A stretch of DNA of 64,000 bases from Porphyra umbilicalis (Eukaryota > Rhodophyta > Bangiophyceae > Bangiales > Bangiaceae), in the NCBI GenBank assembly GCA_002049455.2, contig KV918778.1:421868-485867 (forward strand). Direction: 5' to 3'. The notes under the pieces are model-generated. The model did no database searches and was not told where the DNA came from. It saw only the letters and a list, made by a program, of their open reading frames with translations. Made by a program: the position numbers and the translations under genes. Shown in pieces: positions 1 through 64,000 of the stretch (its first letter is position 1; the number at the start of each line of letters is the position of its first letter).

Positions 1-66
1 TCTCAGCGCGACTGACCTGCAGGGGGTATGGCAACGAGGCAGTCAGAGCGGCCGCACAGCGCCGAA

Positions 67-449
67 TAGGGTTGCTCAGAACGCCCGGGGCGTCGTTCAG
101 GGCGTCGTTAAGGGCGTCACCAGGGCGTCATTTGGGCGTCGCGCGCCCCTAACGCCCCAACTCAAAAGGGCGTCAGCAAGGCGTCGCGAAGAGAAAGTTT
201 TAATGGGGGTCTACATGATTCAGCAGGTGGCGGATGTGCACCTTGGTTGGGGACAGGCACCCAGTCTTGACACAGAAAATGGCATATGAGTGCACAGTAT
301 GGGTGCCACTTTAATCACCTTGCGAATACTGAGGGTGCTACTTGGGGCGTCGTAAGGGCGTTTTGGCTGCCTAATGGGGCGTCAGTAAGGCGTCTTATCC
401 GTCGCGCGCCCCTGACGCCCCCGAAATAGGGGCGTCGTGTGCAACCCTA
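67..449. mobile_element. Small non-autonomous element rich in GGCGTC
   Basis: The segment is bounded by a 9-bp inverted repeat, TAGGGTTGC at 67-75 and GCAACCCTA at 441-449. The interior carries about a dozen GGGCGTC-type hexamer repeats, almost all in the same orientation, dense near both ends. There is no coding potential. This fits a MITE-like element with subterminal protein-binding repeats. The terminal TA on each side could be a TA target duplication. Its right end is immediately followed by a second element. The family is not recognised. Confidence 0.4.
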
Positions 450-704
450 GTGTCTATTCCCCTGAGGGGATCATTTGATCCTCTGAGGATCAATTGATCC
501 TCATATGAGGCACCTCAAAAAAGAACCTTCCTGACGTCCGTTCTGTTTTTTTTCGATACAGGCGAACGCAGCGTGCCCGTCTTACCCGTCGGACTGTTCA
601 AGGGCACCTGAGGGCACAAAAACGTGCACGGCAAGGAAGAAAGATTCCTTTTTTTCGCGTAAGTAGGATCAATTGATCCTCAAGATCAGGGGAATAGACA
701 CTAG
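447..704. mobile_element. CTAG-flanked palindrome-rich MITE, copy 1
   Basis: A 258-bp element has a perfect 19-bp terminal inverted repeat, CTAGTGTCTATTCCCCTGA at 447-465 and its complement at 686-704. Inside each end lies a palindrome with the core ATCAATTGAT (485-502 and 665-680). CTAG stands at both outer ends, either as a 4-bp target duplication or as part of the repeat. There is no open frame. It shares its outer 13 bp with the elements at 7707-8422 and 57181-57582, so it belongs to a dispersed family. Confidence 0.7.
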
Positions 705-1879
705 CGCCGAACCACCTGGCTGATCAATTTGAAGTGGTCAACGAAAGCTCCTGTCTGCCCGGGCAATTAAACATAAATACAACCAAGTCGTTTGTCGTTT
801 GGTTTGGTTCGTTTCTTGAAATCAACCTGATTCATCGAACCATCTGTAGATTCAACATGAACTTACAACCCTGTTCTCGTCGCCACGTTGGCCAAAGATC
901 CGCTTTCTTCGTCGGAGCTATCAGGCGCCACCCACGTCCTTCCCCGCCGTTGTTGACAGTCCCCCGGCACCCAATCCCCCTTTTCTGCCGGCCTTCTGGT
1001 TGAGAAACCGCTTTGGTCCAGGACTCTTTTTATCCTGGTCAAACTACCCTCTCACCTCTCATCGCGGCCCGCGGCGCCCCAGCGCCCCCTCCCCACAACC
1101 GAACGTAAAATGACCACTTTCTGTCATCGCCGTCATCACACACACACCCCACCCAGTCTGAGCCCTCGCAATGGACCACCACACTGGAGGCTCGCTAGCA
1201 CGAGCTGGGGGGACAGCCTCCAGACCAAAACTACAACAGCCGAAACCACACTCTTACTGCTCATTCTAATTTCATTCCCAATACAATACGACAGAGCAAC
1301 ATCCGCAGAATGCAGCGAGGGGTGTACCTCCAGCAACCACCAATCAAAGAATAGATCGACCAAGTGTCGCTTCCGAGGTAAGAATGGACGGTCAGGAACC
1401 CGGAAAGCATCCCAACTGGATCAAGGCAGATTGACCAATCAGCGCCCCTATTGGGACAGCTGGAGGGGCTCTTTCCGTGTCCGTCTCACAGAGGAGCTTC
1501 GCTAATGATGACTATCCTATTATCCTAAGACTGCAAAGCTAAGGACACCGGTCCGCTTGCCTCACCACCTTCCCACTCACCGCCTTCCCCCTCACCACCT
1601 TCCCCCTCCCCGCCTTGCGCCGTCGGCGGAACAAGCTACATGCACGTCGTGCTGTTGATACGCCCTCTGTCCGAGGCGTCAGAGCAGAGGAGCTTCAGGA
1701 AACAACACAATCGTGCTCCGAGAACACAAGTGCAAGCGTACGCCATCAGCTTCTCCAGCAACCTGGCACGATGTTCCGTCGGCTTCTCTTCGAAACCTCG
1801 GGCGGCCACCGAAACACCGTCACCCATCTCCTCCCAACCCATTGCATACAATACGTGTCGCCGCTTCGCCGCCACCCCC
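705..1879. other. Intergenic, no supported gene
   Basis: Short open frames occur on both strands (for example 1110-1505), but none shows a recognisable domain or stands out from the shadows expected in this composition. The last few hundred bases lie just beyond the 3' end of the cation transporter gene read on the minus strand and may include its untranslated region. Confidence 0.5.
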
Positions 1880-4300
1880 TCATACGGTCTTGTGTTCCAG
1901 CTCTGGTGAATGGTCCGTGTCAAAGTCCGCATGGACAAACGCACGCTCCACCTGGTCGACGTGCGCCTCAATGGCCACTTGCAGCGACTCGGCAATGTCG
2001 TGCGCAATGCGCAGCGGCATGTCCCCAGGGAGTACAATGTCACACTCCACGAACACTCCAGCGCCGACGTGGTACGCCCGCACGGTGTCGACCTTGAGCA
2101 CCCACGGGTGGTGTTTGAGGCACAAAAAGGTCACGAGGGAGCACATGCGGCTGTCGGCGGTGCGGCCGAGCAGCTGGTCAACGTGCTCGACGGTCGCACA
2201 CACCCAGTTGCGGATGATGAGGGCAGAAATGGCAATGCCGCCCAGCGGGTCGAACCACCACACCCACGCTTGCGCCGCAAAGACTGTCAACAGGGACATG
2301 CTGTTGGCAATGACATCGTTCCAGTGGTCGGTGGCCAGCGCCGACACGGCCACATCATCAATGCCGCTGCAAACGGAGTAGAGGGCGCCCTTGACGCCGA
2401 GTGCCGAGAGCAACACCGCGGCGGTGACGGGCGTTAGCCCTGCAAGTGGGGTCTCGCTCGACCCGTGCGCGAGCGCCGCGATGGATTCCTCCAACACCAA
2501 CAACGTCGCGGCCGTCATCAAGCACGCCATCAACACCACCCCCAGCGGCTCCATCCGCGCACGGCCAACCGGGTATGAGTACTTGTTGCGCACGGAGCGC
2601 AACCGCCAGGTGTAGAGTACGACCAGGCCCGACACAAAGTCAAGTGCCGCGTCCGTCGTGGACGCCATGAGCGACAGCGAGCCCGACCGCAAAAACGCAT
2701 ACACCTGGGCGGCCAGCAGGAAGACGTTGGCCGCGTTGGACGCGTACACCGCTCGCTGCACGCGAGTGGCCTCGTCCGCTTCAGCGGCTTTGGCCGCCAG
2801 TGATGCGCGGCCCGCTTCCACGTCTGAGTCTTCGAGCACCAGACCGCCGCCGTCCACGCTGCCGCCGCCCTCCTCCCCGTCGGCCGCCGCCCGGTCTGCT
2901 GCGTCTAGTTGGGCGAGGAACACCACGTCGGCGGGCGGGAGGGCCGCCCGACTCTTGGAAGCGGCCTCTCGAAATGCACCCAGCAACTCGTTCTGCGTCG
3001 CGTAGTAGGCGTGAAGGCCCGGCCGGTCCTCCAGCTCGGCGAGCCGGGCTGGGGGCATCCACCCCCGCCACAGCCGCCGTAGGGAGATGGAGGCGGTGGA
3101 AGAGCGCTTGCACAGGGTGTCGGGAGAAGGGGGGGGAGCCCCCTCGCCACCCGCCGTGACGTCACCACCGGGCAAAAACTGGTGCAGCAGCGGGGGCGGA
3201 GGGAACGGCAAAGGCACCAAGGACGGCGGGCTGTCGCCCGGCCCGCTGTCGCTGCTGGCTGCCCGCACCGTTGCGTGGGCGGCGGCGGCCTCCCAGCGCC
3301 CGTCCAGGTCCGGTTTGCCACTCTTAATGCGGGCGAGCACGTGCGTGACTTCCCGCGGCGGCCGTGGCCGCCGCCGCCGTCGCCGCAACCCAACAGTACT
3401 GTCGGGCAACGCCGTGTCCGTCCAGTGCGTGTTGGAAGCCATCGACGCGACGATGTCGGGACCCCACGGCTGCTCCAATTTTCTCCCGCCAGCCCCCGTC
3501 GATCCCCCCGAGGTGGTCCGGACCAAAGCGCTGGCGCCAACGTGCCCCGGCGGTGCCTCGTCGTCCGAGCTGCTCTCATCCGACGCCCAACACAGGTTCC
3601 ACTCGGTCGACGGTAGCGCATGAATGTGGTAGGGGTGCGGACACACGGCGGCCGACCGTACCGGCAGGCCATCGGTAGAGGTGGCCACAAGATTGGCCTC
3701 CCCACCGCCGCCGCCAACGCCAGCGCCCTCGACATCACCCCCCCCGACCTCCACACCGGCGGTGCCGCAGCTGCTGCCGTCCACACCCCCCCGCCCCGCT
3801 GCATAACCACGGGCAGCGGCGCGCATGCGGACCACATCACCGCTGCTGTAGCTGCGACCGAGGGGTGAGGGCGTAATCAAGGACGTCCGCTCTGTCGCCA
3901 GCTCCTCCTTGGCACACATGGTAGACCAGAGCAGCCGACCGCTGGAGGGGCAGGCGGCCGCAGCGGCGAGGGCGATGAGAATGGCCGGGAAGCAGGGGCG
4001 TGGCAATGGCCAGCCACCGGCGGATCCACCCGCGGCCGCCGACGTGCGGCGCCTCGGCAAGCCGTGCCAAACAAGCCACACCTGTCCGAAACAAAGAGCG
4101 CCCACTCGACGCGGGGGGCAGCAACCACCGCCAGAGGACGACGCGCTGCCCGCGCGCGAGGGCAACCACGAGCACGCGCCGGTGCCGAGGCGGCTGCGGC
4201 GCGGCACGCACGGGGCGCGGGAGGGCATGCCCTGGCGTTGCTGGCAACGCCGGCGAGATGCCGGCAGGCGTCGTGCCAGCGGCACGAAGCCGCGTGACAC
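1880..4300 (-). CDS. Cation diffusion facilitator, Mn-type (MTP8-11-like)
   Basis: Predicted metal/proton antiporter of the cation diffusion facilitator family, probably moving Mn2+ into a compartment or out of the cell. The conserved part is the C-terminal half. A YYATQNELL motif typical of Mn-CDFs comes before the membrane domain, then the metal-site motifs DAALD (about residues 550-554) and DHWND (about 658-662), several membrane segments, and a C-terminal cytoplasmic domain with HADFDTDH near the end. The paired DxxxD arrangement is that of the Mn subgroup; Zn CDFs use HxxxD. The first 450 or so residues are low-complexity and not conserved. The start is therefore uncertain: the longest frame begins at 4300, but an in-frame ATG at 3919 (MCAKEEL) is equally plausible. 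The stop is at 1880-1882. Confidence 0.85.
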   Translation of the reverse strand: MSRGFVPLARRLPASRRRCQQRQGMPSRAPCVPRRSRLGTGACSWLPSRAGSASSSGGGCCPPRRVGALCFGQVWLVWHGLPRRRTSAAAGGSAGGWPLPRPCFPAILIALAAAAACPSSGRLLWSTMCAKEELATERTSLITPSPLGRSYSSGDVVRMRAAARGYAAGRGGVDGSSCGTAGVEVGGGDVEGAGVGGGGGEANLVATSTDGLPVRSAAVCPHPYHIHALPSTEWNLCWASDESSSDDEAPPGHVGASALVRTTSGGSTGAGGRKLEQPWGPDIVASMASNTHWTDTALPDSTVGLRRRRRRPRPPREVTHVLARIKSGKPDLDGRWEAAAAHATVRAASSDSGPGDSPPSLVPLPFPPPPLLHQFLPGGDVTAGGEGAPPPSPDTLCKRSSTASISLRRLWRGWMPPARLAELEDRPGLHAYYATQNELLGAFREAASKSRAALPPADVVFLAQLDAADRAAADGEEGGGSVDGGGLVLEDSDVEAGRASLAAKAAEADEATRVQRAVYASNAANVFLLAAQVYAFLRSGSLSLMASTTDAALDFVSGLVVLYTWRLRSVRNKYSYPVGRARMEPLGVVLMACLMTAATLLVLEESIAALAHGSSETPLAGLTPVTAAVLLSALGVKGALYSVCSGIDDVAVSALATDHWNDVIANSMSLLTVFAAQAWVWWFDPLGGIAISALIIRNWVCATVEHVDQLLGRTADSRMCSLVTFLCLKHHPWVLKVDTVRAYHVGAGVFVECDIVLPGDMPLRIAHDIAESLQVAIEAHVDQVERAFVHADFDTDHSPELEHKTV

Positions 4301-4324
4301 AGTACAGTCATTATTCGCTTATGT

Positions 4325-4362
4325 GCCATTCACTTGGAGAGCATGCTCTACAAGTGAATGGC
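4325..4362. repeat. 38-bp near-perfect palindrome
   Basis: Twelve-base arms, GCCATTCACTTG and CAAGTGAATGGC, enclose a second palindrome, AGAGCATGCTCT, giving an almost uninterrupted 38-bp dyad. It lies 25 bp upstream of the longest possible start of the transporter gene on the minus strand. It could be an operator-like site or the remains of a tiny foldback element; neither is shown. Confidence 0.6.
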
Positions 4363-4681
4363 CCCTAGAGCCTCAGGACAGCGATCTCTCGCGATCTCGG
4401 ACTGAAAGAGGGTGCTACTTTTGTGGCGCACCCCTGCCATGAAAACGCATAACGACTGTACTGTAGCAAGGCCACCAAAAGATGCACCTGCAAGGCCGCG
4501 GATGTCCGACAGCCACCCGCAGAGTGCACGCGGAGCGAGCAGGACTCCATGGGTTCCTGTGTGGGCCCACAGTGATGCAGGGACTGGGTGAGGGGGGGAG
4601 TGGAGGACAGGGTGGGGGAGTTTGTGCTCGGGGAGAGGTGCGACGCTGGGAGGTAGAAGTAGCATTGGGAGAGTGGGGTGG

Positions 4682-4826
4682 CGAGGTGGGAGGAACGTGG
4701 CAAGGTGCGAGGAACGTGGCGAGGTGCGAGGGACGTGGCGAGGTGCGAGGGACGTGGCGAGGTGCGAGGGACGTGGCGAGGTGCGAGGGACGTGGTGAGG
4801 TGGGAGGGACGTGGCGAGGTGCGAGG
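4682..4826. repeat. 19-bp tandem repeat
   Basis: About eight imperfect copies of gaggtgcgagggacgtggc stand head to tail. Two further degenerate units occur at about 5162-5200, so the array was probably longer or was split by the second array that follows. Frames across it are repetitive and no gene is inferred. Confidence 0.8.
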
Positions 4827-4885
4827 TGTGAGAGTTGGGATGGGCTGACGACCGCGTGTCCGCCGTCAGGCGGACGCGCGGCCGG

Positions 4886-5017
4886 GCGCGAGGACTGGTG
4901 CGAGGACTGGTGCGAGGACTGGTGCGAGGACTGGTGCGAGGACTGGTGCGAGGACTGGTGCGAGGACTGGTGCGAGGACTGGTGCGAGGACTGGTGCGAG
5001 GACTGGCGCGAGGACCC
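4886..5017. repeat. 12-bp tandem repeat
   Basis: Ten nearly identical units of gtgcgaggactg plus a degenerate eleventh form a minisatellite. It is a multiple of three, so open frames run through it on both strands (Glu-Asp-Trp-Cys repeats on the plus strand), but these are best read as by-products of the array. Confidence 0.85.
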
Positions 5018-5266
5018 CGCGGTGGTGCTGTCCGGATTGTGCGGGTGCGGGCGCCAGACGGCGGGGCGCGCCCGGGATGGGTCACCACGCTTGGCTTATG
5101 AGGAGACGGGCTTGGCTGGGATTAGCCCGGCCAAGCCCAGCATCAAGACAACGATCTTTTCTCATACGAGGGACGTGGCGAGGTTTGAGGGACATGGCGA
5201 GGGGGAGCGGCATTGACGATGAAAATGACACGCTTTCAAGCGCATGGCAGTCATGTGTACAGTGCA

Positions 5267-5393
5267 TACAGCCGTTCTCGCAAAAACCTCGCACGCCAAC
5301 TGTTGCACCACTTTTACAAATCGGCCTCTGCGACCCCGTGCAGGCCGATTTGTAAGAGTTGTGTGACAGTTGGCGTGCGAGGTTTTTGCTGTA
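5267..5393. mobile_element. Foldback MITE family A, copy 1
   Basis: The left arm starts TACAGCCGTTCTCGC and runs about 60 bp into a short loop; the right arm is its reverse complement. About 9 bp near the right tip are missing compared with the copies at 43154-43289 and 57275-57410. TA stands at each end in all copies, consistent with TA target duplications and a CAGCCG terminus as in mariner-like MITEs. Confidence 0.75.
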
Positions 5394-7706
5394 CTGTACA
5401 TCTCTTCAAGGAGCACCGCCGTTTCCCATAAGTTCAACGCCGACCCGCCATCACAGCCAACGTGCCCGAGCGCCTCACACACTGCGGGTCGGTATTTCAT
5501 CGCCGGGATAGTTCTAAATTTGCCGGCTTGTAAATCTATAACGAGTAGACGCGAAAGAATGTTTTGAGATAGCAATGCAAAGCTCCTGTGAGATGGCCTC
5601 AGCACGATTCGGAGGATCATGTGCACAACAGTTCCGTGGATCAGCGAAAATCCTACATGTCAGATTGCCTGATTCTCGAGTGACCTCTGTGATTCGGCAG
5701 TTCATCACTACAGTTCTGGACTCGTTCAACGGATCATCTTCGGGACTGACTCTGGGATCGTTCCAGAAGCAGTGTCATCCTGACCCACAGATCATCTCGG
5801 GGACTGTCATTCGAAAAAAATGTGAGGACTTGTTCAACTGATAGTCTGACTGCCTCTTCCGCAAACAAAATGTCTGCCTACATATTTCGTCAACAGTGTG
5901 AACACAAACCTGTGGAAATTCCAGGCACCTACGTGCAATACCCTGGCCTTCAGGGCGGTGGCGCGCTCGGCGACGCATAGATACCGGGAAGCCGGCCGGC
6001 TCCATGGCCGCGAGCACGCACGGGGGCACGTGCAGCCACGTTGCCGTGGCGGGGGGGGTGTGGGGCGGGGAAAGGGGTCCCGCCGCCGCCGCCGCGACGG
6101 CGGTGGCCCGCCGGCGTGGTGCAACGCCAACGGACGGGGCCGTCACCCCACCGCGCAGCGCACCTGCGCGCGGCCGAGATGGCGCACGGGCGGGCGGATT
6201 GGATCGACCACCGCGCGACGGGGCGCCTCTAACCGTGCCGCGAGATGGCGTTAGAAACCGCCGACGTGCCGCCGCAACAGAAGCCGGCGCGCAGGCACGA
6301 TCACCTGCGGGTCATCGCGGCCTCGTCGAACCCCGGAAGTCGCTGCACGTGGTCGCCGCGCGCAACTCGGGGCGGTGGGGGGGGGCAGGGGGGCAGGCGC
6401 CGTCTGGGCCCTGTGACCCTTGTGGCCGGACAGTCCTTCTCAGCCGCGTAACTCTATTCGCTTTTAGCGTCATCGCGACCCTTCCAACGCTGACACGCCC
6501 TCAGATCCCTGAGGACATGAATGCAGACTGCCACCTCTGAAACGGAGAGCAAGTCCCTTGATCTAAGTATATGTGTGCATCACTACACTTTGAGAGCACC
6601 CTGTCCTAAAGGCCAGGGAACACTCTCTTCGTTCAGACCAATGCCCAACTTGCAATCTGACATATCACTCATGCGCTTGAGAAACTGGTGCGAATGCTTC
6701 TGAACCGTACTGAACCGGGGGATTGCGAGTTCGGGACGTGCTGTGTTAGGACGATAGGGGACGAGATTGCCACTGAGCTGAGAACGAATTTACTGCGCGT
6801 GAAGGAGACCCAATCATTGATAAGTCGGGACTGGGTGCGTCCGGGACTTCACGGTATTCTCGATGTGCGAGCCGACGCATGTTTACCCAGTTCCCCTCCA
6901 CGCCTAGTTAAGGTGGCTCTTTTGGATTTGAAAAGCAAGATGCCATTACAGAAGTTGCCTGAAAGCGCCGCGATTCTGGTGTGGCCTCCAGTGACTCTGG
7001 TCGACACTCTCGTGTCGGAGCGGCGATTTGGCAGCCCGTCTTGCTCGCCACCACGTCCGCCCGTCGCCGGATCATCCCGCACCGTGCTCTTGATCGCTGT
7101 GCCGCCATCCTGCGGCCTCTCCTTTCGCCCATTTTGTTTCCAAGCACCTTGGGGGCCGGCCCTGGACTTCAATATCTATATGGTAAAGGAGGATCTGCAT
7201 ACAACCATGATGTGCGGTCAGCAGGACCGGACAACACCAGCTCTGCCGTCAACTAAGGCAGTCCAATTACTCTGGGTTCTTTTGTTGATAGTCTTGGGTG
7301 GACCGTATGTTTTTGGCATCATCGTGATCAGCGCTCTGAGTTGAACCCAATGGTATGAAGAGAACCCACCCGACCGCTATCGGCTCAGGCAGTAAACTGC
7401 ATCTTCTTCGAACTGGGCTCGTCGGATGTCATCTCTTTCGCATGAGAGCCGAAGACAGATCAGAGACCGGCCTTCAGTGGGAGTCGACTCAAGGGCATCT
7501 CGCCTGTTCAGTAGGTGTCATGCGCTGATTGGCCCACATCCACTTCCGCAGGAACAACTGAGGACGTGGAAGCAGTAAGTGCGTTTTTTTCCAACCCCAC
7601 TGCCGGCCACCGCAACCGCCAATAGAAAGCCGAAATTGTTGGACCAATCCAATCAGGTGGCTTCCTGGGCCCTGAAATCCAAAAGAGCCGCTGGAGGCGG
7701 TCTTAA
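5394..7706. other. Intergenic, no supported gene
   Basis: Composition changes several times along this 2.3-kb stretch. A less GC-rich part lies at 5400-5900, a GC-rich part at 5950-6400 and an AT-richer part from 6450. Frames such as 6004-6540 and 6688-7344 have no recognisable motif. No tRNA or repeat array was seen. It may be old repeat debris. Confidence 0.4.
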
Positions 7707-8422
7707 CTAGTGTCTATTCTACCGCAGAATCGCATCAAATGATGCGGTGCTGCGCATCAAAAGATGCGGTGTCGGAATCGCGGTTTCCGGGGCATCTGAG
7801 TGGGAAATCGGCCCTTTTGGCACCTATAAACCCACGTTGTTGCTGTCTCGTCGGCAGTATGGAGCTGGGTGGTCGCCTTGTCAGCCCAGCGTAAAGAAGA
7901 CCCGTTGAGGATGACCCTCATATGAAAAAAAGGATGAAAGCCCACTCAGAGGGCATCTGCCGGCGGGGCCGAGCATCGCCCTCCCCCCCCCCCCCTCCAG
8001 AACCCCCAAATACGTCGATTTGGACTTGCAACAGCCACTGTGGGGGCCCCGCGTACTCGTCTTGTTCGACGTGCGGAGGCTGTCCGAACATGTTGTTTCT
8101 GCCTAGGGACACCTCTGTGTCTCATAGAAAGGGTACGTGGAGTCTCCTGCAGCATGAAGAGCTCTGCTTCGTATGGGGCGGGGGGCGGGGGGGACATGGC
8201 AGGATGGTCTGCTGGGTGCTTCTGCGGCATCGCCTGTATGGGAAGGAAGAAATATATTCTGGGCGGCCTCCTTCTACCCCGAGGATAAAAAGCCTACGCA
8301 GGACCCGTTCCTGCCGTCAGAATGAGCAACGGAGGAGCCATTCTCTCGTAGCAGAAGACAGAAAAACCGCATCAATTGATGCGAATCGCATCAAATGATG
8401 CGGTCGGTAGAATAGACACTAG
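7707..8422. mobile_element. CTAG-flanked palindrome-rich MITE, copy 2
   Basis: A 716-bp element is bounded by CTAGTGTCTATTCTACCG (7707-7724) and its reverse complement (8405-8422). Each end carries two 16-bp palindromes or near-palindromes: 7731-7746 and 7753-7768 at the left, 8368-8383 and 8387-8402 at the right. They have the form CGCATCAAWTGATGCG. No convincing transposase frame lies between them, so it is probably non-autonomous. The outer 13 bp match the elements at 447-704 and 57181-57582, while the palindrome flanks differ. Confidence 0.75.
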
Positions 8423-9945
8423 GCGTGCATCCCCTCTGCGCCGGGAAACAGCGTGTCGGTCGCACGACTACCAAGTCACATTGAGGTTCCCACTGCACAC
8501 GTTTTGTGGCCCAGGAGCGACGCCCCATGGGCAGGTCTTGCTCTCTGATCGGTTTCGGCAGACCCTCCTCACGACGTCACTCGAAGTAGTATAGGCTATC
8601 ATCTATGATCGAGTCCTTGAGGCAGGAATCTAGATCAATCTTGCGCACTCGTTCACTCAATCTATGACGACGGTCCCCAGGATGATTGTACTCCGACGCC
8701 AGGATAGTCCGGAGCACGATCCTCAGGATGATCTTACTCCCACTTCAGGACAGTTCTCAGCACGATACGCAGAACGATCAGAACCAGCGAATCGGAATGA
8801 TCCTTCATGAGCATGGGGCAGCAACTTCGCCGGACAATTGCCAAATCTGCAGGTGCTGGTGTGAGGATAATTCCCACTGAATATCGGTGCAGATGGTCTT
8901 CGAGCACTTCTGAACTCCACTGCGGGCTCTGTCTCCGAGATCAACAAAAAGTGGGCATAATTTGATCGCATGATCAATGTGCGACTGTTCTGCGAACCGT
9001 CGGTGGGCGTGTTCGAATCTCGCAGTTCTCAGTTTTAAGGAATCGGGGACAAAACGCTGTGCAGTCGCTGCGACCGCTGCGACGGGTGCAAGGGGGGACC
9101 ACGGAGCGCCACCCGCGTCAGCCACCACGTCCGCGCGCCGCCGCCCGACGACGGGCCCCCGCCGTCTGCCCGCCGCCGCGCCACGCCGACGCGGCGCCCG
9201 CCACGGCGGTCCCTGCCCACCCCCCCCCCCCCCCCCCACCATCCATCCTTCCCTTCAACACCACGCCTCCCCCCCCCCCCCCCCCAAATCCAATGGAACC
9301 CACCACCACCCCCCCCGCCACGTACGCAAAGCCAAACCCGTTCACGCGCGCGTCACCCGCGGCCAACCAACCCCGCCGCTGTGGCGGCGCCAGACGGCGC
9401 CGTGTGGCTCTGTGGCTCTGTGTGGCTCTGTGTGGCTCTGTGTGGCTCTGTGTGGCGCTGTGTGGCGCTGTGTGGCGCTGTGTGGCTCTGTGTGGCGCCG
9501 TGTGCGTCGGACGCCTCCGCGGCGACGCTATGCGTCGCCAGAAGGTGTTTAGCCATGATGCTTCTAATTTAGCATGTGGTGCGACGATCTCCGAGCGTAA
9601 TAGTTTTTCTCAGATCTTGAAGGATCGGTGACAGACATCTCACTTCATCCAGGCCAAATACGAGAACTGGCTGTAGAGATCCCGATTTCAAGCGCTGTGG
9701 TGGGCACGCCACGGCTGCAGCTGCACAGCGCTGTCCGTGCTGCGGGGTGCGCGCGCTGGGCGGCCGCGTGGCCAATGAGGGGCCCTCCTCGCGCCCCTGT
9801 CGCAAGATCCCGGTGACAGAGATTCAGCCAGATAACTTCGTCGTCAGTCGGGGATTTGGGGCCGATCCGTAGGGGCAGCTCAGTCAAATCCCTTGCACGC
9901 GCGAGGCGGCGCTGCGCGGGGCGGGCGCGTGCGCGCGGGCGTCAG
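8423..9945. other. Intergenic with a 10-bp minisatellite
   Basis: There are no supported genes. At 9411-9500 lie nine units of tgtggctctg or tgtggcgctg. Poly-C tracts occur at about 9220-9290. The last part lies 3' of the CLC gene on the minus strand. Confidence 0.5.
9411..9500. repeat. 10-bp tandem repeat
   Basis: Nine head-to-tail copies of tgtggctctg and its variant tgtggcgctg. The array is flanked by low-complexity C-rich sequence and lies in no recognisable gene. Confidence 0.85.
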
Positions 9946-12681
9946 TCACCCGTGCACGCCGTCCTCCTCCATCCCCCCCACGTGGTCGCCCGCCGTGGAG
10001 AGCGCGTAAAAGACGTCGATGAAGCGCGCCTTGGACAGCAGCCCGACGTACACCCCCGCGTCAGTGATGAAAATCTGGGAGCAGGAGAGCACCGTGAAAA
10101 AGTAGACGAGCTTCCAAAAGGGCGTCTGCGCGCCCGTCGCAAACGGCGTTGGGTTGACGTCCGCCGCGCCAACGGCCGCGTCATAGGCGGCGAGGAGGGG
10201 GAGCGGCGTCGCGCCGACGGCGGCGGCGATCGACGCAGCGTCGGCGGCGGCGGCCGCCGGCCACACACCGGCCGTAGCGCCGCCGGTGGCGCCATAGCCC
10301 AATGCGGGGGCACCGTCGCCGCCGCCACCGCGGGCGCCCCCGACGCCGCCGTCGCCGTCGCCGCTGCCGCCGCCGCCGCCGCCATCGTCGCCGCCGCCGC
10401 CGCCGTCGTCGTCGCCGTCGCCGTCGCGGTCACCACTGCGGCCACCCCCACCACCGTCTGCCACCGCGGCGCCGTCCACCTCCATGGCCATCGCAATAAC
10501 CGCGTCGACCTCCCGCTGCAGGCGGTGGCGGCTGACGGCGCCGAGGAGCACCCCCCCCCCGGCCCCTCCACGAGCGCCGCGGTCGTCCACCCGCGGGTGC
10601 GGAGGTGGCTCGCCACGTCCGCCACGGAAATGCCCGGCCACACGATGCGGGCGAGGGAGGCGGGGGGTTCCCCCCCCCCCCCCCCCCTCCCCCCCCCGCG
10701 CCGGCGAGCAAGTCGGCGGCGGTCCACAAGCTGGCGGGCCCCCGCCACGCGGCGGCCTCTCCCCGCGTGCGCTCCCGCAGGCCAAAGACGTAGGGGAGGC
10801 GGCGGCGGCGGAGGATGTCACTAAACAGGTCGTGCGTCAGCGCCTGGGAGGTGGCGTACGCGGCCACCCCCGACACGGTGAGGCTGAGGATGCTCACCCC
10901 CCCGCCCGTCAGTTCGACCATGACCATCCCGACGCTGACCGTCTGGAGGACGCCCGTCGTCAGCCCCGCCGCCCCGAGCACCGCGTACGTGCGGGCGTCG
11001 AGCCACGGGAGGCGGCCGGGGAAGGTGGCGAGGAGCGCCTCGGCGGCCCCCCGCCCGAGCGCCGCCCCCGTTTGAAAGATGGGCATAAAGGCGCCCGCGG
11101 GGAGGGGCATGCACAGGGAGGCGACGGTGAGCACCCACTTGACGGCGGCGAGCACCGCCAGCGTCACCGTGGCCGTGTAGGGCGACGCGCGGCCGTCCGG
11201 CTCGGGGCGCGGCAGCGCCCACGGCGGCAGCGCAATGTACGGATGGCGCCCGCGGGCGGTCGAGTTGAAGAGCGTCAGCAGCCCGACGCGCTGCGCGGGC
11301 TCCCACATAACCCCGCCGAGCGCCCACGAGGCGAGCGTGTGGGCGGCCACAAAGGACGCGACGAGGGCCACGTTGCGCCCCGCGTCGGCGGGGCCGACGA
11401 CCGCCCGCAGCGCGCGGCTGAGCCACCCGACGGCGCCGACGAGGGCGGCGCCGACGAGCCCGCACGCGACGCCGAGGGCGGCCTGCAGCGCCACATTGGC
11501 GAGCAGCGCCCCCGTCGGCGCCAGCGGCGGGTCGAGCGCAAAGTAGACGACGCCCGACAGGTCGACCGCCCACAGCGTCACCGTGTAGCCGGCGACGACC
11601 GTGTAGAGCAGCAGCGGCAGCCAGTGCACGGGAAAGGTCGCCGACGCGAGCTCAATCGTCAGGAGCGTCGCGCCAATGGGCGTGCCAAAGGTCGCCCCAA
11701 TCCCCGCCGCCGCCGCCGCCGCCGCCGCCATCATTTGCGCGCGCGCGCTGCCCGCGAGGCGGGGGAAGCAGGGGAGGCGCGCGACGAGCGCCGACACGAT
11801 CACCGCCATGGACGCGTACGGCCCCATGACGCCATAGGAGAGGCCCGACGCGAGCGCCAGCGGCAGCCCAACGGCCTTGGCAACCAACACCCGCGCGGAG
11901 AGGGCGCCCGGCAGGTAGGCGCCCGACAAGAGGCACTTGACTTCGGGGATGCCACTCCCCGCCGCGTAGCGCGCGCCGAGGGCGCGCGTCACCCCGAGCG
12001 CCGCAACCGCCGCCGCGACGCGGAGGGCGGTCGTGACGGCGAGGGCGGCGGCCCAGCCGCCGCGGGCGCCCGCGGCGGCGGTCGCCGCGTCACGCGCCGC
12101 CGCCAGCGCCGCCGCGCCGACCGTCGACGCGTGGCAGAGGGGGAAGGCGAGCACCCCAATGAGGCCGAGGTAGAGGAAGCACCCGGGGGGGACGACCGAC
12201 GCGTCGCCAATCGGGCGGCGCCACGGCCACCGGGCGCCCCCGTTTTTGGCGCGGTCGCCCAGGGGGAGCCGCCGGGAGGGGGGGGGGGGGGGGGCCCCGC
12301 CGCGGGGCCCCCGCGCCGGCCGCCGCTGCTGCCGCCGCCGCCGCGGGCGTCGGCGGGGGGGGGGGGGGGGGGGGGGGGGGCGGGGGGGGCGGTGGGTGAC
12401 CTTGCCGGCACTGGCGCCGCCGGCGCCGGTGGCGGCGCTACCGCCGCCGCCAGATGGACTGGCGCCCGACGGGCCGCCGCCGGCCGTGCTGCCGCCCGCA
12501 CCCGCGCCACGGCCGCCACCACCGCCGCCCCCCCCCCCCCCCCCCGACGGCGGCGACGGCCCCCCCCCCCACCCACCCCGCCCCAACCCCATCGACGGCC
12601 GCCGCCACCGCCGCCGGCGCGGCACCGCCGGCGCCAGCCCCCCCCGTCTACCGACGCGGCCGGCGGGCCGGCGGCGCCCCG

Positions 12682-12712
<31 letters not shown>

Positions 12713-13347
12713 CCATCCCCCCCACCCCAACCGGCGCGACCGACCGGCGCCTCCCCCTCCCCCCCCCCCCTCCCCCTCTGACACCACAAACCCGTCCGCG
12801 TCAGTGCGGCGCGGCGGGACCCCTCCCCCGCCGCCCCCCCCCCCCCCCCGGCGGGCGCTGCCACCCCCGACCCCCCCCCCCCCCCCCCCCCCCCCCCCGC
12901 CGCGCTCGCCGACGACAAGGCGGCATACAGCGCCGCGCGCGCGGCGGCGGCGGCGGGCCCCGGCGACGGCGCCGCCGCCGCCGCCACACCCGCCGCCGGC
13001 GAGGCGGCCGTCTCGGCGCGGCACCAGCGGGCGGCCATGGCGTCTGGCTCGGCCGACCGCACGAGCGCGTTGGACGCGGCGTACCGGCCGACGGGCGGCG
13101 CGCCGTCGCAGGGGGGGGGGGGGGGGAGGTGCGGGCGCCCCGCCGCCCGCCGCGGCGGTCGGTGCGGGGGGGGGGGCGCCCCGCCGTCACGGGGGCCCCC
13201 GCGGGTCGGGTGGCCGCCAGCGCCGCCTGCGCATCGTCCGACGCGCCGTCGGCGGCGGCGGCGGCGGCGCCGTCGACGGTCCAGGGGCGCGTCGCCGACA
13301 GCAGCGGCTGCGCTTCCCCGCCGCCGTCGTCGGGTCGGCCGCCGCCC

Positions 13348-13390
<43 letters not shown>

Positions 13391-13805
13391 CGACCGTCAC
13401 GGCCATCAAGGCGGTCGCCTCGTCGGCGGCGGCCGCCGCGCCATCCCCCCCCCCCCCCCCCCCCCCCACCCCCCGTCCACGCGGCGAGCAGCCGACGGCG
13501 TGCCTCCCGCCGCCCCGCCGCGGCCGCCGCCTCGGCGGCCGCGGCGGCGCGGCGCCCCCGCCGCGCCTCGGACCGCGCCGACGGCGCGCGGGGCGGGGCC
13601 GCACCTCGCGCTGCCGCCGGCGCCACGTACCGCCCCGTCCAATCGGCCGTGTGCGCCGCGTCAATGAGGTCGACAAAGATGGCCTCGTGTGTGGCCCCGC
13701 CCGTCGGCGTGCCGACGTGCACCGCGTGGCCGTCAGAGAGGACGACGACGCCGGGGCCCGGGGGGGAACCCCCGTGCCCGTGGTGGTGTCGGGACCGGTG
13801 GCCGA

Positions 13806-13851
<46 letters not shown>

Positions 13852-13861
13852 CAGGCCGACC

Positions 13862-13908
<47 letters not shown>

Positions 13909-14273
13909 GGGTGGCCGTGGCGCCGCCCGCCGCCGCTGCCGTCGGCGTCCGAGGCCGTGGAGCTGCCGCCGTCGCCGCTGCTGCCGCCGAGCGCCGACGA
14001 GTCGCCGGCGGCGTCAGACGCCGAGCCGCCGTCGGCCGCGTCGCTCGTCCAGCCGAGGGTGCTCGCTGCGCTGCTGGCGGCGGCCGGGGAGGGGCCGTCC
14101 GCCCCACCGCCACCGCGGCGGCCGCCTCCGTCGTCGTCCTCGTCGGCCCAGGTGACTGGCTGCGTCTGGGCGGCGGGCAGGTGGAGGGGCGGGCCGGCGG
14201 CGCCGGGGGGGGGGCCGCCACCCCCGCCCCCGCCGCCGCCAGCCGCCCCGCGCGGTCGCGGCGGGGCGCTCAT
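9946..14273 (-). CDS. CLC-family chloride channel/transporter
   Basis: A membrane anion channel or transporter with a CLC core and two cytoplasmic CBS domains. The core is continuous at about 12230-10700. It contains GSGIPE (near 11950), the GxxGP selectivity loop read here as GVMGP (11816-11830), GAFMP (near 11085) and many hydrophobic segments. CBS1 (ARIVWPGISVADVASHLR) and CBS2 (NPTPFATGAQTPFWKLVYFF, near 10090-10150) sit in other frames after poly-C runs at about 10550 and 10672-10690, so the model needs frame corrections there. The N-terminus (14273-12250) is low-complexity and is also broken by poly-C/G runs; an ATG at 14273 and a conserved-looking stretch with HEAIFVDLIDAAHTADW near 13700 support a long leader. 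The gating glutamate normally found in GxEGP is methionine here, which suggests channel-like or altered coupling. The family call is secure; the exon and frame structure is not. Confidence 0.85.
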
Positions 14274-14754
14274 GGGCAGACGCCGGGCGGCGGCGGCGGC
14301 GGCGGCGGCGCGCGCACCCGCGTCTGGGCGCTGGACCGTGGGCGGGCAAGGGGAAGCGCCGGGTGGAGGGGTGGCGGTGGGCGGGATTGGCAGCGACGGG
14401 GGCGTGGCGAGCGAGCCGCGCCGCCGCGCCGCCGGTCGGTCCGCCCGTCGGCCGACGGCGGCGGGCGGCCGGCGGCCGGTGGGCGCTCGCCGGAAAGGCC
14501 GCCCGGCTCGGCTGGCCGGGGGCGGCGGAAGCGGCGCTGCGGGCCACCGCACGGTGCACAAGGTGCTTGTCAGGGAGCCATGCGGTTGCCTATGACATCT
14601 GGGAGATGAGGGTTTGCGGGTGCTGTGGCAGCCCCCATTGGCAACGCGCGACGCATCGCGCACCGCGTCGGCCGAGGACCCACAAAGCTGGCCGCAGATC
14701 TCCACCGGACACAACGAGAACAACCCGCCTGCAAACCTTTTGGAGTACTGTACT

Positions 14755-15117
14755 GTACAGTCTTTCTCCAATGCTGTCCACCCTCTATGGCGATCGTACG
14801 ACCAGAAAGTAGCCCACATTTTTCGTGCAGAAGACGATGATCGGGAGCCACGATCGCCGTTGATTGTACCGTAGAGGCCGGTCGACCGCGTTCGTTGCTA
14901 TCCCCCCCTGGACAGAAAGACTGTTCTGTCTTTCTCCATTCTTGTCGCTTCCGTTCTTGTCCAGGGGGGGATAGCAACGAACGCGGTCGACCGGCCTCTA
15001 CGGTACAATCAACGGCGATCGTGGCTCCCGATCATCGTCTTCTGCACGAAAAACGCGGGCTACTTTCTGGTCGTACGATCGCCATAGAGGGTGGACAGCA
15101 TTGGAGAAAGACTGTAC
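14755..15117. mobile_element. 363-bp foldback element (long inverted repeat)
   Basis: Two arms of about 158 bp, nearly identical in inverse orientation (only a couple of mismatches seen near 14815 and 15055), flank a loop of about 43 bp. The loop itself contains a small hairpin built from AGAAAGAC and GTCTTTCT. The tips read GTACAGTCTTTCTCC, so TA plus a CAGTCTTTCTCC terminus is a possible mariner-like layout. There is no coding content. It lies between the CLC and QueG genes, beyond the N-terminal ends of both. Confidence 0.8.
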
Positions 15118-15379
15118 GTGAAAAATAGAAAGCCATGAAATGCATCAGCACACTTGTCGTCGAGGTGGTCGGCTCAATTCCACGTTTGCCCGACCTGGCG
15201 CCATCGGCGCCGCAGCGAGCGCGACAACCTCCCCGCCTCGGTCTCTGGTGCGGCGGGCGACCGCGCTGCGGGTAGCTGCACGTCGGCCCCATCCCCCCCT
15301 GCGGCTGCTGCTCCGCGGGAGAGCAGTCACCCCGCGCTCGTCCCCAACGAGCGCGTCTGGCCACCTCTGGGGCGAAAGC

Positions 15380-17658
15380 ATGGCCACCCGCCTCGCCCGC
15401 CCCCGCGGCGGCGGCGGCAGCGGCGGGTGGTCCACGCTGGCCGCGGCGGCGTGGCGCGGGGCGGCGGCGGCGGGGCGGCGGGGCCTCGCCAAAAAGGCCA
15501 ACCGGAACCTCATCGACGGGGGGGCGGTGCGGTCGCAGTACGTGACGGCACGACACTCTCGCGGACCGCGTGGATGCGAGTGGCGTGTGGTGCGGCTCGC
15601 GGCGGCGGCGGCGGTAGCGTTCCCGGTTGGGGGGGGGGGGGCGAGCCAACCGACTGACCCGCGTGTCCGGGTGCTTTTTGGTTGCCGTCGCTGCTCTCCC
15701 CCTTTGTTTTTTTTTTGTTTTTTTTTTGTTTTTTGCTCGGCCCGACCCCCGGTTTGGACGGGCGCCGCGGTTCGCGCAGCACCGAGGCGGAGTTGGCGGC
15801 GCTCGCCGCGAGCGTCAAGGCGCACGCGGCGGAGCGGCGGCTCGGGCCGACGGTCATCACGTCGGCGGCGCCGAGCGACCGGCTCGCCGCGTACGAGGCG
15901 TGGATTGCGGCGGGGTAAGGTGGGGGCGGCCGGCGGGAGCTGACAGACGTGGGGGCGGCGGCTCCGGCGGCGGCGGCGGGGTGGGCGGCGGGGGGGTGCG
16001 CCCGCGTCCGGGTTTGAGCCGCCGGTGGGGGGTGTCGGCAGGGCGGCGCGCAGGGCGTGCGCGCGGCTGAGCCAGCGTGCATCTTGCTGACGGTGCCCTG
16101 CCGACGCGCTGTTTCACTGCCGCCGCTGCTGGTGGGTTGTCGTCTGCGCGACCGCCGCACGGCGTCGCCTAACCCATTGGGGTCCCCCGCCCGTGCTTGT
16201 ATCCCCATCCTGGACACGCCATCTCTCCTCCCCCCCCCCCCCCCCCCACTTCGCCGTGTCTCCCCTTGCGCACCGCTCTCGGTGCGGCGCTCGCTGGGCG
16301 GCAGCCGCCCCCCCCCAGCATGCACGGGGAGATGGGCTACCTCGCCCGCCCCGACCGGCTCGCGCGGCGGCGGGACTTGAACCTCATCCTCCCGGGCGTC
16401 CGCTCCGTCATTGTCACGTCGCTCATGTATTGGCCGGGCACGGACGGGTTTCCGCCGTCCCACCGGGTGGCGCCGCCGCTGCCGGCGGGTCGGCGGCGGG
16501 CACGCGCGGCGGCGGCGGCGCGGGCGGCAGCGGCAGCAACGGCCGCGTCGGCGCCGCCGCCCACCGTAGACAGCCCCCCCGCGTCGGCCGTGCCGGCCGC
16601 CGCCGCCGCCGCCGCCGCCGCACGCGCGGCTGGGGACCCCCCCCCTCCCCCCCCGAGCCCGCCCGCGGCATCGTCTCGGCCTACGCGTGGGGCGCCGACT
16701 ACCACACCCTCCTCGGCGGCCACTTGCACGCGCTCGCCACGTCCCTCCACGCTGCCGCCGGCGGCGTCGGCCGCTACTATGTCGACACGGGGGCGGTCTT
16801 TGAGCGCGACTTTGGCGCCCGCGCGGGCCTCGGCTGGGTCGGCAAAAACAGCATGCTCATCCACCCGCGGCTCGGCTCGGGGTTTTTTCTTGGGGAGCTC
16901 CTGTCGACGCTCCCGCTGCCGGCCGACGTGCCGCCCGTCGGCAAAGCGCGCGGCGGGTGTGGCGGGTGCACCCGCTGCCAGGTGGCGTGCCCGACCGGCG
17001 CGCTGTCGACGGACTACGTCGTCGACGCGCGGCGGTGCGTGTCGTACCTGACCATTGAGCTCAAGGGGCCCATCCCCGTGGCCCTGCGGGCGGGCCTCGG
17101 CGGCCGCATCTATGGGTGCGACGTGTGCCAAGTCGTGTGCCCGTGGAATGGGTACGCGTGGGAGTCGGGCGGCGGCGGCGGCGCCGCGGCGCCGCGGGAA
17201 GGGACCTCCCCCGCCCCCGCCGTACCGGCGGCGACCGGGGGCGGGAGGAGCCCCCTCTTTGGCGCCGTCGCCGCCGACACGACCTCCCCCGCGCTCCTGC
17301 CGTTGCTGACGGCGACCGAGGCGCAGTTTCGGGGCCGCTACGGCGGCTCGGCGGTCGGCCGCATTGGGCGGGAGCGGATGGCGCGCAACGCCGCCGTGGC
17401 GCTCGGCAACGTGGGGGGGGTGCCCTCCGTGGGCGCCCTCGACGCGGCGGCGGTGGGGGACCCGTCGGCGCTGGTGCGGGAGCACGCTGCGTGGGGGGCC
17501 GCCCGGATACGGGAGCGGTTTGGGTTGTTGAGGGGGAGGGCGGGGGGGGTGCAGCGCATCGACGGGGGGGGGGATGACGCTGGGGGGGGGGGCGGGGGGG
17601 AGCGGGAAAGACGAGCGCCGGCGGCGGCAGAGGGGCCGCGGGAGCGCGTGGGGGGTAA
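15380..17658 (+). CDS. queG: Epoxyqueuosine reductase (QueG), 3+ exons
   Basis: Cobalamin-dependent, iron-sulfur enzyme that reduces epoxyqueuosine in tRNA to queuosine. Exon 1 (15380-15537) starts MATRLARP and may encode an organelle leader. Exon 2 (15780-15914) encodes TEAELAALAASVKAHAAERR and the N-terminal domain up to WIAAG. Exon 3 begins at 16319 with MHGEMGYLARPDR. Donors are GTACGTGA and GTAAGG, acceptors follow pyrimidine tracts, and both junctions keep phase. The core has DYHTLLGGH, FERDFGARAGLGWVGKNS, a CGGCTRCQVACP cluster, a second CDVCQVVCP cluster and C-terminal HEAT-like repeats (RNAAVALGNVG). Between 16450 and 16660 the frame changes inside an Ala/Pro-rich linker, either through a further intron or through a C-run. 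The stop used by the duplicate (TAA at 17656) is one G out of frame here; the frame as given runs on to 18541. Confidence 0.88.
15538..15779 (+). other. Predicted intron 1 of queG
   Basis: The intron starts GTACGTGA and ends GCGCAG after long T runs near 15707-15735. It interrupts a codon after two bases, which exon 2 completes with one base. Confidence 0.65.
15915..16318 (+). other. Predicted intron 2 of queG
   Basis: The intron starts GTAAGG and ends CCCAG. Splicing joins WIAAG to MHGEMGYL, matching the normal layout of the QueG N-terminal domain. The duplicated QueG segment at 54346 begins inside this intron, at the position equivalent to 16214. Confidence 0.8.
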
Positions 17659-18362
17659 GGGCCCCGCCCTCAAGACACAAAACCACTCTTTACACCAACG
17701 GCACGGGCACGCGGTGCGCCGCGGGGGCCCGCGGCGGCCCGCCCTCACCACTGCCACGCCGCGCGGAACACGACCACACGGCGGCCGCAGCCGCGCGGGT
17801 GGGGCGCGCCGCGGCCGGCCCGCGCCGCGCCGCCGCGGCCGAGGGGCGCGCCGCCACGGGGCGCGCCTCCATGCCGACGCGCCCCCCCCACCGCCGCCCC
17901 GCCAACGCGGTCGTCCCGCCCACCACCAGCGGCCGCCGCACCCGCGGGTGCTCCGCCGACGCCCGCGACGGCCGCCCGAGGCGCCACCACCGGCGGCACC
18001 CCCCCCCCCCTCGTCCCCAGTCGACCGCCCCCACGGCCGCGCTGCCACCCCCCCCCCCCCGCCGACGGCGCACCGTCGCCACGCCGCCGCCGCGCCGCCG
18101 GCCGCGCCGCGCACCGCCGCAGCCGCGCGCGCGCCCCGCCGGCTGCGTCGCGCCCCGACGGGACGCCGGGCAGAGGCCGCCACGGGCGGGCACGCGCCGC
18201 CGCCGGGGGGGGGGGGCGCGCGGGGACGGCCAGCCCCCCGGCCACCCCCGGCGGCCACGGCGGGCGCGTCCCCCCACCCCCCCCCCCCCCCCCCCCCCCC
18301 CGCCAACGGCGCCCCCCCCCCCCGCGCCCCTCACCGCCGCCCCGGCGGGCGGCGCCCCCCCC
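16214..18362. repeat. Segmental duplication, copy A (QueG segment)
   Basis: This stretch matches 54346-56497 at roughly 99% by eye. It covers the end of intron 2, the main QueG exon and about 700 bp downstream. It ends in a poly-C run directly before the inverted repeat of the large transposon at 18367. Confidence 0.9.
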
Positions 18363-18383
18363 CCAACGTCGGTGAACGCGGCA

Positions 18384-18470
18384 GCCCCAACAGACTGGCT
18401 TTCTGTTCGGGCGTCTGTTGCCGAACAGACGCCGAACAGACGCGATTTTGTTGCTTTGCTGTTCGGGTGC
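18384..18470. repeat. Left subterminal CCGAACAGA repeats
   Basis: About six copies, in both orientations, of CYRAACAGA / TCTGTTCGG lie just inside the left terminal repeat. The matching array at the other end is split by the retrotransposon (29713-29747 and 34671-34745). By analogy with CACTA elements these are candidate binding sites for an element-encoded protein. Confidence 0.7.
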
Positions 18471-18957
18471 ACGGCCTTGGATCGCGAGTTTGCGGGAAAA
18501 ACGGGCGGATGAGCCGGGGCGGGCAGGCACGACAGGTCTGATTAAGGTTTGAGGATCAATCGGCTTAGTCAGACGCAATGCAGTTCCGCCGCGCGCTGCA
18601 ATGCATTGGATGTGCAGTACGACCCCACAGACAATGGCGATGAGCTACATTCCATCGTTCTGACTGCTACAGGAACCACACTACCACGCTACGTTGCTAA
18701 ACATAACAAGTAGGGTGCCCCATCGTCACCTGCCCAGGCGACCACGTCGCATCGCCGAATAAAAAAACAGGGGATCTCTGTTGTGCCGAGCCTGCATCCA
18801 CACGACGGGCAGGCGCTATACCTAACACACAGAACCCAGCGTGCCACAACAGAATAGACGAAAGAGCACCAACTTGGTCGGCCAGCGCGAGCTGATGACG
18901 GAGTCCATGGAGCCATCAAAACGCCTGAGCGACAGGAAGAACGGTGTCGCACCAGGC

Positions 18958-21900
18958 TTAACGACGGACGGCGCGGTACGCCCCCCACTGGGATGCGTGC
19001 TCGTTGCGAACGGGACGGATTTCGTCGTCGTCCTCCTCCTCATCCCAGTCATCGAGCAGCGCGCGCTCTGCCTCCCGACGGGCAGCCTCCGACCCAGGTA
19101 AGAATGGAACACCCGCCGGAAGCGGCGCCAAAGTCAGCGCGCGGGGGGGGGTAGGTAGGACTGGTCCGACAGGGAGGTCGGGCAGGGCGAAGGCAGGGGC
19201 AGCGGGCAGGGAGCCAGCGGCAAGAACGGTCAGCAGGGAGCCAGTGGGCGCAACCGGCGCGGCGGCCAGCGTCCCGGAAGACGCAGAGGAGCGCACGAGA
19301 TGACGGCTTGCGTCAGCACCGTCAATGAGCTGCAACCCTTCGTGAACGTCCGCGTCCTTCGGAAGCAGATGGTGCAGGAGCAGGAGCTCGCGCTCAAACA
19401 AGGAGCGGTGCCCCTGGTTGAGAACTCCGGCACCCGCAGTGACGGACTGCAGTCCGGCGCGGTTCCGAGGAAACGAGCGCACCTGCCAAGAGAAAACCAT
19501 CCAGGAAAAGAAGCAGAGAACGAATCAACACAAGAAGCAGGCAGTTGTCCCGCAAGTGACACTGAACGAGAAGAAGGAGAAGGTCAGGAGCTGTCATGGG
19601 GCCCGCCCGTCACTTCATCAACGAGCAACAACGACACGGCGAAAACATGCTTGTGAGGGACGGAAAGGATACAAGCGGCGCCGTGCGAAAGAACAGACAG
19701 GCACAAGTGCGAACGTACTCGGAATGAAACGCTCGCGAAGTGCCCGTAGAGGCACCGGATGACGCGCGAGGCCTTGTTGGGACCAGACGAGGCAACCATG
19801 GAGGCCGTGCCCTCAATCTCGTCAATGACCTCGGCGAGCGCCTCGAGCATGGCCAACCGACCGTACGCGCCAGTGATGAAAGAGTCGTCTCGCAGTAGCT
19901 CCGTGCATTCCTCAGGCGACAGCTTCAGGATGCGACGAGTGGATGAAGCTATCGAGCTCCAAGTTCCCATGCCCTTGAGCGCATGGACGTTCTTGACGTA
20001 GGTGGAGACAGCGACAGAGGTCCGCGAGCTGCTTAGGTGGCTGACGACGCGCTTGACGTACTGGTAAGCGACGACGAGCGCCATACCCTTTGCCGGCTTT
20101 CTGACAGGGAGCATCATCTTCTTTTGCAGCCTTGCCGCGGCGTCCTCCTCGGACACCTTCAGGACCTCGGCAGCCGCACGCAGCAGGCGGGCGTTGGTGG
20201 TGTCGACCGTAGGGTACACCGACGCAGAAGACGATGCCGCGCGGATGTCGCCGACGAGATACTCGAGGAAGAGCTCCTGCGCGACCAAAAGCCAGAAAAG
20301 AAAACCAAAGCGTTCGATGACATGTGTCAGTGACAGCCATACCCAGGTGGTGGAGCGCTCAGTGGATGCGCACCCAGCAATGGTCACACCGATCAGCTCG
20401 CACGCCGTACAACGCGAGCAATGTAGATGTCACACGACACCGAACTCTCAAAAACAATGCATACTGTACGCCCGTCCCTCTACGTACCTTGATCTCATTG
20501 ATGACACGGACAGTGTCGCCCTCGGTTGTACCGGCACCCCATGAATCGCCACCATCGCGCGCCGCGGGAATGCGGTCTCCAACAGCCTTCAAGGCCTTCT
20601 CCACATGCACCAGGCGCTCCAACACGATCTCGTTTCCCGACTGCATCCCGTCGGTGGTCGCGGCAAGCCCATCCATGCGCCGCAGCACCGACGCGGCCTG
20701 TGACTTGACCACGACTAGTTCCGCCCGAAAGCGTGTCATCTCACGACGCAAAGATGAAAATCCATTGCGAATAGCGTCCTGGAGGTCGTCCAGGGTCAGG
20801 GACGGGGCCCCTTCGACTGTCCTGGGGGGGGGGGGGGGCACAGCCGCGGCGCCGACGGCAGCCGTGCGTGAGGCGCGCGCGGCGCGTCCGCCGCTCGAGC
20901 GGTGACGCTTCCCCGAACTTGGACGCAAGTAGCTAGGCGACGCCAGAAGTGACGCCGTCGGTGACACCGGCGGCGTGATGTAGGCGGCCACGAGTTCATC
21001 GTCGTGCATGTCGCTGCTGCTACCGTCGCCATCGGAGATGGGTGGGGTCGGCGACGTCGGCGTCTGTCCGAAGGACAGGCGGCGAGGCAGTGGCGCCGAC
21101 GCCGACGGCGGCGGCGGCGACGGCGACAGTGTCCGGGCGTCTTGAAGCAAAACACCAACGTCGTGACCCGCGGCGGGAAGACCGCGGGGCATCTGCGGCG
21201 CCGGCGAAGGAAGAGCCCCAGACGCTTGCAGGTGCGGCACGGCCGATACCGCTGCGGAAGTGCCCGGTGTCCAAAAGGTGACCGGGAAGATGTGAGGATT
21301 GCGGCTCCGCGCTGCAAGCAATTCCGCCAATGCGTCACTCGGGAGCGGTGTGCGCACCGTCGGAGGAGTGCGGGACGGCGCACCCCCTCCCACATCCGCG
21401 TCAGGTGCAGAGCGCTTGCGAGACCCACTCGGTGGGACAGAAGCAGTTGACGACGCCGCCGCGTTCCCCTCGCGCTCAGCAGGAGCCGCAGCTTCGGCAC
21501 CGTCTTCATGTTGCGAAGCCCCACGGGCTTCGTGCGTCGCCGCTTCGGCGACCTCATCTTCGCCGTCGACGCCTGAATCGTCCGGGTCATCGTTGCCGTC
21601 GTTGCTCTCAGACTCAGAAGGCAACGAGGGCGTCCGGGCGCGCGCACGAACGGGCAAGAGTTGCATGACAGCCGCCCGGCGCACAAAGCTCCGCCGCGGA
21701 CGGCAAGGCAAGCTCACATAATTGTCCGTGCGGAACAACGACCACTGTGCCGGTGGCATCGCCATCGTCCGCGGCACGTCGTGCCCCGTCGGCAACGCGT
21801 TGACAGCGTTGGTCGACTCGAGAAAACTCGAGTGCGAATCGAAGGCTTGCGTGGCCGACGCCGACGCGCCCTCCTCGCGAGTGCCACGAGAAGACGGAGG

Positions 21901-22917
21901 CTCCGAACGCAGCGGTACCGGCGGCCACGGCATCCGCAGCTGGGCGGCACGGTCAGCGACGATTTTGGCATTGACAGTGTCCCGCGCACGGCTGGCAGCC
22001 GACAAGCGAGCAGCAAACTCCGCACGAGCGACGGCCGCCGCCTCTTTGAGCGTCATCTGGCCGTTATCCGGCACCACCTCGGCGCCCACCGCCACCTCGG
22101 CGCTTGCCGTCACGTTGGCGCCCGCCACCGACTTGGCGCCCGCCGCCCACTTGACGCCCGCCGCCGACTTGGCGCCCGCCGTCACTTTGGCGCCCGCCGC
22201 CGACTTGGCGCCCGCCGTCACGTTGGCGCCTGCCGCCGACGTGGCGCTCGCCGACGACTTGGCGCCCGACGCCATCTCGGCGCCCGTCGTCATCTCGGCG
22301 CCTGCCGCCGACTTGGCGCCCGTCACCGACTTGGCGCGCGTCACCATCTCGGCGCCCGACGCCATCTTGGTGCCCGACGCCGACTTGACGCCCGCCGCTG
22401 ACTTGGCGCCCGCCGCCACGCTGGCGCCCGCCGCGGACTTGGCGCCCGCCGCGGACTTGGACCCCGACGCCATCTCGGCGCCCGTCGCCATCTCGGCGCC
22501 CGTCGCCATCTCGGCGCCCGTCGCCATCTCGGCCCCAGACTGAACATCGGCGCCCGACGCCGCCTTGACGCCCGACGCCGCCTTGGCGACCTCGGCCTCC
22601 TCTTGCAGTACCTCCGTCTTTTGATCGTAGAGCACGACACCGAGGATGCCGCCAAACTTCAGCAGTCGCCCCGGCCGCCCCGAGCCGGAGGGACTGCCGG
22701 CGGAAGACGGCACCGGCGGAGCCCACGTAGAAGGGTCCTCCACATTGATCGGCTCATTGACGGGGCGTTCCACCATGACCACACTCTTGCCCTTTGTGGA
22801 CGTTGCATCCTCCACGTTCAGCAGCGCGTCAACGTCAATGATCTCGTTGTCGGCGTGAAGGGTGGACGACGGCGAGGCGCTATCCGCACCAGAATTTCCA
22901 GGGCCGGCCGACGCCAT
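18958..22917 (-). CDS. Large accessory protein of the transposon, hexapeptide-repeat
   Basis: Unrecognised protein of about 1170 residues in three exons: 22917-20488, 20276-19719 and 19482-18958. The introns (20487-20277 and 19718-19483) have GTACGT donors, CAG acceptors and phase 0 at both junctions, so the model is internally consistent. After an acidic N-terminus (DNEIIDVDALLNVED) come about 28 six-residue repeats of the form AAGAKS/ATGAEM (about residues 110-280). Then follow a Ser/Pro-rich acidic middle, a Lys/Arg patch (SGSRKRSAPD), and a C-terminal part with probable coiled coil (LTLDDLQDAIRNGFSSLRRE). Exons 2 and 3 encode a mixed helical region ending DDWDEEEDDDEIRPVR. It lies inside the large transposon, divergent from its transposase, where En/Spm-type elements often keep a second, DNA-binding protein. 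That role is inference only. Confidence 0.7.
22070..22585 (-). repeat. 18-bp tandem repeats coding hexapeptides
   Basis: About 28 imperfect 18-bp units, seen on the plus strand as variants of ggcgcccgccgccgacttg, lie inside exon 1 of the accessory gene. The repeat length keeps the frame. The encoded units alternate between Lys-Ser and Glu-Met endings. Confidence 0.85.
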
Positions 22918-25239
22918 GATGCCCAGGTGGGAAAATTTGACGACGAGGGAAGTGGGAGGGGGGACCGAGGGTGCGCGGGAGAGGTGGGAGCAAGAGCACG
23001 AGGCAACTGGAAGGAAGGGTGGCAGTCCACAACGGGGGGGGGTGAACAGTCTTCGACACTGTGACGGCTGCCGCGGCGCCGATACTTGTACTCGAGGCGC
23101 CGGCAAGGCACCCGCATGCGCGCGCCCTGAGCCTGTGGCGACCACTCAGCGGGTGGAGCGAGCCACACTACACCAGGCACGCGCAGAACGCAGAGGCGGG
23201 AGGCGATGCAGATGCGAGCACTGCAGCAGCCCGAGACAGGCAATGTCAGACCTAGACCTCCCTGCAAACAGGTACCTCAGCCTGGGACACGCAAAGCCAT
23301 ACGCAAAGCCATACACAAGCGCCTCGGAGGGCGCCAAGGTGCAGGGTGAGTACAGCGCTTCGCGGTACGACCGGCCAACGCGTGCGAAGGTTTTCAACTT
23401 GCAGCCGTATGGCAGCATTGGCTGAGCCTCACGCCACCCACGCCGACACCTACACCCCCGGCCGAGAGGGTGCCAAGTCGTGACGCTCAGGGCAATCGAC
23501 CCATGTCCCCTCGGCGTCAGCCCCAATCGGGACCCCTCGCGGATGGCGCTACGCGCCACACTGAACGCATACACACGCAGACTTGCACCGCCTCTGGCAG
23601 TGAAGTGCCCTTGCAGAGGTCACCCACAGACTGAGAGTGGCTGGCGATACACTCCAGCGACACTGAGAGGTGAAATCACTCTCCGACAAGCATGCATGGC
23701 CATCGTTGGCCATGTCGTTACCACACAGATGTACGTAGAAGCGGCGGAGGTCCAGGCACAGGCATGGCCACGGCATAGGTCGGTGACGAGGGCACCAGGA
23801 CCAGAGCCAGACGGACACCGCTCCGGGTCCCGCAGTCGCGAGAGAGTGGCACCGCAACGGGGCAAGAAGTGCCACGGCCACATACGCAAAAAGGTCGGTC
23901 GACCAAGAGAGTCGAGGACGGCCGCACGTACACGAGGACATTGAGGAAGGCCGGTCCCGCCGCCTGGGCTTGGGGCATGTGGCCGTTCACACGGGCGCCC
24001 AGCATGCATGGAGGAGCTCGCATAGTGGGAGCAGCGAACAGGACGAAGAGGAAACGGCGGGGCCACAGCTCATGTGGGGTCGCGCCGAGGACATCGTCGC
24101 AAGCGGTTGACGGTGACCACAAAGACCGGTTTGTGGGAGAGTGGCCAAGCGTGCAATGTGGGGGGCTGTGTGTTCCAACAAATTGATCAGTCGCAAGCTG
24201 ATCCATTTCATTGCGGGCTGATCAGTATCACGTTCCATGGCTTAATCTCAAGGCAGGCTACCTTTGTTGTGCGCACCACAGAGCTCACTGAGCACCACAT
24301 TGAAGTTTAGATATGAACTTCTTCGAAAACAGTGGGCGATGCACTGGCGCCATTAACGATTTGTTCCGTGTAATCAAGCATCTGGGCCGATACTTTCGAG
24401 ACAAGTCGTGATGGTCACACGCTTCTGTCGTATCCTCATCTCAGTCTTGCCCACAGCCGCGACCTGCACGAGAAGTGGGGCACCGTTGCTGAAGGTCGCG
24501 GCACCGTCATCATCGCTCCTCCACACTGTCGGTTGCTCATACCATACCCGTTTTGGGACCGACACCGCGTAGTGAGTTCTGACGCGTGTCTCGCGGGAGT
24601 GACGTGACATATCAACGGGGAGCGCGGGTGTGCCCCTGGGTGTATCATCGTGGCTTGTGAGCGGGGCCTCTGGGAACTCGGTGGCTCGGCATGACCAGTG
24701 AAGGGCGACCGCGCTGGCCTGCTTCTCTCCAGGGCGACTGACAGTGGTCCACATACTGACATCGTTTCTCCATGTCGCTCGTCCTGTGTTGTGGTCGTAC
24801 CAGCACCGTCTTGTGAGCTCCCATCGCACTCATTCGCTGCTCGTGGTCGCTGTAGCCGCACTGTTCCGGTGAAACTGCCCATCCTCCCTCTTTCTCGCCC
24901 CCGCGCGGGTGTATTCCTAGTTACCGTAGCACCTCCACATTTCCTGTCGACCACCGTGCTACAATCCGCACGTCGCCCTGCTGCTGCGCCGTACCATGTA
25001 TGTTGGAACTGCTTGTTCCCCCTTGTGCTCGCTTCTCGACGTGAGTCGAAGCCTGTTGACGTGAGCACCACGTGGGTCTTTCACGACCTCGTTCATTGCG
25101 AGCCTCCTCTTGTAGTCCACGGCATGCGGGTCCGGTAAGGAGAGTGACGTGGAACTGACTGTCCTTCTTCTCTGAGTCTTCCGATCGATTCCAATGGGTT
25201 TTCTTTCCTTGCTGGTCCGTGCCCTCTTTGGAGTAGATA
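22918..25239. other. Divergent intergenic region of the transposon
   Basis: This separates the accessory gene (minus) from the transposase gene (plus). It holds no supported gene; open frames here lack motifs. The segment 24430-25200 is pyrimidine-rich on the plus strand and may be leader or promoter sequence of the transposase. Confidence 0.5.
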
Positions 25240-28200
25240 ATGGAGCGAGACTCGCTCTGCTGGTTTTGTCCACGGGTCTTTTTCGGGCAGGCGGCGCGCA
25301 GCCGCCACATGAGCGTCAGGCACCCGGGGAAGAACCGGCTAGTACCACCTCCGGGCTTTATCGAGCTCAACCTCCGGCCTCGTGAGGATGAGCAACGCAA
25401 CACAGAGGCGGACGAGCACCACTCCGTCACGCCTCGTGCCACGGATGCAGGCTTGGGTGCTCTGTGCGCTGATGATGCTGACGCAGGGCATCCTCAACTC
25501 GGCGGTGTCGGTATGTTCCAAGTGCCTATGGACGGATATGTGCGCGGCACGCTGCCCGCGCGCAGGCCACGGACGGTCTTCCACACGTCGATTGTCGCGC
25601 TGAATAGGGCTTACTATGAGGCAATGACCGAGACGAGCAAGACGAGGCGCCTCGTGCACCCGTCCAAGGGGCAACGACCTTCCCGCTTCAACACCCCGCT
25701 TCTACGAGAAGCTCTCAAGTTCGCGATCAGTGCAGGAGGCGCGGGGCTCTCCACGGCGGACCAGCGCTGGTACATGTCCGTCATGGTGATGGCCGAGGCG
25801 GGCAGTGCGGCGCCGAGTGCGGGTGGCGACGGACGCGACGGTGCCCGTCGTCTCAAGCGCCCCCGACTTACCACTGCCACAGAGGGTGAGGGCGGGGTGT
25901 CCTACTACAGCGGTGAAGACCGCGCTGACGCGTTGCACGAGGAGGGCGAGTGGTCAGAGTCCGAGAGAGGGGAACTGGCGATTGCGTTCCCCACCAAGAG
26001 TTCATTTGTCGCTGCTGTTCGTGAGGAGCAGCGACGCGTACTATCCAAGCTCTTTTGGGACGAGACGCCGCTGGAGGTGGAGGGCGTCAAGTACTTGTTT
26101 TACTCAAGGGACCTCCTCCTGGCGGCGCTCGACTTGCTCCAGAACGCTGGACGCGTGCAGCTCTGGGGAGAGGAGCTGGGTGTGGGGCCTGACGGCACGC
26201 GCTTGCGGTTGGAGATTATGGACAGCGACGGCATGCTTCAACGCTGCCTTGCTATTCTTCTACGACGCTTCGTGGGTGCCAGTCAAGATGGCGTACAGGT
26301 GGAGTTTCCCGGTCAGAGCACACTGACCGCTGTGCCGCGGCTGGTCTGGCTGGTCGCCGACCAGATTGGTGAGCGCTCTGTCGTTTGTCTGATGGGTAAT
26401 GCGTGCGAATTCTTTTGTTCTCATTGTGTGGTGCGAAGGGGCGCGGAGCATGGACCGGCCGGCGTCGGTGCGGGGCATCGCGACGTGACGGCTGTGCTGG
26501 ACGCACAGTTGGAAGGCGCAACCACGCGCGACCGCGACCCACGGCCGTCCCTGCGCAACCACTTACGTGCGCAACACAGTGCGCTGGCCTTCGTGCCGGC
26601 CAACGGTGCAATTTGGGGCCTTGCCACCGACGAAAAGCATCTCTACGACATCATCTCGTTCGACTTGCTACACGTCTGGAAGCTCGGCGTCGTGCGAATG
26701 GTGGCGCAGCGCTTTCCCTCATTCTTGCGGGTCACCTGTTCAGGTCAAGACGCTCGGCTTGGACCTGTGCCTGCAACTTTGGAGGCCCTTAATCTACGCG
26801 CGTGGGAGATGGAACACCTTTGCATACCTTCGCCGAGGCCACCTAGGTACGTTGCACTGCTTTTATGTATTGCTTTCTCTATCCACTGTAGTCACCCGGC
26901 TGCCCACGCCCACCTTGCTGCGCGCAGACCTCCGCGAATTGTCTATGGCAACTGTCAGGGTGGTCTCTTCCGCCTCAGCGTGTGTATCTGTCACGTTGTG
27001 TCACAGCTATTCCCGTCCAACGCTGAGGCCGACACCCGTCGCCTCTTCCGCACCTTGTGATTGTGCTTTCCGTGCTGCCGCCTCTCTGTGCAGTTGCTGA
27101 CGCTGTTGGGGCTCCCAGGTGCGACCATGTATCATGTTTCCTGTTCACTGTCGTGTCGTTGTGCAGTTTTTCTCGTGCCCCCAACAGAAAAGCAGCTACA
27201 AATGACTGGACGCCTCTGGCGACATGGTCTGGCAATGATTCCACACATGATGCCAGGAGTCGGTGGGCCAGCGGAGCAGCCCCCCACGCGGCACTCGGGT
27301 GCCGCACCCGTCCAAGCAACTGTCTCACAGCGACGATCGGTCTTCCAAAGTGACGAGCTTGACGACGGTCACGGTCCTGAGGGTGCTTTGCTCGCACCGG
27401 CAGAAGAGGTTCTCCCCGATCCAGTGGTGCCCGACGTTACAACTTCCACCAAGTACCAAGAACTGTACGGGAACCTTCCGCTGCACAGAGCTGTCGTGGA
27501 CGTGTATTGTCGTATGGCCGCACTCGGTGGCCGGCTAATGGGCGACAATATGGCGGATACGACGACAATGTCCGAGACGCAGATGCGCGACGTCGCCAAC
27601 GAGGCTCGCGACTTCATCATTAATCGAGTCGACCTCCTGTTTGGGCCTGCGCACACGACCAAGTCTCATCGACTTGCCGGTCACCTACTGGTGGCGCTGC
27701 TCAACAATGGCAACTTATGGGAGGGAGATACCAGTGAGAACGAGAGCCTTCATGGCGTTTTCAAGAAGATGTACGCGCGTACAAACAAGCGTGGGCCCTC
27801 CATGGTGTTGCAGATGATGCGTGCGACGGAGACGCAGACCGAGGTGCTACGCGAGCTAAGGCAGCTAGTTGACGCAGAGAATGAGGACGACGACGGCGTG
27901 CACAGCCTTCTGGAGGCGGCCACTGACGCCGGTGACGTACCCACGGAGCCAATTGTGACGCTACCGCGGTCCCACCTCGGACAGCGCCTCGTTGTTGGTG
28001 AGGCGCAGTCAAGGCCGGGGATGGCGGGGCTGGGGGAGTTGCTTGCCGTGGACTCTGACTGCTCTATGGTCGTGTCGCCGTCCTTTTTGTTCTTTTGTAC
28101 CTTCGAGTGGGGCGCTCGGTCTGTTACACAAACGGTATGTGCGACCGAGTCGTACGTGGGCGAGCCCAGGTACGACCACATTTGGTTCACAGACCAGAGT

Positions 28201-28575
28201 GGCCTGCGGCGGTTGGGGTGGGCGCGGTTGGTTGTCCGGATGCTGGGCGGCGCTGTGGACGACTTTGTCATCGTTTGGTGTATGGAGGAGGTACCGTCGA
28301 TACCCGACTGTGCTCTGACGCGGTCGGGCTGCCGGCGGATGGCGTGGAGCTTTGCTGGTCACGACGCGGAGTGGCCGGACCTTGCTCGCGTGCCGCTGAC
28401 CAGTGTGCTGCGACTGGAAAACGTCGTTGTGGACTTTCAGGATCTGCGTGACCGGCGTGGCCTGAGAGCTGTTCCTTCCAACACGCCAGACACTGCTGTT
28501 GAGCGTCACGCCGCGCGCTTCTTCACCAACGTTTTTTACCCATTCACCTCACGTGTGCTCAATCCCAGCAGCTAG
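25240..28575 (+). CDS. TNP2/Plavaka-like DDE transposase
   Basis: Predicted transposase of the large DNA transposon. It starts at an ATG with good context (ataATGG). An N-terminal C2H2 finger (CWFCPRVFFGQAARSRHMSVRH without the first Cys context; C-x2-C...H-x5-H) comes first. Next is a conserved block with LVADQIGERSVVCLMGNA and a CSHC knuckle, then FDLLHVWKLGVVRMVAQRF, which matches the second-acid region of TNP2 proteins. The C-terminal exon has ENESLHGVFKKMYARTNKR, the probable third acid. An in-frame stop at 27058 and non-conserved sequence between about 26847 (GTACGTTG donor) and 27187 show at least one intron, whose exact ends were not resolved. Both parts are in the same frame. Classification as CACTA-like versus Plavaka/KDZ needs a profile search. 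Confidence 0.75.
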
Positions 28576-29712
28576 CTGGCCACGACATTGTGGGCTGCAG
28601 GCGTCTTGTGGGGTGATCAGGCACGCCGGCTGGCCGCGCACTGGCGCTCTACGCAGCAAGCCTACGGTCGCGCGGGTGATAACCGCCACCGCGGGGCGCC
28701 TGACGACAACCGCCGTCCGTGCGATGACCTCACTGCCTGGGAATCGGCGGCAGCCGACTCTGTAGATGACAACTGGAGCCCTGTCTGTGCCGCGGCGTCG
28801 CCGAGGCGTGGGCGGTGGCGGTGTCGAGGCGTGGGTGGTGGGGGCGGTGCCGCCTCGAGTAAGGCTACCATTGTCATGGCTGCGGCTGAAGCTGCAAGTC
28901 GGCCATGGCGGTGCCGAGGCGTGGGCGGTGGCTGCGGCGCCGCCTCGAATACGGAGACCATTTCCATCGCTGCGGCAACAGCTGCAAGGCAGCACGTCGT
29001 GCACGGCCGGTTAGTGTGTCCGCGCCGGCAGTGGCGCTGGCGCACCCGGCGTGGCCACTCGCGGCAGCTGCCATCGCCCCGTCGGTGAAACCTGCTGTGC
29101 TGTGCTGGTAGCCAAGGAAGGGCGGCAGGGTGAGGCGGGTTATGGACCCGTGATGTAGCTGTCCTAGTGGATTGGGCGGCGCGGGCGTCGGGGGGAGCAT
29201 CGGCCGGAAAGGGTGGGTACTGGTCGATAGTGAGTCTAGGTGGGGCGGTCTGTTGGTGTGGTAGCGACCGACCGGTGCCAAGTCGACGAACAGAAAGTGA
29301 GGTTCCCTCATGGGTGCTTCCTGTGGATGAATGCATATGGGCGTGACACCTGCGTCACGGTGACGACGACCATTCTCTTTTGTTTGGGCCGGCTTCGCAC
29401 CAAAGCGGAGGAGTGTGTCCTCTAAAGCACCCTTTGTTGGCTCTCCAGGTGCGTTAGCTCTGCCACCCTCCAAGTTTAATCGGCACACTGCTCGTCGGAG
29501 AACCGAAGTAAGTGACGTGGCAATGATCAGACCAAGTCATGGTCTCGATCTCAGGCACTCCCCTGTGCGGGAGACTAAGTCTCAGAAACCCTACTATTCG
29601 AGCCCCCTACTCAGCAAAGACCCCTGTAGTCCGCTTAATAGCCAAGAAAGATCCGTGGCTGCGACGAGGTCCTGGCACATGTCCCACGTCCCCTCGAGAC
29701 AGGGTAACAGCG
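28576..29712. other. 3' region of the transposon, partial duplication
   Basis: No supported gene. Two related blocks of 80-100 bp (28802-28900 and 28910-28995), each beginning gaggcgtgggcggtgg and ending near agctgcaag, form a short direct duplication. The frames across it are not protein-like. Confidence 0.4.
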
Positions 29713-29747
29713 GCGCCGAACAGAATTGCGTTCTGTTCGGGGTTTGT

Positions 29748-29999
29748 TATGGCCGAGTTGAGCCTGCGGAGCCACGGGGTACCCCGCAAGGGCCGGCCGA
29801 AAACCGGCCGAGCGCGGGGCGCTGGGCACCCGGGGGGTGTGGGGGGCTACTCCCCCCGCCCCCTCCCGGGCGCGGCGGACGCAGGACGCGGCCCGCCACA
29901 CAGGGGCGCCCCGCCACCAGCCGGCGCCGGGGGTTTATCTCCCCGGCTGACGGCCAAGGGAACGCGAGGGGAGACCGGCAAGCACTTCCCAGTCTCACC
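29748..29999 (+). repeat. Split direct repeat A1
   Basis: 252 bp, essentially identical to A2 at 34166-34417. It forms the 5' end of the retrotransposon and precedes the gag frame. Confidence 0.9.
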
Positions 30000-30024
30000 A
30001 CGACCGACGTCGTCGTGAGACTGG
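29989..30024. repeat. Hairpin at the A1 boundary
   Basis: CCAGTCTCAC and GTGAGACTGG flank a second pair, ACGAC/GTCGT, giving a stem of 15 pairs with one mismatch. The A1/A2 identity stops inside this hairpin (29999), and A2 lacks the right half. Confidence 0.7.
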
Positions 30025-30068
30025 AAGGTTCCCGGGGGGCCTCCCCGTGGTTACGCTGAACTTTGAGT

Positions 30069-31070
30069 ATGGCTGACGCTGCCGCCGCCGCTGCTGCCGC
30101 TGCCGCCGACGCCAACGCCGCCGACTTTCTGGTAGCGGCCGAGGGCCATGGCGACGGCAACGGCGCCCCCAACCTTGCTGCGGCCATCAACGGGATCATG
30201 GCTGGTCTGGGCAGCATCACCGACCGCCTCAACGCCCTCGAGCTTCAAGCCGAGCAAGCTGCGTTGGGCGGCACCGCTGCGCCCCCGGCCGGCGCGAGGA
30301 TCGCCCTAGTTGCCGGCGGCGCGGCAAACGCGGCAGGTGGTCAGCCCCCTTCCCCCGTCGGCGGCGACGCCGGCCTGGCGGTCGCCCTCGCCGACGGCAT
30401 CGCGCGGGCCATCCGCGAGTCACTTCGCGGCCGGCGCAGCGTGTCTTCGAGTGACGACGACGACGACTCCCGTACGCCCACCTCCTCGTTCACTGACCAG
30501 CGGGCTCGGCGGTGCGTCACCCGGGGGGAACCGCTGGTCTACTTCCAGGTACCCCCGAGTGCACGGACGAGTTTCCCCGCCCCCTACCAAATGGAGACGC
30601 TGCGTTACCGCGACGACTTCCCACCATCGGAGCCCTGCGCCGAAGCGGATGAGGCCAAGCACCTCACCATCATCGGGGCTTGGAGCTCGAGCATGCACAA
30701 CGAGCTGCTCGCGTTCACCGACTCGGCGGGGTACGGGGACGTCAAGGAACTGCAAGCCCTCCTCCTCCGCTCGCGCGTCTACCACCACCAGCTCGCCGAG
30801 CTCTGCGCCGCGCGGTATGACGTCCTCAAAGAACCTGACGCGGCCATCGCCGCCCAGCTCCAGGAGCGGATGCTCGCCCCCGCCGACACGCACGCCTCCA
30901 AGGCGCGGCGCACCCTCGAGGTCGAAACCCTTAACCTGCGCGACCGCGGGCTCAACAAGAGCATCGCCGCGCAACAGATCAAGGACGTCGCGGCTTCGGG
31001 ACGGCGACGGGGTCGGCGCGGCCGGCGCGCCCAGGGCGAGAAGGGGGACGGGGGCAACCCGTCCAAGTAA
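30069..31070 (+). CDS. Gag-like protein of the YR retrotransposon
   Basis: 333-residue protein starting MADAAAAAAAAAA, with an alanine-rich N-terminus, a conserved-looking middle (YFQVPPSARTSFPAPYQMET; LLRSRVYHHQLAELCAARYD) and a basic tail (RRRGRRGRRAQGEKG). No zinc knuckle is present, as is common in DIRS-type Gag. The position, first frame after A1 and directly before the RT frame, supports the call. Confidence 0.75.
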   Translation: MADAAAAAAAAAADANAADFLVAAEGHGDGNGAPNLAAAINGIMAGLGSITDRLNALELQAEQAALGGTAAPPAGARIALVAGGAANAAGGQPPSPVGGDAGLAVALADGIARAIRESLRGRRSVSSSDDDDDSRTPTSSFTDQRARRCVTRGEPLVYFQVPPSARTSFPAPYQMETLRYRDDFPPSEPCAEADEAKHLTIIGAWSSSMHNELLAFTDSAGYGDVKELQALLLRSRVYHHQLAELCAARYDVLKEPDAAIAAQLQERMLAPADTHASKARRTLEVETLNLRDRGLNKSIAAQQIKDVAASGRRRGRRGRRAQGEKGDGGNPSK

Positions 31071-31071
31071 G

Positions 31072-33405
31072 GCGGAAGAGGTCCGCGGGGTGCCGCTCGC
31101 CCCTCTTGCTGCCAAGCTTGGCGCGACGGACGGACCAAGGAGCGGCGCTGTGCCCGGCTTGCCACTGGCGCAGCGACTCAGAGACGCGGCCGACGCCTGG
31201 CGGGAGATCGGAGCCTCCCGCTGGGTGCGGCGCGCACTGAAATACGGCTTGAGGCTCCCGTGGCAGACGCCACGGGGCCGCCCGCGGCGGCGGACGCGCC
31301 CCTACCCGGTATCCAAGAAGGACCGCAGCTTCGTGGCGGACGAAGTGGAGCGGTGGGTGTCGGCGGGATTTATCCGCCCCCTCACCAAGGCGGAGACGCT
31401 GGCCGTGCCATGCGTCTCGCCGGCGTTTGTGAGCTGGGCGCGACAAGACAAGCCCCGGCTGGTCGTTGACCTACGCCAGGTGAACGAGCACCTGCGGGAC
31501 ATCAAGTTCAAGTACGAGGCCATCACGGAGTTTATGGCCGCGCTCCATCCCCACGACAACCTAATCTCGTGGGACGTTAAGGACGCGTACCACCACGTGT
31601 TTATACACCCAGCCGACCGCGCCTACCTGACATTCGCCATCGACGGCCGGGCTTTCGAGCCCATCACTATGCCCTTTGGTCTCTCGGTTGCGCCGTGGGC
31701 CTGGACCAAAGTCATGCGGCCGGTGCTCGCGTACCTGCGCAAGTCGGGTTTCACCCTCATTGGGTACGTCGACGACCACGGGGCGGCGCCGCCGGGCTCG
31801 CGGCCGACCTCCAAGGCCGAAGCCGCCAAAGGGTTCCGATTCGTCACGTTGCTCTACCAGCGACTCGGGCTCGCGCTGCACCCGTCCAAGGGTGAGCGCG
31901 CCGGTACCCAGCAGCTGACCCTGCTCGGCTTCACCGTAGATACGGCCGCCAACCAGGTACGGCTCCCCGACGCGCGACTCGCACGCTTGCGCGGCACGGC
32001 CGCCGCCGTCCTGGCGTCGGCGTCGTCAAACCGGCGCTGGGTTAGGCGTAAGCCCTTAGAGAGCGTCGCGGGAATTATCGTATCAGCAAGCCTGGCAATT
32101 CCCGAGGCGAGATTGTTCACTCGGGCAATCTATGATGATCTCGCGCGCGCGGCGGCGACGGGCGGACTACGTGGCGACTGCCACCTCTCGCACCAGTCGC
32201 TTCGTGACCTGCGGTGGTGGGCAAACTTTGGCCGCGCCGGGCACGGGCGGCCGCTCTGGCCGCGCCCCCCCGCCCACACCTTGCACACCAACGAGTCGGG
32301 GCTTGGCTGGGGTGGGGTCGCGGACGAGGCCACCCCCGCCCGCGGCGCCTTCACCGGCGCCGCAGCCGACTGGCACATCAACGTCAAGGAGGTGGCCGCC
32401 ATACGGCTGTCCCTCACCGCGCTCGCCCCGGTGTTCGCGGTTGGTGACGTCGTGCGGGTGATCACGGACTCCCGCGTTGCCTTACACGTCGTCAACGCGC
32501 TGGTGTCCCGGTCCGTGCCCCTGTGCGCGGAAGTGCGCCGCCTCTACGCCGTCGCGCAGCGGCTCGGCGTCACCCTCGACGCCGAATGGATTCCAACGGC
32601 GGACAATGTGTGGGCGGACCGGCTGAGTCGAACAAGAGAGTCAACCGCGTGGCGTTTGACGACGACGTTCTCCGCCGCGCTGGATTCTCTGTACGGCCCG
32701 CACGCCGTCGGCAGGTTCCCGACACTCCTAGCGGCGCTGCCCTCCTCCGACTCGCCCGACTCGGTCCGGCGCCCGGGGTGGTCCAACCCACTCGACTGGC
32801 GGTGGACGCGGGCCAACAACTGGGTCGAGTCGCCGTTCAACACGATCCCACTGGTGTTGGACCTGATCAAGCAGCAACGGGTGACCGCGACGGTGGTCGT
32901 CCCTGTGTGGCGCGCGCAGCCCTGGTGGCACGCGGCGATGCAGCAGGCCGACGAGGTGTGCTACCTGCCGCGGCGGGCGGGGGTGCCCCTCCGCGACGCG
33001 GGCGGAGCGCAGGGCTCCCGGCCCCACTGGCGAGTGTGCGCCCTCCGGTTCACACGCGGCGGGCGGGTGCCGCCGCGGCGGCCTGGGCAAGCGCGGCAAC
33101 GGCAATCGGCGAGCACACCTTTGGTTACGGCCCCGGCGCGGCGGCTGCCGCGTCGATGCTTGCCAACCAACTTGCCGGGTCCACCCGGGACAACTACGCC
33201 GCCAAGTGGTCGTCGTTTGTGGACTTCTGCCAAGCCAGCGGGTACCCCCCCTTGCCAACCACAACCGAGGTGGTCGCCTGCTACCTCGACGAGCTGTACG
33301 AGCGGGGCACCGTCGCGCCAGGCACCCTGCAAAACTACCTCACGCCGATCAACTCTGTCCACGCCCTGTGCCAGCTCGAGAAGCCGGCGGTCGGCCCGAT
33401 GCTGA
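31072..33405 (+). CDS. Reverse transcriptase-RNase H of the YR retrotransposon
   Basis: Polymerase frame in +1 relative to gag, continuous from the gag stop. The RT domain shows FIRPLTKAE, KPRLVVDLRQVNEHL, WDVKDAYHHVFIHP, MPFGLSVAPWAWTK and the catalytic YVDD (31765-31776). RNase H follows: HTNESGLGWGG, NVKEVAAIRLSL, VITDSRVAL and DNVWADRLSR. The first RNase H acid, normally Asp in TDASGxGWG, is Asn here (codon 32290-32292). The frame begins without an obvious ATG, so translation may need frameshifting or reinitiation. It overlaps the recombinase frame by about 350 bp. Confidence 0.9.
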   Translation, partial: AEEVRGVPLAPLAAKLGATDGPRSGAVPGLPLAQRLRDAADAWREIGASRWVRRALKYGLRLPWQTPRGRPRRRTRPYPVSKKDRSFVADEVERWVSAGFIRPLTKAETLAVPCVSPAFVSWARQDKPRLVVDLRQVNEHLRDIKFKYEAITEFMAALHPHDNLISWDVKDAYHHVFIHPADRAYLTFAIDGRAFEPITMPFGLSVAPWAWTKVMRPVLAYLRKSGFTLIGYVDDHGAAPPGSRPTSKAEAAKGFRFVTLLYQRLGLALHPSKGERAGTQQLTLLGFTVDTAANQVRLPDARLARLRGTAAAVLASASSNRRWVRRKPLESVAGIIVSASLAIPEARLFTRAIYDDLARAAATGGLRGDCHLSHQSLRDLRWWANFGRAGHGRPLWPRPPAHTLHTNESGLGWGGVADEATPARGAFTGAAADWHINVKEVAAIRLSLTALAPVFAVGDVVRVITDSRVALHVVNALVSRSVPLCAEVRRLYAVAQRLGVTLDAEWIPTADNVWADRLSRTRESTAWRLTTTFSAALDSLYGPHAVGRFPTLLAALPSSDSPDSVRRPGWSNPLDWRWTRANNWVESPFNTIPLVLDLIKQQRVTATVVVPVWRAQPWWHAAMQQADEVCYLPRRAGVPLRDAGGAQGSRPHWRVCALRFTRGGRVPPRRPGQARQRQSASTPLVTAPARRLPRRCLPTNLPGPPGTTTPPSGRRLWTSAKPAGTPPCQPQPRWSPATSTSCTSGAPSRQAPCKTTSRRSTLSTPCASSRSRRSARC

Positions 33406-34112
33406 CGGCGGTGCGGCACGGCTACGCCCACAAGTACGCCAGCGCCCACGACGGGCTACGCGACAAGCGGGTGCCGCTGCCCGCCGCCGTCCTGATGCGA
33501 TTGTTGGAACTGGGGCGCGCCACGACCGACGTCGCTCTGCGTCGGCGCATGGCAGGGCTCGCCCTGACCGCACTCACCTTTGCACGCCCGGGAGGAGGGG
33601 CAAATCTCCGCCTACAAGACGTCACCCTCCAGCCGACGGCCATCACAATCCAGATTGCTAACTACAAGCACGGGGCGCGCGCCAACCGCGAACGCCTCGT
33701 CATCCGCATCCCCCGGCGCGCGGCGGGTGCCGCCGACTCGGCCTATGACTTGGTCCACGACCACGTCGCCGCCATGATCCTGGCAAAGGCCGCGCCGGCG
33801 CAGTACCTGTTTACGCCGTTGGGCGACTCCACACCGCTGCCCACCGAGGCGGCGACCGTGTGGATGCGGGAGGGGCTCTACCTTATCAACGTCAGCGCGC
33901 CAGCGGGTGCCCTCTACTCGGGGCACTCCCTCCGGGCGGGCGCCGCCACGGGCGCCCGTAGCGTCGGGTGCGAGCTCGACGCCATCGCGACGCTCATGGG
34001 AATGAAAAACAAGAGCACAACCACGGTGTCGGCAAACTACGTCGACGCCCTGGCGGAACCGGACGCCGCCGCACGGGAACTCTACGACCGCTACCTCGTC
34101 TTACGACGCTGA
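33060..34112 (+). CDS. Tyrosine recombinase of the YR retrotransposon
   Basis: Integrase-like recombinase that would insert the circular element. The core-binding part has STRDNYAAKWSSFVDFCQ; catalytic residues are Arg in LTFARPGGG (33585), the HSLR box (His 33924, Arg 33933) and the nucleophile Tyr in SANYVDAL (34038-34040). The C-terminus is VLRR, stop at 34110. The frame is open from further upstream (32523), overlapping the RT frame, and the true start is not clear. It is the same frame as gag. Confidence 0.88.
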   Translation, partial: RAGAAAAAWASAATAIGEHTFGYGPGAAAAASMLANQLAGSTRDNYAAKWSSFVDFCQASGYPPLPTTTEVVACYLDELYERGTVAPGTLQNYLTPINSVHALCQLEKPAVGPMLTAVRHGYAHKYASAHDGLRDKRVPLPAAVLMRLLELGRATTDVALRRRMAGLALTALTFARPGGGANLRLQDVTLQPTAITIQIANYKHGARANRERLVIRIPRRAAGAADSAYDLVHDHVAAMILAKAAPAQYLFTPLGDSTPLPTEAATVWMREGLYLINVSAPAGALYSGHSLRAGAATGARSVGCELDAIATLMGMKNKSTTTVSANYVDALAEPDAAARELYDRYLVLRR

Positions 34113-34134
34113 TGCGGCGCCTTCTCCATCGGTT

Positions 34135-34167
34135 GCTACCACGTCCAGACGGCGGCCCGACGGGGTA
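34135..34167 (+). repeat. Split direct repeat B1
   Basis: 33 bp beginning GCTACCACGTCCAGACGG, identical to B2 at 34638-34670, and directly followed by A2. Confidence 0.9.
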
Positions 34168-34417
34168 TGGCCGAGTTGAGCCTGCGGAGCCACGGGGTAC
34201 CCCGCAAGGGCCGGCCGAAAACCGGCCGAGCGCGGGGCGCTGGGCACCCGGGGGGTGTGGGGGGCTACTCCCCCCGCCCCCTCCCGGGCGCGGCGGACGC
34301 AGGACGCGGCCCGCCACACAGGGGCGCCCCGCCACCAGCCGGCGCCGGGGGTTTATCTCCCCGGCTGACGGCCAAGGGAACGCGAGGGGAGACCGGCAAG
34401 CACTTCCCAGTCTCACC
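34166..34417 (+). repeat. Split direct repeat A2
   Basis: Copy of A1 (29748-29999), positioned between B1 and B2. About 220 bp of unique sequence separates it from B2. Confidence 0.9.
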
Positions 34418-34637
34418 CGACCGACCACCCCGCCATCTCGCCCCCTCGCTTTTTCTTTCCCCTCGCCTTGCTCGTCGGGCCTGGCGCCGTCCGCCAGCCC
34501 CCTTCCCAGTCTGGGTTCCCTTGGTTGCCTCGACAAGTGTGGAGTGGCTCGAGCGCCCCGTCGCTCTCGCGAACCAACGACCTGCGTAGCATGTCGTAAC
34601 TTGCATCTAATTTTCAATTAAATCTCATAGTTCATTG

Positions 34638-34670
34638 GCTACCACGTCCAGACGGCGGCCCGACGGGGTA
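34638..34670 (+). repeat. Split direct repeat B2
   Basis: Identical to B1; forms the 3' end of the retrotransposon. The next bases, CCCGAACAGAC, belong to the right subterminal repeats of the host transposon. Confidence 0.9.
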
Positions 34671-34767
34671 CCCGAACAGACGGCCGAACAGATTGGCATC
34701 TGTTCTCATGTTCCCGAACAGGCCATTCTGTTCGGCGTTCTGTTGGGCTGCCTCGTTTACCGACGAA

Positions 34768-35076
34768 CGGCGACGGCTTCACGAGCGGGTCCATCTCCAT
34801 TGGGAAGGGGCCACCGCCGCCGCCGCCGCCACGGACGGGCGGGGGGGTGGGCGACGCGGCGGCGGCCGCCGCCGCGCGCGCGGCGGCCACAAGCGCGCCT
34901 CCGCCCCCGCCGCCGCCGCCGGTCGCCGACGCTGCCGCCGTCGGAACGCCCGCCGAGGTGTAGGACGACGCTGCAGCCACGCCGGCGGCAGCGGCAGCCG
35001 GGGTGGCGTCGCCGCCGCCGCCGCTGCCGACGCCGGGAGTTGCCGCGTACGGGCCCGCCGCGGGGCGGGCGGCGAG
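34768..35076 (-). pseudogene. CDC26-like gene fragment, start lost
   Basis: This is collinear with 56498-56802 at visibly lower identity (about one difference per eight to ten bases). It encodes the Ala/Gly-rich part and the MEMDPLV segment of the CDC26-like protein on the minus strand, but the N-terminal conserved MLRRLPTPIELT part is absent: homology ends at 35076 and unrelated sequence follows. Its 3' side abuts the right end of the 16.4-kb transposon, so the gene is broken on both sides. Confidence 0.75.
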
Positions 35077-35388
35077 CTCGCCGCGTCAGTTCTCTCAGAG
35101 ACTCCTGCTCGGTGCAGCCGCGTAGCTCTCGCTGCGTCGTTGTCACCCACGATACGATCTGCCAGACCTGACCATAAACTTCTGGCACAGTGTGTTCGTG
35201 CGTGCCGTGAAGAAAGAAGGCGCCACATCACATGTTTTTTGGCGGACTTATGTTCATATTGGTGCCGAATCACGTTCACGTCGCTCGCCGTGTAGACTGG
35301 GCCTTAGCGCTCCTTCGCTTTCATTCGAATTTGGACTGCCAGAATGGGGCTACGCATAACCCAGCAATGACGACCCCATTCAGACCGT
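35077..35388. other. Intergenic, nothing seen
   Basis: About 310 bp of ordinary composition between the CDC26 remnant and the copia target duplication. No frame, repeat or RNA gene was recognised. Confidence 0.5.
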
Positions 35389-35393
35389 CTCGT

Positions 35394-35660
35394 TGTTAGG
35401 CACCGCCAGACGGCCGTGCCCAACGGCGGCACGTGTCACCCGCCGCGGGCGGGTCGACGGGGAGATTGGTCGTGGATGGATTGCGTGGGCGACTTGTGAC
35501 CACGGACTGCGCGGGAGTTGTGACGAGTGTCAGCGAGGGTCCGCGATTGATGACGTGAGATTCCCGGTCGGTCCGCTGGGCTGTCTTGGGGGAGATATAG
35601 GGGTGGGCGTGGCGCGGCCACAGCCACTCGCATAAACGGACCAACGTGCATGACTTGACA
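35394..35660 (+). repeat. Copia 5' LTR
   Basis: 267 bp, TG...CA ends, three transitions relative to the 3' LTR. A short A/T-rich motif, gagatatagg, lies near 35588 and could be a promoter element. Confidence 0.93.
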
Positions 35661-35674
35661 GGTTATGGGCCCAG
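35661..35674 (+). other. Primer-binding site, half-tRNA(iMet) type
   Basis: GGTTATGGGCCCAG directly follows the LTR. It is complementary to the anticodon stem-loop of eukaryotic initiator tRNA(Met) (CTGGGCCCATAACC), not to a tRNA 3' end. The same arrangement is known from Drosophila copia, which is primed by a cut 5' half of that tRNA. Confidence 0.85.
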
Positions 35675-35810
35675 TGCTGACGGCGGCGATCCAAACGCCT
35701 CCGTCGTCACCGCCGCGCGCGATTCGACGCACTACCCCGCACGTTCAAACCCCTGCCCGTTGACCGACAAAGACAGGCGACCAGATCCGGATTTGACAGA
35801 CCCCGCCCCG

Positions 35811-37688
35811 ATGACTGACCCGGTGGTGACCAACGAGTTCCGGGTCGAGAAATTGGACAACGACTACGCCACATGGGCGATACTATTCCAGGCAAGCCTG
35901 GAGGACAAGGAGCTGTGGGAAGCGATCGCCGACCCGCAGCCCGACGCGGAGATTGACCCGACTGGGGCGGCCACGTGGGCCAAGAAGGACCGGCTCGCCT
36001 TCGGGCGCCTGAAGATGAGCGTCGCACTGCACCACCTCCCGACGGTGCAGTCGTGCTCAAGCGCCAAGGAGGCGTGGGACGCGCTGGCGGGCGTCTTTAC
36101 CGCCAAGATGAACGCCCGGCGCCTGCAGCTGACGCAGGACTTTGCCCTGCTCAAGATCAAGCCGGGAGAGACCTTGTTGGCCTACTCGGGGCGGGCCAAG
36201 AAGTTACAGCTGGAGATGGCGGCCACGGGCCACCCGTACGACGACAACACCGTGTTGATCCACTTCCTCAACGGTTTGGGCGACGACTACAAGACGGAGA
36301 AGAAGCTGCTTACGAACAACGGCTCCGCCATGCGCTGGGACGAGTTCATGCCCATGATGTACCCCATGGAGAATGAGCGCATCGACAGCACCACCGACAA
36401 GAAGGGCACCCCCGTCGGTGCCTACACCGCCCAGGGCGGCACCAGGTGGCCGCGGGATGTGCCCATGCCTCGGGAGGAGCGTCGCCGCCTGGTGGTATGC
36501 TGGGCGTGCGGGATCAAGGGGCACTACCAGCGGGAGTGCACCAAGGGGAGTGGCGACCGCCCCGGCACCGGAGGGGGACCGTCTGCTGCCGTCATGGCCA
36601 CCGGCACGCGGGCGGGCGGACAGCGCGTGGCTTCCAGCAACGACGCGCTTGGGGCACCCAGTGCACAGGGGACCCAACCCGCGGCGTCTGCATCGGTGGC
36701 CGGGGGCCGCGCTGGCGCCCCGGCGGGCGCCGCGTGGATGATTGACTCGGGTGAAACGAACCACATGCACACCCGCCGCGGGGGCTTTTGTACTTACAAC
36801 CCCGAGGCGTCCGAGGTGACCGTCGCCAATGGCTTCTCGGTGCATTCGCCGGGGCACGGCTCGCTCGCCCTGTCCACCTCCCTCGGCGGCACGGTGTCAC
36901 TCGGCCACACGCTCTATGTGCCGGGCATCACGGCCAATCTGCTGTCCGTTCGCGCCATGGCCAAGCGCGGTAAGGTGACGTTTGAGGGCGACGTGCGCAG
37001 CATCGAGCAGAACGGGCGGGTCGTGGGAACGGGGCACGTGGACACAAGCGAGCAGTACATCCTTGACGGTACCACCGTGGAGTCCGCGGCACTCACGGCG
37101 AAACCCTCGGCGGCCCCGGCAGGTGCAGCGGTGGCCTATGGCCGTGCCGGCGACGTTGGGCACCTGTGGCACCGACGTTTCGGGCACCTTGGCCTGGCCA
37201 ATGTCGCCAAGGTGGCCAAACTGACGACCGGCGTGACCCTCAAGCCGGGCGACGTGGCGACAACCGAGGGCGCCCCCTGCGTGCCCTGCGTGCAGGCCCG
37301 GCTAACCCATAGCACCCACGACGGCACCACGACCCACACCTCCAAGCTGGAGAAGCTGCATGTCGACGTCGTGGGGCCGCTGGACCCGTCCGAGGGGGGC
37401 GCCGTCCACTTCATGGCGGCGCTAGACGACGCGACCGAAATGGGGTTCGCCACCCCCATCAAGACCGAGGCCGAGGCGGGCCCGGCGCTGCGCGTCTGGG
37501 TCGCCCACCTCGAGAAGCAGACGAAGTTAAAAGTCAAGATAATCCGCTGCGACGGCGCGGGGGAGCTCGTCAACAGCGCCCCCATGATTGCGTTCTTCAA
37601 TGAGACGGGCATCAAGGCGGAGACGACGGCGCCCTACAACCCCCAGATGAATGGCAAGGCGGAGCGCCTGAACCGGACGATCATGTAG
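35811..37688 (+). CDS. Copia Gag-protease-integrase, ends at premature stop
   Basis: Starts MTDPVVTNEFRVEKLDN. Gag is of the UBN2 type (WAILFQASLEDKELWEAI), followed by a CCHC knuckle, CWACGIKGHYQREC (36498-36539). The aspartic protease motif is WMIDSGETNHM (near 36740). The integrase has an HHCC module (HRRFGHLG...CVPC) and the acids in LHVDVVGP, ALDDAT and NGKAERLNR. A TAG at 37686-37688 stops the frame two codons after NRT; the same frame reopens immediately. An upstream in-frame ATG at 35646 lies in the LTR and is a less likely start. Confidence 0.9.
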   Translation: MTDPVVTNEFRVEKLDNDYATWAILFQASLEDKELWEAIADPQPDAEIDPTGAATWAKKDRLAFGRLKMSVALHHLPTVQSCSSAKEAWDALAGVFTAKMNARRLQLTQDFALLKIKPGETLLAYSGRAKKLQLEMAATGHPYDDNTVLIHFLNGLGDDYKTEKKLLTNNGSAMRWDEFMPMMYPMENERIDSTTDKKGTPVGAYTAQGGTRWPRDVPMPREERRRLVVCWACGIKGHYQRECTKGSGDRPGTGGGPSAAVMATGTRAGGQRVASSNDALGAPSAQGTQPAASASVAGGRAGAPAGAAWMIDSGETNHMHTRRGGFCTYNPEASEVTVANGFSVHSPGHGSLALSTSLGGTVSLGHTLYVPGITANLLSVRAMAKRGKVTFEGDVRSIEQNGRVVGTGHVDTSEQYILDGTTVESAALTAKPSAAPAGAAVAYGRAGDVGHLWHRRFGHLGLANVAKVAKLTTGVTLKPGDVATTEGAPCVPCVQARLTHSTHDGTTTHTSKLEKLHVDVVGPLDPSEGGAVHFMAALDDATEMGFATPIKTEAEAGPALRVWVAHLEKQTKLKVKIIRCDGAGELVNSAPMIAFFNETGIKAETTAPYNPQMNGKAERLNRTIM

Positions 37689-38336
37689 CGCCTGCGGGCG
37701 GTGTTGTTGGAGTACAAGGTGCCGCGGTCGCTGTGGGCGGAGCTGCTGATGGCGCTCTTTTTCCTACGCAACCGCTCGCCCACCGCCGACGGCCAGGCCA
37801 CCCCCTATGAACGTTTCTACGGCGCGAAGCCGGACGTGGCCCACTTACGCGTGTCGGGCAGCCCCGCGTATGCGCTCAAGCAGAGCACCACCTACAACAA
37901 GCTCGACGCAAAGACGCTCCTGGGGACGATCGTCGGCTACGCTGCAGGCGGCCACGCCTTCCGCATCAAGTCGGCTGTCACCGGGAAAATCCTCATCCGC
38001 CGTGACGTCGTGGCCGACGAGACGGTGCCCGTCACGCCCGTGCACCCCAGCGCGCTGCCTGTCTCCCTCTTCCTGCCCGAGGGCTGGTCGATCGATACCC
38101 CTACGAGCAGCACCCGGGGGGATGACGGCGGCGGGGGGGACGTGCCGGGCAACGAAGTGCTGGGCGCCGGCATGGGGCGGGACGTCCCGGGCGACGACGT
38201 GCCAAGCGCCGACACGGCCGACACCACGGGCGCGGCCGCGCCGGGGGCTGCCGGCCTGCGCGACGACGGGCCACCGGCCACGGCTACTTCCTGCGCCACA
38301 GGGTGGCTTCCGAAACGCCCACCGCGTCCGCCTTGA
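37689..38336 (+). pseudogene. Copia integrase C-terminal part after the stop
   Basis: Continues the integrase in the same frame: RLRAVLLEYKVPRSLWAELL, the GKxP-like region FYGAKPDVAHLRVSG, and a variable Asp/Gly-rich linker. It would be translated only by readthrough of the TAG. The frame ends at 38334, just after the RT frame has opened. Confidence 0.8.
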
Positions 38337-39397
38337 CCGCCCTGGCGCATGTGCCCCCGACGCCAGCGCCGCTCCACTCCATGACGGTCGTCGACGCCGT
38401 GTCCCACCCCGAGTGGTGCGCCACGCCGCCCAAGACCCGCACCGACGCCCTCACCCGCCGCGACGCGCACCTGCGGCAACAGGCAATGGACGAAGAGATG
38501 GCCTCCTTGCGCGACGCCAACGCGTGGGAGCTCTTGGCACTGCCCTCCGGTGCCACCACCACCGGGGGCCGCTGGGTGTTTGACTTTAAGCGCGACGCCA
38601 ACGGCACCGTGACCCGCTACAAGGCACGGTACGTCGCGCAGGGCTACACCCAGCGGGCGGGTGTGGACTACATGGACGTGTGGGCACCATGCCCAGCGCG
38701 CGCAACGGTGCGCGCGGTGATGGCGATGGTCGCCGCCGACGACCTCGAACTACATGTCATTGACATCAAGACGGCCTACTTGAACGCCCCCATGGACATG
38801 GACGTATATGTGCAGCAGCCGGAGGGCTACGAGGTGGGCGCTCCGGGGACCGTCGCCCGCCTGCGGCACGCCCTCTATGGCTGCAAACAGGCAGGGCGAC
38901 TGTGGGGAAACCACTGCCACAAGACGCTAACGGACTTTGGCGCCGAGAGGTTAACGGCGGACCCGACGATGTACGTGTGGCGGCACGCGGTGCATGGGCC
39001 GATCCTCATCCTCGTCCATGTGGACGACATGGCCATCGCGGCCAAGACGCTGGCGGGCGTAGCGGCGGCCAAGGATGTGGTGCTGTCCACCTACAAGCGG
39101 CGGGACCTGGGAGCCTCCGACACATTCCTCGGCATGCGTGTTTGCCGCGACCGCGCGGCGGGCACGCTGTCGCTAAGCTGCCCGGGCGTCACCGTGGCGT
39201 TGCTGCAGCAGTTTGGGATGAGCGACTCTCGACCCAACAAGCTCCCGCTGCCGGCCAAAGCTTCTCTGGGGCGGACGGGGGAACAACCGCTGGTGGACAC
39301 TACGCCGTACGGGAACTGGTGGGAAGCATCCTCTACATCTCCACCACTACGCGGCCCGACCTCGCCTACGCCTCTGGGCTGCTGGCGCGCTACATGA
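38303..39397 (+). pseudogene. Copia reverse transcriptase part
   Basis: RVT_2-type polymerase: WELLALPSGATTTGGRWVFDFK, KARYVAQGYTQRAGVDYMDVWAP, IDIKTAYLNAPMDMDVYVQQPEGY and the catalytic pair in LVHVDDMAI. It is in a different frame from the integrase (change near 38290-38303). At 39311-39313 the loss of one G throws the frame off just before the ELVGSILYI block, so the following RNase H is in yet another frame. Confidence 0.88.
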
Positions 39398-39978
39398 GCA
39401 ACCCTGAGGAGCAGCATTTGACGGCGGCCAAGGGCGTTCTTCGATACCTTGCCGGGACGGTCAACTACGGGCTGTGCTACGGTGCCAGCGAGGCGTTGGC
39501 CGGCGCGGTCGACGCTGACTTTGGTGGTTGCCCGGAGATGAGGCGGTCGACCACCGGTTGGGTCTTTACCTGGAACGGCGCCGCCATCTCCTGGGGGAGC
39601 AAGCGGCAGCCCACCGTGTCGACCTCCACCGCGGAAGCCGAGTACGAGGCGGCCGCGGCGGCTACACGTGAGGCGCTATGGGTGCGCAAGCTCATGGTGG
39701 ACCTGGGCCAGCCGGCGGCGCCCATCGACATGGCTGAGGACAACCAGGCGTGCATCTCTCTCATCGCGAACCCCGAGACCACCGGGCGAGCGAAGCACAT
39801 CGACATCGCTCACCATATGGTGCGTGAGCGCGTGCTGATGGGGGAGGTGAAGTTTACCTACACACCGGGCGCCGAGGTGCTAGCCGACGGGATGACCAAG
39901 GCGTTGCCCACGCCCGCCTTCGACACCTTTCGCTCACGTATGGGCGTGTGCACCACCGGGGACGGGGCGGCGGGGTAG
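39314..39978 (+). pseudogene. Copia RNase H part
   Basis: ELVGSILYISTTTRPDLAYAS links to RNase H with AVDADFGGCPEMRRSTTGW, STAEAEYEAAA and AEDNQACISL, ending DGMTKALPTPAF, all typical of copia C-termini. A G-rich polypurine tract (40043-40049) precedes the 3' LTR after about 60 bp. Confidence 0.88.
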
Positions 39979-40042
39979 TCTGCTCGCGCCAGCCTTAGGG
40001 CATTGCGGCGCTGACCCGACCGACCGAGATGGCCACGGCCGT

Positions 40043-40049
40043 GGGGGGG
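40043..40049 (+). other. Polypurine tract of the copia element
   Basis: A run of seven G immediately before the TG of the 3' LTR, the expected site of second-strand priming. Confidence 0.65.
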
Positions 40050-40316
40050 TGTTAGGCACCGCCAGACGGCCGTGCCCAACGGCGGCACGTGCCACCCGCC
40101 GCGGGCGGGTCGACGGGGAGATTGGTCGTGGATGGATTGCGTGGGCGACTTGTGACCACGGACTGCGCGGGAGTTGTGACGAGTGTCAGCGAGGGTCCGC
40201 GATTGGTGACGTGAGATTCCCAGTCGGTCCGCTGGGCTGTCTTGGGGGAGATATAGGGGTGGGCGTGGCGCGGCCACAGCCACTCGCATAAACGGACCAA
40301 CGTGCATGACTTGACA
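40050..40316 (+). repeat. Copia 3' LTR
   Basis: 267 bp, matching the 5' LTR except for three transitions, and followed by the CTCGT target duplication. Confidence 0.93.
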
Positions 40317-40516
40317 CTCGTGGCTCGTTTCAGACAGGTCGATGCCGAACTACATCACGCCTGGCCCCAAACAGGGCCCCCAGAATGGGCTCTCCATTCA
40401 GCGTGCCACACGTTGCGCCTCTAGATTGCCTTATTGGAAGATAGGATCGACGTTGCAGAGTTTGCTCTTACGCTTTCGAACTCGCGCTGCAGCGTCGTGT
40501 TGGCCATTATGGCTAC

Positions 40517-40692
40517 TATTGCTGTCTTCCCAATTTTGGCCGATGTGGTCGAAGTCAAGAAAGGGTCTCGGTCAACTGCCCATTGGTCGAACGACTTTAT
40601 CCGGCTGAGTCGATGGCTGAAAAACAGTTTCGCACAGTTGATCACCCCTCTTGACATCGACAGCATCGGCCAAAATTAGGAAGACAGCAATA
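40517..40692. repeat. Inverted repeat pair with 118-bp spacer
   Basis: The arms at 40517-40545 and 40664-40692 are 29 bp, beginning TATTGCTGTCTTCC, with one mismatch. The spacer is unique sequence. It could be a small foldback element; the ends show no clear target duplication. Confidence 0.55.
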
Positions 40693-41785
40693 GAGAAGAC
40701 ACGTCCAACTTGTCGTTGTCAGCAACAGGCTGAACGTCATCAGGCTGGTGACTGAACTCAGCGTTGGCCCTGTTGGGCAGGCAGTCCGCTTTCAGGTTGA
40801 CCGGCGGGCAATCTTCGCGGGCAACATCGCGTTCCATTCCTTCAGGATGAGCTCGGACTTGTGTAAGTTGATCCTGCCTGAGAAGAAATTCAACAGGTCG
40901 ACCAAAAATATTTTTGCAGTCCACATTCCCCCACAGCGCGTTGATGAAATCTCGTGTCAGGTTCCAAGGTATCTGCAACAAGGCCGAACCGTATTGCTGC
41001 TCGACCCCTTTGCGTTCAGAGAGAGATCGAAAATGAGTACATAACTCCTCTTTGCCCAATCTTTAAGGAGAAGTTCACATCCTTCGAGACATATGTTGCG
41101 AGACTCGCCGCAATGATCCCTCGGAGGTCTCGGGGAAGAAGTGGAGCAAGACCCTGACGGAGGAAAGGATGTGACACCGGCCAGCATTGAGGATACATGC
41201 CAAAGATGCATTGAAAGACACGGTCGCTTTATTGTTGCTCGGCGCGGGCACGGGTGGCAGAGCAGACACGAAATCGATAAGAAAGCCACGGTGTGCTACA
41301 GAGTCACGCAGACATGTAGCTAACTGCACACAGCCGCAAACTCTGACAGAGCTACAGGCCACCGGACAACAGCAAGCTCACCATGTCAGCGACTCGCGGA
41401 CACCACGCATGCATGTGCGTATGACACAAGTTACTCGACTTCGATGTCAGCAACACCCATTGGTTTGCAAAGAAACAGAAGCCAAGAAAGAGGAAGCCAT
41501 CGCACATATGCATGGTAAGGATACATGGGGGACGGGCGAGCGAACACGAAAAAGAAGTACGTGGTCAGTTCATCCAACCCATCCACCACCCACCCACCGC
41601 GCGCGTCACACTATCCACACTGCGCCAGTGTGGATCCCCACCCAATCGCCACCACCACTAGTCCAGCGACTGCAAACGTCGTCCGGCCCGTCGTAGAGTG
41701 ACTCCCCCCCGCCCCCGTGCGAGCTGGAGAGAATGCGTGGGATGGAGGGGATGCAGATAAGAATACGACAGGAACGAGGGCGGTC

Positions 41786-41925
41786 GGCAGGAGGGTGGGC
41801 GGGGCGATCGAACAGAGGGTGGCCGGGGCTTCCGGCCAGGAGGGTGGGTGGGGCGGTCGACCAGAGGGTGGGCGGGGCGGTCCGCCAGGAGGGTGGGCCG
41901 AGCGGTCGGCCAGGAGAGCGAGCGG
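41786..41925. repeat. 24-26-bp imperfect tandem repeat
   Basis: About five units based on aggagggtgggcggggcggt followed by a variable cgaccag-type end. Confidence 0.65.
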
Positions 41926-43153
41926 GGATGTTGGCAGCACTTGTGCACTTGGGCGGCAGCCAGGAGCGGGGCTGGGGGCAGCATGGCAGTCACCTGCACA
42001 CATGCCGAGGGCGCGCATTGGCGCCGCCCAGCACTTCGAATTATTATTAATCGCCCCGCTATCCCCAAGCACAAGGCTTGACGTTTTCCAGCCCGCTGGT
42101 TGGCTGCCCGGTTGACCGGGGGCGCATCCTGGGTCCCCATTGGTAGCAGACTATCATGCCAACAGGTACTGAACAAAGTCTGGCTGACACAAGCTACGAC
42201 GGTGAGGCGTCCGAGCAGAGGTCTCCATGTGCCCGCAAGAATGCATACTGTGTACGCCAAGTCTGCCTTGAACTGGGTGTGAAGGGTGCCGTTTGATCGC
42301 GCAAGGAGGACCTGCCCCATGACCCTGCCAGAGCTCTGCACGGCAATGCCAGCAGCCGTCCCACTCTAGCGACACCGTTTGCGCCCCCATCCTCCCCGAC
42401 CCCCTCGGCATGTATGTGCAGCCCCCCTCGCCCCCCCCCCCCTGCCAGCAGGAGAAAGGAGTGGGAGAGGACAGGAAAGGAGGCAAGCACAAGTGTCCGT
42501 GGTTGGGCGGTGCCCGCAGCTATTGGGAGTAGACGAGTACGCACATGGGTAGGGGTGACCAGGTGGGTGGGGTAAGAAGGTCTCTGGGGGTGTCAGAAAG
42601 CCTTCTCAGACAGAGCCTTTTAGAGATCGACACAGCGACATTTGCGAGGATGGTGTCACGAGGTTTGCTGCATGGAAAAACATTTCTCTCACGACCTCTC
42701 ACGGTTCGCATATATTTTAAGTTCTCCGTGACCCAATTTGACAACGTGCTGTGCCGTTCTCTCGGCGCCTGTGGTGCGTTCTCAGGCCACTGTGGATATA
42801 TCCGGGACGGATTTAACCGAACATTGACTGCAAGTCAAAAGTGATCCGCTTGGGAACCCCTGATTTTGATGCACATCGAATGGGCCTAGCTGAAGGCACC
42901 TGGGATGCGCTGGATGGGTATCGAGGGGTCTCGACCAGCTGCCGATGTAGAAGCACTGGTTCGGGACGATGGCGCCGCCGCCGCCGTCCCCGGCGCTGTC
43001 GTTGCTGTCAGAGGGCGGGCGGGGCGCTCGCCGCAGGCGGGTAGGCGCCCTGCAGGGACCCCGCGCTGGGTGACAGGTCACCCGGCACGGACGCGTACGC
43101 ATCCTGGCGGCGGGCGCTGGAATCGGTGGCGTCATGGTGACTATTGGCGCTCA

Positions 43154-43289
43154 TACAGCCGTTCTCCCAAAAATCCCGCTTTCCAACTGTTACAAAATAG
43201 TTCCAAATCGGCCTCTGCGGGGTCGTAGAGGCCGATTTGGAACTCTTTTGCAACTGTTGGAGTGCGGGATTTTTGGGAGAACAGCTGTA
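43154..43289. mobile_element. Foldback MITE family A, copy 2
   Basis: Arms begin TACAGCCGTTCTCCC and end with the complement CTGTA. The loop is the conserved GGCCTCTGCGGGGTCGTAGA type. It is a diverged but clearly related copy of 5267-5393 and 57275-57410. Confidence 0.75.
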
Positions 43290-43416
43290 GGGGGACGACC
43301 TTGGGGGGGGTTCTCCGAAAGTGGCAACGACGCCCCCAGGGCGACCATCTTTGAGGGTGTTCTTTGATGCTCTCTGATAGCGCTATGATGTTCCTCTTCT
43401 GTTTTCCTCCGAGTAG

Positions 43417-46300
43417 CTATGTTCTTGACCTGTATGCTGTCCAGGAAGGGCCGTCCCCTGAAAAGCTGAAAATCATTTTCTCCGCCTCTGTCCTCCAACG
43501 CGGGAGGGTGCGGGGGGGTGGCGGCCTCCTCTCATCACCGCCGCCCACGTCATCCCACAGCGCCCCCGCCCGCGCCGCCACCATCCGCACCGCCGCCGCA
43601 GCGGCCGCGTGCGCCAGCAGCACCCCCCCCCCCCCGTCACCCCACGCAGTCAGCGGCCGCCACCCCGCAGCCCGCGGTCCGCTGTGGGGTCGCCCTACCC
43701 CTTCCCCCCCCCCCGAACGGCCGCCGCTGCGCCAACCAGCGCCGCCGCCAGCCGCGGCCGCGGCGGCGCCATCGCCGCTGCCGGCAGCGGCCGGCGCCGG
43801 CGGCCGCGGCGCCGGCGGTCGGGTGAGCAGCCGGCCGCCGCCGCTGCACACGGCGACAGGGGGATGTCGCCCGAGGCGGCGGCGGCCGCCGCGTCTGCCG
43901 CCGCCGTTGCGGATGCCAAGCGCAGCGCCGCCGCAGACAGGCGGGGGGACGGCCCAATCGGCGGTTGCGGCGGCGGCGGCGGCCGCGGCGGGGAAAGGCC
44001 CGCCGGCGGCGCCCCCACCTCCACCCCCCGCCGCCGCCGCGGCAGCAGCACCGCCAGTGCGGGCGGCGGTGGCGGTGGTGGCGCCGCCGGCGCCCCCTCC
44101 CCCGGCGGGGCGGCTGCAAGCCGACGCGGCCCGAGGAGCACGTCGCTGCTGTCGCCGGCGCCGTCGCGTCAGAAGAGGTGCCGCCGACGCCGCCGTCGCC
44201 GCTGGCATCTTCCCATCCCCCCCCATCGGTCGCGCCCTCGGCGGCGGGCACGCCGACGCCTCCCCCCCGGCGCCCGCCCACCCCCCCACGCGCAATCTCC
44301 TCGGCGGCCAGCACGGCCGATACCTCGGCGAGCAGTCAGCTGACGAGCAGCCCCCGGCCATCGTCGACGGGCAGCCGCCGGATGCCCATACCCGCTCGCG
44401 ACGGCACCGTGTCGAGGAGCTCGGAGGGGACAGTGCCGCCAAACACGGACGACTGCTTGGCAAAGGCCGCCTGGGGATGGGGGGGGGCAGCAGCGGGTCG
44501 GCGCCGGCGCCGGCGGTGGCGCCGCCAGCAGGGGTGCCTGCGTCAATGGGCGCCGACTCGGACGCCACCAGGCCGGGCGCCGAGCCGCGCTGCCCGCCCC
44601 CATCGGCTGGCTGGGCGCCGCCGCCGAGGAGGGCGACCGCACTCGCCACTCCCTCCCGCACGACGGCCAGCAGCATCGCCTCGGCGGTGAGCGCCGCCCG
44701 CAGGCCGTCGGCCCCCCCGCTAGAGCGCCCCCCAGCCGTCGACGCGGGCAGCGCGGGCGGGACGGGAGGTACCGCCAGCAGAGCAGCGCCGTCCTCCCCC
44801 CCCCCCCCCCCCCCCCCCCCCGCCGCTCGTGCCGCCGCCGCCAGCTCCAGCTTCCACGCCTTGGTCAACCACGCGAGGCTGGTGTACAGGTTCCGCGCAA
44901 TGTACTGCCCCCGGCGGTAGCAGGCGTGGATGTTCCACGTCGCCTCCACGCCCCTACCCGCGGCGCGGCGCTCCCACTCGCCAACGGGGGACAGCAGCTT
45001 GGCCATCGACGCGTAGGGGAAGGAAGCGGAGGCGGAAGAGCTCCTGCAGCCGCCGCTCCAGCCCCCCGGCGCCGCTCTCCCCGCCGCCCCCGCCGCCCGT
45101 CCGACCCGGGTGATCACAGAAGCCCCCCACCGCGGCGGGGTCCCCGGGTGGCGCCGCCAGCGCCCGCTCAAACAGCATGGGCGGCGCGTCTGTCGCAGCG
45201 CCAAACAGCTCCGGCTTCTGCCGCCGCAGCGCGTAGAGACGGTGGAGGACCTCCCACATGGGCGCCCGCTGCAGCGGGTCGGCCACCAGGCAGCTGCCGT
45301 CGATGAGCTCCACCACCGACGGCGGCGAGGCGCTGCCAGCCAGGTGCGCCCGCGGCGGGGGGCGCGCCTCGAGAAGCCGCTCGACGAGCGGCGGCAGCAG
45401 CGCCGTGTCATCGGCCGCAATGCCCCCATCGGCAGCGGCAGCGTAGGGCTGCCGCTCGGCAAACAGGACGTAGGCGAGGAGGCCCCAGCTGCCCCACGTC
45501 GGCCGCGGCGGTGGGGGTCTCCTTGCGCGACACCTCGGGCGGCAGGTACCTGAGCGCCTGAAAGGCCGCCGGCGTGAGCAGCGTCTGCGCATGAAAGAGC
45601 TTGGACGCCGCCTCGGGGGGGGCGACGGCGGGGTCTGACAGCTTGACGGCGGGTGGGGGCACCCCCGCCGCCGCCACCACCGCCCGCCCCCCCGCCGCGG
45701 GGATCCGCACCGTCCCCGGGTGGACGTTGAGGTGCACCCAGTCGTCAGACGAGCGAAGGTACCCGAGCGCCGACGCCACGTCCTGCAAGATGTTCATCCG
45801 GTCCGCCATTGAGAGCGGCAGCAGCGACGCGGCGGCAAGGCGGCTGCTCGAGCTGCTGCCGCCACCGCCGCCGCCGCCGGGCACCGCCGGGGGCGGCTCG
45901 TGAATGACGAGGGAGGACCCCCCCGCCCCCAACGGCCGGCCGGCGGCCGCCTTGCCCAGCCGACTCCGTCCCTGCGGGGGTGGCGACGACGCCCCCCCCC
46001 CCTCCACCCGCCGGGCGCCCCCCCCCCCTGCCGCCAGCACGCGGCCCATCAGGCCCTCAAGCGGCGTCGTGCCCGACAGACATTCCACCAGCAGCACCGC
46101 CAGAGGCTCCCCGTCCGGCCCCGCCACGTCCACCCCCCCCCCCCCCGCCCCCCCGCCGCCGCCGCCGCCCCTGGCACCGACAGGGCCACGCCGTAGAGGG
46201 TGACCAGGTTGGGGTGGCGGAGCTTGGACCACCCCCGCGGCGAGTCCCCGCGGGCGGCGCCGCGGGTGGGGAGCTCGTACCGGAGCGACACGGGCGTGCC
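43417..46300 (-). CDS. Protein kinase-like protein, probable pseudokinase
   Basis: A kinase fold is recognisable on the minus strand: LRHPNLVTLYGVAL (C-helix/beta4), MNILQDVASALGYLRSSDDWVHLNVHP (helix E and catalytic loop), VKLSDPAVA (metal-binding loop), ALRYLPPEV (APE region), then SWGLLAYVLFAERQPY (helix F). The catalytic HRD Asp is replaced by Asn (HLNVHP), the following Lys by His, and DFG by DPA, so catalysis is unlikely. A conserved-looking tail follows (YASMAKLLSPVGEWERR; RGQYIARNLYTSLAWLTKAWKLE) and then long Ala/Gly-rich sequence. Frames change at a poly-G near 46140 and by one base near 45500, so this may be a decayed gene or carry sequence errors. Start and end are not determined. 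Confidence 0.6.
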
Positions 46301-46502
46301 GCCAACAGTGGCGGGGGTCGGGGGAGGGGGGGGCGGCCGCCCAAATGACTGCCGCCGCGGCGGCGGCGGTGGCGGCCGCCGGGTCGCCCAGCCGCCGGGT
46401 GGAGCGTTAGAGCGCCTGGGGGTAGGAAGGGGCGCGCGGAGGGGGGGCGTGTCCCCACCGGCGGCGCCGGGCGCGTCGGCAGCGGCGGCGGCGCCGCGCC
46501 TG

Positions 46503-47340
46503 CTACGGGCGGCGGGCGCCAGCGCCGGGCCGTTGGCGGGCGGCCGCCCGCCCTCGGGGGATCCGGGTCATCGGATGGCCTCCACAGCGCTGGCGGCGGC
46601 GCCGTCGCCTGCAGCAGTCGCCGCACGGCACCAACGGGAGCGCCCAGGTGGATAAGCAGCGCCGCCACCCGGGTGGCCGCCAGCGTTGGCGCACCCCCCT
46701 GCCCCGCCTCCCCCTGCCGCCGTCGCAGCCGCCCCCAAAGGCCACCGCCGCCGCGCGGCTAATGTCCGCCACATCAATGTACTGGAGGGAAGATGCCGCG
46801 GGGATGCGTCCGGGGACCTTGCCTGCCGAGATGGCCACCGCGGGGATGTGCAAAACATTATCCATGAGCACAACGGGGCGGAGGATGGTATACGTGAGGC
46901 CACTGACCTTGAGCGCTTCATCCATGTGCAGCTTGGTTTGAAAGTGGGGCACTTGGCGGGGAAAGGCAAGAGGCGGAGCCACGGCACGGCCCAATGTCGG
47001 GGGAGGGGGAAGCCTCGATGGTCGGGCAAACACCATGGCAACCCACTATAGGCAACAAGGGGGCGGCAAGTCAGTGAGGTCCGTTTCTGCTGTGGGATTT
47101 CCCCCGCCGATCCCTCGTTGCTGCTACCATGCCCCCACAACCCCACCCCCTCAAAAACGTATCATCCGCGGCCGGCTCACACACGCTAAAAAACACAAAG
47201 TACCTGGCTCCCTCAGCCGCCGCCGCCGCCACCGCCGCCCGCCCCATCGCCTCGTCGGCCTTGAGGTTGATGGACCCAAACCCCAGCGGCGCCCCGAAAG
47301 GCAGACGCAACTCAGACGCACCGTCGTGGCCGTTTGACAA
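46503..47340 (-). CDS. NmrA-like NAD(P)-binding protein, N-terminus missing
   Basis: Two exon-like blocks are visible. The first (47340 to about 47155) encodes DEAMGRAAVAAAAAEGARYF and VFFSV. The second (about 46970 to 46720) encodes VPHFQTKLHMDEALKVSGLT, YTILRPVVLMDN and LQYIDVADISRAAAVAF. Both match the middle of NmrA/atypical SDR proteins. A short intron between them is likely. The N-terminal GxxGxxG Rossmann motif is not present before the next gene upstream (which ends at 47349), so the gene is truncated or has a distant first exon. The C-terminus changes frame near 46720. No function is claimed beyond the fold. Confidence 0.65.
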
Positions 47341-47348
47341 CGCATGCG

Positions 47349-50153
47349 CTACGCAGTGGTTACCTGCGCCCCAACCAAGAGGATGGCCGACTGCAGGACG
47401 CCCGTGAACAGGGGCCCGTACATCATGTCCAGGGACTCTCGGGCGACGAGGATCGAGTTGCTGCCCTCAGCCTGCATGAAGTCCGACAGCTGCTTCTGCG
47501 CCATGCTTGACGTCTTGCCTTGGATTTCGACCGCTGCTCGTTGTCGAGAAGACTCCGGCAGGGACGTAATGCGCACCTTCCGAGAGAGTACGCTCTCTTG
47601 CACCTCGGCAGGGGAAGACTTGTCGACGGACAGCCGCACATTGAATATGGCAATAAACGCGACACGCGGGCCCCAGGATGTCCACGAGTCCCCGAAGAGC
47701 GTCGGCAGATGGGCAATGGGCTTGACAAACTTGCGACTCAGGTCCACAGTTCGATCGTCGTTGCTCGTCGGCTCCAGAGTCTTGAGCTGGAAAGCCGCCA
47801 CGAACAGGTCCTCACACGTCAAGACGTCCTTGTTGGCCACTCCAGCACGCGTGTGGAAGACAAATGCGTCCGCCGCCGGGAATGTAGCCGACATGGGCAC
47901 CCACACGAACTGTATCAGGTCCGCAGGGGGGCGAGCGAGGAGGTCTGCCATGGTCGAAAAGCGCCGGACACCAAGCAGCACCCTCCCATCGTCCAGGGCG
48001 GTGTGCAGAGCTGCTCCGGTGCCACACACACCGTGGGACGCCGGGTACCGCTCCGCCAGCGTGAAGGAGCACTTGGAGGTATTGTTAATGTAGCTGCGAC
48101 TGATGCTGTGGCACAACTCCCACGCGCGATGGAACAGCTCCCAGTCCTTGGCCGCCGAGCCAGCCGCAAATACGCGACCGATTTGGGTCAGGGCGTCGAG
48201 CACGGGGTTCTCCCCGGTCATGTCGACAAGGAAGTCCGAATGCGGGGCCCGAGCGGAGTCTTGGGACTTAGTGCGAGTAGCCACGTACGCCACGATGACG
48301 CTGAGAAAGATACTCGGGAGGATCGTCGGCTTCTCGTAGCGACCGCCTTCGTTAGCTGAGCCGATCATTACTGACGATGCCACCAGGGCGTCCCAGGTGA
48401 GCGGCTTGGCGGGTTCCTCCACCAGCTTGCCGTCGGGCCCGAGCACCATGCGAGAGGGGAGGACCACGTCGGCAGCAGGTCCAAGGACAGGATGACCAAG
48501 AAACGCAACAGCACAAAGCAGCGGACTGCGCAAAATGGTGTCCTGGATCTTGCTCATCGACGATGACAGGGACATGGTGAGGAAGGCTCCGCGCAATCGT
48601 TCCCAGATGGGGACGTACTGCAATGACGTGTCTTGCAAGGATGAGAGGATGCACTGCATGGCCCGCATGTGCCGACTAGACAGGAAGGTGAGCGCCTCCA
48701 CGACGTCCTCCATCGGTAATTCTGCGTCGGCTAAGGACGGTGAGGTTACCTTGAAGAACCGGTTGTACTGCAGGGAGTAGAAGAAGTCGCGGGTCTCGTC
48801 CTTGGTTGGCTCATCGAGCACCCCAGCGCACACGACAATCCTCCCCGACGCCGTGAGCAGCACGTTTGGGGCCTCGCCCTCCTCGTCCATGAAAAGAAAG
48901 GAGAGGGACGAGAAGAGTATCAACATCGGTGCCAGCTGGTCACCCACCACCCTCAGGTCGCACAACGCGGAGCGCAGCGCGCTGGAGAGAGGCACTTGGC
49001 GCTTCCCGAAGACGCCCGCCTCCTTGTCAAAGGCCCCCACCTGCGACAGCTCGTCCACGAGGAGCAGCCCACTGGCATCGCGGCTGCCCCGACGATCGTT
49101 TAGGATAGCACGCGCCTCTGCCGCAATGGAGTCGACGTTCAGCATCGACTTGGGGAGCGGCTCTTTGGGATTTGGCTCGAGGCGCTTGTGCATCTCCGCC
49201 ACAAAGTCCGGCCACGACACGGAGCCGTCCTTGTACTCCCCCCAGATGATGCGCGAGTAGATAGGAAGATTAACAAACTGCCCGCCTTTGCGGCACATCA
49301 GCGCCTCCACCAAAAGGAAAGGCGTCCCACTGTTGAAGGTGATGCCGTAGACCTCCACCGAGGCCACCTTGCTCCGCAGCTGCACCTTCGCATACCTCTC
49401 CCAAGGGACCTCAAATTGCGCAACGAGCGTTGGGGCCGGAGCGACGACACGCAGCGCCAAGACGGCCTCCCACAAGTCAGCGAGCAACTTCGTCTTGCCC
49501 GTGCCCGCCGATGACGACACGAAGGAGACGAGCCGCTGGTTCTTGCGCTGCACCAAAATGCCCTGCAAAAGGACGCCTAGCAGGTGGCTACGGGAGATGT
49601 AGGGGGTTGGATTCGACTCGGGAGTGGGAATGAATATCTCGGTGGGCTTGGGCGGCTCCCCGGGTGGTCGTCGCGCCTCGAGCTCCTCCATGAGCTGCAC
49701 CAGCGAGATGCGGCCTGGCCTGGACAGCTCTTCAATCTGGTTGTTCAAGTCGCCCACGTAGGCCCGCCACATGATCTTGTCCGCCTCTGTGGCACCCGAC
49801 AACTGGGCCAGGACCGAGCGACGCTCATTGCGCAGCTCCTTGAGCCGCTCGGCTTTCTCCTTCAACGTCAGGTCCTCAGACGCACCCGACGGCGCTTCTG
49901 CTTCCACGCGAGCCGCTCGCGGCTGCCCGCTGGACGAAGGCATCCGCAGCACAACAGCACGCACCCGTCTTGGTCGAGCAACTGGGTCACGCGCAGCGAG
50001 TGGTCGCCGGCCTGATGCTGCACGCAGTATCAGTGGCGGCACCGGCCCGAAGAGGCAACCTCTTGCAGCTACGAAGGCGACACATCTTTCCTGCTTCAGG
50101 CTGTCATCACGGGGCTTGGCGACGGGGTTGCTGCGTTGCGACAGAGTCAACAC
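47349..50153 (-). CDS. Large P-loop NTPase, unknown family (CRN/RHS-like?)
   Basis: A 934-residue intronless frame with ordinary codon use compared with its GC-extreme neighbours. A Walker A motif, SSAGTGKT, lies at residues 214-221, and Walker B, LLLVDEL, at 363-369. A charged helical stretch (LTLKEKAERLKELRNERR) precedes the NTPase. The C-terminal 500 residues have no motif I can name. The start is either 50153 or the in-frame ATG at 49943 (MPSSSGQPR). It shares several blocks with the divergent gene at 50687-52702. P-loop NTPases of this build occur in protist mobile-element-derived effector families (CRN/RHS-type); that link is a guess to be tested by profile search. Confidence 0.75.
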   Translation of the reverse strand: MLTLSQRSNPVAKPRDDSLKQERCVAFVAARGCLFGPVPPLILRAASGRRPLAARDPVARPRRVRAVVLRMPSSSGQPRAARVEAEAPSGASEDLTLKEKAERLKELRNERRSVLAQLSGATEADKIMWRAYVGDLNNQIEELSRPGRISLVQLMEELEARRPPGEPPKPTEIFIPTPESNPTPYISRSHLLGVLLQGILVQRKNQRLVSFVSSSAGTGKTKLLADLWEAVLALRVVAPAPTLVAQFEVPWERYAKVQLRSKVASVEVYGITFNSGTPFLLVEALMCRKGGQFVNLPIYSRIIWGEYKDGSVSWPDFVAEMHKRLEPNPKEPLPKSMLNVDSIAAEARAILNDRRGSRDASGLLLVDELSQVGAFDKEAGVFGKRQVPLSSALRSALCDLRVVGDQLAPMLILFSSLSFLFMDEEGEAPNVLLTASGRIVVCAGVLDEPTKDETRDFFYSLQYNRFFKVTSPSLADAELPMEDVVEALTFLSSRHMRAMQCILSSLQDTSLQYVPIWERLRGAFLTMSLSSSMSKIQDTILRSPLLCAVAFLGHPVLGPAADVVLPSRMVLGPDGKLVEEPAKPLTWDALVASSVMIGSANEGGRYEKPTILPSIFLSVIVAYVATRTKSQDSARAPHSDFLVDMTGENPVLDALTQIGRVFAAGSAAKDWELFHRAWELCHSISRSYINNTSKCSFTLAERYPASHGVCGTGAALHTALDDGRVLLGVRRFSTMADLLARPPADLIQFVWVPMSATFPAADAFVFHTRAGVANKDVLTCEDLFVAAFQLKTLEPTSNDDRTVDLSRKFVKPIAHLPTLFGDSWTSWGPRVAFIAIFNVRLSVDKSSPAEVQESVLSRKVRITSLPESSRQRAAVEIQGKTSSMAQKQLSDFMQAEGSNSILVARESLDMMYGPLFTGVLQSAILLVGAQVTTA

Positions 50154-50686
50154 AATTCAAGCAGAACGACCCGCCGCAAGACTCGTAGCGCGCACGAATG
50201 TGGCAACATCGGTTGTTAATCAAGCCTCCAGAGACGCGCCAGGTCAACAGTGTGCGTGAAATCTTCATTCACGACGCACTCCCCGCCTCCGTCAGCGACG
50301 ATGCTCTCGCATAGCTCGAGCCATTTCATCTAACGCAGCATGGACCACACAGCACATACCAACTTGACAGGCACCAAGCAAGTGTGGCCATCATCGCGAA
50401 GAACTACCCGTGCGGCAAGCAGAGCAGCCCAGTTCGGCGTCAAGGGCACAAGGAACGGGAGCAGCGGAGTCCCATCGTCGGCTTCCGGGGCCACTCCGAG
50501 CAGCACGTTGTCCGCAAGCAGATGCGGATCCCACCTCGGACATGACGGCCGAGGTGACGAATTCGGCCACCAGTAGGGGTTCACGAACGCAACTGCGAAA
50601 ATGCAAGCAGCGAGCCAGCCACACTGTTAGCCACTTTTACAGTTGTCAGGAGGGCCCGCGCGAAATCGGGAGAAGATTGTACAGCC
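50154..50686. other. Divergent intergenic region between two NTPase genes
   Basis: About 530 bp separating the two NTPase starts, of more balanced composition than the surroundings. It probably holds both promoters. No further gene was seen. Confidence 0.5.
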
Positions 50687-52702
50687 ATGACAGAAGTAGG
50701 CCGACCAATACCGCGGTATTTGGAGGACAATTTGTTCTTCCATCACGCGGTGCACGTGGCACGAGGCTTCCTTGGCCTCTGCTGGAAGCACTACCCCCCG
50801 CCCGCCTGGGCCCGCCCATTTCCTCGCCTCACACTCCTGCAGCCGCCGCCCGTCGTTGCGCAGCGGTGGCGGTGCAGGCGGCGGTGGCGGCAGCGGCCGC
50901 GTGGCCGACACGGCTGGAGCTGCCGGTTTCGAATGGGATCTGCTTTGTCGCTGTGTGGTAAGCGGCGTCGCGCTGAGATCGGCGAGGACACTGTTGATCC
51001 TGGAGTGCGTCGTGCTGCACCTGGTGCTGCGCAAGTCCTGCCTGTTACCTCCGCGCCAGCTGCTGCCGCTGGCGGCACAAGCCCTTCTGGATCATCTCCG
51101 GACCTGGATGCAGCTCCCGGGGCTGACGCCGGTGGGTCGCCCGCACCGGCCGGGAACGACTCCCTTGATGGAGTTGCGGAGCTGCTCAGCGAAGCCTCTC
51201 ATGCTCGCAGCAGGCTCAAGAGCCAAGCGAGCACCGGAGCGGCACTGGTGCTGGACATGTTCGCATTGAGTGCAGACGGACAAGACAGAGCGCTGCAGGT
51301 GGATGCTGCTCAAGAGCTGGTGGGTGATCTTCCTCGCGCAGGGCGAGCTTTGCTGGCCGCCTACGACCTTGACGCTGAGACCTGGACGCAGTGTGATGAC
51401 GACGCGCTGCGGCGCGCCATGGCTCACCTCAAGGGCTGTCAAGAGGCGCTCACGAAGCTCACCGACGCTCTACCAATCCCGCAGAGCCGCGTCTTTCCGA
51501 GCCATGAGACGGCAGCTCGAGGTCATTACTTCCAGGCTGTCGGTCTAGCGGGGCAGTATCAGCGGCACCTGGGCGACGTGCGGACACACATCAACGCGCA
51601 CATGTCGCGATTGTCTTCGTCGCTGTCCGCCCGACGTCGGCAACATCATCCCATGCAGAACATGCTGTCGGTGTCGTCCAACCTCCTTCCACCCGGCGGC
51701 CGGCGTCCCGCTATCTCCATCCTCAAGACTATGCCGATCTACGAGCCTAACAACACCATCTCTGTACTTCTTGGGGTCCGCGTGCTCGTCATCGCCTGGT
51801 TCAATGCATTGTGGGGGATGCTCGGTGGGGCTGCCGTGAACAGCCGCGCCATTGGCTTTACCTCCTCTGGTTTTGGTGGAGGTAAGACACACCTCATCGT
51901 CGACATGTGCTTCTACAAGAATCGTCTTGACGAGCAGCCATTTTGCTCGGCTGCAGCTGCCGAGGGGATCGAGCCGTCGAGGTGGGACCTGGTCGCCCGA
52001 GCAGCCAAGAACACGGATGTTTGCATCATCAACTTCAATGGCCATAGCGTGTGGTGTCGTGCGGACGGCGAGTTCATCAAGATTGGAGCGGCAGGATCTG
52101 CCAGCGAAGCAGGTGGATCCTCGCCCTCTTTGACGGCAAGCCGGGGGCGCTCCAGGCAAGGCGGAAGCACCAGTGTGGGAGGGGCACGCGGTGAGGAGGG
52201 ACAGAGTAGCGGTACTGCGCAAGGCTTGGACAGCTCCTTCCAGGACCTCCCAGTTGAGTGCTTCTTGCCCCTGTACGCGCGCGTTTTGTGGTGTCTCCTG
52301 TGCCGCGAGACATTTTCCTATGAGGAGTTCGCAGAAGCGATGCTGGCGGAGCTGCGTGATGGTAGGTGCACTGCTGCTGCTGTTCGTGCGGAGGCAAGGT
52401 CCCTCATCCGCGCCCGCGACATGCTGGTGGTCGTCGACGAACTCAAGATGGCTTCCACGGTGGTGAGTGCTCGACCCCTCTATGAGTACTACCGCCGGGA
52501 TATATGCACCTTCACGACGCTGGGGCGAACTCGGGTCTTCTTTGCTGTACTGTCCTTTGACTTTGTTGCGGACGAGCTGGTGCAGCAGGCCAAGGCCAAC
52601 ATCTCCTACGCTGCCATCAGGGCAGACCCGCCGGATTTGAACAAGACTCGTCTGCGCACGCCGGGACCCGGCGGCAGCGGCGACACGGACGGCTCTCCTT
52701 GA
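50687..52702 (+). CDS. P-loop NTPase paralog of 47349-50153, shorter
   Basis: 671-residue frame. The first 80 residues are basic and unlike the rest, so translation may really begin at MGSALSLCGKRRRAE (50933). Walker A, GFGGGKT, is at residues 395-401 and Walker B, MLVVVDEL, at 579-586. Blocks shared with the minus-strand neighbour in the same order are: the Walker A region, INFNG/ITFNS, PLYARVLW/PIYSRIIW, YEEFAEAM/WPDFVAEM, RAEARSLI/AAEARAIL, VVDEL and VLSF/SLSF. The neighbour continues for some 450 more residues; this protein stops soon after, so it is either C-terminally truncated or a short form. It has no other recognisable domain. Confidence 0.72.
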   Translation: MTEVGRPIPRYLEDNLFFHHAVHVARGFLGLCWKHYPPPAWARPFPRLTLLQPPPVVAQRWRCRRRWRQRPRGRHGWSCRFRMGSALSLCGKRRRAEIGEDTVDPGVRRAAPGAAQVLPVTSAPAAAAGGTSPSGSSPDLDAAPGADAGGSPAPAGNDSLDGVAELLSEASHARSRLKSQASTGAALVLDMFALSADGQDRALQVDAAQELVGDLPRAGRALLAAYDLDAETWTQCDDDALRRAMAHLKGCQEALTKLTDALPIPQSRVFPSHETAARGHYFQAVGLAGQYQRHLGDVRTHINAHMSRLSSSLSARRRQHHPMQNMLSVSSNLLPPGGRRPAISILKTMPIYEPNNTISVLLGVRVLVIAWFNALWGMLGGAAVNSRAIGFTSSGFGGGKTHLIVDMCFYKNRLDEQPFCSAAAAEGIEPSRWDLVARAAKNTDVCIINFNGHSVWCRADGEFIKIGAAGSASEAGGSSPSLTASRGRSRQGGSTSVGGARGEEGQSSGTAQGLDSSFQDLPVECFLPLYARVLWCLLCRETFSYEEFAEAMLAELRDGRCTAAAVRAEARSLIRARDMLVVVDELKMASTVVSARPLYEYYRRDICTFTTLGRTRVFFAVLSFDFVADELVQQAKANISYAAIRADPPDLNKTRLRTPGPGGSGDTDGSP

Positions 52703-53047
52703 GCTGGACACCCGACCAATACAAGTGGCGGCGGGAACGATGGGCTCGGTGGGGTCCGGCGGCCTTTGCGTCACCTTTTGTGCTATGCAGGGACGGAGGG
52801 GGTCCATCGACCCGCTGCCGTCGGTCGTCCTCCTCCCCCCCCGTCCCCAAGCGCACCCCCAGCGGTGCCGCTGCCTTTGCGGCCCGCCTCCCTGGCGGCG
52901 TGTAGGGTGTTACCGCTTACACGGGCGCCGACGGGTTGCTCGGCGACGCGACCGTCGACGTGTATATGTTGCCACCCCCACCGGCGCGCACGCGGCGTTG
53001 ACCACCGTCCCCGCGGCCGCCGGCAAAGCCGTCTGTGTTGAAAACCA

Positions 53048-53630
53048 ATGGCACTGTGCGGGGCCGAGGCGGCGGCCATGGTCGCCTCCATCGCCGGTAG
53101 CCGCTTGGCCGTTGAGTATTACCGGCGGGCGCTTGCCCAGTGCGGGTGGGTGCGGTGGCTCCTCGTTGGCGGTGGCGATGGCGGTGGCGATGGCGGTGGC
53201 GACATGGCGGCGGCGTTGCCGGCCGGTGCGTCTGTCACGCCCTTGTCGTCGGGGGTGCCAGCCGCGGGCGTCCTTGGCACCCTCACGGGTGTGACGTACA
53301 CGTACGTGGGGCACCACCCGGCGGGGAACGATGGCTGGCGCGATGACCCGCCCATCAGCGGCGGCGGCATGATGCTCGTTGTGGGCGTGCACGTGATGAA
53401 TCTGCTGCAACACTGGTTCAGGGAGCACCCGTCTGTGGACGGCACCAGTCGCCACGGCCGACCTTGTGTCGGGCATCGAGGCGACCGTTGCGTTTCGGTT
53501 GTGCTTTCCGCCGGGGGGGTCCGCCGCGGTGGCTGCCCCCGATGGGATTACCGCGTCTCTTTCTTTTGACTTTTGCACGGGTCCCACGCCGACTGACCAA
53601 CGCCGCCGACGAGCGTGCCACCTCCTACCG
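53048..53630 (+). CDS. Hypothetical protein, frame-broken
   Basis: Starts MALCGAEAAAMVASIAGSRL, then a Gly-Asp repeat, GVTYTYVGHHPAGNDGWRDD, and a hydrophobic stretch, GGGMMLVVGVHVMNLLQHW. Around 53440 the sensible reading moves to another frame (VATADLVSGIEATVAFRLCF). I do not recognise it. It could be the remains of a gene, possibly unrelated to the NTPase that ends 345 bp upstream. Confidence 0.35.
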
Positions 53631-54345
53631 CCAGCGTACGCAGAGCGGTGTGCCACGCCAAGATGCCGGACCCTGCTTCCCGACGCCAACGCCCACCTCG
53701 TCCGTCTACAACCTCTGCGTCGCACGATGATGATGGTGAGTCCTGGTCATTCTTTGGTTTGAAGAGGATAGGGTGTGGGGCTGGGCGGATGGCAAGAGCA
53801 GTAACGCCGGGGATCTGGTGCAATCGTAGCTGACTCCCCTTCTTCTTCGGGTTCGTGACCCATATTCTTTTCTTCTGTGCCCTGACTGTCGCACTACTAT
53901 ATATCGCCCCCATTGATTTCGTCTTTATCTCGTGCTTGGGGCTTTTACAGGCGTGGCTGCTGCCGTACGAGCGGCGGAGGCGATGAGATGCGCCGCGGAG
54001 GATCGGGCCGCGGCCGAGGGGAGTGGCGCGCGGAGCAGCGGCAGGTGCGCGCATCGGCCGGTAGCGCGGGTGAAGGATACGCCGCGACAACCGACGGCGG
54101 CGGTGACGGAGGGGGCGGGGACAGCGGTGAGCGGGGGGTGAGGGACGGCGGCGAGGGGGGGTGGAGGACGGCGGTGAGGGGGGGTGGGGGGCAGCGATGG
54201 GAGCGAGGGCGGGGGCGCCGACGCCGAGGCTGCGATTCAGCAGCGTTTTTTGGCGCAGCTGCCGTAGGCAGCAGTAGAAATAAACCGGCCGACCAAGAAA
54301 TAACGAGCGATATGACAAATAACGGGGACTACGTTGCTGCTATAT
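53631..54345. other. Intergenic before the second QueG segment
   Basis: Nothing gene-like was found. The composition turns GC-rich again from 53950. The left edge of the duplicated QueG segment follows directly at 54346. Confidence 0.45.
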
Positions 54346-56497
54346 GACACGCCATCTCTCCTCCCCCCCTCCCCCCCCCCCAACCGCCGTGTCTTCCCTT
54401 GCGCACCGCCCTCAGTGCGGCGCTCGCTGGGCGGCAGCCGCCCCCCCCAGCATGCACGGGGAGATGGGCTACCTCGCCCGCCCCGACCGGCTCGCGCGAC
54501 GGCGGGACTTGAACCTCATCCTCGCGGGCGTCGGCTCCGTCATTGTCACGTCGCTCATGTATTGGCCGGGCACGGACGGGTTTCCGCCGTCCCACCGGGT
54601 GGCGCCGCCGCTGCCGGCGGGTCGGCGGCGGGCACGCGCGGCGGCGGCGGCGCGGGCGGCAGCGGCAGCAACGGCCGCGTCGGCGGCGCCGCCCACCGCA
54701 GACAGCCCCCCCGCGTCGGCCGTGCCGGCCGCCGCCGCCGCCGCCGCCGCCGCACGCGCGGCTGGGGACCCCCCCCTCCCCCCCCCGAGCCCGCCCGCGG
54801 CATCGTCTCGGCCTACGCGTGGGGCGCCGACTACCACACCCTCCTCGGCGGCCACTTGCACGCGCTCGCCACGTCCCTCCACGCTGCCGCCGGCGGCGTC
54901 GGCCGCTACTATGTCGACACGGGGGCGGTCTTTGAGCGCGACTTTGGCGCCCGCGCGGGCCTCGGCTGGGTCGGCAAAAACAGCATGCTCATCCACCCGC
55001 GGCTCGGCTCGGGGTTTTTTCTTGGGGAGCTCCTGTCGACGCTCCCGCTGCCGGCCGACGTGCCGCCCGTCGGCAAAGCGCGCGGCGGGTGTGGCGGGTG
55101 CACCCGCTGCCAGGTGGCGTGCCCGGCCGGCGCGCTGTCGACGGACTACGTCGTCGACGCGCGGCGGTGCGTGTCGTACCTGCCCATTGAGCTCAAGGGG
55201 CCCATCCCCGTGGCCCTGCGGGCGGGCCTCGGCGGCCGCATCTATGGGTGCGACGTGTGCCAAGTCGTGTGCCCGTGGAATGGGTTCGCGTGGGAGTCGG
55301 GCGGCGGCGGCGGCGCCGCGGCGCCGCGGGAAGGGACCTCCCCCGCCCCCGCCGTACCGGCGGCGACCGGGGGCGGGAGGAGCCCCCTCTTTGGCGCCGT
55401 CGCCGCCGACACGACCTCCCCCGCGCTCCTGCCGTTGTTGACGGCGACCGAGGCGCAGTTTCGGGGCCGCTACGGCGGCTCGGCGGTCGGCCGCATTGGG
55501 CGGGAGCGGATGGCGCGCAACGCCGCCGTGGCGCTCGGCAACGTGGGGGGGGTGCCCTCCGTGGGCGCCCTCGACGCGGCGGCGGTGGGGGACCCGTCGG
55601 CGCTGGTGCGGGAGCACGCTGCGTGGGGGGCCGCCCGGATACGGGAGCGGTTTGGGTTGTTGAGGGGGAGGGCGGGGGGGGTGCAGCGCATCGACGGGGG
55701 GGGGATGACGCTGGGGGGGGGGGGCGGGGGGGAGCGGGAAAGACGAGCGCCGGCGGCGGCAGAGGGGCCGCGGGAGCGCGTGGGGGGGTAAGAGCCCCGC
55801 CCTCAGACACAAAACCACTCTTTACACCAACGGCACGGGCACGCGGTGCGCCGCGGGGGCCCGCGGCGGCCCGCCCTCACCACTGCCACGCCGCGCGGAA
55901 CACGACCACACGGCGGCCGCAGCCGCGCGGGTGGGGCGCGCCGCGGCCGGCCCGCGCCGCGCCGCCGCGGCCGAGGGGCGCGCCGCCACGGGGCGCGCCT
56001 CCATGGCGACGCGCCCCCCCCACCGCCGCCCCGCCAACGCGGTCGTCCCGCCCACCACCAGCGGCCGCCGCACCCGCGGGTGCTCCGCCGACGCCCGCGA
56101 CGGCCGCCCGAGGCGCCACCACCGGCGGCACCCCCCCCCCCCCCCGTCCCCAGTCGACCGCCCCCACGGCCGCGCTGCCACCCCCCCCCCCCCGCCGACG
56201 GCGCACCGTCGCCACGCCGCCGCCGCGCCGCCGGCCGCGCCGCGCGCCGCCGCGGCCGCGCGCGCGCCCCGCCGGCTGCGTCGTGCCCCGACGGGACGCC
56301 GGGCAGAGGCCACCGCGGGCGGGCACGCGCCGCCACCAGGGGGGGGGGGGGCGCGCGGGGATGGCCAGCCCCCCGGCCACCCCCGGCGGCCACGGCGGGC
56401 GCGTCCCCCCATCCCCCCCCCCACCACCGCCCGCCAACGGCGCCCCCCCCCCCCGCGCCCCTCACCGCCGCCCCGGCGGGCGGCGCCCCCCCCCGAC
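54346..56497. repeat. Segmental duplication, copy B (QueG segment)
   Basis: About 99% identical by eye to 16214-18362. The left breakpoint lies inside what is QueG intron 2 in copy A; the right edge runs without interruption into the CDC26-like gene. Confidence 0.9.
54450..55791 (+). pseudogene. queG: QueG duplicate lacking exons 1-2
   Basis: Carries the whole main QueG exon (MHGEMGYLARPDR through the iron-sulfur clusters CGGCTRCQVACP and CDVCQVVCP to the HEAT-like C-terminus) but none of the upstream coding exons. The sequence before 54346 is unrelated. The frame change in the Ala/Pro linker is the same as in copy A. Unlike copy A, it reaches an in-frame TAA at 55789-55791. Substitutions from copy A include Pro to Ala (LPG/LAG), Tyr to Phe (NGYA/NGFA) and Thr to Pro (YLTI/YLPI). 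A new start within the exon would remove part of the N-terminal domain. Confidence 0.8.
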
Positions 56498-56868
56498 GGC
56501 GAAGGCGTCACGAGCGGGTCCATCTCCATTGGGGAGGGGCCGCCGCCGCCGCCGCCACGGATGGGTGGCGGGGTCGGCGACGCCGCCGCCGCCGGTGCGC
56601 GCGCGGCGGATACGGGGGCGCCGCCGCCGCCGCCGCCGCCGCCGGTCGCCGCCGACGCCGCCGCCGTCGGGACGCCTGCCGGGGTGTAGGGCGACGCTGC
56701 CGCCACGCCGGCGGCGGCGGCGGCCGGGGTGGCGCCGCCGCCGCCGCCGCTGCCGCCGCCGGGAGTGGCCGCGTGCGGGCCCGCCGCGGGGCGGGCGGCG
56801 AGGTAGGCGTGCAGCTCGTCCACGTCCTCCTGCGTCAACTCGATCGGCGTCGGGAGGCGGCGGAGCAT
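55822..56868 (-). CDS. CDC26/APC12-like anaphase-promoting complex subunit
   Basis: The ATG at 56868 opens MLRRLPTPIELTQEDVDELH and continues AYLAARP. This matches the highly conserved N-terminus of CDC26, the small APC/C subunit whose first residues insert into the Cdc16/APC6 superhelix. The rest is Ala/Gly-rich with SPMEMDPLVTPSPS and no family similarity. CDC26 proteins are normally under about 120 residues, whereas the open frame here runs on for 349, into the duplicated QueG segment, so the true end or an intron is not determined. A remnant lacking the start lies at 34768-35076. Confidence 0.65.
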   Translation of the reverse strand: MLRRLPTPIELTQEDVDELHAYLAARPAAGPHAATPGGGSGGGGGATPAAAAAGVAAASPYTPAGVPTAAASAATGGGGGGGGAPVSAARAPAAAASPTPPPIRGGGGGGPSPMEMDPLVTPSPSGGGAARRGGGEGRGGGGRRWRAVVGGGMGGRARRGRRGWPGGWPSPRAPPPPGGGACPPAVASARRPVGARRSRRGARAAAAARGAAGGAAAAWRRCAVGGGGGVAARPWGRSTGDGGGGGCRRWWRLGRPSRASAEHPRVRRPLVVGGTTALAGRRWGGRVAMEARPVAARPSAAAARRGPAAARPTRAAAAAVWSCSARRGSGEGGPPRAPAAHRVPVPLV

Positions 56869-57180
56869 CGTGGGGGTGGCCTCTGGTGGGTGGGGGTGGA
56901 GGGAGGGAGGGAGGGCGGGCGGCAAGAGGAAATACAGCAAGAAGAAAAAAGGGGGGGGACAGCGGCGCGCCGAGGACCTCTAGGGTCCACATGCGTTCCG
57001 ATAAATTCGAATATTATCCGGTTGTACTTACTTGAATGGGACAAGTGCCAGATGTTCAATCTGGCGTCGAACGACGGCGCGTTCTTAGTCTCCACCAACG
57101 CTGATTCGGACACGTCGCGCCATACCTGCCACGTCTCTGCCACGTTTCACCAATATGGCGTCGAACGCACGTTTGTGGCT

Positions 57181-57582
57181 CCGCCCTTATGCATCAAATA
57201 ATGCACCCTCTCTCAGGGCCAAACAACGACGGTTCGACACCACTTTTTTTGGCGTCTGGAGCACCCCCCGTTTGTACAGCCGTTCTCTCAAAAACCTCGC
57301 ACGCCAACTGTTGCACCACTCTGACAAATCGGCCTGTGCGACCCCGTAAAGGCTGGTTTGTAAGAGTGGTGCAACAGTTGGCGTGCGAGGTTTTTGCGAG
57401 AACGGCTGTATGCGTAGCGCAATGGCTCCGAGTTCCGCCAAGAGTAACAAGACATGAATGAGTCCGTTTCTGTTGTCAAAAGGAGCGTGCCAGGCCGGGA
57501 AGCACGAAAAAAGTGGTGCCCAAAAAGTGCATCAAATGATGCCCAGGGCATCAAATGATGCACTCCGTAGAATAGACACTAG
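57181..57582. mobile_element. CTAG-family element, copy 3, left end not found
   Basis: The right end is GTAGAATAGACACTAG (57567-57582), preceded by two GCATCAAATGATGC palindromes (about 57530 and 57549). A related palindrome at 57191-57204 marks the other side, but no CTAGTGTCTATTC left terminus is present upstream. The element is interrupted by a foldback MITE at 57275-57410. Confidence 0.6.
57275..57410. mobile_element. Foldback MITE family A, copy 3
   Basis: The best preserved copy: complementary arms from TACAGCCGTTCTC to GAACGGCTGTA around a short loop, with TA at both ends. It is nested in the CTAG-family element. Confidence 0.8.
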
Positions 57583-58235
57583 CGACGCGGTCGATACCAT
57601 CGACGCGGTGGGGCAGCCGGCGCGACGAGCCACGCGGACCACGCTCGCCCGTGACTCCATGGTGCTGGGTGGCGTGGCCCATTGGCGCAAGCGTACTCGC
57701 GCGGCGACGGTCGGCACTGCCGCAACCGCCTGCCGCCGTTGCGAGTGATGGTGACGAGGCGGAATGACGGGGCGGGCATCTGGGGCCATGGGCTCCGTCT
57801 CGAGCGCCCTCGCCTTTTCCCCCGCGGCGGCAGTCTCCATTGACAGGGCGCGGCGGGAGCAACCAGGTCCGAGGGCGGGGGGGTGGAGCAGCGGGGACAA
57901 AGGGGAGTGCTTCTCCGCGTGCGCGCGCCGGGGCGGCGGCGGCTCCAGACGCGCCCACACAGTTGAGGCGGCGCGGCATGAATAGGGTGGCCGGCCAAGG
58001 TCGCGAAGAATAAAAGCAGTCGGCACGATACGCGTGGAGCAAGGCGACCGCATGGACGAGGTGCACCACCCGCCCTTTCCCCGCTCCACTCCCAAGCAAC
58101 CCCTCCACCCTACCTCACCATTCCCCTTGCGCGCGCGCGCCCTCCCCACGTCTCCCTCTTCCGCTTCCGCGCCCGCCCCCGTCTCGACTTGCCTTCCACG
58201 CCCCCCCTGCCCCCTCCTCTCTTGCCCCCCCCGCC
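57583..58235. other. Intergenic, no supported gene
   Basis: Frames here (for example 57532-58149 minus) are low-complexity and motif-free. The stretch lies 3' of the plastid-protein gene. Confidence 0.5.
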
Positions 58236-59699
58236 TTACCGAGACGCATCGATAAACTTGACGAGCTGGCTCTCAAACCGGAGCGGTTCCGGCTTGAAGC
58301 GCGTCGTCTCGACCCGCGTGTCGTTGCCATACACCTCCCGGATCGCAAAATCATAGACGGTAATCAGGCGCTCGAGCAACCCCCCGTACGCATTGACCGG
58401 GAACAGGTGCAGCTGGTTGACGAGCGTGCCGAGGCCGACGAGGACGGCCTCCCCCCGCCCCCCATCGTCCTCATCGCCGAGCGCCGCCACCATCTCCTGC
58501 TGCGCGTCCGGGTCGGCGACAAAAAAGTCGCCGAGCCACCCCATCTCGGGGCGGAGGACGGCCATGGCCGCCGCGCGCCCGCGGAGGCGGTCGACGACCG
58601 TCCGCAGGGCGCCCTGCACGTCGACATTGACGAGCTCGGGGGCGACGCGCCCGCGCTCCTCCCACGCCGTCACTGACGCGTACAGGACCGTCCAAAAAGC
58701 CGCCACGTCGTCGGCGCTCGTCCCGACCGCCCGCCCATTGGTCGCCCGGTCGGGGTTGGCGTCGGCAACAACGGCCATGAGGCGGCTCTCGGCGGCAAGC
58801 ACCGCCGCGTGGAACGGCTGGTCGACGCGCCACGTGATGGCCACGACCGCGTCGCGCGTCGACCGGAGGACGGCTGCCGCGGCCGCGTCGCCCGCCGACT
58901 CGGCGGCGAGGACCCGCGACGTGAGGGCGACAAAGAAGCGCTGGCCGAGGAGGTGGCGATTGGCCACCACGGACCGCTCCAAGGGGTCCCCAGCCTCCAA
59001 TCCGCGGAGCGCGGCGAGCCGCTCCTCAATCGTCGAGTCGAGCGCCCACCGCAGCGACGCCGCCTCGTCGGCCGACACGGTCGGCAGCGGCGGCGGCGGG
59101 GGCGTGTCGGGGATGTCATCGTCGAGGGCGAGCGACGGGTCGGCGGCAAAGCTCTCGGCGGTGGCGCCCGCCGCCGCGTCGGCCGCCGCCGCCGCCGCCG
59201 CGCGCGCGGCGGATTTTTCGACGAGCACCCTGAGGCGCCCGACCAGCTGCCGGTCAACGACGACGGGGGGGGCCTCGACCGCCGCCCCGTCGGGCACAAT
59301 GATGCGGGGGGGGTCCGCGGCGGCGGCGGCGGCGGCGCCGTCGGCGGGCTCCCCGCCAACCACCTCGACCGACTTGACGACCGCCTCGGTGGGTGGGGGG
59401 GACGGCACGGGCACCTCTGTGGCCGCCGCCGCCGCTGCTGCCGCCGACGCCACGCCCGCCGCCGCCGTCGGGGGCACGGCGGGCACGGCCGCCGGGGCCT
59501 TGGCCGACGACGCGGCGGCGGCCTTGCCCTTTTTCTTTTTACCCCCGCCGCCCTTGGCCTTCATCGTGAGGGGGGGGGCGACGGGCGCGCCGGCCGCCGG
59601 CCGGCGGGTGCACAGGCGGACGCTGGCGGAGGTGCCGCCGGCCGCCCGCCCAACGGCCGCCCGCCCGCTGCCGGCGACGAGGAAGGCCATCGAGTCCAT
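58236..59699 (-). CDS. Probable plastid-targeted protein of unknown function
   Basis: 487 residues from MDSMAFLVAGSGRAAVGRAA (59699); a second ATG follows at 59690. The first 50 residues are Ser/Arg/Ala-rich with few acids and resemble a plastid transit peptide, followed by a Lys-rich patch (KAKGGGGKKKKGKA) and an Ala/Pro linker. The C-terminal 250 residues look conserved and helical: LRWALDSTIEERLAALRGLE, VAITWRVDQPFHAAVLAAES, ELVNVDVQGALRTVVDRLRG, MGWLGDFFVADPDAQQEMVA, LVNQLHLFPVNAYGGLLERL. I do not recognise the family. One uninterrupted frame, good stop (TAA-equivalent at 58236). Upstream in-frame sequence to 59870 is Pro-rich and probably untranslated. Confidence 0.7.
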   Translation of the reverse strand: MDSMAFLVAGSGRAAVGRAAGGTSASVRLCTRRPAAGAPVAPPLTMKAKGGGGKKKKGKAAAASSAKAPAAVPAVPPTAAAGVASAAAAAAAATEVPVPSPPPTEAVVKSVEVVGGEPADGAAAAAAADPPRIIVPDGAAVEAPPVVVDRQLVGRLRVLVEKSAARAAAAAAADAAAGATAESFAADPSLALDDDIPDTPPPPPLPTVSADEAASLRWALDSTIEERLAALRGLEAGDPLERSVVANRHLLGQRFFVALTSRVLAAESAGDAAAAAVLRSTRDAVVAITWRVDQPFHAAVLAAESRLMAVVADANPDRATNGRAVGTSADDVAAFWTVLYASVTAWEERGRVAPELVNVDVQGALRTVVDRLRGRAAAMAVLRPEMGWLGDFFVADPDAQQEMVAALGDEDDGGRGEAVLVGLGTLVNQLHLFPVNAYGGLLERLITVYDFAIREVYGNDTRVETTRFKPEPLRFESQLVKFIDASR

Positions 59700-60632
59700 G
59701 CCGGGCGCAGGGGGTAGTGACGACAGCGGCGACAATGGAATGAGGAGAAAACAGGGGGGTAGGCCGAGGGGAGGGGGGGATGACCATGGGGGGAGGGGGG
59801 ACGGGCAGGATGGCGGCGGGGGTGGGGCGACCGAGCTCGCGATGCTCGAGGCCGCCGTCTCGCCGCGCAAAAGTCTCGCTGCCGACGTGCGGCTGGAAGC
59901 GGGGGGCTTGCAAACTCAGATCTCTTGAGATGGACTTGGCGATACGATATCACGATTTTAACAGATGATTGTGTGGGTGACTTGTTCATCCATCATTAAA
60001 TTGTGGGGTGCATTGTGAAGCGCGCCGGAAACGCCCCTCCCCTTGGTGGGGTCAAGCGCTACAGTGCGCAAGTGGCGAAAAAGGACCCTTCAACTCGCGA
60101 TGGTACACCCCCGCTATGGCACGCGGCGCGTCGTCGACCGTCTCCACCAGCCGACCTCAATGGTGACCCCCACGGCCCGGAGCGCGCTGAATGGCCGTGC
60201 CTGGCCCATTAGTGTCTCATGGAGGGTGAAGAGATGCAAGTTGGTCGACCTTGTATTCCCACTGGCGTCGGCATCGCTCCATAGCCAGTAGGAACAGTGG
60301 GCATCTACAACCAGGGCATGGGCGGTGCAGATTCCCGTCAGACTACGTTTGACGACGTGGCGAACTTCTCACGTCGGCGTCGCTCGAGGACATTCGCCAC
60401 TATGGCCACTGCGGCCGCCGCGGTCGCCAAAGCGGGCGACTGCTGTCCTGTCCGATTCTTGTTAGCCCTCGTTGAACGTGCGCTCCGCCTTCTATGTCCT
60501 CATTTGTTCACCGCTCTGTGGTTGCCACGATGCCCGTGCCCCCTTGCCGACCACGCCACCGAGGTAGCCACCGCACCAACTGACGGCCGGCCGGGTAGGA
60601 AGCGGGGCGTCTCCCTACACGCAGGCGAGCTA
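59700..60632. other. Intergenic, nothing recognised
   Basis: Mixed composition between two minus-strand genes. Short frames on both strands are without motif. No repeat array or RNA gene was seen. Confidence 0.45.
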
Positions 60633-62120
60633 TCAGAGGGCGGGCAGCACCCCGCCACCGCCACCCCCCGCGTCGTGTGCACCCGACCGCCGCACCAAAG
60701 CGTACAGGCGGCGTGGACCCACCCACCGCGTAGCGTCGACGCGGGCGGACGTCGCACGCAGGCAGCACCGCGCGGCGTCACCGCGGGGTCGGGTCCTTGC
60801 CCCCCCCCCCCCCCCCGCCCCCCCCGCCCGCCCCGCCCGCGCGCGCCCGACCTCCCGCACAAACCGCGCGTACGCGGCGGCCGGGCTCCCATAATCCATA
60901 TCGTACCAAAAATTAACGGCAACGACGAGGCCCGCGTCGGCCGCGCCACCCGCCGCCGCGGCGCCGTCGGGCCCCTGCGTCACCGCGTGGTACCACAGGG
61001 CGGGGAGGAAGAGCACCTCCCCGGGCCGCACGGTGACGCGGAGGACGCGGCCGTCGGCGCGACCGCCGCTGCCGCCGCTGCCGCCGCCGCCGCCGCCGCC
61101 GCCGTCGCTGCCGTCGCTGCCGTCGCTGCCGTCGGGGAGGGGGGGCAGCACCGCCTCCCCGCCGGGACCATCGACGTCGACCGACACCCACGGGACGGGG
61201 GGCGCGCCGGGCTCGTCGCGGAGCACCCACCCCGGGTGCGCGCGCGACGGCGGACGGGGAACCGACGCGTCGCCACCGGAGTCGGTCGCCACGTTGCTGC
61301 CCTCCCCCCCCCCCCCCCCCCCCCCCCTCCCCCCCCTCCCAGTGCCACCGGGCGACGCGGTAAAACCGTTCGGCCAGCCACGGCGCGTCTGCCGGCGGCA
61401 GCAGCGTAAAGTGTTTGGCGCCCCGCAGCACCACATAACAATTGTCGTACGGGTCGGCGTGCATGGACGTGGCCGACGCGGCGGTGCCGAGCCACAAATT
61501 GACCGCGTCGGGGGGGGCGGGGAAGGCGGGCGCCAAGCAGGGGGGGGCCACGGCGCCACGTCGGCTGCCAAGGCGGGCAGCTGCGTGCGGAGGTTGTCGT
61601 CTTGGTGGGAGAGGTACGCAACGCCGGGGAGCGGCGGCGCAGCAGCGGCGGCGCGCGCGGCACCAGTGTTGCGGCCGCCGCCACCGCCGCTGCCGCCACC
61701 GCCGCCGCCACCGCTGCCGCCACCGCCGCCGTCACCGCTGCCGCCACCGCCGCCGCCGCCGCCGCCGCTGTCGGCACCGTCGCCAGCCCCCAAAAACGGG
61801 GCCAAAAACGCGCCGAGCGTCGTCCGCACCTCGGCCGGCAGCGCAAAGCGGTCGCCGACGGGCGCGTCGGCGCGCCCGTCCGGCGTGCAATTGACCGTCA
61901 CGGCGGCGGTGCCGGCGCGGGCGGCGAGCGCCGGCGCGCCCCACCCCCCAGCGTCGGGCCACCCGTCGACGGCGCCGGTGAGCAGCAGCGGGCGGCTGCC
62001 CGTCAGGTGGTGCCGCAGAAAGTGGTCGGGGGAGAGGCTGCGCGCGTCTGCGACGGGGACCGTGCGGGGGACCCACAAGTCACGGGTGGCGGCAAAGAGG
62101 GCGGGGAGGGCGCCGTCCAT
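60633..62120 (-). CDS. JMJD7-like JmjC/cupin hydroxylase
   Basis: Fe(II)/2-oxoglutarate oxygenase of the small JmjC group; JMJD7 is a lysyl hydroxylase acting on translation-related GTPases in animals. The start is MDGALPALFAATRDLWVPRT (62120). SRPLLLTGAVDGWPDAGGWG follows. The iron site HxD is in SMHADPYDNCYVVLRGAKHF, and the distal His is in FLPALWYHAV. VPWVSVDVD and VAVNFWYDMDYGSP are characteristic of JMJD7. The HADPYDN block lies in another frame than the rest, with shifts near a G run at about 61515-61550 and the C run at about 61305-61330; a Ser/Gly expansion interrupts the middle. The natural end is probably near 60777-60810; the open frame as given extends to 60633. Confidence 0.85.
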   Translation of the reverse strand: MDGALPALFAATRDLWVPRTVPVADARSLSPDHFLRHHLTGSRPLLLTGAVDGWPDAGGWGAPALAARAGTAAVTVNCTPDGRADAPVGDRFALPAEVRTTLGAFLAPFLGAGDGADSGGGGGGGGGSGDGGGGGSGGGGGGGSGGGGGRNTGAARAAAAAPPLPGVAYLSHQDDNLRTQLPALAADVAPWPPPAWRPPSPPPPTRSICGSAPPRRPRPCTPTRTTIVMWCCGAPNTLRCCRRQTRRGWPNGFTASPGGTGRGGRGGGGGGGEGSNVATDSGGDASVPRPPSRAHPGWVLRDEPGAPPVPWVSVDVDGPGGEAVLPPLPDGSDGSDGSDGGGGGGGGSGGSGGRADGRVLRVTVRPGEVLFLPALWYHAVTQGPDGAAAAGGAADAGLVVAVNFWYDMDYGSPAAAYARFVREVGRARAGRAGGAGGGGGARTRPRGDAARCCLRATSARVDATRWVGPRRLYALVRRSGAHDAGGGGGGVLPAL

Positions 62121-62377
62121 GGCGCTGGCCGCATTGGGGGGGGGGGGGGGGGGGGTGTCGGGGGGTGGGGGGGGGGGGGGGGGGTCGGCACCGGCGCGGC
62201 GGTGCCGGGTGGTGGACACATGGCGCACGGGGTCGGGGGGGCGGTGGGTGGGGGGGGGGGGCGGAGGTCGCACGCCCGACGCGGCCGCGTCGCGCAGACC
62301 CGACCGGCGCGTCGCGGCCGGGATCAGATGCCCAATGGGGCACGCAGGCAGCGCGCACGGCGGAGAGGGAGACAAAA
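62121..62377. promoter_or_regulatory. Shared region between divergent JMJD7-like and MnmA genes
   Basis: About 257 bp separates the two start codons, full of G runs. A bidirectional promoter is the simplest reading. No specific element was identified. Confidence 0.35.
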
Positions 62378-62911
62378 ATGATGGACTGCCAGCAGCAGAG
62401 GGGGAGGGATGCGGGGGGGGGGGGGGGTGGTACAGCAACAACCGCGGGCGCGGCGGCGGCGGCCGGCGGTGTGGCGGCGGCGGCCGCCCGCCCGTGTCCC
62501 CCACTCCACCGCGCACGCGGCGTGGACACCCAATCCGCCACGCTAGTTGATCCGCCGCCGGCGACCGCCCCACCCTCGCCACGCAGCGCGGCCGCCGCGG
62601 GCGGCCGCCGCGACGGCGCCTCGGTGACCGTGGGGTCCTTTGCCCCCCCTCTCCCCCCCCTCCAGCCTTCCCCCCCACCCCCCCCCCCGCACCATGCCCC
62701 CCCCCCCCTCGGCGCCCTCATTGCGCGCGCGCTCGCGGACCTCGCGCCCGCCGTCGCCGGCGGCCGCCCCGTCCACGCGGCCGTGTCTGGGGGCGTCGAC
62801 TCGTCGGTGGCGGCGTGGCTCCTCCACGCCGCCGGCGCGGCCGTCACGCCGGTGATTGCAAAGAGCTGGGACGCGGCCGCCGTCGTTGACGACGACGACG
62901 CGCACGACAGA

Positions 62912-62943
<32 letters not shown>

Positions 62944-64000
62944 CGCGGTGCGGTCGCTGCCCGTGCCCCGCCGGCGGCGCGGTGGCAGCAGCAGCAGCAG
63001 CAGCAGCGGCGGGTGGACCCCCCCCCCCCCCGCCCCCTGACGACGTGCGATTGGGAGCGGGACGTGGAGGCGGCGGCGGCGGCGGCAGCGGCGGCGGGCA
63101 TCCGCACCCCCCTGCGGCGCCTCGACTTGACGGGCGCCTACTGGGCCCGCGTCTTTACCCCGCGCCTCGTCGACGCGGTCGCGGCGGGGCGCGCGGCGAA
63201 TGCCGACTTGGCGTGCAACGCGGTGATCAAGTTTGGGGCGCTCCTCGCCGCCCTCCCGCCGGGGGCGGTCCTCGCGACGGGGCACTATGCGCGGGTGGGG
63301 GTGGTGGCGTGCGCCAAGGGGGGGGGGGGGGGGTGGGTGGCTTGGCCGACGTCCTCGCCGCCGCTTGGGGGGGGGGGGGGAGCGCCGTGCCCCCACCCCC
63401 GCCAGAGGGGGGAAGGGGGGGCGCCTGGGTCGGCGCCGCCGCCGCCCGCGCGTGGCGCGCCGCCGCCGCGGGCGACCACCCCCCCCCCCCGACGCCGTCA
63501 CCGACGCGGCGGCGCACCCGTGGTGGACCCCCCCCCCCCCGGCACGCCGCTCCTCCTCCGCCCCGTCCCCGGGGCGCCCGACCAAACCTACTTTCTCGCG
63601 TCCGTCCCCCCCCCCGTCCTCCGCCGCACGCTCTTCCCCGTTGGGCGGTGGACCAAGGCGACCGTCCGCGCGGTCGCCGCGCACGTGGGGCTCCCGTCGG
63701 CGGCCCGCCGCCCGTCGCGGGGCGTGTGTTTTGTCGGCGCCCGCCGGCGGGGGGGGCTCGGCCGCCTGTTGACGCCCCTGCTGCCGGGGGGGTGGTGGCG
63801 GCGCCGGCGCGGTTTGTGGACGTGGATACGGGCGCGCCGGTGGTGGAGGGGGGGGGGGGGGGGGACCCGCGGCGGGTGCCCCCGCCGCCAGCGGCGCTGC
63901 TCGCCGTCGGCCAACGCGCGCGCGTGGGGGGGGCCCCCGCCCCGTGGTACGTGGTCGACAAGCCGCGGGCGGGCGGCGGGTGGTGGTGGTGGTTGGTGGT
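62378..64000 (+). CDS. mnmA: tRNA 2-thiouridylase (MnmA/TRMU), partial at window end
   Basis: Sulfur-transferring ligase that thiolates U34 of certain tRNAs, probably in an organelle. The ATG at 62378 gives an Ala/Pro-rich leader. The PP-loop AVSGGVDSSVAAWLLHAAG is at 62778-62835, followed by VIAKSWD. GIRTPLRRLDLTGAYWARVF, the first catalytic Cys in NADLACNAVIKFGALL and ATGHYARV come next in another frame. After poly-G/C insertions, QTYFLASVPPPVLRRTLFPV, GRWTKATVRAVAAHVGLPSA and the second Cys in SRGVCFVG follow. PWYVVDKP lies near the edge. The frame changes at C runs near 63020, 63320-63540 and 63785. The gene continues beyond 64000. Confidence 0.85.

Follow-up and report, generated by a model that had tools for sequence, protein, structure and literature searches.

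Organization of the locus

The stretch of DNA analyzed here (the window) comprises 64,000 nt of the genome of the red alga Porphyra umbilicalis (GCA_002049455.2, contig KV918778.1, positions 421,868-485,867). An earlier note, made from the sequence alone, had claimed that this region contains a nested transposon with defined termini, and both claims are borne out by the boundaries, the 27-bp inverted ends, the subterminal CCGAACAGA arrays and the AA dinucleotide at both outer sides (Table 1). Because 4.9 kb (29748-34670) of the 16.4 kb is a separate retrotransposon, the DNA transposon itself is approximately 11.5 kb long. Counting both strands, the 64 kb contain eight copies of the motif CCGAACAGA, compared with an expectation of 0.45 from base composition, and all eight are located within the element, either close to its ends or at the junction with the retrotransposon. 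The ends of the element have the inverted form CGTCG..CGACG, and those of distant families are of the CGTCA or CGTCAG type. Searching the window against Rfam at gathering thresholds gave no match.

Table 1. Coordinates of the element, its genes and repeats, the nested retrotransposon and the empty duplicate in the window.
Feature	Position	Strand	Remarks
DNA transposon, Plavaka-like (CMCT clade)	18367..34765		16,399 bp including nested retrotransposon; ~11.5 kb without it
AA target duplication, left copy	18365..18366		
Left terminal inverted repeat	18367..18393	+	CGTCGGTGAACGCGGCAGCCCCAACAG
CCGAACAGA subterminal repeats, left	18402..18440		1 on -, 2 on +
Companion gene	19584..23145	-	928-aa and 281-aa ORFs, probably intron-joined; conserved C-terminal domain
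Transposase exon 1	25240..26850	+	N-terminal C2H2-type finger, D2 (VADQIGER), C(2)C (CSHC), FDLLH
Junction of in-frame deletion	26225..26229		84 aa (252 bp); segment kept in siblings
Transposase exon 2	27166..28575	+	H(4)H (HRLAGH), catalytic Glu (NESLH)
CCGAACAGA subterminal repeats, right, inner part	29716..29740		Separated from right end by retrotransposon
PAT-like tyrosine-recombinase retrotransposon	29748..34670	+	A1 - ORFs - B1 A2 - B2
A1 direct repeat	29748..30008	+	
Reverse transcriptase ORF	30310..33405	+	RVT_1 38.3 bits (cut-off 29.6)
Putative tyrosine recombinase ORF	32448..34112	+	Phage_integrase 17.6 bits, below cut-off (27.1)
B1 short repeat	34135..34165	+	
A2 direct repeat	34166..34425	+	99.6% identical to A1
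B2	34426..34670	+	Final letters same as B1
CCGAACAGA subterminal repeats, right, outer part	34672..34735		
Right terminal inverted repeat	34739..34765	-	- strand reading CGTCGGTAAACGAGGCAGCCCAACAGA
AA target duplication, right copy	34766..34767		
Flank duplicate with empty insertion site (GA)	54346..56802	+	

Copies elsewhere in the genome

Across the genome the left terminus is matched at least 58 times, with E<1e-15 in 41 cases (40 of the 62 candidates scored), and an end of one related subfamily occurs 63 times compared with no occurrence of a reversed-pattern control. When two mismatches were allowed, the terminal inverted repeat pattern was found at 55 and 49 places versus 21 and 19 for its reversed control, and because this control also gave matches, only ends that are paired or linked to a transposase were used. 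Pairs of ends were picked on their termini, independently of the duplications beside them. An exact 2-bp target duplication is present in 25 of the 30 independent copies that could be read at both ends (chance 8% each), and in all 25 cases the dinucleotide is AN or NT (chance 29% each). This pattern also fits seven of eight further single ends judged by eye, as were the duplications of copies C80 and C126. The shared boundaries and constant 2-bp duplication that the earlier note had put forward for checking are hence found in most of the copies examined, and the same is true of the co-occurrence of termini and transposase. Both ends bracket the transposase in the window copy, C50, C117 and C81; among 12 further transposase loci a right end is seen at seven, one more is at control level, and four have none. 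Ends of the distant type at C33, C44 and C230 come from a looser pattern run without a control, and a looser match at C61 was left uncounted.

The transposase gene

Pfam matches to sibling genes, together with conserved motifs, identify the gene at 25.2-28.6 kb as a Plavaka-type transposase of the CACTA-Mirage-Chapaev-Transib/RAG1 (CMCT) clade, in agreement with the TNP2/Plavaka-like assignment made earlier. RAG1, the enzyme that rearranges antibody genes, belongs to this clade. We placed the end of exon 1 using P0095, P0100 and the sequence, and the start of exon 2 from the sequence; both exons are joined in P0095, whose name marks it as a transcriptome protein. PF18759 scores above the Pfam cut-off in 6 of the 10 T1 homologues scanned, nine of which had been chosen with PF18759 already precomputed, and genome siblings above the cut-off include C50, C62, C6, C82, C290, C117 and C96. 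The profile is below the cut-off in the window copy (12.1 bits), L037 (22.3 bits) and L038 (21.0 bits), and absent from P0100. A search of the genome with the PF18759 profile gave 123 matches at E<=0.001 (five marked as below the cut-off), some of them in long open frames, with no match in 14 control genomes. At least 22 matches precede the second exon in the expected register, this being a lower bound that comes from 37 hand-picked rows. No genome match was obtained for Tet_JBP, but this result is uninformative given that the control genomes had none either.

Counted over ungapped rows, the motif positions are conserved: D1 in 40/41, D2 in 40/40, the two Cys residues in 44/45 and 39/42, the two His residues in 39/40 and 41/41, and Glu in 40/41. 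The window transposase retains D2, C(2)C, H(4)H and E and lacks 84 residues that hold the putative first catalytic Asp. Because this segment has been lost, the window copy is probably mobile only in trans, so that any present movement would depend on enzyme supplied by a sibling. The Foldseek list for the transposase model is headed by RAG1 and HzTransib, the nearest DDE structures, with modest scores. When solved structures were searched by profile, C2H2 fingers matched the N-terminus (best E 0.0023), and RAG1 and Transib were absent among the matches.

The divergent companion gene

The earlier note had also pointed to a large divergent gene, which proves to be a conserved companion, lying head-to-head with the transposase in 47 of the 48 rows that have an upstream partner. 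Of 87 transposase rows (110 minus further pieces of the same loci), 39 show no such partner, six being among the 25 close rows and 33 among the 62 distant ones; one fragment among 68 partner rows was omitted from this count. Two distant companions gave no match when scanned against Pfam, the 281-aa ORF of the window matches Senescence at 16.4 bits, which is below the cut-off of 24.6, and the best Foldseek hit for the companion has an E value of 1.7, with no convincing fold. Rows matching VIA were set aside because the match is mainly to a long helix (residues 1-88). The head-to-head pairing marks the companion as a second gene of the element.

The nested retrotransposon and the empty duplicate

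The inner element has the split direct repeats (A1..B1 A2..B2) and reverse transcriptase that characterize PAT-like retrotransposons, and a weak match to a Dam-like methyltransferase (16.5 bits; cut-off 28.1) is seen within the reverse transcriptase ORF. The nested structure described earlier is real, although its inner part had gone unrecognized as a PAT-like retrotransposon.

The flanks at 16213-18363 and 34767-35076 are collinear with the second locus, and their alignment to it, once the insertion is removed, has GA replacing AA, which agrees with the earlier claim of an empty duplicate. When the right flank was searched against the genome, the two loci in the window were the only full-length matches among the best candidates, which alone are scored. 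It had been suggested that the insertion can be dated against the empty locus. The order holds, with the insertion following the duplication, but the two flanks differ from the empty site by 1.5% and 9.9%, and because these divergences disagree strongly they give no single date; direct dating was consequently dropped. The window nevertheless provides an ordered series, from duplication to insertion of the DNA transposon to insertion of the retrotransposon.

Alternative explanations

Membership of the KDZ (Kyakuja-Dileera-Zisupton) group instead of the CMCT clade, a possibility that had been proposed for checking, would suit the TNP2-like appearance of the transposase, and the author of PMC12730594 formerly placed Plavaka near KDZ, a view that the cited part of that paper corrects. 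The duplications, however, are 2 bp long, compared with 8 bp for Zisupton and 7 bp for Kyakuja in the same source; Pfam scans that find Plavaka give no KDZ match; and the C(2)C and H(4)H motifs are present. On these three grounds we dropped KDZ membership as extremely improbable. It is also very unlikely that the element is a composite in which the reverse transcriptase and tyrosine recombinase are cargo of the DNA transposon. Related genes of both kinds do lie inside the C25, C127, C138 and C164 elements, and the cited portion of PMC11244446 describes Plavaka-flanked clusters with tyrosine recombinases in Amoebidium, with database matches that include red algae. Against this, the retrotransposon carries a complete set of split direct repeats of its own, in the C25 group it lies elsewhere and in the opposite orientation, C11 has no interruption at the corresponding place, and C47 carries a one-repeat remnant. 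The cargo reading was abandoned after this comparison of C11, C47 and C25, which covers a few of the transposase-bearing elements.

Replacement of AA by GA could reflect repair after excision, in which case the duplicate at 54.3-56.8 kb would once have been occupied; we regard this as improbable since the duplicate carries neither a second dinucleotide nor a terminal remnant and one substitution suffices to account for the difference. An unlikely but less remote alternative is that the companion plays no part in transposition, being a passenger or a gene captured from the host. In favor of this, domain, fold and family searches gave no convincing match, and no upstream partner is seen for some close and many distant transposases. 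On the other hand, the pairing persists beside transposases that are only 33-45% alike, nearly always head-to-head and at a distance of ~6 kb, and the C-terminal region of the companion is kept across families.

Proposed mechanism

Taken together, these observations make it highly probable that the locus contains a cut-and-paste DNA transposon with two genes, from a Plavaka-like CMCT lineage in a bangialean red alga. In the mechanism that we propose, the zinc-finger DDE transposase would recognize the 5'-CGTCG termini and excise the element by its presumed cleavage chemistry, and would then insert it at a 2-bp staggered AN or NT target, giving rise to the 2-bp duplication. The subterminal CCGAACAGA repeats are the most likely site of action of the companion protein, much as those of CACTA elements are for TnpA. 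A 2.5-kb duplication would already have existed when the window copy was inserted next to one of its members, and the PAT-like retrotransposon would have entered the right subterminal repeats of this copy later.

We can suggest only tentatively, and with somewhat less than even confidence, that these elements are a red-algal branch lying deep in the RAG1/Transib/Plavaka clade and work with a dedicated second protein, encoded head-to-head, which attaches to the subterminal repeats and either licenses transposition or is needed for it. Were this so, the pair would be an independent counterpart of TnpA/TnpD or, in a loose sense, of RAG1/RAG2, and would have CGTC ends and an AN/NT rule of its own. 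Plavaka is a diversified group in this red-algal genome, with 123 domain matches, and the defined ends, simple target rule and conserved partner offer a testable system for asking if, and in what way, RAG1-clade transposases use second proteins.

Comparison with known systems

CACTA/EnSpm elements such as Spm combine a CMCT transposase with subterminal arrays of short repeats and two element-coded proteins, and have CAC ends and 3-bp duplications. The element described here shares the first three features and differs in having no CAC ends, a 2-bp duplication and two separate divergent genes, with DNA binding by the companion being putative. Transib elements generate 5-bp duplications and their ends differ from those seen here. 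The transposase resembles Transib and RAG1 in its D-D-C2C-HxH-E order, which the cited section of PMC12730594 states for both, and in the nearest DDE folds of its model, in contrast to the sequence matches to solved structures, which include no RAG1 or Transib chain. According to the same source, ends in the CMCT clade are mostly 5'-CA..TG-3', a form that is absent from the element.

Of ten open-licence papers that mention Plavaka, eight deal with fungi, judging from their titles, one with the protist Amoebidium and one with a green alga, and the terms 'red alga' and 'Rhodophyta' are absent from the main text of PMC12730594. Titles and abstract openings listed from the open-licence literature, against which (Repbase being outside it) novelty is set, describe no such element. 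The nested retrotransposon matches the PAT-like elements TOC and kangaroo, as presented in the cited parts of PMC3266345 and PMC6681497, in its A1 - ORFs - B1 A2 - B2 arrangement, reverse transcriptase and putative tyrosine recombinase; it shows no difference in the features compared, and lies here within a DNA transposon. The DNA transposon resembles the fungal PlavakaA and PlavakaB elements, which, in the cited sections of PMC12730594, likewise have a PF18759-type DDE transposase with C(2)C and H(3-4)H motifs and duplications of 2 bp (A) or 2-3 bp (B), as against 2 bp here. Their ends, however, are TGT..ACA (A) and CATCA..TGATG (B) rather than CGTC..GACG, and the conserved divergent companion gene and red-algal host are further differences. 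A Plavaka enzyme with different ends and a conserved partner gene is a variant within a known kind of element.

Element boundaries and order of events

The inverted termini bordered by AA that were described in the earlier note, and the unoccupied duplicate carrying GA, are both borne out; in the alignments, the two flanks of the element match the empty site and meet there at GA (Table). When the right flank is used to search the genome assembly (83.8 Mb, 665 contigs), the only full-length matches among the best-ranked candidates scored are the element flank and the empty site. In addition, CCGAACAGA occurs 8 times in the 64-kb window (68% GC) against 0.45 expected, and all of these sites are internal to the element, close to either terminus or where the nested element joins it.

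Table. Features of the window
Feature	Position	Strand	Details
DNA transposon	18367-34765		16399 bp; inverted ends CGTCGGTGAACGCGGCAGCC and CGTCGGTAAACGAGGCAGCC; AA outside both
Companion gene	19584-23145	-	ORFs of 928 and 281 aa
Minisatellite	22081-22588		18 bp, ~28 copies, within companion ORF
Transposase exons (inner boundaries predicted)	25240-26850; 27166-28575	+	
Nested element	29748-34670		A1 29748-30008, A2 34166-34425; 99.6% identical
Duplicated left flank	16213-18363		includes partial QueG-like epoxyqueuosine reductase gene
Empty site	54346-56802		flanks joined at GA
Direct repeat	35394-35660; 40050-40316		267 bp; 98.9% identical

The nested element is PAT-like under the definitions given in PMC6681497 and PMC3266345: it has split repeats (B1 immediately precedes A2, and the final letters of B2 are those of B1), a reverse transcriptase above its cut-off and a tyrosine recombinase match below its cut-off. 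With this element removed, the right subterminal repeats align unbroken to those of related copies. A different PAT-like element, with 574-bp direct repeats, is located close to the left terminus in sibling copies of the C25 group (L017-L020); it is absent from the copy on C11, and a single direct repeat is left as a solo remnant on C47 (L023).

The order of events is duplication, DNA transposon, retrotransposon. The proposal that the empty locus would date the insertion holds for this order but gives no absolute age, since the flanks disagree: in comparison with the empty site, 33 of 2156 alignment columns are mismatched on the left, where gaps account for another 12, and 30 of 304 aligned bases are mismatched on the right (Fisher p 3e-12). 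A possible cause of this inequality is gene conversion affecting the left arm.

Transposase and its association with the termini

Relative to metagenome protein P0110, the window transposase ORF lacks 84 residues, including the putative first catalytic Asp, and elsewhere the two differ, by eye, at two residues. Copies on C117 (L029) and C81 (L025) hold ~250 bp at this gap, and therefore siblings keeping the segment exist. The second exon shows 36% identity to a Pyropia yezoensis protein. In C81, a 2.87-kb insert with its own CGTCGGCGGT-type inverted ends separates the two exons (L025:3007-5876). The genome probably contains a second Plavaka lineage, because the loci with top scores for the Plavaka transposase domain PF18759 (C230:108335 and C234:108139 in assembly G000, and others) are absent from the listed matches to the window transposase.

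Transposase and companion are bracketed by both ends in the elements of the window, C50, C117 and C81; in C40, the two ends bracket the companion and a piece of the first exon. Scanning 2.5 kb downstream of 12 further transposase loci gave ends at 4-7 mismatches of 27 in four (C78, C160, C277, C202), one at 8 mismatches (C62), a level reached by 10 of 324 control windows, and CGTCAGAA-type ends in three distant loci (C33, C44, C230) under a looser pattern used without a control. No end was found within this distance at C82, C6, C290 or C61, so that the suggested co-occurrence of termini and transposase stands for the bracketed copies and part of these 12 loci, but not for four of them.

Target duplication

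An exact 2-bp duplication is seen in 23 of the 32 pairs of ends in a first set and, read by eye, in two distant elements (C80, AT/AT; C126, AC/AC), giving 25/34 pairs, or 25/30 independent pairs, where chance predicts 8%. The constant duplication that the earlier note proposed to look for is therefore found in most independent pairs, with 5/30 not exact. Among the nine exceptions, C25, C127, C138, C164 and C47 (L017-L020, L023; the CGTCGCTGGACG subfamily) have common TG/CT flanks; because these flanks are shared for hundreds of bases outward, the five copies were amplified along with a larger repeat that carried them, and were entered as one independent pair for that reason. C73 is compatible with a 3-bp GTG duplication, and C95, C324 and C115 show a single-base mismatch between flanking dinucleotides.

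All 25 exact duplications (GT 7, AC 4, AT 4, AA 3, TT 3, AG 2, CT 2) start with A or finish with T (chance 29% each), as do, by eye, 7 of 8 single ends, the exception being C86 (CA). The subfamilies of the window have termini beginning with CGTCG, and the termini of C80 and C126 begin with CGTCA. A short subfamily of non-coding size (~1.2-1.3 kb; C2, C26, C28, C115, C253, C310 and others) has CGTCGCTGCAGG ends, which the long element C40 shares.

Companion gene

In distant families, the companion is a single open frame of 844 (C126) or 954 aa (C80). One companion protein of the genome has 80% identity to a Porphyra umbilicalis protein over the region searched. Together with the Pyropia yezoensis match to the second exon, this makes a bangialean red alga the likely host. 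A partner match lies within 25 kb upstream in 48 of 87 transposase rows, head-to-head in 47, at a median distance of 6.7 kb (close rows) or 6.3 kb (distant rows); two rows have a downstream match. No upstream match is seen in 39 rows, some of which lie at contig ends or are perhaps too diverged for the query. Pfam and Foldseek searches gave no convincing family or fold match for the companion. Its C-terminal region is conserved, with long helices predicted ahead of it. By analogy with TnpA of CACTA elements, we infer that the protein may act on the subterminal repeats.
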